38,870 bases of DNA from Crocinitomicaceae bacterium (GTDB taxonomy: Bacteria; Bacteroidota; Bacteroidia; Flavobacteriales_D; Crocinitomicaceae). Shown here piece after piece: positions 1 through 38,870 of the stretch (the first letter of the stretch is position 1; each line of letters starts with the position of its first letter). Location: the NCBI GenBank assembly GCA_025210175.1, contig JAOASF010000195.1, positions 1-38,870 on the forward strand, given 5' to 3'. The position numbers and the translations under genes are program-made. Below the pieces are notes generated by a model, which saw nothing but the letters and a program-made list of their open reading frames with translations, was not told the origin of the DNA and searched no databases.

Positions 1-243
1 CGCAGTTCCTTGAAATGCATTCTACAGGAATGCTCGTCCGGAAAAGTGGAGATGAATTCGTGGATTTTCATGATAGTAGTATTTACTTTAAGTTAACCAG
101 AAATCAGCAACTTAACAAACCTGTGGTACACATTGGACCATTCGGAAAAATTGGAGGGGATTTCGGCGATTTAAACAATTTAATAGGTCAACCGTTCTCT
201 TTCCGTAATACCTCTTGCCCACTTTCTTATTTTTGCCACAAAA
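1..243. other. Upstream region with one copy of the dispersed GTGGTA..CATTCGG repeat
   Basis: I see no convincing gene here. Positions 121-145 hold gtggtacacattggacc followed by attcgg, a copy of the motif clustered four times at 10441-10862. A TATTTTTG box at 228-235 matches the Bacteroidota TAnnTTTG promoter element and lies only 8 bases before the ATG of the next gene. I did not find a good TTG element at the expected distance. Confidence 0.5.
228..235 (+). promoter_or_regulatory. TAnnTTTG promoter box before the TonB receptor gene
   Basis: TATTTTTG fits the -7 consensus of the Bacteroidota housekeeping sigma factor. It sits 8 nt before the ATG at 244, so the transcript would have an almost absent leader, or translation starts at the in-frame ATG at 253. 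No clear -33 TTG was found 19 nt upstream, so this is a moderate call. Confidence 0.4.
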
Positions 244-2568
244 ATGTTCAGTATGCGTTTATTTTTAGTTTTTCTATTGCTTACTACCACCACTATTTAC
301 GGACAAGAAAAATTTACCATTTCAGGCTCAATTAGAGACACAACCAATGGGGAATCGATGATTGGTGTTATGATTCGACCAGTTGGCGTAAGCGGTGTGG
401 GAGCCATTTCTAATGAATATGGATTTTACTCCATGACCCTTCCACGAGGTGAGTACGAGCTGTCTTTTTCCTATTCAACTTTTGTTACGAAGGTTAAAAA
501 GGTGGATCTAAAAGAAGATGTTACCCTGAATATCAAACTGGCTCCAGTGGTTCAAGAGCTGGAAGGGGTAACGGCATCAGCTACTAAAAAAGATGAGAAT
601 GTTCGACAGGCGCAGATGGGGGTTGAAAAACTAGAAATGAACGAAATCAATAAAATACCGGTCATTTTTGGAGAGAAGGATGTGGTTAAAACACTTCAGC
701 TTTTACCGGGGATAAAATCGGCAGGGGATGGAAATTCTGGATTTTATGTTCGTGGAGGTGCGGCCGATCAGAACCTCATTTTGTTGGATGAGGCCACGGT
801 ATACAATGCTTCACATTTGTTGGGATTCTTTTCCACCTTTAATTCTGATGTGATAAAAACGGCAACCTTGTACAAAGGAACTCAACCTGCGCAGTACGGG
901 GGACGTTTGGCTTCTGTCTTGGACATCAAAATGAACGAAGGGAATAATCAACGATTTGGAGCAAGTGGTGGAATTGGGTTAATTGCATCACGATTGACCT
1001 TGGAAGGACCTATTGTAAAAGACAAGGGTTCGTTTTTGGTGGCAGGTAGACGAACCTACGCTGATTTATTTTTGAAGCTTTCCAAGGATGAAAACTTACG
1101 CAATACTCAATTGTTTTTCTATGATTTAAACACCAAGCTGAATTATCGTTTTGGAGAAAAGGACCGCGTTTTCTTGAGTGGATACTTTGGTCGTGATGTG
1201 CTTGGGATTCCTCAGTTTGGAATATCCTGGGGAAATGCCACAGGAACGGCTCGTTGGAATCACATTTTTAATAGCAAGTTATTCTCAAATACGTCAATTA
1301 TTGTTTCGAACTATTTGTACGATATCGGAATCAAAAGTGATCAAGTTTCCATTAACATCGGTTCGGTTTTGCAAGATTACAACATAAAACAAGAGTTCCA
1401 GTATTTCGCCAATAGTCGCAACAAATGGACCTTTGGGGTAAATTCGGTTTACCACAGCGTTGTTCCAGGACAAGTAACTGCGAGTGAAGGCTCTGGAATT
1501 AATCCAATTAAATTGGATCCTAAGTTGGGATGGGAAAATGGTGTATTTGTAAATGATGATTTCTCATTGACGGAAAAAATCAACATTCTAGCAGGTGTGA
1601 GAATGTCGACATTTTCGGTGATTGGTAACGGTGCAAATACGTACACCTTTGATCGAGACGGTCAGATAGCAGATACTTTAAACTTCGCGAAAGGAGAACT
1701 ATCCAAAAACTATGTCAATTTTGAACCGCGTTTGTTTATTTCTTACTTATACGGAAAATCGGCTTCTATCAAAGGAGGGTATTCCAGAAATGTTCAATAC
1801 TTACACTTAATTTCCAATACATTGAGTACGTCGCCAACCGATTTATGGTTGCCGAGTACCTACAATGTTAAACCCGAAATTGCTGATCAATTTACCATCG
1901 GGTGGTTCAAAAACTTGAAAGAGAATCGCTACGAGTTGTCCATAGAGACCTATTACAAATACATGCAAAATCAAATCGATTATAGAAATGGAGCTAATAC
2001 GCAAGCCAATGATTTGATCGAAGGTGAATTGCTATTTGGTATCGGGCGTTCGTATGGTACAGAATTTTTAATCAAACGCAAAATTGGTCAATTGACCGGG
2101 TGGGTTGGTTATACCATATCTCGAACCGAAAAGAAAATTGAAGGAATCAACAACGGAAATTGGTATTTGGCCAAGCAAGACCGCTTGCATGATATTTCTG
2201 TGGTAGCTATCTATGATTTAAACGATCGACTGTCGTTGTCGGGTACCTTTGTCTACTCTACTGGCAACGCAGTGACTTTCCCTAAAGGAAAATATGAACT
2301 GGACGGTGAAGTTTTATTTGTTTATACGGATCGGAATGCAGACCGAATGCCTGCGTATCACCGCATGGATCTTGGGCTCACGTACAATGTGAAAAAGCGT
2401 AAAAGGTTTGAATCCAGTTGGAATCTTTCCATTTACAACGTTTATGCCCGACGAAATCCGTACACCATTCAATTCCAGGAAAGCGAAACGGATCCATCCA
2501 AAACTGTGGCAATTCAAACCACATTGTTCCGCATCGTTCCAACCATTACATACAATTTTAAATTTTAA
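244..2568 (+). CDS. TonB-dependent outer membrane receptor with carboxypeptidase-regulatory-like N-domain
   Basis: This 774 aa protein begins with a signal peptide (hydrophobic stretch at about residues 5-18, cleavage near YGQ). A carboxypeptidase-D regulatory-like beta-sandwich domain follows (about 22-105), then a TonB plug (about 120-240, with FYVRGGAADQN and YNASHLLGFFSTFN), then a long beta-barrel ending in the aromatic FKF typical of Omp85-inserted barrels. The family imports large substrates across the outer membrane using TonB energy. The gene lies 3 nt before a DUF4249 lipoprotein gene on the same strand, a pairing common in Bacteroidota; the two probably form one surface complex. 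The substrate is unknown. The residue order fits Bacteroidota receptors of the SusC-related superfamily rather than siderophore receptors. An alternative start at Met4 (253) is possible. Confidence 0.9.
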   Translation: MFSMRLFLVFLLLTTTTIYGQEKFTISGSIRDTTNGESMIGVMIRPVGVSGVGAISNEYGFYSMTLPRGEYELSFSYSTFVTKVKKVDLKEDVTLNIKLAPVVQELEGVTASATKKDENVRQAQMGVEKLEMNEINKIPVIFGEKDVVKTLQLLPGIKSAGDGNSGFYVRGGAADQNLILLDEATVYNASHLLGFFSTFNSDVIKTATLYKGTQPAQYGGRLASVLDIKMNEGNNQRFGASGGIGLIASRLTLEGPIVKDKGSFLVAGRRTYADLFLKLSKDENLRNTQLFFYDLNTKLNYRFGEKDRVFLSGYFGRDVLGIPQFGISWGNATGTARWNHIFNSKLFSNTSIIVSNYLYDIGIKSDQVSINIGSVLQDYNIKQEFQYFANSRNKWTFGVNSVYHSVVPGQVTASEGSGINPIKLDPKLGWENGVFVNDDFSLTEKINILAGVRMSTFSVIGNGANTYTFDRDGQIADTLNFAKGELSKNYVNFEPRLFISYLYGKSASIKGGYSRNVQYLHLISNTLSTSPTDLWLPSTYNVKPEIADQFTIGWFKNLKENRYELSIETYYKYMQNQIDYRNGANTQANDLIEGELLFGIGRSYGTEFLIKRKIGQLTGWVGYTISRTEKKIEGINNGNWYLAKQDRLHDISVVAIYDLNDRLSLSGTFVYSTGNAVTFPKGKYELDGEVLFVYTDRNADRMPAYHRMDLGLTYNVKKRKRFESSWNLSIYNVYARRNPYTIQFQESETDPSKTVAIQTTLFRIVPTITYNFKF

Positions 2569-2571
2569 GAC

Positions 2572-3351
2572 ATGAAGAAGTTATTTGCCCTAATGAGTGT
2601 AATCGTGGCTCTTCAAGCTTGCCAAAAAGAGATCGATTTACAATTAAAAGACGCTGACCCTCAATATGTAATACGCGCTGAGGTTTTGGCAAATGATTCG
2701 GTTCACACAGTTGTAGTAACCAAGTCGGTTCGGTTCGATCAAAGCAATGAATTCCCAACTGTATCTGGGGCAGAAATTGTGTTGTCAGACAACTTTGGAA
2801 ACTCCACCACCTTGTTAGAAGTAGCTCCAGGCGAATACAAAACGGTTGATTTCAAAGCTTTTGAGGGAAGAGAATACACCGTTGTTGTGAAGCACGAAGG
2901 AAATACCTTCACCGCCAAATGCCCTATGCCGTTTCAGGTTCAACTGGATTCGCTGGCGTATATTCCCAATGAGTTTTTTGGAGAAACTGGATTTTTAATT
3001 GTTCCACTTTATCAAGATCCCGCTGATGTGACCAATTTTTATTCTTTCAAATACAGAAATTTTCATTTTCCAGAACTAGAGACAGGGTTGATTCTAAGAG
3101 ATGATGAAGTGACAAATGGTCAAGTAAGTCAGCAGCCACTTTTTGAAGGTTTTACAGTTGATTCAGGCGATACTATCGTTTTAGAAATGGCGAATATTTC
3201 CAATGTCATGTACAAGTATTATTTCTCAAAAGAGGCTAATTTGAATCCCAATTCTGGGGCTCCTGCCAATCCGGTGACGAATTGGGATAACAACGCTTTG
3301 GGTTATTTTACGGCACGAACACTTAGTCGATCTACCGTGATTATTCCGTAA
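2572..3351 (+). CDS. DUF4249-family outer membrane lipoprotein
   Basis: This 259 aa protein has a short signal with a lipobox-like ALQAC (Cys17), so it is probably a lipoprotein. The start of the mature protein (QKEIDLQL, then a beta-rich region with VIRAEVLAND) and its all-beta look match DUF4249 proteins. These are regularly encoded directly after TonB receptors in Bacteroidota and are thought to be surface partners of the barrel. The ATG follows the receptor stop by 3 nt, so the two genes are almost certainly cotranscribed. It is somewhat shorter than many DUF4249 proteins. Its biochemical role is unknown. Confidence 0.8.
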   Translation: MKKLFALMSVIVALQACQKEIDLQLKDADPQYVIRAEVLANDSVHTVVVTKSVRFDQSNEFPTVSGAEIVLSDNFGNSTTLLEVAPGEYKTVDFKAFEGREYTVVVKHEGNTFTAKCPMPFQVQLDSLAYIPNEFFGETGFLIVPLYQDPADVTNFYSFKYRNFHFPELETGLILRDDEVTNGQVSQQPLFEGFTVDSGDTIVLEMANISNVMYKYYFSKEANLNPNSGAPANPVTNWDNNALGYFTARTLSRSTVIIP

Positions 3352-3624
3352 GTGAAGTAAGTTTAGTTGCGTAACGCTTGTTACCAAGTATTTGGAGAAA
3401 ATGCTTGACTTTTACTGAAAAGAATTTCGGCGAGGTAAATATGCATCATTTGAATCCATTCTTTGTTCGATTGTTGGAGTTCTATTGAAGCTTCACTGTG
3501 ATTTATGAGACGATAGGATAGGTCTTATATCTTGGAGGGATTCTATTTTTGCAAACCAGTTCATCGCTTCCATGTGTGATGCCTCGGAAACGGTTCATTG
3601 CATAAAAAGCAAAAGGTTATTGAA

Positions 3625-3993
3625 ATGAAAAATAAATTGTACTCCATTTTCACCAACACATGTCCGCAATGTCATCAAGGAAAGGTGTTCAAATACAAGA
3701 ATCCATTTTCTTTGAAACACTTCTCGGATATGAACGAAACATGTTCAAATTGCCAGCTTAAATACGAGAAAGAAGTAGGTTTTTTCTATGGTGCTATGTA
3801 CGTTAGTTACGCACTTACTTCAGGTTTCTTCATCGTGTCGTTTATTATTGATCTGATGTATGTTCAGGCTGCAATGTGGAAGTTAATAACCTTTCTCATC
3901 GTTTCCCTAGTGATACTTTCGCCCTTGACCTATCGTTTGGCGCGACTGATCTGGCTCAACTTTTTCTTCAAATACAAAGACGAAAAAAAATAG
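3625..3993 (+). CDS. DUF983 small membrane protein with two CxxC pairs
   Basis: I place the start at the ATG at 3625 rather than an upstream in-frame TTG at 3598, because the ATG opens the typical MKNKLYSIF start. The product is 122 aa. It has two CxxC pairs (CPQC at residues 13-16, CSNC at 40-43) that probably bind zinc, followed by two hydrophobic helices (about 52-72 and 78-98). This layout is characteristic of DUF983 proteins, which are widespread in Bacteroidota and Proteobacteria and of unknown function. The gene stands alone and is followed at once by a strong terminator. Confidence 0.75.
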   Translation: MKNKLYSIFTNTCPQCHQGKVFKYKNPFSLKHFSDMNETCSNCQLKYEKEVGFFYGAMYVSYALTSGFFIVSFIIDLMYVQAAMWKLITFLIVSLVILSPLTYRLARLIWLNFFFKYKDEKK

Positions 3994-4016
3994 GGTAGAA
4001 TTTCCACCCTATTTTC
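3989..4016 (+). terminator. Intrinsic terminator after the DUF983 gene
   Basis: An aatagggt stem (loop agaatttcc) pairs with accctatt and is followed by a T-rich tail (ttcttt). It overlaps the stop codon of the DUF983 gene. Confidence 0.75.
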
Positions 4017-4145
4017 TTTAGAAGCCTCGTTATTCGTGAATAACGGGTTGGAAGCTTATAAAAACATTCTTTTTTATGTGCTAAAATAGAATGCTCTGAT
4101 CTTTCAACAATTGGCAAAAATTCTAGAAAAATCTGGTACAAGGTA

Positions 4146-4175
4146 TAAAAAAAAGAGGTAAACGAATTTACCTCT
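4146..4175 (-). terminator. Intrinsic terminator after the T9SS cargo gene (minus strand)
   Basis: Read on the minus strand, GAGGTAAA pairs with TTTACCTC around a TTCG-type tetraloop and runs into nine T residues. It lies 17 nt past the stop of the minus-strand gene ending at 4192. Confidence 0.85.
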
Positions 4176-4191
4176 CTTGTGTTTTAGTAGA

Positions 4192-5841
4192 TTAATGCTT
4201 GATCAGCCTCTTGGTGGCCTTTCCTCGGTCGTTTGAAACCTGTATGAGGTAGATACCACTATTTTCATTTTCTAGATTTATTATCGTTTCGTCGCCATTC
4301 ACCTGCATGGCTTTAATCAATTTGCCTCGGGCGTCGTAAACAGTAACGGTTGAACTTTCATTTGGTTCGCCCAATTCCAATTTAATTAACCCATTTGTTG
4401 GATTTGGTGAAATGGTAAACGCAATGAGCTGTTGTTCTTCTATTCCAGAAATGGTTGTAAAACTGAACGGTCCGGCATAAAAACTTTGCTCTGCTCCGCA
4501 ATCTGCTCGAACATAAAATTCATAATCCGTATCCTGATCCAAGCCTGTTACTGTGTAGGGGTTACCAACTGCAGCATGGGTTGGAGTGCCTGTAGGAGCA
4601 GCTCCGAGAGTTACCAATTCGATGTCCCACGTGGTAGCCGATCCGTTTTCAGTCCAAAACAATTCAGCATCGCTTGTCGTGAGATTATTGGCTCCTAAAG
4701 CGCTGGGTTGTGCACAACTGGTAGAATTTTTCGTTCTGAAATAATGAGGGCCACTCCATCCGGAAGTAGTTCCTGTACACTGTGAGCGTACGTAGTACTG
4801 ATAAGGTGTATTGGGAGTTAATCCAATAGCCTGGTAAGGGTTGCCAATCGCAGAATCGGTTGGGATTCCGGTTGCGGTTGCGGTTGAGTCCAGTAATTCA
4901 ATATCGTATAACGTTGCGGTTCCGTTTTCTGTCCATAGCAAGGTGGCAGCAGTGTCGATAATGTTGTTCGCCGACAAATTGGTTGGATCATTACAGATAA
5001 TGGTTTCCAAAGTGCTGAAAGCAAAAGGGCCTGCGTAAGTTGAGTTTTCCGCTCCACACTCAGCAGCAACGTAAAATTCATAAGCTGTATTGGCCAGTAA
5101 TGGTGATGCTGAATACGGGTTACTTGCTGCCGATATTCCGTTTCTAGTAGGGGTGTTTCCTGATTCAAGAATTTCAACCAACCAAGTTGTTGCAGATCCA
5201 TTTTCTACCCAACCTAAATCGGCTACAGTGTCGAGAATGTTGGATGCGCTTCCATTGGTAGGCGTAGCACATGCACTTGATGAAGTGACGGTAGGCGGGT
5301 TGATACAGAAACCACGTTGTTGGCCACCGTTGTCATCGTAAATGAATCGATATTGGAAATTACTCAAAGCATTGGGTGAAAAATTGGCAAAATTTACAGT
5401 CGCGGTGTAATTGCTTGTTCCACTACAGTTTTGATACAAGCCTAATCCTAGAGGGTCAGGAATAGCCGTGTAATCAAAAACAGAATACCATTGCATTGAA
5501 TCGGCGTTATAATACTCAATGGAAAGAGCATCTCCTCCTGAGTTGGTATTAAAGATGGCCGTTCCTGTAAGCGTTAATTCTCCTTCACCAGCCAAATAAG
5601 CGGTTGAAAGGTCCAAAAGGGGAGAGGGGGCAATAATTTGGTCAATTGATCCCGTGCCTGCTGCATTGTCGTCGAAACTAAAGGTTGCCCCTGTGGTGGG
5701 AGAAGAAAGTACAGCGGATGCTGCATAGGTTCCTGAAAGAGTCCAGTTGGCGCTTGGCCATGCAACATTTTCACTAATTACTTGGGAAAAAGAAAATGCA
5801 CTCGAAAACAAAGCACACGTAAGTATTAATCTTTTCATCAT
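4192..5841 (-). CDS. Secreted fibronectin type III repeat protein with T9SS type A sorting domain
   Basis: This 549 aa protein starts with a signal peptide (MMKRLILTCALFSS..FSFSQ; Met2 is an equally good start). Residues about 20-185 form a beta-rich domain of no assigned family. About 190-460 hold three tandem fibronectin-III-like modules of about 90 aa, each with repeated landmarks such as WTENGSATTW and YEFYVRADCG; the cysteines at module starts and in the CG/CT motifs could form disulfides. The last about 75 residues (FTISPNPTNGLIKLE ... GIYLIQVSNDRGKATKRLIKH) are a type IX secretion C-terminal sorting domain, so the protein should be exported and attached to the cell surface or released. 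Function is probably adhesion or matrix. The modules are similar enough at DNA level to recombine. Confidence 0.85.
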   Translation of the reverse strand: MMKRLILTCALFSSAFSFSQVISENVAWPSANWTLSGTYAASAVLSSPTTGATFSFDDNAAGTGSIDQIIAPSPLLDLSTAYLAGEGELTLTGTAIFNTNSGGDALSIEYYNADSMQWYSVFDYTAIPDPLGLGLYQNCSGTSNYTATVNFANFSPNALSNFQYRFIYDDNGGQQRGFCINPPTVTSSSACATPTNGSASNILDTVADLGWVENGSATTWLVEILESGNTPTRNGISAASNPYSASPLLANTAYEFYVAAECGAENSTYAGPFAFSTLETIICNDPTNLSANNIIDTAATLLWTENGTATLYDIELLDSTATATGIPTDSAIGNPYQAIGLTPNTPYQYYVRSQCTGTTSGWSGPHYFRTKNSTSCAQPSALGANNLTTSDAELFWTENGSATTWDIELVTLGAAPTGTPTHAAVGNPYTVTGLDQDTDYEFYVRADCGAEQSFYAGPFSFTTISGIEEQQLIAFTISPNPTNGLIKLELGEPNESSTVTVYDARGKLIKAMQVNGDETIINLENENSGIYLIQVSNDRGKATKRLIKH

Positions 5842-5897
5842 GAATGGTATTGGTTAAATATTCGGCTCGAAAGTTGTGGCTTTCTAGCATTGCTAAT

Positions 5898-7067
5898 TTA
5901 ACCATTTTTGACCAAAAGTTGAGGATTATCAATGGGTTTAAAGGTTTTTAACGACTTTCCTTTACGGTTTTTCTTCTTTCTATTAAGCCAAATTATGCAA
6001 CCGGTTATCGGCAGAGAGGCAATGATTAAGGAGATGAAAAAAGCGATTGTTTTTCCTGTAATACCTGCAATTTGTCCCACATGGATATCATAATTCATGC
6101 GCATCATTTTGTCTGCAAATGTAGCCTCTTGGTACCGTTGATATATGTTGTTTGTTTTAACTTCCTCTAGGGTAAAAGCGTTAAAAAAGAGATGATCTGT
6201 GTGATAGTAGACGTGCTCCTGTTGTCGAATACTCAGATAGATAACCGGATGTTGTTTTTCCGGAAAGTGCCATTCCAATTCGTGAAAATTGTTTTGGGAG
6301 ATATAATGTTGAAAGAGGGTATCGCTATTGGCCATGGTTTGGGTACTGTCTGTGTGAACCTTGGGCATTTCAAAACTTAAGTTTGTTTTTCCGCCTAACG
6401 CTTTGTGGTATCCTTTTGCAAACCACTCAAAACCAAAAACCAAACCTGTGACACAGAGAATCAACCCCAAAAAGGAACTGTAAAAACCCAATATATTATG
6501 CAGGTCGTAATTTCTTCGTTTGAAAGAAGTTGTTTTTTTCCATTTAAATGAGAAGCGCTGTTTTCGAGCATTTTTGTTCTTGGGCCACCAATGAATAATC
6601 CCACTGAATAACATAAAAGCGAAAACCAAAGTGGAAATAGAAACCAAAGGCTTTCCTACGGATGGAGGCAACCATAGATAGTAATGACCTTGTAATACTT
6701 GGTAGAAAAAGTCTGTTTTGAAATTTTTGTGGTGCAGCAAATCGCCTGTACTAGGTTCGACCCTTGCGATGGAGTAGTGAAAAGGTTCCATGTCGTAATA
6801 GACAATTTCTACAGGGTTTTGCCTGTTTTTGTAATTGACACTATGAACCTCATGACCCGGGTTGATTTTTTGACCGATTTCTCTGTACTTATCAGGGATC
6901 ATGAATTCTCCTTTGCTGTTCGATAGAATATAATTGGGTTCGAGCCAAGAACTTATCTCTTCTTGAAAAGCATAAATGGCGCCTGTAAGGGCTACTATAA
7001 AAACCACTAGCCCGGAACCAAGTCCGAGCCAGAGGTGTAGTTTTCCTATTACTTTTTTTACTGTCAT
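5898..7067 (-). CDS. PepSY-associated TM helix protein (siderophore-linked reductase type)
   Basis: This 389 aa inner membrane protein has four main hydrophobic helices (about 10-32, 142-165, 190-213, 335-358). Basic and histidine-rich borders (KLHLWLGL, HWWPKNKN, YDLHNILGF, HVGQIAG) are characteristic of the PepSY_TM family. Family members next to siderophore receptors are thought to be heme-containing reductases that release iron from siderophores. Its ATG overlaps the stop of the upstream receptor gene by one base (TAATG), so the two are translationally coupled. The Fur-like palindrome upstream of that receptor should control both genes. The function is inferred from family and context. 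Confidence 0.8.
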   Translation of the reverse strand: MTVKKVIGKLHLWLGLGSGLVVFIVALTGAIYAFQEEISSWLEPNYILSNSKGEFMIPDKYREIGQKINPGHEVHSVNYKNRQNPVEIVYYDMEPFHYSIARVEPSTGDLLHHKNFKTDFFYQVLQGHYYLWLPPSVGKPLVSISTLVFAFMLFSGIIHWWPKNKNARKQRFSFKWKKTTSFKRRNYDLHNILGFYSSFLGLILCVTGLVFGFEWFAKGYHKALGGKTNLSFEMPKVHTDSTQTMANSDTLFQHYISQNNFHELEWHFPEKQHPVIYLSIRQQEHVYYHTDHLFFNAFTLEEVKTNNIYQRYQEATFADKMMRMNYDIHVGQIAGITGKTIAFFISLIIASLPITGCIIWLNRKKKNRKGKSLKTFKPIDNPQLLVKNG

Positions 7068-9433
7068 TAGAAATTGTATCGAAGAGTTAAACGATAGTTT
7101 CGTCCTGCTTCGGTTTGCCAGTAATACATGCCGTAATAGGGTGCGCCAGAATAAAGTGATGCATTGGCCAGGTTGTTCACAACAAGATCTACGGTTAATT
7201 TATTGAAGTTGTAACCGATTCCTCCGTCAAAGCGGGTATAGTCAGGAAGTGGGTTGGCCGTTTTGCTCGCAAACCAAGTTGAGCGACCGGCTTGGTATTG
7301 GTAACCTGCATTTAAACGCAAACCTTTTAAAAAGCCTTTTTGTACCTGGTAATGAATCCATGTGTTTTGTACGTGCTTCGTTGTTCCAGGGGTTGGGGCA
7401 TTCACCAAGCTTGTATCCGAATCCTTGGTAATTCTTCCGTCCGTGTAGGCGTAGTTGAGGGTAAGACTCAAACCTTTGGTGATTTGTCCACGGGCATCGA
7501 ATTCGATTCCTTTGAATTGTTGTTGTCCTGTTTGTCTCGAATACATTAATTGACCTGTGGTAGGGTCCGGATGCTCTATGTCAGTTGTTAAAAGGTTGTT
7601 CTTTGTCAACTGAAAAACAGAAGCTGTAGTATGCCATTTTCCCTTAAACCAATCCTTTTTAAGACCCAATTCTAGGTTGTTGCCTGTAATGGGATCGAAA
7701 TTGTTGCCTTGGTAATCCAAGCCTGGGTTCGCCAAAAAGGCTTCGTCGTAAACTCCATAGATGGATAGATTGGGAAGAATGGACCAGCTCAAACCTGCTC
7801 TTGGAGTAAGTTTATCCGTGGTGTAGGTTCCGCTGTAAGGGTTTTCTGCTATCATGTTGGTATAGCGAGCAGCGAGTGTTAATCGTACTTTGTTTTCAAA
7901 GAAGGCCAATTCATCTTGCAAATAAGCGCTGGTATATCCGTTTCCATAGTACACTCCTCTTTCGCGAATATCTTGGCTGCGGTCCCACTGCGGAATGGTT
8001 GTGGCATTCACACGACCATACTGCGGATCGTAAATGTTGAAAGTGGTGTCACCTAACAATCCTCCTTGACTCCAGTCTGCCCAGTATTTTCTGTAAGACA
8101 TGTCAACACCAGCCAATAAGCGATGGGTGATAAAACCTGTTTTGAAATTGCCATTTAAGAAAAATTGCGCATTGCGGTTGGTTCCCATGGCGTCCCAAAT
8201 GCTGATTCCTCGTTGCAACAAGCTATCGTTGCCGGATACAAACTTTGTTGGCCATAGACTTTGACCCACTTGGTTAAAATGTAGATAACCAATTTGCGCC
8301 GTTAGTTTCCATTGCTCGGTGAGTTGGTGGGTGAATAACAATCGCAAGTTTTGATCCGTCATTTTGGTTGGAGCCAAGTTGGGTTCAAGGGTGGTGAAGT
8401 TATTGTCGAGGTCATTTAGTCCTCGGTTTGAAAAAGCATAGTTTCCTCCAATAGCATTGGTTGTAACGTCTTGCAAAACGTATTCAAAGAGCAACTCTGT
8501 GCCTGGCTCGATTTCGTATGAAACCACAGGTGCAATCAAATAGCGGTTGTTGAATTCGTACAAGCGATGTGAGCCTTTGGTTTGCCCCATCGTGTTGAAG
8601 CGATATTTCCATTTTTTTGCAGCATCGATTGTTCCATCCAGATCCAATGCGGCTCTTGTGAGTTGAAAAGAACCTGTGGAAAGTTGGATGCTTTGTTGAT
8701 TCTTTCCAGAAGGCGTTTTCGTTACCACATTCATGAATCCAGCAGGATCAGCATTGCCCAACATGAAACTGGCTGGTCCTTTCACAAACTCAATTCTTTC
8801 CACCGTACTCATGTCTTCAGGAAGAGGTGACCAAGGACTCAACTGGGTATTCATGCCATCTCTAAAAGGAGTGATTTGAGAACCACGCATGTTGATGCGA
8901 ACATAATTGTCCCAATGTTCCAGTTTGGTGGCACCCGAAACATTGCGTTGAACACCTTCCAGCATGTCGAATATTTGTTGTTCTTCAAGTGTCTCTATAT
9001 CGACGACTTGTACGTTTTGAGGGAGTTCAATTAAAGGAGTTTCAATTCGCAAAGTAGGAGAGGTGGTTTCTTTTTTCACTTGAGCCTCAACGAGCATTTC
9101 ATCTATGTCTTGTGAACGTTCTTCCAAAACAAAGGTGAAACTGTTTTTTTGTCCGTCAACTAGGTCTATTTCTTGCTTGAAATGTCTGTAACCCTGATGG
9201 CGAATTTCAATTTGAACCTTACCAGAAAAAGGAAGCTCGATGAAAAATTTCCCACCTTCAAAAGTGTGTTTCAAAGTCGGGTTTCTGTGAAAAATTATTT
9301 GAGAATTTTCAGTCAATTCCTTTCCGTTTTGATTGAGCACAAGACCTTCAATCGTGGTATTCGATTGTTGACCGAAGGCCTGTGCGATCATCATGAAAAA
9401 GAAGAAAATGAGAGCGTATTTGTTTTGTTCCAT
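7067..9433 (-). CDS. TonB-dependent siderophore receptor
   Basis: This 788 aa protein has a signal peptide (residues 1-21, ending AFGQ) and a carboxypeptidase-regulatory-like beta-sandwich (about 25-105). The plug domain (about 125-245) carries NVQVVDIETLEEQ, VRINMRGSQ and VERIEFVKGPASFMLG, which mark siderophore receptors of the FhuA/FecA-like group. A 22-strand-type barrel follows, ending in TLRYNF. It should import a ferric siderophore; which one cannot be told. The gene is first in an operon with the PepSY reductase-type gene (1-nt overlap). A 21-bp perfect palindrome of Fur type lies about 60 bp upstream of its start. Confidence 0.88.
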   Translation of the reverse strand: MEQNKYALIFFFFMMIAQAFGQQSNTTIEGLVLNQNGKELTENSQIIFHRNPTLKHTFEGGKFFIELPFSGKVQIEIRHQGYRHFKQEIDLVDGQKNSFTFVLEERSQDIDEMLVEAQVKKETTSPTLRIETPLIELPQNVQVVDIETLEEQQIFDMLEGVQRNVSGATKLEHWDNYVRINMRGSQITPFRDGMNTQLSPWSPLPEDMSTVERIEFVKGPASFMLGNADPAGFMNVVTKTPSGKNQQSIQLSTGSFQLTRAALDLDGTIDAAKKWKYRFNTMGQTKGSHRLYEFNNRYLIAPVVSYEIEPGTELLFEYVLQDVTTNAIGGNYAFSNRGLNDLDNNFTTLEPNLAPTKMTDQNLRLLFTHQLTEQWKLTAQIGYLHFNQVGQSLWPTKFVSGNDSLLQRGISIWDAMGTNRNAQFFLNGNFKTGFITHRLLAGVDMSYRKYWADWSQGGLLGDTTFNIYDPQYGRVNATTIPQWDRSQDIRERGVYYGNGYTSAYLQDELAFFENKVRLTLAARYTNMIAENPYSGTYTTDKLTPRAGLSWSILPNLSIYGVYDEAFLANPGLDYQGNNFDPITGNNLELGLKKDWFKGKWHTTASVFQLTKNNLLTTDIEHPDPTTGQLMYSRQTGQQQFKGIEFDARGQITKGLSLTLNYAYTDGRITKDSDTSLVNAPTPGTTKHVQNTWIHYQVQKGFLKGLRLNAGYQYQAGRSTWFASKTANPLPDYTRFDGGIGYNFNKLTVDLVVNNLANASLYSGAPYYGMYYWQTEAGRNYRLTLRYNF

Positions 9434-9494
9434 TTTTTAAAATTTGGCACAAAACTCCGCATTCAGCGAGGGGGTGACAATACCCTGTTTTGGG

Positions 9495-9515
9495 TATTTA
9501 GAATTATTCTAAATA
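9495..9515 (-). promoter_or_regulatory. Fur-like operator palindrome upstream of the siderophore receptor
   Basis: The core ATTTAGAATTATTCTAAAT (9496-9514) is a perfect palindrome around a central T and extends one more base on each side. Its 7-1-7-like symmetry, AT-rich arms and place in front of a siderophore receptor operon make a Fur site likely. A second imperfect palindrome, aataccc/gggtatt, adjoins it at 9479-9498. Confidence 0.6.
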
Positions 9516-9538
9516 AAATACCACAAAAACGGTAGTTC

Positions 9539-9748
9539 CTATGCTTGCCAAGCTTTTTCCTCCAATTCTAAGAGTAGATCGAGAGGGATTTCAAAAACAG
9601 CTGCCATTTTAAGAGCAAGAATAGTTGAGAGGTTGAATTTTCCTTGTTCGATGGCATTGATGGTTTGGCGGCTAACTTGAACCTTCTCTGCTAATTCACC
9701 CTGTGTCCAAGATCGTCGAGCACGTTCTACTTTCAAATTATTCTTCAT
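9539..9748 (-). CDS. XRE-family helix-turn-helix regulator
   Basis: This 69 aa protein is almost entirely one Cro/C1-type helix-turn-helix (residues about 5-60). WTQGELAEKVQVSRQTINAIEQGK covers helices 2-3 of the domain, split here as WTQGELAEKV and QVSRQTINAIEQGK. It belongs to the small YozG/YgzD-like group that is often encoded with a small membrane protein, as here: its ATG lies 11 nt inside the end of the upstream membrane protein gene. It probably autoregulates through the tandem TAATTTACAA sites upstream of the pair. Confidence 0.85.
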   Translation of the reverse strand: MKNNLKVERARRSWTQGELAEKVQVSRQTINAIEQGKFNLSTILALKMAAVFEIPLDLLLELEEKAWQA

Positions 9749-10220
9749 GGCTCGATTTTTTTAAACGGAATAGCAAGTATTGAAAACGGACAATATGAAA
9801 AAGTAAAACCGTAAACATATTAAAAACCATGACCCAATAAAAATGACTATCGAAGGTGAACAGAACAGCAAAAAGTAGAATTGCATAGTTCAGATAGATT
9901 GCCCAAGTGAGCGACTCTCTTCGCAGTTGGGCGGTAAGTTCGTCTTCTACTTTTTCTTTTGAAAAACCTACCATGAATCCTCCAGCAATGATAAGTACAG
10001 AAGCGATTTCGTTAAGTACAGAATTGGTGACCAAGTAAAAAGGTCCCCACAAATGTTTATCAAAAACAGAGAGAAAAGAATCATTACCCAAAGAAAGCAT
10101 GGGGATTTGGAGTTGATCATCTCCTGTAATGATGTTGTATATGCCAGTCGCAATCCCGATAAGTAGAACGAACCATCCAGGTTTGCGATAGGAATGAGGA
10201 ATCAAAAGTCGAGTATTCAT
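9738..10220 (-). CDS. Four-helix membrane protein paired with XRE regulator
   Basis: This 160 aa protein has hydrophobic segments at about 15-32, 62-84, 105-123 and 127-148. It has no recognised catalytic motif. It overlaps the XRE regulator gene by 11 nt. Pairs of a short XRE regulator and a small integral membrane protein are common in Firmicutes and Bacteroidota; the membrane protein may modulate the regulator, but this is not shown by the sequence. The start codon lies 25-60 bp from a set of tandem operator-like repeats. Confidence 0.65.
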   Translation of the reverse strand: MNTRLLIPHSYRKPGWFVLLIGIATGIYNIITGDDQLQIPMLSLGNDSFLSVFDKHLWGPFYLVTNSVLNEIASVLIIAGGFMVGFSKEKVEDELTAQLRRESLTWAIYLNYAILLFAVLFTFDSHFYWVMVFNMFTVLLFHIVRFQYLLFRLKKSSHEE

Positions 10221-10240
10221 AGCCTTATTTTTTATTGTTA

Positions 10241-10294
10241 TGTCTAATTTACAATATGTAAAGTTTAATTTACAAAAAGTAATGTTAAATTGAC
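10241..10294 (-). promoter_or_regulatory. Tandem operator-like repeats upstream of the membrane protein/XRE pair
   Basis: TAATTTACAA occurs at 10245-10254 and again at 10266-10275, exactly 21 bp apart (two helical turns). Flanking gtctaattta (10242-10251) and ttaaattgac (10285-10294) mirror each other. The layout suits cooperative binding of a dimeric repressor, most simply the XRE protein of the same operon. Confidence 0.45.
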
Positions 10295-10440
10295 TTAAAT
10301 GAATTGAAATTTTCTATTTGAAAATAAAGGGGAAGTTTGTTTAATGACAGTAAGCTTAAACAAAGCTACAAATGACTTAAGCTCGTATTTATGTAGGGTT
10401 ATCGTTCTGTGAATCTATGGGGTATTTTGTTTCTTGATCC

Positions 10441-10872
10441 CAGTGGTACACATTAGACCATTCGGTTTTTGAGGTTTCCATTTGTTGATATAATTTTCAT
10501 TCGAACCACATGATACGACTTAGCATTATCCTACGTCTTAAGGTTAATTGATTTCTGGTGTTAGAAAGCTTTTGTCAGATCTGCATCGGCCACATGAAAT
10601 TAAGTGGTAAACATTCGACCATTCGGTTTTTGAAAGCTTAGTTGTAGCATTTTTCTCTAAACGGTTCAGGTGGGTGAATAGAGCATATGTCTTGATTCAT
10701 TGTACTAATAATTTATTTATATGGCTCTAATTCAATTGCTTAAGTATTTTTTTTCAAAGCCAGTGGTACACATTAGACCATTCGGTTTTGAGATTTCCAA
10801 TTATCAGGACAACCTTAGTTCAATCCACATAAGAATCAAGTGGTAAACATTCGACCATTCGGTAATTTGAGA
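10441..10872 (+). repeat. Cluster of alternating A/B repeats (four copies)
   Basis: Form A is cagtggtacacattagacc then attcggtttt (10441 and 10761). Form B is aagtggtaaacattcgacc then attcggt (10602 and 10838). The order is A-B-A-B, with starts 161, 159 and 77 bp apart. After each A copy comes ga(g/a)(g/a)tttcca, and before each B copy comes a related ccacat..a segment, so the array is a duplicated A-spacer-B unit with an internal deletion in the second. A fifth, A-like copy lies at 121-145. No open frame crosses the cluster. Confidence 0.8.
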
Positions 10873-10953
10873 TCGAGATTTTTTTTACCCATTACAATTC
10901 TCCCAAAGCCCTAAACCCCAGAACAAACTTCTCCTTCCCACGAAAATAAAGGC

Positions 10954-10983
10954 ACAAAAAAAGGGCGACCATCCGCGTCGCCC
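10954..10983 (-). terminator. rpoD intrinsic terminator
   Basis: On the minus strand GGGCGAC (loop of 7) pairs with GTCGCCC and runs into at least eight T residues, 25 nt past the rpoD stop. Confidence 0.88.
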
Positions 10984-11008
10984 TAAGCCTGTACTAGACT
11001 TTTTTCAC

Positions 11009-11878
11009 TTATCCTAAATACGACTTCAGCATTTTGCTTCTCGACGTATGTTTCAATCTTCTAATTGCTTTTTCTTTGATTTGTCGAACGCGCTCTCTTG
11101 TTAAATCGAATCGTTCTCCTATCTCCTCCAAAGTTAGTGGATATTTCCCATTCAACCCGTAATACAAGCGTAAGATTTCTCCTTCGCGCATAGTAAGGGT
11201 AGATAAAGAACGGTCAATGTCTTTGCGCAGTGATTCAATGATTAAGTCGTTTTCTGGACCAGGTAATGAGTCGTTCATCAGGACATCATACATGCTGGAA
11301 GAACTCTCATCCCCTTCAACCAAAGGTGCATCCATGGATACATGACGACCGTTCGAACTCATTGATTGACGAATTTCATCTGGCGTAACTTCAAGGTGCT
11401 CAGCCAACTCTTCTGCAGAAGGCGGACGTTCGTAGCGCTGCTCCAATTCCGAGAAAGCCTTGTTGATTTTATTGATGTTACCAATTTTGTTCAAAGGAAG
11501 TCGGACAATACGTGCTTGTTCTGCCAAAGCCTGCAAAATAGACTGGCGAATCCACCACACAGCGTAGGAAATGAATTTAAAACCACGGGTTTCATCGAAG
11601 CGCTCAGCGGCCTTGATCAAGCCCACATTTCCCTCGTTTATCAAGTCGGGTAGTGAAAGTCCTTGGTTTTGATATTGCTTGGAAACAGAAACCACAAAAC
11701 GAAGGTTGGCCTTGGTTAAACGTTCTAAGGCTCTTTTATCGCCTTGACGAATTTTTCTCGCTAATTCAACCTCCTCTTCTGCTGTAATCAAATCAACGCG
11801 ACCAATCTCCAATAAATACTTATCGAGGGATGCGGTTTCGCGGTTGGTTACCTGCTTTACAATTTTTAACTGTCTCAT
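11009..11878 (-). CDS. rpoD: RNA polymerase primary sigma factor (RpoD/SigA type)
   Basis: This 289 aa protein directs RNA polymerase to housekeeping promoters. Region 1.2 is at about residues 15-50 ([20 protein letters not shown]). Region 2 is at about 58-128, with the core-binding and -10 segment [20 protein letters not shown] and [15 protein letters not shown]. Region 3 is at about 140-215, and region 4 with the -35 helix-turn-helix at about 225-285 ([21 protein letters not shown]). There is no region 1.1, as is normal for Bacteroidota primary sigma factors, which are about 287 aa long. It is a single-gene unit with its own terminator. The matching TAnnTTTG promoters appear elsewhere in the window. 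Confidence 0.95.
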
Positions 11879-12105
11879 ATCCTATTCACTTTAAACGATT
11901 AACCTACTACCTATTAGACGATAAAATAAGAAAAAAAGTTGTGTTTTTTTTGTTAATTAATAAAAATATTATTATAACTCCTCGTCAATGCATTGTAAAA
12001 TGAGCGCAATCAGTAGAGTAGAGAGGGAAAATTAATTGGAAAATCCGGTTCTTTTTTAATCCATACTTCATACAAACGGGACGTGGACTATCCATTGTGA
12101 ATGCG

Positions 12106-12113
12106 TAAATTTG
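12106..12113 (+). promoter_or_regulatory. TAnnTTTG box immediately before the phosphatase ATG
   Basis: TAAATTTG is a perfect match to the Bacteroidota -7 consensus and ends 4 nt before the ATG at 12118. The start of transcription would fall at or next to the start codon, suggesting a leaderless mRNA. No TTG stands 19 nt upstream. Confidence 0.5.
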
Positions 12114-12117
12114 CCAC

Positions 12118-12579
12118 ATGAAAATTTTAATGGTTTGTCTTGGAAACATTTGTCGTTCACCGTTAGCAGACGGTTTGTTGCGCAAAAAAGTGGAAGAGAA
12201 AGGGCTAAATGTAACGGTAGACTCTGCGGGCACTTCGTCTTATCACATTGGCTCTGAGCCTGATACCAGAACACAGGAAAATGCCCTCAAACATGGAGTG
12301 GACTTGAGTTTTTTGCGTGCAAGACAGTTTTCCAAATCGGATTTTCAGGACTTTGATCGCATTTATGCCATGGACAATAGCAATGTGTTTAACATTCTAC
12401 AAATGGCTCAATCGGATGCGGATAAAGAAAAGGTGAAATTGCTCTTGGATTTGATTCCAGAACAACACAACAAGGAGGTTCCAGATCCTTATTATGGAGG
12501 AGAGCAAGGTTTTGAGAAAGTTTTTCAGTTAGTCGATAAGGCTACAGATATCTTAATAGAGGAGTTAGAGAACGCATAA
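12118..12579 (+). CDS. Low-molecular-weight protein-tyrosine phosphatase
   Basis: This 153 aa protein hydrolyses phosphotyrosine in the cytoplasm. The P-loop CLGNICRS (nucleophile Cys7, Arg13) stands at the N-terminus and the general acid is Asp123 in DPYYGG, the usual positions in this family. Length and all key residues are normal, so the enzyme should be active. Its stop overlaps the next gene's start by one base (TAATG); it heads a run of four closely packed genes (12118-14652). Substrates are unknown; homologues act on polysaccharide kinases or as arginine phosphatases. Confidence 0.92.
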   Translation: MKILMVCLGNICRSPLADGLLRKKVEEKGLNVTVDSAGTSSYHIGSEPDTRTQENALKHGVDLSFLRARQFSKSDFQDFDRIYAMDNSNVFNILQMAQSDADKEKVKLLLDLIPEQHNKEVPDPYYGGEQGFEKVFQLVDKATDILIEELENA

Positions 12580-13304
12580 TGTCAAAAGTTAAAGTAGGTC
12601 GCTTATTCTTGTTGCCGTGCACCTTGGGTGGTGAGCAAATCAATGATGTTATACCAACGGAGGTACAGCAAATTTCCGCGTCTTTGCGTGTATTTGCAGT
12701 AGAGAATATTAAAACAGCCAGACGATTCTTGCGAAAATTGGATCGCGAATTTCCTATCGATGATAGTCAGTTTTTTATCCTGAACAAACGTACCAATAAA
12801 GAAGATTTGCAAAATGTGGTGAATCAATTGTTGGCGGGTATGGATATCGGAATATTATCAGAGGCGGGCTGTCCGGGTATTGCCGACCCTGGAGCGGACT
12901 TGGTTGCCCTAGCTCATCAACACGGTGTTCATATTGCTCCAACAGTGGGGCCATCTTCTATCTTGTTGACCTTGATGGGGAGCGGATTCAATGGACAAAG
13001 CTTTGCGTTCCACGGCTATTTGCCGAAGGACAGAAAAGATCGCATCAAGAAGTTGAAGGATTTGGAATACAATGTCACGCGAACGGGTTTTACCAATTTA
13101 TTCATGGATACACCGTTTCGAAACATGAACGTATTGGACGATTTATTGAACGAATTGGGCGATCAAACCGAGTTGTGTATTGCGTCTAATTTGACCTGTC
13201 ACAATCAGCGTATTGAAACCATGACCGTTGAAAAGTGGAGAGAACATGCCTATGATTTGGCAAAGAGTCCGACCATGTTTGCGATTGGTAAAAGTGTTAT
13301 TTAA
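12579..13304 (+). CDS. SAM-dependent tetrapyrrole-methylase family protein (RsmI-like)
   Basis: This 241 aa protein has the tetrapyrrole methylase fold. SEAGCPGIADPGADLV (about residues 94-109) is the glycine-rich SAM-binding loop shared with RsmI, which 2'-O-methylates C1402 of 16S rRNA. APTVGPSSILLTLMGSG follows (about 127-143). The N-terminus (KVKVGRLFLLPCTLGG) differs from RsmI proper; this shorter group is common in Bacteroidota beside or in place of RsmI. The rRNA role is therefore likely but not certain. The gene overlaps the phosphatase gene by 1 nt and precedes the aminopeptidase gene by 20 nt. Confidence 0.8.
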   Translation: MSKVKVGRLFLLPCTLGGEQINDVIPTEVQQISASLRVFAVENIKTARRFLRKLDREFPIDDSQFFILNKRTNKEDLQNVVNQLLAGMDIGILSEAGCPGIADPGADLVALAHQHGVHIAPTVGPSSILLTLMGSGFNGQSFAFHGYLPKDRKDRIKKLKDLEYNVTRTGFTNLFMDTPFRNMNVLDDLLNELGDQTELCIASNLTCHNQRIETMTVEKWREHAYDLAKSPTMFAIGKSVI

Positions 13305-13324
13305 TGGGAGTTTTTAATCGGAAT

Positions 13325-14104
13325 ATGATTCTATATAAAACGAAAGAAGAAATTGAAATCATGCGTCAAGCGGCGCAAGTGGTGAGCTGAACTTTGGGGA
13401 AAATTGCTGAACGCATTGCTCCAGGTGTTACACCTAAAGAGTTGGATCAATTTGCGGAAGATTACATTCATTCGCAAGATGCAGTGCCTGGATTTAAGGG
13501 ATTGTACGGCTGTCCATCTACCTTATTGATTTCGGTGAATGAACAGGTGGTTCACGGATTGCCAACAGATAAACCTTTGCAAGAAGGAGATGTTGTGTCG
13601 ATCGATTGTGGTGCAGTTTACAAAGGATATTACGGCGATCACGCCTATACTTTTGCCTTGGGTGAAGTAGGCGAGGAAAAGCGTCAATTGTTGAAGGTAA
13701 CGGAGGAATGTTTGTACTTGGGAATCGAGCAAGCATGTGCCGGAAACCGAATTGAAGATATAGGTTGGGCGATACAAACACATGCCGAGAAACACGGTTA
13801 TGGTGTGGTTCGCGACTTGGTTGGACATGGATTGGGAAAGACCTTGCACGAAGATCCACAAGTTCCGAATTACGGTCGCAGAGGTCGCGGAAAGAAAATC
13901 ATGAATGGGTTAACCATAGCCATCGAACCCATGATCAATATGGGGACCGAAAAAGTGGTGCAATTGGATGATAACTGGACGATTGTTACTGAAGACGGTT
14001 TGCCAAGTGCTCATTTCGAACACGACATCGCAGTAGTTGACGGAAAGCCAGTTATTCTATCCACATTCGATTATATCCTTGAAGCTCTTGCCAAAAGAGT
14101 ATGA
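13325..14104 (+). CDS. map: Type I methionine aminopeptidase interrupted by an in-frame TGA at codon 22
   Basis: From the ATG at 13325 the frame reads MILYKTKEEIEIMRQAAQVVS, then TGA (13388-13390), then TLGKIAERIAPG and the rest of a normal enzyme of 259 residues. The reading frame is unchanged across the stop, so this is a substitution and not an indel. All five metal ligands are present in SIDCGAVYKGYYGDHAY (two Asp), GHGLGKTLHEDP (His), AIEPMINMG (Glu) and FEHDIAVV (Glu). The enzyme removes the initiator Met from new proteins and is normally essential. As read, translation must stop at codon 22; a restart at TTG 13394 would give an almost complete 236 aa domain lacking the first helix. CGA (Arg) to TGA is the simplest origin. 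The 3' end overlaps the next gene (ATGA). Confidence 0.85.
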
Positions 14105-14652
14105 ATGAAGTAAAGACCTTTCGAGGAGTTTTCTTGGCCCTGGTATTTTACGGAGCGTATGAGCTTTTTGTCTCGTCCAATTTCGTTTTACCACTGCCTA
14201 TTTTCGAATTGGTCTTATTGGTTCTTTCTTTGATCCTTTTTAAAGAAAGAAACAAGATTGGAACCCTGTGGGCCATCATGCCTGTGTTGACCTTTCTGTT
14301 TTATGTTCTTTCACGATCTTATAATTACAGTTTCGTTCTCAAAAACGAGAATTTATTATCGCTCGATCAAAGTGGGGTTTTGGATGGTATCTATGTTTTT
14401 TTCATGCTGGCCTTGTTGGTTTGGCAGGCATTGGAATTGAAGCCAGAAAAGAAGTTGGGATGGATGATGTTTTCAGTCCCTTGTTTGATTCTTGATAGTC
14501 TTTTTCCAATGATGGGATTGATCACTTTGACCTTTTTACCAAACATTATAATACACATTCAAAACAAGAAAATAATGGAGGAAGGAAACTCTATTTGGTT
14601 GTATTTCATCCTCTTGGAATTGGCCCGTGTTTTGACCCTTCAATTTTTATGA
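14101..14652 (+). CDS. Polytopic membrane protein of unknown function
   Basis: This 183 aa protein has about six hydrophobic helices (about 8-24, 30-46, 53-72, 93-112, 119-150 and 163-180). I recognise no family or catalytic residues. Its ATG overlaps the TGA of the aminopeptidase gene (ATGA), indicating translational coupling, and it closes the four-gene operon. Confidence 0.65.
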   Translation: MNEVKTFRGVFLALVFYGAYELFVSSNFVLPLPIFELVLLVLSLILFKERNKIGTLWAIMPVLTFLFYVLSRSYNYSFVLKNENLLSLDQSGVLDGIYVFFMLALLVWQALELKPEKKLGWMMFSVPCLILDSLFPMMGLITLTFLPNIIIHIQNKKIMEEGNSIWLYFILLELARVLTLQFL

Positions 14653-14670
14653 TTTTTTCCTTCAATACGC

Positions 14671-14700
14671 TTGGACTAATGTAGGATATTGCTAATTTTG
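14671..14700 (+). promoter_or_regulatory. Consensus Bacteroidota promoter of tRNA-Ser
   Basis: TTG at 14671-14673, a 19-nt spacer, and TAATTTTG at 14693-14700 match the TTG-N19-TAnnTTTG consensus exactly. The box ends 32 nt before the mature tRNA 5' end. Confidence 0.8.
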
Positions 14701-14732
14701 CCTCCCGATCCAATCGGAGGTTCAATAGAACA

Positions 14733-14819
14733 GGAGGGATGGGTGAGTGGCTGAAACCACCAGCTTGCTAAACTGACGTACGGGTAACTGTACCGCGGGT
14801 TCGAATCCCGCTCTCTCCG
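14733..14819 (+). tRNA. tRNA-Ser (anticodon GCU)
   Basis: Acceptor stem GGAGGGA pairs with TCTCTCC (one G-T pair), with discriminator G at 14819. The D stem is GGT/ACC, the anticodon loop TTGCTAA gives GCU, a long variable arm (GTAC/GTAC stem) is typical of serine tRNAs, and the T arm is GCGGG-TTCGAAT-CCCGC. CCA is not encoded. Oddly, the anticodon stem CCAGC/ACTGA has A-C mismatches at its first and last pair. The gene borders the mobile element starting at 15069 and may contain its attachment site. Confidence 0.92.
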
Positions 14820-14842
14820 CATCGATCGAAACAAATCGAACT

Positions 14843-14877
14843 AAAACCCCAAAAAACACACGTTTTTTGGGGTTTTT
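14843..14877 (+). terminator. Strong terminator after tRNA-Ser
   Basis: A 15-bp perfect stem (AAAACCCCAAAAAAC / GTTTTTTGGGGTTTT, loop acac) ends in a T tract, 24 nt past the tRNA. Confidence 0.9.
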
Positions 14878-15068
14878 CTTTGAATATCCCCCCTAAAACA
14901 AACCAAAAGAACACAAATAAAAGGTGTGATATTTGGGGCACTCATTAAACTAATAAATTCGGTGCACCCAAAATCGCTACAAAGTAAGTGTAGCAAGGGG
15001 TTCAAAAAATAAACATCTTGATTTCGTGTATTTGAGCTAATAGATTTGTTAACTCTAAAGAATGCACT

Positions 15069-16298
15069 ATGCAATCAAATTTAAAACTCAATTTTCTGCT
15101 CAAGAAAAGCAGATTTGAACCAGGAATGGGCAGTATCATTGTCCGTCTGCGTGTGAATGGCCAACGTGTCGAGTTCAGTACCGGTCGAAAATGCCCAATT
15201 GAAAAATGGGATTCACGTCGACAAAGCTTCAAAGGGAATACCCTCGAATCGCAAAAGTTCAATCAGTACCTTAAGGAATTGGAATTGAAGTTGTACGACA
15301 TCCAAAGTCAACTGATGCGCCAGGGAGGTGACTATTCTGTTTTGGACATCAAGAATACCTTTTTCGGAGAAGGAAAAGAAGTCCATTACTTACTGGATGT
15401 ATTTCAAGACCACAACCGAAGAATGAAGGAACTGATTGGCGCTGAATTTGCCCGAGCAACCTGGGTGAAGTATGAAACCACCTTGAGCCATTTGCGCGAT
15501 TTTATTTCCGAAAAAATGAAGCTCAAGGATATCGACATTCAAAAAGTCAATCACTCCTTTATCGTGGAATTGGAATATTACATGCGGTCGGTCAAGAAGT
15601 GTTCGCACAACTCAACACACAAGTACCTGCGTAACATCAACAAGATCATTCGAATCTGTATCAAGAATCAATGGTTGCAGCATTCGCCTTTTGCCAATTT
15701 CAAAACAAGCTTGAAGGAAGTCAATCGTGTTTTTCTCTCCGAGGAAGAAATCGATCGCTTGGCGAAAAAGACCTTCAAAAGCGAACGTATGAATACGGTA
15801 AAAGATACATTTCTGTTCAGTTGTTACACAGGTCTGGCTTACATAGATATCTATGATTTGACCATGGATCAAATTCAGTTAAACATCCGTAAGGAGCGAT
15901 GGATTTTCACCAAACGTCGTAAAACGAATATCGTTTGCAGCATTCCTCTCTTGCCCATGGCAGAAGAAATTTTAGAGAAATACAACGATCACCCAAAACG
16001 CAAGGATGCAAACAAAGTCCTTCCAGTATTGAGTAATCAAAAAACGAACGAGTATTTGAAAGAAATAGCAGACTTGTGTGGCATCGATAAGGAGCTGACT
16101 TTTCATATTGCTCGTCATACCTTTGCCACAACGATTACATTAACCAATGGCGTCCCTATCGAAAGTGTGAGCAAAATGCTCGGTCACCGTAACCTGCGAA
16201 CGACTCAACATTACGCCAAAATCATCGATCAAAAAGTAGGGGAAGACATGAATAAACTCAAGGAAGTTTTATTGAAAAAGCGTTCGATGGGGGCATAA
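15069..16298 (+). CDS. Tyrosine recombinase (Bacteroidota element integrase)
   Basis: This 409 aa integrase has an arm-binding domain at about residues 1-90, a SAM-like core-binding domain at about 105-205 and a catalytic domain at about 220-400. Visible catalytic residues are Lys in the TKRRKTN hairpin (about 282-285), His346-x-x-Arg349 in HIARH, His373 in LGHRNLRT and nucleophile Tyr382 in QHYAKI. The usual first Arg is replaced by Ala257 in YTGLAYIDI. Loss of this Arg is known for IntDOT-type integrases of Bacteroidota conjugative elements, so activity is not excluded. It is the first gene after tRNA-Ser and points away from it, the expected position for an element integrated at the tRNA. 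It is not an integron IntI: I see no IntI-specific insert. Confidence 0.9.
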   Translation: MQSNLKLNFLLKKSRFEPGMGSIIVRLRVNGQRVEFSTGRKCPIEKWDSRRQSFKGNTLESQKFNQYLKELELKLYDIQSQLMRQGGDYSVLDIKNTFFGEGKEVHYLLDVFQDHNRRMKELIGAEFARATWVKYETTLSHLRDFISEKMKLKDIDIQKVNHSFIVELEYYMRSVKKCSHNSTHKYLRNINKIIRICIKNQWLQHSPFANFKTSLKEVNRVFLSEEEIDRLAKKTFKSERMNTVKDTFLFSCYTGLAYIDIYDLTMDQIQLNIRKERWIFTKRRKTNIVCSIPLLPMAEEILEKYNDHPKRKDANKVLPVLSNQKTNEYLKEIADLCGIDKELTFHIARHTFATTITLTNGVPIESVSKMLGHRNLRTTQHYAKIIDQKVGEDMNKLKEVLLKKRSMGA

Positions 16299-16437
16299 TT
16301 TTAACAATAACAGATAATGTTGTGAAGCACTCTTGTCTTCAGCGTTTAGATGTATTCGCTAGTAAGATTTTGATTTTCAAATTGAAAATATGCTTAAATT
16401 TAGGCTATCATTGGGATTGGTAATAATTATGCTAGCA

Positions 16438-16470
16438 GAAAACCTTCAAATAATATTGGAGGTTTTTTTA
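16438..16470 (+). terminator. Terminator-like hairpin just upstream of rteC
   Basis: AACCTTCAA pairs with TTGGAGGTT (one T-G pair) around a short AT loop and is followed by seven T residues. It ends 23 nt before the rteC ATG, so it could end integrase transcripts or act as an attenuator for rteC. Confidence 0.6.
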
Positions 16471-16492
16471 TGTTTGGCAACCAATTATTACT

Positions 16493-17326
16493 ATGAGTAC
16501 TGAATTAACCGATCGGTTGCAAAAAATAGGCATTGATGTGTCTGCCTGCACCGAAGTGATTGCTACAACGAATATGGAGGAGTGTAGGCAACTTCTCAAA
16601 AAAACGGAAACCAACTGGAATCATTTTCAAAAAAAGGTCAAGGATCTGTGTTTGCAGAATGTAGAGGAGGAGATTTTCTTTTACAAAGAAATCAAACCAA
16701 ACTTTCATTATCCTTTCGTCTTTTATTCCTATTTAAAACACTTCTTGGGACGTTATCAAGTTTTGAATCCAAAAGGACAACAAGGTTGGATTAGGAAATG
16801 CCTGCGGACTATCGAAGGGTTTTATCAAGAGAATCGAGGTTTTTTAACCTATTTGGCCATGCATGAAAAGCACATGGATCATGTTTACTTTTCTTTTCGT
16901 GAGGAACCGAAGCTTATGCTAGATGCAGATCAAATTATTCTACCCTTTGATTTCGGCTTTCAAAATCGCTATGATCTCCAATTAACGTATTTTCTGACGT
17001 TCCGTAAGGCAGAAAAATTTCTGAAGGAACTGAAAAATGAAAAGCAACCGAAAGAAAATGTGTTTCAATCCGAATTGAAATGGACCGGTTCTAAGTCGGC
17101 CTTCAATGAGTTGATTTATGCCTTGCACCAATCCAAAGCCATCAGCAAGGGCGAGTTGTCCATCAATCAATTGATTCCAGCCATCTCTTCCTTTTTCAAC
17201 TTGGATCCTGGCGATTATTACAAATCCATCAACGAAATTAAAAACCGTAAAAAAGAACGCACCAAGTTCTTGAATCAACTGGTGGCTACTTTGGAAGAAA
17301 AATTCGAGTCAGATGATCGTTTTTAA
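16493..17326 (+). CDS. rteC: RteC-family element regulator
   Basis: This 277 aa protein matches RteC in its N-terminal half (EEEIFFYKEIKPNFHYPFVFYS, here split as EEEIFFYKEIKPNF and HYPFVFYS) and in its C-terminal winged-helix region (about 180-270, KWTGSKSAFNELIYALHQS). In Bacteroides conjugative transposons RteC activates the excision genes; here it follows the integrase and a terminator-like hairpin. A similar role in switching on excision or replication of this element is inferred. Stem-loop 17361-17384 follows the gene. Confidence 0.8.
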   Translation: MSTELTDRLQKIGIDVSACTEVIATTNMEECRQLLKKTETNWNHFQKKVKDLCLQNVEEEIFFYKEIKPNFHYPFVFYSYLKHFLGRYQVLNPKGQQGWIRKCLRTIEGFYQENRGFLTYLAMHEKHMDHVYFSFREEPKLMLDADQIILPFDFGFQNRYDLQLTYFLTFRKAEKFLKELKNEKQPKENVFQSELKWTGSKSAFNELIYALHQSKAISKGELSINQLIPAISSFFNLDPGDYYKSINEIKNRKKERTKFLNQLVATLEEKFESDDRF

Positions 17327-17360
17327 TGGCTTGATTGTGAGTTAAGTCTGTTTTTATTTT

Positions 17361-17384
17361 CCCGTAGTTCGGTCGGACTACGGG
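17361..17384 (+). terminator. Stem-loop between rteC and the helix-turn-helix gene
   Basis: CCCGTAGT pairs with ACTACGGG around an eight-base loop that itself contains CG/CG. There is no T tract after it on the + strand, but four T residues precede it, so it may be a terminator or a processing element. Confidence 0.45.
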
Positions 17385-17437
17385 AATCTCCCTCTTTTCC
17401 TACAGGAATTTTACTGCCATAACAAACACTCTATTTT

Positions 17438-17725
17438 ATGGCTTTAGACACAATCACCAGAGAGGATTTAATGGCCTTCCGTGTAAGCTTGTTGGAGGAT
17501 ATCCAAGGCTTACTGGAAGCGCAATCTCCACATCAGCCGAAATGGTTGGTGAAAAGAGAAATCAGCAAACGCTATGGGGTTAGCAGCAGCACCTTGTACA
17601 ATTGGCAGGTAGCCGGACATTTGACCTATTCCAAAATTGAAGGTACCATCTACTACAACGTGGAATGCCTCGAAGAACTCATCGAACGCAATCAAGTTAA
17701 ATCTTTTCAAACCCTTTCCAAATGA
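17438..17725 (+). CDS. Helix-turn-helix (MerR/excisionase-like) DNA-binding protein
   Basis: This 95 aa protein has a coiled N-terminal helix (about 1-25) and then a winged helix (about 33-88). VKREISKRYGVSSSTLYNW and GTIYYNVECLEELIE are the recognition helix and wing seen in excisionase/HTH_17-type proteins of Bacteroidota mobile elements. It likely helps excision or starts replication of the element. It overlaps the next gene by ATGA, so they are coupled. Confidence 0.75.
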   Translation: MALDTITREDLMAFRVSLLEDIQGLLEAQSPHQPKWLVKREISKRYGVSSSTLYNWQVAGHLTYSKIEGTIYYNVECLEELIERNQVKSFQTLSK

Positions 17726-18594
17726 ATCTATGCTTTCAATTAGAATCCTTTTTACGCGTGGCTGAAAGGGACGAAAACCTGAACAACTCAAGCACTTGCT
17801 TGTATTTATCACTACTTTTTGAGTTGGCTCGATCCAATCGGGAGTCGGTTCAAATTAGCCGTAAAAAAATGATGAAGGCGGCGAAGATTGGCTCCATTGC
17901 CACCTATCACAAAAGCATCAGTTATCTGCACGCGTTGGGCTACATCTGCTACACGCCTTCTTACAATCCCAAAACGGGAAGCAAATTGTCTATTCCATTT
18001 TTCTTCGGACCTGTTCAGTCTTTGGCAACAGGTTTAAAAAGTGAACAAGTTAAACGGATTGAACCTGTTCAGATTTTGTCAAGTCGTTCAGAAAATGAAC
18101 GGGTAGAAGGGGTTCAACCTGTTCAAAAAATGACAAGTTGTTCAAAAACTGAACAGGTAGAGGTTCAAAAAATGAACGGGTTTAAAAATCAAACAAGTGC
18201 TGAAACACCCGTCAATAAAGGAAAGAAGCGAAGCAGTTTAAAAAATGAACAGCTTCCCTCTGAGCACAATATATATAGTAATAGTTTATCTATTACTAGA
18301 AAGAAAGAAGAGATAAAAAATCCTTCTTCTGGTGCCGAAGGCACATCTGTGCAAACTTGTCCAAAAATTGAACAGGTTAAGGAATATTTCATCCAAAGTC
18401 AATTGTCCAGTTTTGAAGCAGAACGTTTCTTCAACTACTACACCCAACAAAATTGGAAGAACAAGGAAGGTAAACCGATTTCCAATTGGGTCTTTGCTGC
18501 CAAGTATTGGATGGAGCGTTCTCAAAGGTCGCAAGGTGCACCTTCATTGAACACGCAGGTGGAAACCAACAAGCGTTACGATATTCCACTTTAA
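17722..18594 (+). CDS. Replication initiator-like protein (lambda O analogue) with iteron-like repeats in its gene
   Basis: This 290 aa protein has an N-terminal winged-helix region (about 1-95; SRKKMMKAAKIGSIATYHKS is the recognition part), a low-complexity linker (about 100-205) with recurring (K/S)xEQV units, and a C-terminal DnaD-like segment (about 215-270; FFNYYTQQNWKNKEGKPISN). This is the layout of phage and element initiators. The linker is encoded by DNA carrying repeated GTTCA-N5-TGAAC palindromes. The next gene encodes a DnaC-like ATPase, 11 nt downstream. The initiator role is inferred from architecture, neighbours and repeats; I cannot name a specific family. Confidence 0.6.
   Translation: MNLCFQLESFLRVAERDENLNNSSTCLYLSLLFELARSNRESVQISRKKMMKAAKIGSIATYHKSISYLHALGYICYTPSYNPKTGSKLSIPFFFGPVQSLATGLKSEQVKRIEPVQILSSRSENERVEGVQPVQKMTSCSKTEQVEVQKMNGFKNQTSAETPVNKGKKRSSLKNEQLPSEHNIYSNSLSITRKKEEIKNPSSGAEGTSVQTCPKIEQVKEYFIQSQLSSFEAERFFNYYTQQNWKNKEGKPISNWVFAAKYWMERSQRSQGAPSLNTQVETNKRYDIPL
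18011..18373 (+). repeat. Iteron-like palindromes inside the initiator-like gene
   Basis: GTTCA-N5-TGAAC is found at 18086-18100, 18140-18154 and 18163-18177, with a near copy (GTTTA-N5-TGAAC) at 18236-18250. Half-sites occur at 18011, 18066, 18121 and 18369. Spacers are mostly A runs, and copies are often followed by (a/g)ggt. The density of a 15-bp palindrome within about 170 bp fits a replication origin placed inside the initiator gene, as in lambda O. Confidence 0.6.
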
Positions 18595-18605
18595 ATCGCT
18601 CGAAA

Positions 18606-19232
18606 ATGAAAACAGAATTATTCCAAATGGAGAACGGTGTTCGCCTGTTCAGTATGCCAGCCATTCTCAAAGTACTGCAAGCTCGAGGGAAGGAGAAATT
18701 TGGCGAAAATTTTCGCTTGTATCGTGAAGACCAACAATTACTCTACCTACTTGCCATTTACTTCATCCACGACCAGGAAGCGTGTGCTAAAAACAATCTG
18801 GATCTGCGCAAAGGTATTTGCTTGACGGGTCCTATTGGTGCAGGAAAAACCTCCTTGATGATCCTCTTCAATGGATGGATTTTCCAAGAGGATTCTTTTC
18901 AACTCATGTCCACACGGGATGTGGCCGGCCAGTTCAATCAACAAGGTTTCGAGGTGGTCTACGACCTGGGCAAACGAGGGAAACCGATTTGCCTGGATGA
19001 CCTTGGAGTAGAAATTATACCCAAGCATTACGGAACGGAATGCAACACAATAGCCGAAGTCCTAATGTACCGCTACGACCTTTTCCAAAATCACCGCATC
19101 CTCACGCACGCCACCACCAACCTCAATGCCGAAGAGCTCGAAAAGAAATACGGCAATCGTGTGCGCTCCCGGTTGAGAGCCATGTTCAACCTCATCTCTT
19201 TTTCACCCGCATCCCCCGACAAACGCAAATAA
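18606..19232 (+). CDS. DnaC-like AAA+ ATPase (helicase loader)
   Basis: I choose the ATG at 18606, which gives 208 aa; an upstream frame overlaps the previous gene and looks non-coding. Walker A is GPIGAGKT (75-82), Walker B CLDD (129-132), and an arginine-rich sensor/finger segment RVRSRLRAMF lies near residues 180-190. Together with FVLT..-style DnaC features and its position after the initiator-like gene, it most likely loads the host DnaB helicase at the element's origin. It is shorter than E. coli DnaC at the N-terminus. Confidence 0.75.
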   Translation: MKTELFQMENGVRLFSMPAILKVLQARGKEKFGENFRLYREDQQLLYLLAIYFIHDQEACAKNNLDLRKGICLTGPIGAGKTSLMILFNGWIFQEDSFQLMSTRDVAGQFNQQGFEVVYDLGKRGKPICLDDLGVEIIPKHYGTECNTIAEVLMYRYDLFQNHRILTHATTNLNAEELEKKYGNRVRSRLRAMFNLISFSPASPDKRK

Positions 19233-19234
19233 CC

Positions 19235-19870
19235 ATGAACATCCAATCCTTAAACTTCGACGACATTGTCCGAATCCCCCTAAAACGCATGCAATACTAC
19301 CGAGAAGTGTTTGCCAAAAAACAAATCGTACTCCATCACACAGTGAGCAATGATACCGTAGAAAATATCGTCCACGGCTGGAACAGCAACATCGAAAGGG
19401 TAGGAGCGCCCTTCATTATTGATCGCCAAGGCGTTTTGTATCAAACCTTCAGCTCGGCCCATTGGGCACACCACCTCGGAACGCAATTACCGAACAACCG
19501 CGAACTCAACCAACGATCCATCGCCATCGAACTATGCTCGTGGGGCGGTTTGAAAGAGCGAAGAGGGCAATTCACCAATCTCTACAAAACCATAATCCCA
19601 AACGATGAGGTCATAGATTACGGCATTGAAAAAAGAGGGTTCCGTTACTTTCACAAGTACACCGAAGCCCAACTCCAAACCCTGCAAATCCTCTTGAACT
19701 ACCTATGTAACAAATACAACATACCCAAGACCTACAACCCGATGATCTGGGACTACAACCTCCAAGCTATATCAGGTAGTCCCGGCATCTATTCCCATCG
19801 CAGTTACCGGATGGATAAAAGTGATTGTCATCCGCAGTTGGAGTTGATTAAGGCCCTCAATTCCCTTTAA
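19235..19870 (+). CDS. N-acetylmuramoyl-L-alanine amidase (amidase_2 fold)
   Basis: The ATG at 19235 follows the previous stop by 2 nt and gives 211 aa. Residues 31-36 (IVLHHT) carry the first zinc His. IIDRQGVLYQTF (61-72), HWAHHLG and SIAIELCSWGG form the conserved core of peptidoglycan amidases/PGRP, and SHRSYRMDKSDCHP near the end supplies the distal zinc ligand and catalytic region. There is no signal peptide, so export would need a holin or lysis, as for phage endolysins. No other phage structural or lysis gene is visible nearby. A perfect hairpin follows the gene. Confidence 0.82.
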   Translation: MNIQSLNFDDIVRIPLKRMQYYREVFAKKQIVLHHTVSNDTVENIVHGWNSNIERVGAPFIIDRQGVLYQTFSSAHWAHHLGTQLPNNRELNQRSIAIELCSWGGLKERRGQFTNLYKTIIPNDEVIDYGIEKRGFRYFHKYTEAQLQTLQILLNYLCNKYNIPKTYNPMIWDYNLQAISGSPGIYSHRSYRMDKSDCHPQLELIKALNSL

Positions 19871-19876
19871 TTAAAA

Positions 19877-19900
19877 GAGCCGAGTTCCTGAACTCGGCTC
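19877..19900 (+). terminator. Perfect 11-bp hairpin after the amidase gene
   Basis: GAGCCGAGTTC pairs perfectly with GAACTCGGCTC around two bases, 6 nt past the stop. No T tract follows, so the end-of-transcript role is likely but not certain. It marks the right edge of the replication/lysis-type block. Confidence 0.6.
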
Positions 19901-20054
19901 AACTACTACTACTTATTTTCATGGTGGAGATTTCCACCTCGTACGCAGAAGTTAGTGTTTTTGACCGGAAAAAATGCAAGATTCACTGAAAATCAGCATT
20001 TGGAGTTAATTCAACTTCCAACTTTTTAGACCCTACATCCTCTTGAAGAAATTC

Positions 20055-20196
20055 GTTTATATTTAAACCATCACTGCTTCAATGAAAAGACTGCAAGTAC
20101 TTATTAAACGTTTTTCTAATTGGTTTTGAAGACCATGCCCGTTTTTAAGTGTTTGTTACTTGTTTTGGAGTGGTGGGTATACATAAGTTATGGCTA
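20055..20196 (+). repeat. Cassette leader repeat, copy 1 (diverged)
   Basis: It shares with the other copies the start atttaaaccatca, a middle ending in taagtgtttgttacttg, then ggagtg(g/a)tgggtata and cataagtta. It lacks the ATACTC hairpin seen in copies 2-5. The leader end gttatggcta (20187-20196) is the exact reverse complement of tagccataac at 20846-20855, immediately after the stop of the gene it precedes. Confidence 0.75.
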
Positions 20197-20209
20197 ATAG
20201 AAGAAACAC

Positions 20210-20845
20210 ATGAGAACTAACGTAATAATAATTGTAATTAACCTGTTATTCGTAATTGGTTGCCAAAACTCGGACAACAATATAAATTATGAAGAAACTG
20301 AATTAGAAGTTCTCCAGGAAATAATTAATACATATCTGAACGATATTCACTTCAAACATATAAGTGAGGGATTAATCATGGATGCAGAATTTAGTGGAGA
20401 ACCGAAGCCTAATATTGATAGTTTACGGAATAATTTGGTTTTACAGGTATATATTTCTGATGGATTAACTCCTATTTCTCAGGAATACAAAGACGAAACA
20501 TGGATGTTTGAAGACAATTATACAGATAGCAACTTAACAAATAGGCTTAATTCGTTAATAAACTCAAAGAGATTCAATGAATTAGGATATCGTAAAATTG
20601 ACAGAACAAAATTCAAACTTGATAAACTATACCGCCATGCTAAGTCAAGTCAACCAGAATTAAAGAAAGATGAAGAATATGCCAAATTAAGATTTTCCAG
20701 AATATGCTTCGATCCGAATTTTGAAACAGGAGTCATTGCAATTGATTACGGTCATGGAGTTAATGGAGGAATTCGCGGAGGATATCACATGGCATTTTTA
20801 ATTGAAAAAAAGAATGGTAAATGGAAGATTATTTACCGACATTAA
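20210..20845 (+). CDS. Cassette-borne lipoprotein of unknown function
   Basis: This 211 aa protein has a short signal peptide with lipobox VIGC (Cys18). The rest is mixed alpha/beta and ends with GYHMAFLIEKKNGKWKIIYRH, which resembles the last strands of NTF2-like or immunity-type folds; I cannot assign a family. It lies 14 nt after leader copy 1 and ends exactly at the complementary core tagccataac, so it fills one cassette. It is much more AT-rich than the chromosomal genes on the left. Confidence 0.65.
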   Translation: MRTNVIIIVINLLFVIGCQNSDNNINYEETELEVLQEIINTYLNDIHFKHISEGLIMDAEFSGEPKPNIDSLRNNLVLQVYISDGLTPISQEYKDETWMFEDNYTDSNLTNRLNSLINSKRFNELGYRKIDRTKFKLDKLYRHAKSSQPELKKDEEYAKLRFSRICFDPNFETGVIAIDYGHGVNGGIRGGYHMAFLIEKKNGKWKIIYRH

Positions 20846-20927
20846 TAGCCATAACATGCGGTAAAAAAAATGGCACACAATTATACTCGAGAAAAGCGCC
20901 ACTTTTCCTACAGCGGAACCGTTTTGA
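20846..20927 (+). repeat. attC-like imperfect palindrome 1
   Basis: The left arm gccataacatgcggtaaaa..atggc pairs imperfectly with the right arm gccacttttcctacagcgg..aaccgtt. The arms are about 25 bp, separated by about 25 bp. Outer box gccataac and inner box tggc/gcca mirror the R''-L''-L'-R' order of integron attC sites. It separates two accessory genes. Confidence 0.5.
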
Positions 20928-20937
20928 ATAAGTAAAA

Positions 20938-21546
20938 ATGAACGAACTCAAAAAAGTAAAAGCAAGTCCCAAAACCGGAATGGAATCTTTAACCGACAAT
21001 GGAAAAGAAACAAATTATAACCTTTTGGACTTTTGGCGTTGGAGCGTGTCTGACATATTGAGCAATGCGACTCGCGGAAGATTTGCTGAATTTGTCGTTG
21101 GAACAGCAGTTGGAATAGATCTTGAAAATTTAAGAGACGAATGGGATGCGTATGACTTGACAACTGAAGACGGAATAAAAATAGAAGTCAAATCTGCCGC
21201 TTATATCCAAAGTTGGAATCAAAAGAACTTTTCTACTATTTCATTTTCAATCAAACCTGCAAGATCTTGGGACGCGGAAACCAATATGCAGCGTGGCCAA
21301 CCAAAAAGACACGCCGATCTTTATGTGTTCTGTCATTTAAAACATAAAGACCAAAAAACGATTGACCCTTTAAAAATGGAACAATGGGATTTTTATGTCT
21401 TACCAACACATCGTATTGATACATATGAAAGAAGCCAGAGTTCAATCACGATCAATTCACTGAAAAAGCTAGCAAAAGCTAAATGTTATAATGAATTAAA
21501 AAGCGAAATAACGAAAGCTTTTAATGAACAAAATAGCTACACATGA
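20938..21546 (+). CDS. PD-(D/E)XK nuclease-like protein
   Basis: This 202 aa protein has a possible restriction-endonuclease-fold core: Glu51 in GRFAEFVVG, Asp73 in WDAYDL, and Glu83-x-Lys85 in KIEVKSAAY. This is the spacing and hydrophobic context of PD-(D/E)XK enzymes. The second half has a conserved-looking ADLYVFCHLKH strand and WDFYVLPTHRID. It could be a stand-alone nuclease of a defence or competition system; no methylase or partner is adjacent. It lies between two attC-like sites. Confidence 0.6.
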   Translation: MNELKKVKASPKTGMESLTDNGKETNYNLLDFWRWSVSDILSNATRGRFAEFVVGTAVGIDLENLRDEWDAYDLTTEDGIKIEVKSAAYIQSWNQKNFSTISFSIKPARSWDAETNMQRGQPKRHADLYVFCHLKHKDQKTIDPLKMEQWDFYVLPTHRIDTYERSQSSITINSLKKLAKAKCYNELKSEITKAFNEQNSYT

Positions 21547-21548
21547 TA

Positions 21549-21662
21549 GCACATTTGACTTATGGTGGGTAAAGTTTCCATAAAGGTTTTCGCTCCTTAG
21601 TCAGCTTTGATTTTTACCGAAAAGTAAATGTTTCGAAAGCGCCAAAAGTCATATTCATACCG
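21549..21662 (+). repeat. attC-like imperfect palindrome 2 (weak)
   Basis: The right arm agcgccaaaagtcatattc, followed by ataccgac, resembles the right arm of the site at 34934-35067. The left arm atttgacttatggtggg mirrors it imperfectly. It occupies the gap between the PD-(D/E)XK-like gene and a small lipoprotein gene. Confidence 0.35.
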
Positions 21663-21667
21663 ACAAA

Positions 21668-22060
21668 ATGAAACCATCCCATCTCCTCCTATCCGTATTA
21701 CTCCTGCTCGTTTCATGCGCTCATCTTGAAACGACCACCCATAATGCAACATCCCGAAAATCAGTCAATAAGGAAATACCTTCAAAAGCTGAAGTTTTCC
21801 AGTACGTATACCAAGCAGACGGTGATAGTTACCGAATGGATATTCATTGGATTGACTCGTCCACAATTGAGTTTGATTTCGTCGCTGATATGATGCCCTG
21901 TGTTTTTGAACAAAAGGGTATTGCAAGAAAGCACCCTTTATTGGACACTGAGATAGATGAAGACCCCGATGGAATTTCCATTCCTTATGATGAATACTTT
22001 GTAAATGAAAAAAGCCGAGTTGCTTTAGCTCGGCTATCAATTTATTTGGAATTCAAATAA
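21668..22060 (+). CDS. Small lipoprotein of unknown function
   Basis: This 130 aa protein has a signal peptide with lipobox LVSC (Cys17). The body has a beta-rich middle (YRMDIHWIDSSTIEFDF) and ends LARLSIYLEFK; no family is recognised. A stem-loop (agccga/tcggct, 22013-22035) lies inside the last codons and may end transcription. It is probably another cassette gene. Confidence 0.6.
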   Translation: MKPSHLLLSVLLLLVSCAHLETTTHNATSRKSVNKEIPSKAEVFQYVYQADGDSYRMDIHWIDSSTIEFDFVADMMPCVFEQKGIARKHPLLDTEIDEDPDGISIPYDEYFVNEKSRVALARLSIYLEFK

Positions 22061-22215
22061 TTCTCCAAAATGAACTTCAATAGACTTTTCTTTCCATTTT
22101 GGAATAAGTTGTGGTAAATCTCAAAATGTCAATTTCCTATTTTGAACCGCTCATTTTATTCGGTTCAAAACATTCCGTTTAATTATTGAATTTAATTTCT
22201 TATTGCAAGTACGCT

Positions 22216-22824
22216 TTACTTTTTGTGATAATTGTATTTAAGTGCATTCTTTAATTCAGTTGACATCGTTTCTTGCATGTCCATGTTCACATAAAAGAAG
22301 GGAATGTTTTGGGGCAATTTTTTACTAAAGGATAAAACCGTTTTGGTGTGCACCCCCATGAACTTCGTCCAATGAATGAGAAAATACCATTCACGATTAA
22401 GCAATTCATTACGGTCAAAAGGAGTTTCATTGGTAGAATTTAGATTTGAAAATATATGATCAATATTTACTTCTCCATTTGCAATCCAAATACTAGTATC
22501 TCCCGCTTTTTCAACATAATCTTGAATGTTGCCATAACAATCTTGTTTCAAAGATTCTTTGATTGTATATTTTTTTCCTGAGTGATGAATCAAATGAAAA
22601 TTTGCTAGCGCATTGCGGTTGTCTTCTTCAACAAAATCGACGAACAATGTATCCGTAGGGACATATGATTGTCTTAAAGGATAATTGTTTTTTAAAAGAA
22701 ACTTGTTGATCGAACTAAAATTCTCGATTTTAGGTTTTCGAACTCCAGAAATCATTTTTGAAGTGAAAACGCAGGAGCAAAGAAACAAGAGTGGCGCTGA
22801 AACTAGAAAAAATGTCTTTTTCAT
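22216..22824 (-). CDS. Lipoprotein of unknown function
   Basis: This 202 aa protein has a signal with lipobox LCSC (Cys18). The mature part has no motif I recognise; it has charged helices and a W-rich stretch (REWYFLIHWTKF, about residue 145). It lies on the minus strand, downstream of another minus-strand lipoprotein gene and separated from it by a strong hairpin, so it probably has its own transcript. Confidence 0.6.
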   Translation of the reverse strand: MKKTFFLVSAPLLFLCSCVFTSKMISGVRKPKIENFSSINKFLLKNNYPLRQSYVPTDTLFVDFVEEDNRNALANFHLIHHSGKKYTIKESLKQDCYGNIQDYVEKAGDTSIWIANGEVNIDHIFSNLNSTNETPFDRNELLNREWYFLIHWTKFMGVHTKTVLSFSKKLPQNIPFFYVNMDMQETMSTELKNALKYNYHKK

Positions 22825-22834
22825 AACTTAATTT

Positions 22835-22858
22835 ATCCTCCCTCCGAGGAGGGAGGAT
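22835..22858 (-). terminator. Perfect hairpin between two lipoprotein genes
   Basis: ATCCTCCCTCC pairs with GGAGGGAGGAT around two bases. It follows the stop of the minus-strand gene at 22868 by 9 nt and continues into AAATTAAG on that strand; the tail is T-poor. Confidence 0.6.
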
Positions 22859-22867
22859 ATATTCAAT

Positions 22868-23443
22868 TTAGTCAGCTAATTTAACCAAAACTTTTCCCGA
22901 ATAATTATAAGATTTAGAACCAGTTCCGATGTTCTTTGTGCCTTGCTCAGCAATTGCCTGATATACTCCTGTTTTAAGTGTATATGAGCCTGCCTCTCCC
23001 AAAAGTACCACTGGTTCATCAATACCGAATTCTTCTTCGAAATTTGAAGGGTATTCATCTCCAATCATGTACAACATTACTTCATCATCTGTTAGTTGTT
23101 CAATACCAAGTTTTACACCAATTGCACCTTCCAAATATCCAGAACCTCCTGGATTTTTTATTAATGGTCGGTTGCATACCCCAAAACATTCGTTACAACC
23201 ACAATCTTTGTGATCTCGATTTCGGTCAGTGGTCGCTCTTGCCAGACGTATTGGCTCAAATGTAATATCCACATCCACATTTATTGGAGGCCAAGGTGCT
23301 CTTTGATTCAATTCTTCTTCTGTTGTTACAACAGTATTTTTTACTTCAGCTGCTTCGATCTCATCCTTATCACACGAGTTAAGGGTAATTGCAGAGATAA
23401 TTGTAATTGGCAAAATTGCTAATGCAATAATTTTCTTTTTCAT
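22868..23443 (-). CDS. Lipoprotein with cysteine cluster
   Basis: This 191 aa protein has a signal peptide and lipobox LNSC (Cys24). A cysteine-rich motif CGCNECFGVC lies in the middle (about 82-91), possibly a metal site or two disulfides. The C-terminal half has a regular beta pattern ending VLVKLAD. I recognise no family. A possible diverged ATACTC hairpin lies about 107 bp upstream of its start (23550-23567). Confidence 0.6.
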   Translation of the reverse strand: MKKKIIALAILPITIISAITLNSCDKDEIEAAEVKNTVVTTEEELNQRAPWPPINVDVDITFEPIRLARATTDRNRDHKDCGCNECFGVCNRPLIKNPGGSGYLEGAIGVKLGIEQLTDDEVMLYMIGDEYPSNFEEEFGIDEPVVLLGEAGSYTLKTGVYQAIAEQGTKNIGTGSKSYNYSGKVLVKLAD

Positions 23444-23549
23444 GATTTTAATAATAAAAGATTAATAGGTTTGATATCAAACAGTAATAGTCGTTAACTG
23501 CCACAAAATTATTGGATTTTAATTCATGGCTTCAATAGGTCCTTGATAA

Positions 23550-23567
23550 ATACTCTTTATGGAGTAT
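23550..23567. repeat. ATACTC-N6-GAGTAT palindrome outside the main leader copies
   Basis: ATACTC, six bases, GAGTAT is the same palindrome that opens leader copies at 27967 and 30855. Reading leftward on the minus strand, a gaagccatgaattaaaatcc segment loosely resembles the leader's gaaccttgtcagttaaaac, so this may be a decayed leader in front of the minus-strand lipoprotein gene. Confidence 0.4.
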
Positions 23568-23598
23568 CAATTTCAATATTTCTTTGGTGAGACTTGAG

Positions 23599-24681
23599 TC
23601 AATAATTCCCCTCAAACCAAATCTTTTGACATTCATCCCAACTCCCAGCAGGAAGCTTCTCTATCCCTGGATTTCCAAAAATTCGTCTCAAAGCTTCTGC
23701 TTCAACCAAACGATTGTCGAAATATTTGGGAGTAATACCTGTATACCCATCAGTCAGTTCGAAATACGATTTACCTTTCATTCCGTCCGTGAATTTGCCT
23801 AAATGAAACATCATTTCGAACACCAAAGGTTTGTGATTTTCCTCACGGTTTGGGTTGAGCTCATAGGTAGAAGCAAAGTCCATAATTTTCTTGAATAGCT
23901 TTATTCGTTTTCGAATTTGTTTTTCGGTATACCCCCACCAGCCTACGGAACCAAGATTTGCATAAAAGCGAATATCCAAATAGTTGGGAGTTTTTAAATG
24001 GAAACCTGGATCACCGTGGTACATGTTTCGTTGAAATAATTCAATTCTCTTCGAAACCAATTGTCGGTAAACATTATTGTCTTCGATATTGAGTAACATC
24101 ATTGCTAGTTCAAAAAAGCGCTTATTGGTTTTGTCTGGTTTGGCCTTGGGCGATCGTGGAATGAGATGATTGATTTCTTGAACAATCTCAATATAGCACC
24201 GAAACAACTCGTCTGTGATTTGAAAGAAATTGTGATGTCCGGAAGCCGATTTTAAAATCAAAAGATTGCTTTCAGCATTCACACGACTCAAAATAGACCG
24301 CAAACGATCTATTTGTGCCTGAAATTCCAATTTAATTTGTGGGATATAATCCACATGTCTAGGGGAGAATTTCATAAAATCCTTAAAACAACCATCATTG
24401 TCAATGAGAGGTCCCCAACAATCGATCATTTCCTGCAAAGTAGATTGATCACGATTGTACAAAGGCTTTCCAGATGTCAAGGTCAAATGGATGCCAATTT
24501 CGATGGGATTTCCGTGACAACAAGCGTGTAATTTTCGCAGGGCTTGTTCGAGATTCTCTTCGTTTTCTTGATTGACAAGTACCTGTACCGATTGAATATA
24601 TCCTTTTTCAACCATCTCATAAATCCCTTCATTGATAAAGGTACTTGGGCCGAAATCGTCAGCAGTGTAGATTACTTTCAT
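23599..24681 (-). CDS. YdjC/ChbG-like carbohydrate deacetylase
   Basis: This 360 aa protein begins MKVIYTADDFG; TADDFG (6-11) supplies the metal-binding Asp of the YdjC family. GIHLTLTSG (His65) and SGHHNFFQ (about 167-174) provide the other metal and catalytic residues. Family members remove acetyl groups from chitooligosaccharides or related sugars. It is longer than the about 250-300 aa norm, with an extra helical region at 190-280. It is third in a minus-strand run after a small basic protein and a P-loop protein, an unusual context for a sugar enzyme. Confidence 0.75.
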   Translation of the reverse strand: MKVIYTADDFGPSTFINEGIYEMVEKGYIQSVQVLVNQENEENLEQALRKLHACCHGNPIEIGIHLTLTSGKPLYNRDQSTLQEMIDCWGPLIDNDGCFKDFMKFSPRHVDYIPQIKLEFQAQIDRLRSILSRVNAESNLLILKSASGHHNFFQITDELFRCYIEIVQEINHLIPRSPKAKPDKTNKRFFELAMMLLNIEDNNVYRQLVSKRIELFQRNMYHGDPGFHLKTPNYLDIRFYANLGSVGWWGYTEKQIRKRIKLFKKIMDFASTYELNPNREENHKPLVFEMMFHLGKFTDGMKGKSYFELTDGYTGITPKYFDNRLVEAEALRRIFGNPGIEKLPAGSWDECQKIWFEGNY

Positions 24682-24709
24682 GATGTTTTAATTTTAATTG
24701 AAAGATCAC

Positions 24710-25153
24710 TTATTCAACGAATTCCATCATTCGTCGAATATCTGTTCGGTTAGCTTCAAGATAAAGTTCTTTTTTCTCTACTTGTACTATTGTTTTTCCT
24801 ATGAAAGTAATTTCCTCCGAAAAGGTGCGAAGTGCTGCATGTGTACCCAGATATAAACCATCTTTTCCTGGCATATCCTTGGTTCTACATGCACAAAACA
24901 CGAGCAAACAAGAGTGTTTGGATAAGAAAGAAAGAGCATTTAATACTTCATTATAATGATCACCCGGCGTTGCAACGCCTATAAGCTTCCCATTTTTGTT
25001 TCTTAGAACAACCATTTTATCGATACCATTCCCGTGTTTTTGTTCATCTATAAGAATCCAACCTAATTCTAATAATCGTTGAATGAGCTCTAGTAAAGTA
25101 GTGGATTTACCACAATTTCCGCGTCCACATAACGCAATGATTCGAGGCTTCAT
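24710..25153 (-). CDS. Small P-loop NTPase
   Basis: This 147 aa protein has Walker A GRGNCGKST (10-18) directly at the N-terminus and a hydrophobic strand LLVFCACR (about 83-90) in the Walker B position, with few acidic residues. It is much shorter than most NTPases and has no visible added domain. It lies 4 nt after the stop of a 47-codon basic protein gene and 28 nt before the YdjC-like gene. The three genes probably form one operon of unknown purpose. Confidence 0.65.
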   Translation of the reverse strand: MKPRIIALCGRGNCGKSTTLLELIQRLLELGWILIDEQKHGNGIDKMVVLRNKNGKLIGVATPGDHYNEVLNALSFLSKHSCLLVFCACRTKDMPGKDGLYLGTHAALRTFSEEITFIGKTIVQVEKKELYLEANRTDIRRMMEFVE

Positions 25154-25157
25154 AAGC

Positions 25158-25301
25158 TTACTTGTTTTTACTAGATGATTTACTCGGTTTCAAATTCGGC
25201 GTGTTTCCAGTCGTATTCTTATTATCTCTTTGACGTTGATCCTCTTTTCCTGTCGACTTAGCAATACGCTTGGGCCCGGGTTTAATAGCTTGAATTTCCA
25301 T
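25158..25301 (-). CDS. Small lysine-rich protein (47 aa)
   Basis: The frame starts MEIQAIKPGPKRIAKSTGK and ends KSSSKNK. It is rich in Lys, Ser, Asn and Thr and has no hydrophobic segment. It ends 4 nt before the P-loop gene's start, which supports its being real and cotranscribed. In composition and Ser/Lys tail it resembles the 87 aa protein at 25676 that also precedes a nucleotide-binding-type gene. A nucleic-acid-binding or toxin-neutralising role is only a guess. Confidence 0.55.
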   Translation of the reverse strand: MEIQAIKPGPKRIAKSTGKEDQRQRDNKNTTGNTPNLKPSKSSSKNK

Positions 25302-25460
25302 AACTTTTGAAGTTTGTTTACTGTAAATTACATTGTCAGGTTGATATGAAAATGTAGCTGTTAGTCAAAATACGGCAAATGGAGTATGAAAAATTTGGAG
25401 GCTAATGGGAGACCGAGCTCTAAGAAATAAAAAGTCAAATGGTAATGGAGTGATGAATAT

Positions 25461-25656
25461 CTACTCTAAATGGAGTATATCAGAGAATGGTTGAGTGGAA
25501 GTACATTGGTTAAAACCTAATTTTAAATCACAGTGCTTTCCAATTCGAATACAAAGAACTGTCTTATGGTTTTCTGGTTGATTTTAAAAAGGGAATCCGT
25601 ACGTAAGTGTTTGTTACTTAGATTGCGGAGTGATGGGTATACATAGGCTAACTGCA
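25461..25656 (+). repeat. Cassette leader repeat, copy 2
   Basis: It contains the TACTC-N6-GAGTA palindrome (25463-25477), ttggttaaaacctaatttta, ccaattcgaatacaa, aaagggaatccgtacgtaag, tgtttgttactta and ggagtgatgggtatacata. It ends at gctaactgca (25647-25656), whose exact complement tgcagttagc lies at 26564-26573, right after the cassette's last gene. Confidence 0.8.
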
Positions 25657-25675
25657 ATTGCAAATAATATAGAAA

Positions 25676-25939
25676 ATGGCAACAAATAGTGGTAAAAACT
25701 CGAGAAATGGACCAGTAAAAAATCGGAGCCAAGTCTTTAATCCGATAACTGGAAACTATGTGAAACGAGATACAAAAACTGGAAAATTTATTGATGTTAA
25801 ATCTGATGGTAAACCCTTCAAAGGTGTCAGAAAAGAATCTGTATCTATAAAGGCTAATCCACTTGTTCGAAAAGAAACGGCTATAAAATCAGAGAGTGCG
25901 GTAATAAAATTAAAAAACAGCAAAAATAAGGGCAAATGA
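25676..25939 (+). CDS. Small basic conserved-type protein (87 aa)
   Basis: This protein is rich in Lys, Asn and Ser, with a core FNPITGNYVKRDTKTGKF and DGKPFKGVRKE that looks like short beta hairpins. Similar small proteins occur widely ahead of accessory genes, but I know no function. It starts 20 nt after leader copy 2 and overlaps the next gene by ATGA, so the two are coupled. Confidence 0.65.
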   Translation: MATNSGKNSRNGPVKNRSQVFNPITGNYVKRDTKTGKFIDVKSDGKPFKGVRKESVSIKANPLVRKETAIKSESAVIKLKNSKNKGK

Positions 25940-26555
25940 AGCATCAGATTGATTACGATCGCAATGTTTTCATTAATTGTCCATTTGACGATGAGTATGA
26001 ACCACTTTTTAATGCGATTTTATTTACAGTTCACAAATGCGGATTTATTTTAAGATGTTCTAAAGAATACGAAGATTCAAGTAGCATTAGAATTCAAAAC
26101 ATAATCCAATTAATTCGAGAATCCAAATATTCTATTCATGACCTTTCACGTGTAAGTTTAGATGAAACAGCAAAATTACCACGATTCAATATGCCATTAG
26201 AACTTGGAATCTGTATGGGAGCAATAGAATTCAGGAGTAAAAAACAAAAAGACAACAAATATCTAATAATAGAAAGCGACAAGTTCAGATTTAAACAATT
26301 TATATCCGATTTATCTGGTCAAGATATTCGAGACCATAAAAATACAGTTGATGACGCTATAAAATAATACGTAATTGGTTAGCTGGAAAAACTCCAGAAA
26401 CAATACCGAGTGCAAGCATTATTAAGAATGAATATGATAGTTTTTTAGAAGATTTACCAATGCTTTGTAGTGAGAACAGTTGGGTTGTCGATTCATCAAC
26501 ATTTGATGAATATTCATCTCTCGTTACAAGTTGGTTGACCTTGGTGATAGATTAA
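25936..26555 (+). pseudogene. NCPFD-motif (Rossmann/TIR-like) protein, split by a -1 frameshift
   Basis: The first frame encodes DRNVFINCPFDDEYEPLF, IRIQNIIQLIRESKYSIHDLS (about residues 51-71) and RFNMPLELGICMGA, hallmarks of a widespread family of nucleotide-binding-looking proteins. It stops at 26365-26367 after DDAIK. In the next frame the protein continues IIRNWLAGKTPETIPSAS ... SLVTSWLTLVID to a stop at 26553, which is the family's usual C-terminal part. Adding one A to the AAAA run at 26361-26364 restores one frame of about 206 aa. It could be a decayed gene, a sequencing slip in an A run, or programmed frameshifting. The cassette end tgcagttagc follows the restored stop by 8 nt. Confidence 0.7.
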
Positions 26556-26952
26556 CAAAAAAATGCAGTTAGCATCAACTAAAAGCCACGGGCTGCAGAA
26601 CCACAATAGAGAATCCCGCGTCTCCTAGTTGAGAACCGTTATTGATCGAGACCGTTTTAGATAATGTGTTGGCTTGTTTTATATAAATCTTACATTTTGC
26701 ACAGGTCCCAAGGATAATAAAGATATAAACAAGTTTAAAGGTTCTAAGTGATTGAAAACAATGTGTTTACATCAAATTTTATTACGGAATTTTTCTGGTG
26801 TATACATCTGAGTATTGAAAACTTTGGCCAAAAAGTTTCTAAAATGCAACAAAAATGCCTTAGATTCGTTGAACAAATGAAATGAACGCCTCAATTTTAG
26901 TCTCACCATATTTCAAGGCGTCCATATCATCTCTCTAAATTAGCAATGTCAT

Positions 26953-27072
26953 TTACACATTTACCCAAAAGGCGAAAACGCCCCCTCTGGGGTGGTAAAT
27001 TCTTTTGCCGTTCTTGGTAATGAACCTTGTGAAGATTAACTTCTGGTCCACACCGTCAACTGTACGAAACAT
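26953..27072 (-). CDS. Very small protein (39 aa) with FITKNGKRIYHP motif
   Basis: The frame starts MFRTVDGVDQKLIFTRF, continues ITKNGKRIYHPRGG and ends FAFWVNV. The pattern 'FT.FI..NGK.IY' followed by an aromatic last strand resembles a class of tiny Bacteroidota proteins of unknown role. I base the call on this pattern from memory. It is the only frame in this 1.6-kb region with protein-like content. The segment gtctcaccat appears on both sides (26900 and 27122), and a bidirectional terminator lies upstream. Confidence 0.45.
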   Translation of the reverse strand: MFRTVDGVDQKLIFTRFITKNGKRIYHPRGGVFAFWVNV

Positions 27073-27173
27073 AAAACTTAGATTGGTATTACCGGTAGTT
27101 TATTATCGGTCTCAAAACAATGTCTCACCATGTTTTGATCGTACCGTTCCACCTAGCCCGACTTTCGGACATG

Positions 27174-27220
27174 AAAAAAGCCCTTGATAAAGTGAGACAT
27201 CCAAGGGCTTTTAACTTTTT
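27174..27220. terminator. Bidirectional terminator
   Basis: AAAAAGCCCTTG pairs with CCAAGGGCTTTT. The + strand continues aactttttt and the minus strand runs into six T residues. The loop is about 15 nt. Confidence 0.65.
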
Positions 27221-27603
27221 TAATAATGTTTGCAGCGTAAAGAGCCAACAAAGTGACAACCAAACCACCAACCTATTATTTATAGTTTCGTATGACAAAT
27301 ATATTAAAACCAATTATAATATTTGTAAAAGCCAATTTTTCAATGTACGTTGGAGTAAAGATAGTGCTGCGATTGGGTTTTAACAAGTGAAGAAATGCAC
27401 AAGTTCTCCGCAATTATTAACACTCAGGCTCTGTATGTCAATGAAATAGGCTGTCTAACTCTGAAAAAATAAGCGCTTGCAATTTTCTAACAATTCGGTG
27501 TTAATAATAGGAAAGAATGATTCTTGAGACACCGTATAAGACAATGACAGTAGGTGTTTTAAAAATTGAAGTCGCATGAAGTAGAACGAAAAAAATGTAA
27601 ATA

Positions 27604-27797
27604 CCTATAACACTAAGAAATGTCCCATAGGCGAGTTCGGCGAATCAGAAAAGCAGGTGCGAATTGGCAGTGCGCTAAATCACCGATTTGGCTTTTAGGA
27701 GAAAAAATTAAAAACAAAATGATGGGAGTTGGCGAAGTGCATTTCGGAAAGTTCGTATCTTTCTATCGCCTACGATAGCATTCTCCTACCGTTCACA
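27604..27797 (+). repeat. attC-like imperfect palindrome 3
   Basis: Inner boxes ataggcga (27627-27634) and tcgccta (27766-27772) mirror each other. The right arm (gtgcatttcggaaagttcg, then ctatcgcctac and accgttcac) is clearly homologous to the right arm of the site at 34934-35067. The left outer box is cctataac (27604-27611). Confidence 0.55.
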
Positions 27798-27814
27798 TCC
27801 ATAACTAAATTTCC

Positions 27815-28156
27815 AAAAACCTCCCAATTCTCATCAACATTCAATCAACTGATCAAACCTTCACACCCCGTTTTAAATCCAGATCCAATCTTCATTTTCA
27901 TCGACAATACATATTGGTCCATTTCAAAAAAAGACAATCGGCATGGAATCTAGAATGCATTTTCCCATACTCTGAAAGGAGTATTTCATACTATAGTCAC
28001 GTTGAACCATGTCAGTTAAAACCTATTTTTAAACCACATACTTTCCTTTTCGTATACAATTAATAGTCTTACGTTTTTGGGTTTAATTATAAAGGGAAAT
28101 CCGTTTGTAAGTTTTTATTACTTGGTTTGGGAGTGATGGGTATAAATAAGTTGGCA
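27815..28156 (+). repeat. Cassette leader repeat, copy 3 (long form)
   Basis: The long form begins catcaacattcaat and matches copy 5 over about 340 bp. The core (27961-28152) has ATACTC-TGAAAG-GAGTAT, tttcatacta, gttgaacca, gtcagttaaaacctattttt, aaagggaaatccg, ttattacttgg and gggagtgatgggtataaata. It ends at gttggca (28150-28156), complemented by tgccaac at 29428-29434 inside the last codons of the following gene. Confidence 0.85.
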
Positions 28157-28171
28157 ATTAGATAAAAGACA

Positions 28172-29443
28172 ATGAAGACAAGTTACACTTTTGAACTTTT
28201 GACTCTTGATTCAAGCGGTCATTGTACAATAAAATCCGAACAAGCACTAGCATATTCTTTAATGTCCAACAGTGGTATATGGAGTACTCCAAAACTTAGA
28301 GACAATATAATCCACGATGAAGATTTAAAAATCACACTAGGTATAAGTGAAATAAGTCAAGAAGAAGAAAAGGATTTCAATATTAAGAATACCCTCATAA
28401 TTAAGTTGAAAGGTGAATTTGAAGTTGTGGAACAAATTCGTCTTAAATTCTTAAAGCACCTTGATTCAGTAGGTTTTGACCAAACTTACGTTTTAACAGA
28501 TGAAGTTTCTTCTCGAATTGCATGTGAAATTTATCCGAAAGTCAATAATGTAGAAAATGCGCTTCGTAAGTATTTAATGAAATTTTTCATTACAAAACTT
28601 GGCCCTAGTTGGTGGAATGTGACTGCAGACAGTGAAATGAAGAAAAAGGTTAATACACGTAAAAACAACGAGCAAGTATTTGCAAACTATATTGATAATA
28701 GGGCATTTTTAATTGACTTTGGTGAACTTGGAAAAATTGTACACTCCCAATCCTCTGGCTTTATCAGTCGAGAAGATATTGTTTCAAAGGTACTTGAACT
28801 AGATGAAACCGAAGAAGCAATTAAAAAGTTAAAAACTGAATTAGAAAGTAACTACACGAAGTTTTTTAAGGACACATTCAAAACTAACAACTTTCAACAG
28901 AAATGGGAAGAACTGGAAAAACTTAGACATAAGGTCGCCCACAACAATCTTTTTACAAAATTCGACTTAGACCGTGCAGAGGAATTAACCATAAGCCTAA
29001 GCGAAATCATAAACACAGCCAATGAATCCATAGATACAATACAATTCAATCTTGATGAAAAAGATATTCTAAAAGAAAATATAACACAAAATCTTGAAAC
29101 GTATGAAGTAATTACTGTAGAAGAATTGCTCCGAAAACTAGGAGAAAGCGAAACTTGGGCAAAAAGAACTAGAGACAATTTTGTTGGTTTGAAGCATTTT
29201 GTAACCAATTATTTGGGATCAATTGGATACGACTATCGGTCAAGTTACGACCTTATTAATCAACTTGAAGATGAAGGATTCGTTGAACTTTATGAGTATC
29301 AAGGAAAGAATAATTTATATCCAGTAACCGCGATTCGAAGTGTTAGACAACCAACAGGAACCTTGTCCGATAATGATTCCTTGAAAAATATAAAGTCAGA
29401 ACTTAGAAAAGAAGAAAAAAATATTCCTGCCAACACTCGCTAA
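28172..29443 (+). CDS. HEPN-motif protein (Swt1/ApeA-like HEPN), putative RNase
   Basis: This 423 aa protein has an N-terminal alpha/beta region (1-125), a helical bundle (about 126-285) and a C-terminal winged-helix-like part (about 310-400, with WAKRTRDNFVGLKHFV). LRHKVAHN contains Arg252-x4-His257, the R-x4-6-H signature of HEPN ribonucleases, on a helix after KWEELEK. HEPN proteins often cleave tRNA or mRNA to abort phage infection. It starts 16 nt after leader copy 3 as a single-gene cassette, with its cassette end buried in the last codons. The RNase role is inferred from the motif. Confidence 0.6.
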   Translation: MKTSYTFELLTLDSSGHCTIKSEQALAYSLMSNSGIWSTPKLRDNIIHDEDLKITLGISEISQEEEKDFNIKNTLIIKLKGEFEVVEQIRLKFLKHLDSVGFDQTYVLTDEVSSRIACEIYPKVNNVENALRKYLMKFFITKLGPSWWNVTADSEMKKKVNTRKNNEQVFANYIDNRAFLIDFGELGKIVHSQSSGFISREDIVSKVLELDETEEAIKKLKTELESNYTKFFKDTFKTNNFQQKWEELEKLRHKVAHNNLFTKFDLDRAEELTISLSEIINTANESIDTIQFNLDEKDILKENITQNLETYEVITVEELLRKLGESETWAKRTRDNFVGLKHFVTNYLGSIGYDYRSSYDLINQLEDEGFVELYEYQGKNNLYPVTAIRSVRQPTGTLSDNDSLKNIKSELRKEEKNIPANTR

Positions 29444-29493
29444 GTAAATAAAAGGAGAAACGTACTAAAAGCTAATAGTAAACTTCCTAGTTT

Positions 29494-29580
29494 GCCGTCA
29501 CGGGCCGACAGAAAAGAACTCTGAAAGTTTTGTATTTCTTATCCAAACCACTTCCAACCCTCATAAAGCCGATAATAACT
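29494..29580 (+). other. GC-rich hairpin and possible cassette junction before a secreted protein gene
   Basis: The cgtcacgggccgacag region contains gccgtc/gggc complementarity and resembles agccacgggct (26584) and gcgccctgcgggccgc (32600). ttatccaaacc...ccaaccctcat is similar to the start of the long leader at 32694. The ATACTC hairpin and the leader core are missing here. Confidence 0.35.
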
Positions 29581-30606
29581 ATGAAAAAAACAATTATAAT
29601 AACGCTCATCACAGTATACAATTTGATAACCGTCTCCGTTGTTGGGCAAACACCGATCGACGTTGCTGAAAATACACTCAAGATCGGAGCATTAGGAGAA
29701 GAAGAGTTTTATTATGGCTTTGCAGAAGGCGATCAAATAATTTTCAATTTCGAAGAATTGAAAGGGAAAGAACTTAAAGAGATAGAGATAATTGAGCTTC
29801 CGAATTCCTCAAAATTCATGGATTATAAGTCAAATAAAATTGAGAATAAAACGATTACCATTTCGACAACTGGCATTTATAAATTTCGCTTTTCGAATTC
29901 AGCTATGAGTGGACGAATTTGCAAGGTGAAAATTCAAAGAATCCCAGCAAATGAATCCACTAAAAATTTTAATACAAGCGTGTATTGGAAAACGGTAAAT
30001 GATACGACTTTTACAACTGTTGAAGAACGGTATTTAATTTCTAGGGACACAGTTGTACATAACATTACAGACCAACTTGCAAAAGTCCACTCAACCACAA
30101 ATGCGAATGGAAACAAGACTACGTTTAATTTTACACTCCCTCCAAATACGGTTTCCTGGAGCTATTATGTTGGTGTTGACCAAGCTGGACAAGAAGCATT
30201 TGATCAAGCAGTAAAGGAAATTACGAGCAAAGCAGCACCTGTCGTCTCAAAATTCCCGGGATATGGTCCATTGGCTGCCCTAGCGCTGGGAAGCGCCTCT
30301 TACATTTCTCAAATACAACAAGGAGAAGATATTGACTACTATATTTGTGATAGGAACAACGTTAATTTATTTTTAAGTGGCCAAGCCTTTTATTATGTAA
30401 AAAAAGGGAAAGTTATTAATGATTTTTCTCGGATGACGACTAATCTAAAAGGTTCATATCACTTCTGTCTCTCAAATGATAATGCCATAACAGGTGTTAC
30501 AGTAACCGTTAAGGTGACGGCTATTGCTGTAACTGAAAATTTTGGAACACGACCAATAGAAAAAATGAACGTAACGTCAAGACAAGAGGCTTATTTAAAG
30601 AATTAA
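29581..30606 (+). CDS. Secreted/periplasmic protein of unknown function
   Basis: The ATG at 29581 gives 341 aa starting with a clear signal peptide (MKKTIIITLITVYNLITVS, then VVGQ). The mature part is beta-rich (KTITISTTGIYKFRFSNSA suggests a jelly-roll-like sandwich) with a small glycine/alanine-rich hydrophobic patch (about 213-240, PGYGPLAALALGSASY) that could contact a membrane. A C-terminal beta domain repeats the 'GSYHFCLSN' type strand seen earlier as 'GIYKFRFSN'. No family is assigned. It is coupled to the small gene after it. Confidence 0.65.
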   Translation: MKKTIIITLITVYNLITVSVVGQTPIDVAENTLKIGALGEEEFYYGFAEGDQIIFNFEELKGKELKEIEIIELPNSSKFMDYKSNKIENKTITISTTGIYKFRFSNSAMSGRICKVKIQRIPANESTKNFNTSVYWKTVNDTTFTTVEERYLISRDTVVHNITDQLAKVHSTTNANGNKTTFNFTLPPNTVSWSYYVGVDQAGQEAFDQAVKEITSKAAPVVSKFPGYGPLAALALGSASYISQIQQGEDIDYYICDRNNVNLFLSGQAFYYVKKGKVINDFSRMTTNLKGSYHFCLSNDNAITGVTVTVKVTAIAVTENFGTRPIEKMNVTSRQEAYLKN

Positions 30607-30809
30607 TGGTTTCGAACCAAGAGTTAAGAAAGCTGGCAACTCACGGTATTCTGAATGGCGAAACTAATACGATTAAAAAAACGCCAGAATTAGCTTGTCA
30701 AATACTTTTAAGAGAAGACATCATGAATCGAATTTGGACTACATCCATTTATCCGAGCCGATTTTCTTTATTAAACCCTTTTCGTATATATAGATTAAAT
30801 CCTAAATGA
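30606..30809 (+). CDS. Small coupled protein (67 aa), uncertain
   Basis: Its ATG overlaps the previous stop (TAATG). It has a helical N-terminus (NQELRKLATHGIL) and a basic tail (RFSLLNPFRIYRLNPK). No family is recognised. The tight coupling is the main support; it could also be a chance frame or a truncated remnant. Confidence 0.4.
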   Translation: MVSNQELRKLATHGILNGETNTIKKTPELACQILLREDIMNRIWTTSIYPSRFSLLNPFRIYRLNPK

Positions 30810-30848
30810 ACTATTTCAATAAATTGCAACCTGCCGCATGTGACTAGC

Positions 30849-31050
30849 TTTTCCATACTCTGAAAGGAGTATTTCATACCAGGGTCAAGTTGAACCTTGT
30901 CAGTTAAAACCCATTTTTAATCATATTTCTTTCCAATTCGAATTCAATTATTATTCTTACGTTTTACCGGATGATAATTAAAGGGAAATCCATAAGTAAG
31001 TGTTGGTTACTTGGATTGGGAAGTGATGAGTAAACATAAGTTAGGGCTCA
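30849..31050 (+). repeat. Cassette leader repeat, copy 4
   Basis: ATACTC-TGAAAG-GAGTAT (30855-30872) is followed by atttcatacc, ggtcaagttgaaccttgtca, gttaaaacccatttttaa, tttccaattcgaattcaatt, aaagggaaatccataagtaa, ggttacttggattgggaagt and gatgagtaaacataa. It ends at gttagggctca (31040-31050). The complement is only partly kept after the gene (tgagccc at 32575-32581). Confidence 0.85.
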
Positions 31051-31055
31051 ATTAA

Positions 31056-32570
31056 ATGAAAAAGAAAAATCAACATTTTCAACAACACTTGGAGTGGGAA
31101 TCATTTCTCTGGCCTTTAGAAGTGCAAAACCTGTCATCAATGCACGGAAATTATAACCTACCTAAAAATTCGATGCTTAAAATTTCAAGAGATGATGTGT
31201 ATAAGCTCAATGCTGTTCTGACCGGAGAAGTACAGAATGACAGAGATCTTGAATACAAAATCGATGGTAGAACACCTATTGAAGGCGAATTAATAAAGGG
31301 AGATAAAATTTGCGGGTATGACTGCTATGGTAATATCGAATACACCATTGAACGCTTTCTACTGAAGAATATAAATTCCAGATATACAGGAATGCCCCCC
31401 AATATCATGATAAATTTTCAATCATCAGTGATGCTGGCCTCGATAGACGAGAAGTTCTCAGAGGATACTAGACCTGTCAGTTCAATACTTGACTTTTATT
31501 TATCAGGAAAAATTAACATGCTCTTTCCGAGAAGCACGGATAGAGCTATGGAGGAGCGATATAGTAAATCTCGACACTCAATTGATCCAGAAGTTAAAAA
31601 ACCGAAACATATATCTGCCAATACTCATGGAGCTAGTAGAGATTATTTCTACATAGAAACCTCTGATTTTAATTTCATAGTTCAAATGGTTGATAATGGT
31701 TTTCTACCAGATTGGGCAAATGGAATTCAAATTGAGTATAGAACGGACTTTAAAAAAATACCAAGCGAATTAGAGCGTGAAGCTATTTCGGAAATTGTCA
31801 GTTTCGTTCTAGGTACACACCTATTAAAAATTGGCGAAAGCCATATTGACGCATCCAATAATGTATTGTATAGAAAGTCCATGAACCCTTGGGGAGACAA
31901 TGTAATTTCCAAGTGTAGTTCATCAGCATCCCCACCAATTAGTTTGAATGATCACGAAGACAGGGATAAAATTGAAAGAGTTTTGAAGAAACTTGTTCCA
32001 AAATATTTAGAACTGAGAGAAAATTTAGGGTTCAAAGATGTCCTTTGGAAATACTGGATTGCTAACGAACTTGCAATTGGAACCAACTTACCAATTCTAT
32101 CAAGTGCTTTGGAGAGTCTAGCTGAACGATACATAGAGTCAAATGACCTAACACGATCATACAGCAAAGCCGAGAAAACTGCTTACAAAAAGTTGATCAA
32201 GCCTGAGCAAGATTCTCTGTCTGAGAAGCTAGAATCTTTCGATTTTTCAAAAAGAGTGCTAGATATTTTGGTTAATCCATATTCTCTCGGGGTTGGACAG
32301 AAATTAAAACTGTTCTTCCAAAAAATTGGATTAGATTTTTCGAATGACTCCGTGGAAGCAGAGGCTTTGAAGGCACGGAACAAAATGACACACAGCTCAT
32401 TGGACACATCTGACGAAGAAATGATAAAATATTTAAGACTAAGTGGCGCTTACAAATCTTTATTCAATAGAACTCTTTTGAAAATTCTTGAGTTTGACGA
32501 AACATATATAAACTTCTATTCCAAATCACCTTCGAACATTGACATGTCTGAAAACATGAAAAGAGAATAA
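31056..32570 (+). CDS. ApeA-like HEPN defence protein
   Basis: This 504 aa protein has an N-terminal beta-rich domain (about 12-210; FLWPLEVQNLSS and GNYNLPKNSMLKI at its start) and a C-terminal helical domain (about 300-490) with ARNKMTHSS, giving Arg441-x4-His446, the HEPN active-site signature. This two-part layout and size match ApeA-type abortive-infection proteins. Those sense phage through the N-terminal domain and cleave RNA with the HEPN domain. It follows leader copy 4 by 5 nt as a single-gene cassette. The assignment to ApeA proper is tentative; the HEPN signature is seen directly. Confidence 0.6.
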   Translation: MKKKNQHFQQHLEWESFLWPLEVQNLSSMHGNYNLPKNSMLKISRDDVYKLNAVLTGEVQNDRDLEYKIDGRTPIEGELIKGDKICGYDCYGNIEYTIERFLLKNINSRYTGMPPNIMINFQSSVMLASIDEKFSEDTRPVSSILDFYLSGKINMLFPRSTDRAMEERYSKSRHSIDPEVKKPKHISANTHGASRDYFYIETSDFNFIVQMVDNGFLPDWANGIQIEYRTDFKKIPSELEREAISEIVSFVLGTHLLKIGESHIDASNNVLYRKSMNPWGDNVISKCSSSASPPISLNDHEDRDKIERVLKKLVPKYLELRENLGFKDVLWKYWIANELAIGTNLPILSSALESLAERYIESNDLTRSYSKAEKTAYKKLIKPEQDSLSEKLESFDFSKRVLDILVNPYSLGVGQKLKLFFQKIGLDFSNDSVEAEALKARNKMTHSSLDTSDEEMIKYLRLSGAYKSLFNRTLLKILEFDETYINFYSKSPSNIDMSENMKRE

Positions 32571-33062
32571 TAACTGAGCCCAGCAAAACCTGTAAGCAAT
32601 AGCGCCCTGCGGGCCGCTAATGCTCATAGCCGAAATCGCGTTACCCCATTTAAACCCGAAGTCAGTCTACCTTCATTTTCTCAGCCAAAACTAATTATCC
32701 AAACCCCTATCAACCTCATCAACATTCAATTCGCGGATCCAAACCCTTACAACCCATATTAAACCCAGAGCCCTACCAACATTTTTCATTGACAATACTT
32801 ACTGATCCATCTTAAAAATTGATTGACAAGCACGTCTATAACACATTTTCCCATACGCTGAAAGGAGTATTTCATACTAGAGTCAAGTTGAACTTTATCG
32901 GTTAAAACCTATTTTTAAACCACATTGCATTCCAATTCGAACACAAATAATTGTCGTACGTTTTCCAAGTTCATTATTAAAGGGAAACCCACTGTTAATT
33001 GTTTGTTACTTGGATTGGGGAGTGATGGGTATATATAAGTTAGGCTGCACTAAAAACAACAA
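32571..33062. other. Cassette junction with GC hairpins and the longest leader copy
   Basis: There is no gene here. It holds tgagccc (32575), GC-rich hairpin sequence gcgccctgcgggccgc (32602-32617) and ctcatagccgaaatcgcgtt, then the long leader copy 5. Confidence 0.55.
32690..33048 (+). repeat. Cassette leader repeat, copy 5 (long form)
   Basis: It matches copy 3 from catcaacattcaat onward. The hairpin is ATACGC-TGAAAG-GAGTAT (32853-32870, one change), then tttcatacta, gtcaagttgaactttatcg, gttaaaacctatttttaaac, aaagggaaaccc and gtttgttacttggattgggg, then agtgatgggtata. It ends at gttaggctgc (33039-33048), exactly complementary to gcagcctaac at 34934-34943 after the two-gene cassette. Confidence 0.88.
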
Positions 33063-34301
33063 ATGATAAAATCAATAAACATAGAGTCTTGGAGGCAATT
33101 TGACAAAGTTCAAATTAACTTCCACGATAGGCTGACAATACTTACAGGTGCTAATGGTGCTGGAAAGACTACCATTTTAAATATAATTAATCAGCATTTT
33201 GGTTGGCAAAATCAATTAGTAGGAACTGCAAAAAGAGATAAGAAAACAGGTGGACTAAATTACTTGACTGGATTTTGGAAGAAACTAATGGAAACCACCA
33301 TAAATCCAAATGATAATAATCCTGATAAGATTGGAGTACTTCACTACTCGAATGGACAACAAACGAACCTATTAATTCCAAAAAAAATTGGGACAGTTTA
33401 TAATGTTCAAATCCAAACTCAACAACCTCTAAATGGATTTAATATACCTTCTCATAGACCAATATATAAGTACCAAGCTGTTCCGAATATATCAACAAGT
33501 GTAATTACAAAGAAACAGGCATTTAATAGTTATAGACAATCTCAAAAACAAAGATATTTTAGCCAGAGAAGTGAAAAAACAGAAACCTATTTCATTAAAG
33601 AAACTCTTATTTCACTTGCGGCTCTTGGATATGGCAATCAAATTGTAAATTCTAATGAAGGAGCAATTAAAATTTATGAAGGGTTCATTGATATCCTTAA
33701 AACAGTTCTACCGCCAAAACTTGGTTTCAAGTCTCTTTCTATAAGAATACCAGAAGTAATTCTTGAAACTGAATCAGGAGAATTTAGTATTGACGCAGTA
33801 TCTGGTGGAATTGCTTCCATTATTGATTTGGCTTGGCAAATCTATATGTTTGATGACACCGAAACGCCTTTTGTAGTTTCATTTGATGAGCCCGAAAATC
33901 ATTTGCATCCTGAAATGCAAAAAACTCTTTTGCCAAATTTTTTAAAAGCCTTTCCAAATGTTCAATTTATAGTAGCGTCACATAATCCATTCATTATTTC
34001 ATCAGTAGATGATTCAAATGTTTATGCTCTAGTATATAATGAAGAAAATAAAGTTACTTCCGAATTACTTGAAAATTTTGAAAAATCTGGAACTGCAAAT
34101 GAAATCCTTCGTCAGGTTTTAGGAATTGAAACAACAACACCAGAATGGGTTGATGATAGGATTGACCAAATTTTAAATAAGTATTCATCTACTGGCATAA
34201 CACCTGAAAATATTCAAATTTTCAAAAATGAACTAACAGAAATAGGTTTGAATAAATATATTAATCAGGCAGTTGTCGAACTAATTTCTAGAAAAAAATG
34301 A
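33063..34301 (+). CDS. SMC/OLD-like AAA ATPase of a Septu-type pair (PtuA-like)
   Basis: This 412 aa protein has Walker A GANGAGKTT (29-37), an ABC-type signature VSGGIAS (246-252), Walker B FVVSFDEPENHLHP (270-283) and an H-loop ASHNPF (305-310), the order of ABC/SMC-like AAA15 ATPases. It is fused to no nuclease but overlaps an HNH endonuclease gene by 4 nt. ATPase + HNH pairs of this design (PtuA/PtuB, also found with retrons) defend against phages. The C-terminal about 80 aa are helical, as in partners that bind the HNH subunit. It is the first gene of cassette 5. Confidence 0.75.
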   Translation: MIKSINIESWRQFDKVQINFHDRLTILTGANGAGKTTILNIINQHFGWQNQLVGTAKRDKKTGGLNYLTGFWKKLMETTINPNDNNPDKIGVLHYSNGQQTNLLIPKKIGTVYNVQIQTQQPLNGFNIPSHRPIYKYQAVPNISTSVITKKQAFNSYRQSQKQRYFSQRSEKTETYFIKETLISLAALGYGNQIVNSNEGAIKIYEGFIDILKTVLPPKLGFKSLSIRIPEVILETESGEFSIDAVSGGIASIIDLAWQIYMFDDTETPFVVSFDEPENHLHPEMQKTLLPNFLKAFPNVQFIVASHNPFIISSVDDSNVYALVYNEENKVTSELLENFEKSGTANEILRQVLGIETTTPEWVDDRIDQILNKYSSTGITPENIQIFKNELTEIGLNKYINQAVVELISRKK

Positions 34302-34942
34302 TTGAGCTTAAAAAGAAAAGCAAGCCTCAATTACTTATTAATAATGGAGATGCTTGGACTGCTGATTTAATGACAGAGTTTTACCAAACAAATACAATTA
34401 ACAAAACTAAACAGAATCGTTATAGTCGCACAGAAATTAAGGAAGTTCTAGTTGAAGAAACCAATGGCAAATGTGCCTATTGCGAAAGTAAGGTAACGCA
34501 TATTTACCCTGGAGATATAGAACATATTATTCCGAAAGCAAAATTCCCAAGATTAACGTTTACTTGGAATAATTTGACATTTGGTTGCTATTGGTGTAAC
34601 AATAAAAAAAGAAATTTTTTAGACCGAGCAAATATGATGTTGAATCCATACAAAGATAAAACGAACGAACATATTCGTGCTTTTGGACCGATTATTTGTC
34701 ATATCAATTCTAGTCAGAGAGGCGAAATAACTTGGAGAGTTTTAGAATTAAACCGAGCAGAGTTAAGAGATAAAAGACAAGAAAAAATAGAAGAGCTTCA
34801 GGTGTTAATTGATAAATATAACTTAACAACGAATCCGACTCTTAAAGGACTTATTGAAGTTGAAATATTAGATTTTATTGAAAGAACTGATTACTCTTTT
34901 AGTTTGAAACAATATTTTGAAGATAATAAAAACGCAGCCTAA
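34298..34942 (+). CDS. HNH endonuclease of a Septu-type pair (PtuB-like)
   Basis: This 214 aa protein has zinc Cys pairs CAYC (59-62) and CYWC (97-100) bracketing the HNH core DIEHIIPKAKF (73-83), with N91/N92 and N101 completing it. The GKCAYCE..IEHI-PK..N..C..CN..K layout is that of HNH_5-type nucleases such as PtuB. It would cut DNA or RNA when released or activated by the ATPase encoded just upstream (ATGA overlap). The cassette end gcagcctaac covers its last codons. Confidence 0.8.
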   Translation: MIELKKKSKPQLLINNGDAWTADLMTEFYQTNTINKTKQNRYSRTEIKEVLVEETNGKCAYCESKVTHIYPGDIEHIIPKAKFPRLTFTWNNLTFGCYWCNNKKRNFLDRANMMLNPYKDKTNEHIRAFGPIICHINSSQRGEITWRVLELNRAELRDKRQEKIEELQVLIDKYNLTTNPTLKGLIEVEILDFIERTDYSFSLKQYFEDNKNAA

Positions 34943-35067
34943 CAATGTATATAAAAAATAGGCGAAATAGTAGTGAATTCAAGGGTTTTGGCTCGCATCA
35001 AACTTTGTGCTTAACCGAAAGTTTAGTACTTCGTAATCGCCTACTTTTCATATACTAACCGTTGTGC
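34934..35067 (+). repeat. attC-like imperfect palindrome 4
   Basis: Outer left box gcctaac (34937-34943), inner pair taggcga (34959-34965) and tcgccta (35037-35043), outer right accgttgtgc (35058-35067). Arms align as tgtatataaaaaataggcga against the complement of tcgcctacttttcatata, with an extra few bases on one side. Length (134 bp), box order and position between gene groups are those of integron attC sites, though the right box gttgtgc departs from GTTRRRY at one position. Confidence 0.6.
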
Positions 35068-35089
35068 TTCACGAATAAAACAAATCTAA

Positions 35090-36952
35090 ATGTGGTCAGA
35101 TAACGAAACAACAGAAGACTTACTCGGATTCAAGGTCCATGCTGACTTAATTACTGAAGTAGTAAAAGATGATGCATTGTTACCAATAACAATTGGTGTC
35201 TTTGGAGATTGGGGAAGTGGGAAGTCGAGCATTCTAAAAATTGCTAGTGAACAATTAGATGAACAAGATGATGGCACTTTTGTATTGTATTTCAATGGGT
35301 GGTTGTTTGAAGGTTATGATGATGCAAAAGCAGCATTATTAGAATCAATAATAAAAGAGTTTGAGAAAAATCAAACATTTGGAGCTAATGTAAAAGGAAA
35401 AGCAAAGAAATTACTTAAGTCCGTTAATTGGATGAGGGTTCTAGGATTAGGATTCAAGAAAGTAGCTCTTCCAGCTGCGAGTGCATATTTAACGGGAGGG
35501 GTTTCATTGATCCCTTATTTAGTTGAACAATTTGGAAGCTTAAAAGCTGAAGATATTGCAGAAAAACTTCAAGGTGAAGAATCCGAAGAATTTCTAAGAT
35601 CACTTTTAAAAGATAAGGAAGCCGAAGACAAATCTATGCTTGTACGGGAATTTCGAGATGGATTTGCTGAACTAATTGAGGAATCTAAGATCAAGAAACT
35701 AGTTGTTGTCATAGATGATTTGGATAGATGCACTCCTGATAGAATTATCGAAAACTTGGAGGCCATAAAACTCTTTCTTAATGTTGAAAAAACTGCATTT
35801 GTGATTGGAGCGGACCCAAGAATTGTAAGGCACGCAATAGAATATCGCTTTAAACCGAATCATGATGGAGGGGACAATGATAGAATTGTAGATGATTATT
35901 TAGAAAAGCTAATTCAAGTTCCGTACTACCTTCCTAAATTATCAGACTCGGAGGTAGAAACATATATCTCATTGTTAATTGCAAAAAGAGATTTAACAGG
36001 TAATTCTTTTCAAAAAGTATTGGACGTATTTTATTCCTATAGAGAATCAAATAGATATAGTGTTTTTGGACTTTCTAATGTAAAAGATCATTTGGAGAAA
36101 GAAGAGTTTGAAAAGTTATCTATAGGACTTTCTTCAATTCCTGCATTAGCCCCTATAATAACTCAAAGCCTATACGGTAATCCTAGACAAATAAAACGAT
36201 TCTTAAATACTTTCACTTTGAGAAAAAGATTGGCTGATATCGCCAACATTACTGGGTTTAATGATGCTGTCTTGGCAAAACTTATGATTCTTGAATATTC
36301 TGAATTACCTCTTTTTAAGGAATTATACAATTGGCAAATAACTCAAGAGGGGATGCCTTCACAAATAAAGGAACTAGAAGGGGGTTGTGAAGATGGTACA
36401 TTAAGTGAAAAAAAGGAACGACTTGAAACTAACTATTCTAAATGGACAAGAGAAAAATTAATCAAATGGTTATCGGTCGACCCTAAATTACAAGACGTTG
36501 ATCTTAGAGATTATTTTTGGATTTCTAGAGATCAAATCTCTTCAAGTATTCTAGGGGCAAGTTTAGTTCCGCCAATTGTAAAGTCATTATTTAACAAATT
36601 AAATCAAGATAGCTTACCAGCAAAAGCATCTAAACATATAATCAGCACTGAAGTAAAAATCTTAGGAGAATCAGAGTTACCACAATTTCTTGTTTTTTCA
36701 AGTTCAATCCTTAAGAAAAACAAAAACCAAAAGAGGCTATATGATGTTTTTCATTACCTGATTGAAGAAGGTGTAGAAGGAGCAGAAATGTACTACAAAG
36801 AAGCATTGATGAACATTACAAATAATGGAGTTGAAGCTGCCGTTGGGAATAGTTTGAAGAGAATAAATGTATCCGAATCATTCAGGCAGTTTTTAAATGA
36901 TTTTTTTAAAGACAATAAATCTCCTGCATCAAAAGCATATAATCTAAAATAA
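35090..36952 (+). CDS. qatA: KAP-family P-loop ATPase of the Qat system (QatA)
   Basis: This 620 aa protein has Walker A GDWGSGKSS (39-47), Walker B LVVVIDDLDR (204-213) and the KAP hallmark NPRQIKRFLNTF (about 364-375). A hydrophobic insertion between Walker A and B (about 118-145, ALPAASAYLTGGVSLIPYL) is usual for KAP ATPases and may touch membrane. It is the first gene of a KAP ATPase, unknown protein, QueC-like set, which is the qatABC order of the QatABCD anti-phage system. It lies just after attC-like site 4 and overlaps qatB by 1 nt. Confidence 0.85.
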   Translation: MWSDNETTEDLLGFKVHADLITEVVKDDALLPITIGVFGDWGSGKSSILKIASEQLDEQDDGTFVLYFNGWLFEGYDDAKAALLESIIKEFEKNQTFGANVKGKAKKLLKSVNWMRVLGLGFKKVALPAASAYLTGGVSLIPYLVEQFGSLKAEDIAEKLQGEESEEFLRSLLKDKEAEDKSMLVREFRDGFAELIEESKIKKLVVVIDDLDRCTPDRIIENLEAIKLFLNVEKTAFVIGADPRIVRHAIEYRFKPNHDGGDNDRIVDDYLEKLIQVPYYLPKLSDSEVETYISLLIAKRDLTGNSFQKVLDVFYSYRESNRYSVFGLSNVKDHLEKEEFEKLSIGLSSIPALAPIITQSLYGNPRQIKRFLNTFTLRKRLADIANITGFNDAVLAKLMILEYSELPLFKELYNWQITQEGMPSQIKELEGGCEDGTLSEKKERLETNYSKWTREKLIKWLSVDPKLQDVDLRDYFWISRDQISSSILGASLVPPIVKSLFNKLNQDSLPAKASKHIISTEVKILGESELPQFLVFSSSILKKNKNQKRLYDVFHYLIEEGVEGAEMYYKEALMNITNNGVEAAVGNSLKRINVSESFRQFLNDFFKDNKSPASKAYNLK

Positions 36953-37701
36953 TGGGAACTTCTAAATCATATAAAGCAACAGTACAAGGACAACCTCAAT
37001 GGGGAGAGTTAAGTAGTTCCGTTACTAGAAGTTGTGATGGAGGAGATGTGTCATCAGACAGTCTATCGCGAATACTAGGGAACTTTGTGAATGTAGTCGG
37101 AGGGGCTAGTGTTTCGGGAAGAGGAGGCTCAAAAATAGCAGGTAGAAGTGGAATCAAAACAGCCAAAAAGTTAGGAGGATTTATTGGTGGTTTTGTTGCT
37201 TCTGGTGGAGATTTATCACAAACATTATCTCAAACAGGTCTAATCGATTTAACAGGTAAATCGGTTGAGGATGTAATTGATCATTTAATAGAGTTTTGTT
37301 CTGGTCCCGCTTCAACGATTGATGCCCGTGCAGCTAAAGAAGCTTCTAGAAAATTACTGGAGGAAATTGCTAGTAACGCAAGTACTATTGATGAGTTGCA
37401 AGAAAGTCTTCAAAATACGGTTGACCGAGAAACGCTTGAAGGTTTAATGGTTAAATATTTTGGATATTATGTTCTTGAGCACTTATCTGTAATGTTCTAT
37501 GAACATTTGGTAATCAAAAAGGGAAAATCTGAATGTTCCAACTTATTCAGACAAATTGAGGCATTTATTATTGATCGATTGGATGAGATGAATAAAACAA
37601 ACCCATTAAATAATATAAATTGGGGAAGTGATGATGCAGATAGACTTATTAAAAATATTCAGCAAGATGTACTAACAGTTTTTGAGAATCATGAGGGTTA
37701 A
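36952..37701 (+). CDS. qatB: QatB-like protein of the Qat system
   Basis: This 249 aa protein opens MGTSKSYKATVQGQPQW and SSSVTRSCDGGDV, then a glycine/serine-rich stretch (about 45-95), followed by a helical domain. This pattern and its place between a KAP ATPase and a QueC-like gene identify it as QatB. Its biochemical role is unknown; it is required for Qat defence in described systems. It overlaps qatA by 1 nt and qatC by 11 nt. Confidence 0.75.
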   Translation: MGTSKSYKATVQGQPQWGELSSSVTRSCDGGDVSSDSLSRILGNFVNVVGGASVSGRGGSKIAGRSGIKTAKKLGGFIGGFVASGGDLSQTLSQTGLIDLTGKSVEDVIDHLIEFCSGPASTIDARAAKEASRKLLEEIASNASTIDELQESLQNTVDRETLEGLMVKYFGYYVLEHLSVMFYEHLVIKKGKSECSNLFRQIEAFIIDRLDEMNKTNPLNNINWGSDDADRLIKNIQQDVLTVFENHEG

Positions 37702-38827
37702 TGTCGAAATAACAGCAGCTAGTAATGGTCAGTTTGCAAACTTATTTCTCTGCTATACTGAACCTGAAACGGAAAATGAAAAAAAAGTTCAACTAAAGTT
37801 TCATGACTTCACTGACCTGCATGACTTTACAAATGACACTTCTTCATTAGGTTTTGATTTCTTCTTAATCTCAGCAATAGTTTATGGAATTGATGACCTC
37901 TTTTCCAGAGAAAAATATTCATTTAATGGCTGGACTAGAGAATTTGAAATTCAGTTCCCAGTAAATGACATTGATGTATGGACTCCTACAGCTGATAGCC
38001 TTAATGAGGCATTGACTTTTCTAACAGGAGATTATTGGTCTGTTTCTTTTTCCAGCCTGAATACAAGGATTTACGTTGAACGAGGAAACAGAATAAGAAG
38101 TTTGATTCCGCAATATGACTTTGGAGACTATGAATTTGCAAGCCTTTTTTCAGGTGGTTTAGATTCGTTAATAGGTGTGATAGATGAACTGACCAATCTT
38201 ACAAATGATAAAAAGGGAATTTTGATTTCTCATTCGGATGGAGCACACGCAGGACCAAAAATTGATCAAGAAAGGATACTTCCTAAACTAGAAAGCAACT
38301 TTCAAAATTCCATAACACATTTAAGCCTTAGGGTTGGTCTGTCAAATACTGACCAAGATGGAAATAAAATAGAACGTGATTCAAATCAAAGGAGCAGATC
38401 AATTTTGTTTTTGGGTATAGCGACTTACATTGTTAATATCATTCCGAACATTAACACACTTCTTTTGCCAGAAAATGGGACAATTTCTTTAAATCATCCG
38501 TTAACGCCATCAAGAAGTAGTTCGTTAAGTACAAGAACAACACATCCTTATTTTATTGAAAAAATTCAGGAGGTTTTAAGACAAACTGGAATATCCGTTC
38601 ATATCAATAATCCTTATTATTCCAAAACTAAAGGAGAAATGGTTTTTGAATGCTTGAACCAAGCAGTCTTAACAGAGTTGTTTCCTGAATCTGCATCTTG
38701 TGGTAAAAGAGGTCATACAGCCCATTGGGATATTAAGAATGCTAAGCAATGTGGTGTGTGTATGCCTTGTATCTATAGAAGTGCTTCTTTACACAAACTC
38801 TATTTAGACAATGAGGTCTATGGATAA
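37691..38827 (+). CDS. qatC: QueC-like protein of the Qat system (QatC), possibly truncated
   Basis: I prefer the ATG at 37691 over an upstream TTG at 37682; this gives 378 aa. FSGGLDSLIG (about 153-162) is the PP-loop ATP-binding motif of QueC. A C-terminal zinc-type cluster SCGKRGHT..CGVCMPC (about 336-361) followed by RSASLHKLYLD is the QueC/QatC signature. QueC makes 7-cyano-7-deazaguanine; QatC may use similar chemistry to modify a target. The frame stops at TAA 38825-38827 after DNEVYG, but the codons beyond stay open to the window end as DLPNLPDPINASPD, so the stop may be premature. A TatD-like QatD would be expected next, outside the window. Confidence 0.78.
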   Translation: MRVNVEITAASNGQFANLFLCYTEPETENEKKVQLKFHDFTDLHDFTNDTSSLGFDFFLISAIVYGIDDLFSREKYSFNGWTREFEIQFPVNDIDVWTPTADSLNEALTFLTGDYWSVSFSSLNTRIYVERGNRIRSLIPQYDFGDYEFASLFSGGLDSLIGVIDELTNLTNDKKGILISHSDGAHAGPKIDQERILPKLESNFQNSITHLSLRVGLSNTDQDGNKIERDSNQRSRSILFLGIATYIVNIIPNINTLLLPENGTISLNHPLTPSRSSSLSTRTTHPYFIEKIQEVLRQTGISVHINNPYYSKTKGEMVFECLNQAVLTELFPESASCGKRGHTAHWDIKNAKQCGVCMPCIYRSASLHKLYLDNEVYG

Positions 38828-38870
38828 GATTTACCTAATCTCCCTGATCCAATTAATGCTTCGCCTGATA

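Follow-up and report, generated by a model that had tools for sequence, protein, structure and literature searches.

Results

Four candidate defense loci on an integrative element

We analyzed a 38,870-nt stretch of DNA from a Crocinitomicaceae bacterium (hereafter the window), in which all features described below lie on the + strand. The window contains an integrative element whose probable integration site is a tRNA-Ser (gct) gene (14733..14820; ARAGORN, Rfam). The element's tyrosine recombinase is encoded 250 bp 3' of this gene, at 15069..16298; its Pfam domains are Arm-DNA-bind_5, Phage_int_SAM_5, and Phage_integrase, and it is not the integron integrase.

Downstream we found an open reading frame (ORF) for a 423-amino acid protein, HEPN-423 (28172..29443), with R252 and H257 in an LRHKVAHN motif, and one for a 504-amino acid protein, HEPN-504 (31056..32570), with R441 and H446 in an ARNKMTH motif. 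These positions and motifs were re-counted and agree with the first-pass annotation. They are followed by a Septu cassette (33063..34942) encoding PtuA (33063-34301) and PtuB (34298-34942), and by the Qat genes QatA (35090-36952), QatB (36952-37701), and QatC (37682-38827). PADLOC matched the Septu pair strongly (PtuA, E = 1.7e-167; PtuB, E = 2.5e-69), with PtuA as the ATPase and PtuB as the HNH protein; QatA and QatC also gave strong matches and QatB a weaker one, and the contig stops before QatD. The earlier count of four likely defense cassettes in about 10 kb is thus fair, with the 423-aa protein a HEPN protein, the ATPase-HNH pair PtuAB, and the last genes QatABC.

Five leader copies end at an attI-like junction

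The window contains five copies of a leader sequence, and HEPN-423, HEPN-504, and PtuAB are three of the five first-position cassettes behind them; no separate leader precedes Qat, which comes after the PtuAB attC site. Copy 1 is short (20139..20187) and 81% identical to copy 3 over 72 nt, and copy 2 (25462..25647) is 74-76% identical to copies 3-5; neither was in the earlier list of leaders. Copy 3 (27792..28150, core 27961-28150) is 77% identical to copy 5 over 368 nt, copy 4 (30849..31040) is 80-81% identical to copies 3 and 5, and copy 5 (32678..33039, core 32847-33039) lies before PtuA. The first-pass annotation had described a near-identical leader before the two HEPN genes. Both leaders are real, but "near-identical" is too strong for sequences sharing 80% identity over 194 nt (27961-28152 versus 30849-31042); the leader before PtuA (32847-33044) is 81% identical to the latter.

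All five leaders end at an attI-like crossover, GGGTATANATAAG^TT, with the junction reading ACATAAG^TT in copies 1 and 4, ACATAGG^CT in copy 2, AAATAAG^TT in copy 3, and ATATAAG^TT in copy 5. The leader 3' end matches, with 20 nt in common, an attI-like site on another contig of the same metagenome-assembled genome (MAG), C138, and in relatives the same motif is present at attI-like sites that neighbor homologous integrases. In five such integrase homologues, a site with an R'' matching over 9 nt lies 89-104 nt downstream of the gene. When an attI matrix built solely from these five sites was scored on 77,708 positions of the window, the leader junctions ranked 1 (copy 3), 3 (copy 5), 17 (copy 1), 80 (copy 4), and 1301 (the remaining copy). 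By comparison with sites in other genomes, then, an insertion site of the attI type precedes the first cassette.

The junction of copy 2 departs from the GTT core. Homology between leaders reaches 190-365 nt upstream, far past the 20 nt shared with the C138 attI. Pattern searches of 85,000 species genomes and of viral contigs found no leader elsewhere, and among relatives only its 3' motif turned up, in G061, where it heads a cassette with a perfect R''.

Half-sites complementary to the cassette starts define the cassettes

In five cassettes, the first bases reappear behind the gene in reverse complement (10, 10, 7, 7, and 10 nt), giving each an attC site with an R'' complementary to its own start; the matched pairing of starts and R'' sequences is the best of 120 permutations. 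Cassette 1 (20188..20855) carries a gene for a 211-aa lipoprotein-like product (20210-20845) and ends in the R'' TAGCCATAAC (20846-20855), complementary to the start GTTATGGCTA. Cassette 2 (25648..26641) comprises small genes, with the main frame interrupted, plus an attC whose R'' TGCAGTTAGC (26564-26573) is complementary to the start GCTAACTGCA and whose body (26574-26641) shares 87% identity with the C138 attC. The R'' of cassette 3, TGCCAAC (29428-29434), overlaps the 3' end of the 423-aa ORF. Cassette 4 has a probable attC at 32575..32640, with R'' TGAGCCC; the core that follows, GTTACCC, lies at 32640. For cassette 5, the attC (34934..35066; fold z-score -3.25) has the R'' GCAGCCTAAC, which is complementary to that cassette's start, GTTAGGCTGC, and the core that follows it, ACC^GTTGTGC, lies directly 5' of QatA. 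Cassette 4 has an imperfect R'', and the one of cassette 3 spans just 7 nt. When folded in a simple RNA model, most attC sites of the array do not outperform shuffled sequences.

Because of the attI-like leader ends and the attC half-sites complementary to the cassette starts, we identify HEPN-423, HEPN-504, PtuAB, and QatABC, on sequence grounds, as integron cassettes on a tRNA-Ser element with five attI-like sites. We found no intI gene in the window or adjacent to the array, and therefore call the locus an attI-bearing cassette array rather than a complete integron. Contig C138 encodes an integron-type integrase adjoined by an attC and the attI-like site described above; in two pieces, it scores 111 and 97 bits against the integron-integrase cut-off of 265 (TIGR02249).

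The leaders are not attC sites, since they lack an R'': in the two leaders tested, complementarity to the start of the preceding cassette was no better than in shuffles. This bears on the idea that the leaders are gene-less promoter cassettes expressing each defense gene, as in Vibrionaceae superintegrons, rather than attI sites. Gene-less cassettes with promoter activity are known (PMC11014356), a gene-free stretch of about 365 nt is common to leaders 3 and 5, and leader 5 starts about 40 nt past the core closing the cassette 4 attC. A gene-less cassette would, however, need an attC of its own; moreover, the leader 3' ends are attI-like, unlike the ACC^GTT ends of the array's attC sites, and copy 1 directly follows element backbone genes. 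We judge this explanation improbable.

The first-pass annotation had taken the sequence as a plain shared leader, a reading at odds with its attI-like end and with the integron cassettes behind it. Alternatively, the leader would be an ordinary shared regulatory region or 5' UTR copied along with the genes, the integron features being unrelated. Leader similarity does stop no more than about 20 nt from the start codon. A Bacteroidota-type promoter fits copies 3 and 5, yet it matches just these two of five copies, near background: a random 240-nt stretch has such a match 22% of the time. We also rejected a conserved structured RNA, as there is no Rfam match and no structure common to the copies, whose fold z-scores are -1.9, 0.1, 0.0, -0.9, and -3.2. 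Since the leader boundary instead coincides with the crossover of cassettes that each bear an attC, and matches attI sites in other genomes, a copied regulatory region is very unlikely.

HEPN-423 belongs to a widespread Swt1/Abi2-type family

The two HEPN candidates are unrelated, as claimed earlier: the best BLASTP match between them has E = 1.6, and neither BLAST nor profile searches detected similarity. An Rx4H motif arises in 22% (423-aa) and 38% (504-aa) of protein shuffles; of 399 ORFs with 300 aa or more, 49% contain one. The motif alone is at chance level, and family evidence decides.

For HEPN-423, the motif stands above chance because it is kept in relatives. The closest of these are up to 83% identical, and E128, R132, R252, A256, and H257 are invariant in 31 sequences, giving the family-wide motifs E-x3-R and R-x3-A-H. 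One of the two search patterns behind the motif list contained the motif, which biases that list, so we take conservation mainly from eight relatives found by a profile without the motif, in which all five residues are likewise invariant. R252-H-K-V-A-H257 fits the HEPN pattern Rx4-6H with a polar residue after the arginine, and E128-N-A-L-R132 supplies the conserved acidic residue within Ex3[KR] that defines the HEPN superfamily (PMC3710099). Against PF18731 (HEPN_Swt1; gathering cut-off 27.5 bits), HEPN-423 itself scores 25.0 bits (E = 2.5e-5), its 83% identical orthologue 29.1 bits, and other relatives up to 34.8 bits. The PADLOC profile PDC-M34B matches all 31 family members (best E = 1.4e-14).

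Judged by conserved residues and profile matches, HEPN-423 is a member of a widespread Abi2/Swt1-type HEPN family. Its earlier assignment as a HEPN protein stands, while the suggestion of a new family does not, given its relatives in dozens of genomes, its match to PDC-M34B, and, through those relatives, its link to PF18731.

Residues 1-110 form an alpha/beta domain, residues ~111-289 the HEPN domain (E128/R132, R252/H257), and residues ~316-390 a winged helix. An AlphaFold 2 model (pLDDT 79.8) bears out part of the structural expectation: it predicts a helical domain with long helices at 111-143 and 263-289, and places R252/H257 where helix 241-256 ends. In structure comparison, the HEPN portion of AbiA (8oz7) matches model residues 112-291 with Z = 6.7, a value that helical proteins can also reach by chance; Foldseek gave no match below E = 0.001, its matches falling mostly on the flanking domains; and a PDB sequence search returned nothing for this protein.

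HEPN-504 is an ApeA-like HEPN candidate

The HEPN assignment of the 504-aa protein (candidate residues E353, R441, and H446) is the weaker of the two. We found no Pfam family at E values up to 10, including PF18739, and therefore do not file it as ApeA; nor did any profile match an ApeA N-terminal beta domain in it. A PDB sequence search gave no meaningful match, and a single-sequence model of the C-terminus (pLDDT 38.6) was discarded. The lack of a Pfam match, the poor model, and the frequency of Rx4H in shuffles would fit RNKMTH being a chance motif in a non-HEPN protein. That reading carries some weight but is doubtful, as RNxxxH is retained in a Leptospira homologue (24% identity) and the 504-aa protein comes first of 725 sequences in a search with a profile built from eight ApeA proteins. 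In this marginal match (E = 5.6e-4), the ApeA-invariant C-terminal E, R, and H align with E353, R441, and H446, and hhalign against ApeA-type HEPN gives P = 0.002. The best candidate in our tests, and a weak one, is thus that the C-terminus is a relative of the ApeA HEPN domain. The protein is rare; its known relative is found on Leptospira plasmids only.

Genomic context of the HEPN proteins

Neither HEPN protein was found in phage genomes or viral contigs. Relatives of HEPN-423 occur in a BREX operon in Nostoc, in an HsdS-PrrC-HsdM (type I restriction) island in Paradesertivirga, and as integron cassettes in Mangrovimonas and Neolewinella. Both proteins might instead be stabilization toxins or RNA-binding regulators: integrons often carry toxin-antitoxin cassettes, and HEPN integron cassettes have been proposed to cause dormancy (PMC3710099). 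We consider such a role unlikely, as no small partner gene lies beside either HEPN ORF in the window, HEPN-423 relatives reside in the BREX and restriction loci named above and match the phage-defense profiles PD-T4-5 (11 of 31 members) and AbiD (3 of 31), and the adjoining cassettes are Septu and Qat.

Discussion

We propose that the leaders are attI-type landing modules, at which an integron integrase would join the leader 3' end (GGGTATANATAAG^TT) to a circular cassette, leaving the incoming cassette's own attC half-site behind its gene. QatABC would be the second cassette in line after PtuAB. Most likely, the integrase is supplied in trans by the chromosomal integron of contig C138. HEPN-423 would be a single-gene abortive defense effector, in which the N-terminal alpha/beta domain or the C-terminal winged helix senses infection and frees the dimeric HEPN domain, so that R252 and H257 can together cut RNA; HEPN-504 may do likewise, ApeA-style. 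Taken as a whole, an attI-module cassette array served by an integrase in trans, with HEPN-423 and HEPN-504 as abortive RNA-cutting effectors, is probably the correct explanation of the locus. More tentatively, the element may have multiplied its attI module to create several first-position slots, each with a different defense cassette next to the module, into which the host's chromosomal integron integrase, acting in trans, swaps defense cassettes in parallel. If so, defense genes need not queue behind a single attI.

That integrons store phage-defense genes has been recognized recently, chiefly for Vibrio and other proteobacteria whose arrays have a single attI. The present locus indicates that mobile elements of Bacteroidota use the same kind of cassettes, here behind repeated attI-like leaders and with the integrase encoded elsewhere in the genome. 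It also yields an explicit attI sequence for one family of Bacteroidota integrases, about 90-105 nt downstream of the gene, with which such arrays and their defense cassettes could be found systematically, and places an uncharacterized Swt1-type HEPN family among likely defense effectors.

In Vibrio cholerae and Xanthomonas integrons (PMC12409362, PMC12444791), defense genes are attC cassettes exchangeable by the integrase, as here. Those arrays are described with one attI each, whereas here an attI-like leader precedes each of several cassettes, and the array sits on a tRNA-integrated element in a Bacteroidota MAG and lacks an adjacent intI. The unusual Delta-attI-type cassettes of class 1 and 2 integrons (PMC12901181) place extra attI copies within an array and have a crossover, AAACAAAG^TTRRRY, similar to the TATANATAAG^TT of our leaders. 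Delta-attI usually replaces a cassette's attC, whereas here full cassettes with their own attC lie between leaders of 190-365 nt.

Among the effectors, HEPN-423 shares Ex3[KR] and Rx4H with Swt1-like HEPN proteins (PF18731, Abi2/Swt1), PDC-M34B, PD-T4-5, and AbiD/AbiF, which are single-gene abortive or BREX/restriction-linked effectors. It differs in its extra N-terminal alpha/beta domain and an exchangeable C-terminus, a winged helix here and a second, HepT-like HEPN domain in the Neolewinella relative. The 504-aa protein resembles ApeA (HEPN_Apea, PF18739) in its length of about 500 aa, the motif near the C-terminus, the aligned E/R/H residues, and an LLkeLGF end, and differs in falling below Pfam detection and in an N-terminal domain not recognizable as ApeA_NTD. 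The parts of this locus are thus of known kinds; what is unusual is the repetition of landing sites with no integrase gene beside them.

Families of the two HEPN-signature proteins

The first-pass annotation described HEPN signatures in two unrelated proteins and suggested that the first may be a new family. Both motifs are present, R252-HKVA-H257 in the 423-aa ORF (28172-29443) and R441-NKMT-H446 in the 504-aa ORF (31056-32570), and the two proteins are unrelated to one another by BLAST. Because Rx4H alone is frequent, occurring in 22-49% of controls, the HEPN claim must rest on families, not motifs. Matches and relatives establish the 423-aa protein as a member of a known family rather than a new one: residues 127-272 match PF18731 (Swt1-like HEPN; E 2.5e-5, slightly below the curated cut-off, which several relatives exceed), PADLOC reports PDC-M34B (E 7e-12), and 85,000 species genomes, when scanned, yielded 53 relatives. 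Named records among these relatives are mostly Bacteroidota, and 4 of the 53 (Mangrovimonas yunxiaonensis, Nonlabens ulvanivorans, Marinoscillum and Paradesertivirga) are 64-83% identical over nearly the full length.

Residues E128, R132, R252, A256 and H257 are invariant in an alignment of 31 family sequences, and also in an independent set of eight found by profile or tblastn, which weighs more because one search pattern behind the larger set itself contained the motif. These residues constitute the Ex3[KR] and Rx4-6H signatures of HEPN domains (PMC3710099). Structure prediction, proposed as a check in the first pass, yielded the long helices and placed the motif at a helix end: in the AlphaFold2 model (31 sequences) the N-terminus is an alpha/beta domain, long helices occupy 111-143 and 263-289, helix 241-256 ends at the motif, and residues 316-390 form a winged helix. 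The sole solved HEPN that we noticed in the structure aligner's list was AbiA (residues 511-628 against 112-291, Z 6.7), a likeness that lends modest support to the predicted HEPN fold. The C-terminus is exchangeable within the family, with a HepT-like RNxxVH second segment instead of the winged helix in Neolewinella; this swap occurs in the relatives at loci L026 (8857-10161), L025 and L011. Family members also match the profiles PD-T4-5 and AbiD; PD-T4-5 is an abortive-infection gene, kin of AbiF/D (PMC9519451).

In a Nostoc BREX operon, a family member sits between brxC and pglX, in line with reports that HEPN proteins serve as stand-alone backup effectors in BREX loci (PMC12839542). Another relative shares a Paradesertivirga island with HsdS, PrrC, HsdM and a DndB/DpdB-like protein, and one lies on a Persicobacter plasmid alongside phage genes. 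Neolewinella aquimaris (gene flanked by TGCGCCGAAC...GTTCGGCGCA) and Mangrovimonas (TACTGCCAAC/GTTGGCAGTA) carry theirs as integron cassettes, and the Nonlabens relative resembles one cassette standing at an isolated site. We infer that the family is a defence effector that would cut RNA upon infection.

For the 504-aa protein, Pfam, PADLOC and NCBIfam gave no match and the PDB no informative one, and single-sequence structure prediction gave no usable fold. A gene on a Leptospira plasmid was the one relative identified (24% identity across the C-terminal half, RNxxxH kept). When eight ApeA proteins of Bacteroidota were made into a profile, the 504-aa protein ranked first among 725 sequences (E 5.6e-4), the table rows above it being copies of the same gene in overlapping loci. 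E353, R441 and H446 align with the invariant E, R and H of the eight ApeA proteins, and hhalign against ApeA gives the identical register (P 0.002). The protein probably acts in the manner of ApeA; we do not class it as ApeA because it has no PF18739 match. Both HEPN genes are members of, or near to, known families. Between the two lies a gene for a 341-aa protein with a signal peptide and no family match (29581-30606), which may or may not be part of cassette 3.

Cassettes behind repeated leaders

The window is one entire contig (C181, 38,870 bp) from a 3.25-Mb MAG, whose relatives point to the phylum Bacteroidota. Downstream of a tRNA-Ser gene (14733-14820) come genes for a tyrosine recombinase that bears an arm-binding domain, for RteC, for an HTH protein and for an amidase; this region is an integrative element, and the part of it inside the window carries no integron integrase. 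PADLOC matches PtuAB and QatABC, the latter placed behind the PtuAB attC. Outside the element, a 43-nt repeat (AGTGGTAMACATTMGACCATTCGGTTTT core) occurs four times at 10427-10866.

The leader before the two HEPN ORFs, previously called near-identical, is indeed common to both, but at 80% identity across 194 nt. Three more copies exist: a full one ahead of PtuA, one at 25462-25647 and a short one ending at 20187. The leader homology spans 190-365 nt. Similarity stops at AAG^TT (^, predicted crossover junction), a few bases upstream of each gene, and the first 10-14 bases past the junction reappear as the reverse complement right after, or overlapping, the end of that cassette's own gene: TAGCCATAAC behind cassette 1, TGCAGTTAGC behind cassette 2, TGCCAAC where the 423-aa gene ends (cassette 3), TGAGCCC behind the 504-aa gene (cassette 4) and GCAGCCTAAC at the PtuB stop codon (cassette 5). 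Of the 120 possible assignments of starts to ends, the one that joins every start to the end of its own cassette has the highest total. Complementarity between the half-sites R' and R'' is the rule of integron attC sites, and it is the rule that these cassettes follow, which establishes their boundaries. The main rival explanation is that the leaders are gene-less promoter cassettes (PMC11014356); unlike the attC of such cassettes, the leaders tested contain no R'', and we therefore rejected the reading of leaders as the attC of a gene-less cassette.

In cassette 2, the main gene (25936-26560) is interrupted: its frame stops at 26367, and a different frame carries it on to the attC site. In the first cassette group, a 202-aa ORF (20938-21546) weakly matches a type II methyl-directed restriction enzyme in PADLOC (E 0.021) and may be a further defence nuclease. 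Minus-strand genes including a YdjC-like gene lie between groups 1 and 2 (22216-25153) in an otherwise plus-strand array.

Leader ends match an integron attI-like site

The body of the cassette 2 attC is common to attC sites on C138, C110, C189 and C185, other contigs of the same MAG. C138 (locus L038, 1-2151) carries, in order, an integrase, the site GGGGTATAAGTAAG^TTAGG, a 240-aa cassette and that attC. The integrase is an integron-type tyrosine recombinase (PF13495 and PF00589 domains; TIGR02249 in two segments scoring 111 and 97 bits), and the attI-like site lies ~100 nt downstream of it. The initial 119 nt of the 240-aa cassette are repeated exactly at the contig end, which suggests a tandem duplication. 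The leaders end in the same sequence as this attI-like site.

As a check on whether the leader end is an attI, we inspected the regions downstream of homologous integrases in relatives. For at least nine homologues (L103, L104, L108, L110, L115, L120-L122 and L124), the contig stops no more than 300 nt further on, which is what a repetitive cassette array behind them would lead one to expect. Five others have a site 89-104 nt past the match end that is followed by a 9-nt R'' (e.g. TGTATATATAAG^TTATG); five further 9-nt R'' matches are scattered elsewhere, the chance level of that search. When 77,708 window positions were scored with a matrix based solely on these five clustered sites, the leader junctions came 1st, 3rd, 17th, 80th and 1301st. 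In a relative's genome (G061), the motif TATATATAAG^TTAGGCTCC heads a cassette ending in GGAGCCTAAC.

The original observation of HEPN genes behind a common leader is real and partly re-explained, with the leaders ending in attI-like sites. An integrase encoded elsewhere would insert cassettes at these leaders, and the HEPN proteins would halt phage through RNA cleavage inside infected cells. What is new is that attI-like leaders are repeated on an element that lacks an integron integrase of its own; the nearest described oddity is the delta-attI cassettes of class 1 and 2 integrons, whose extra attI copies are active (PMC12901181).
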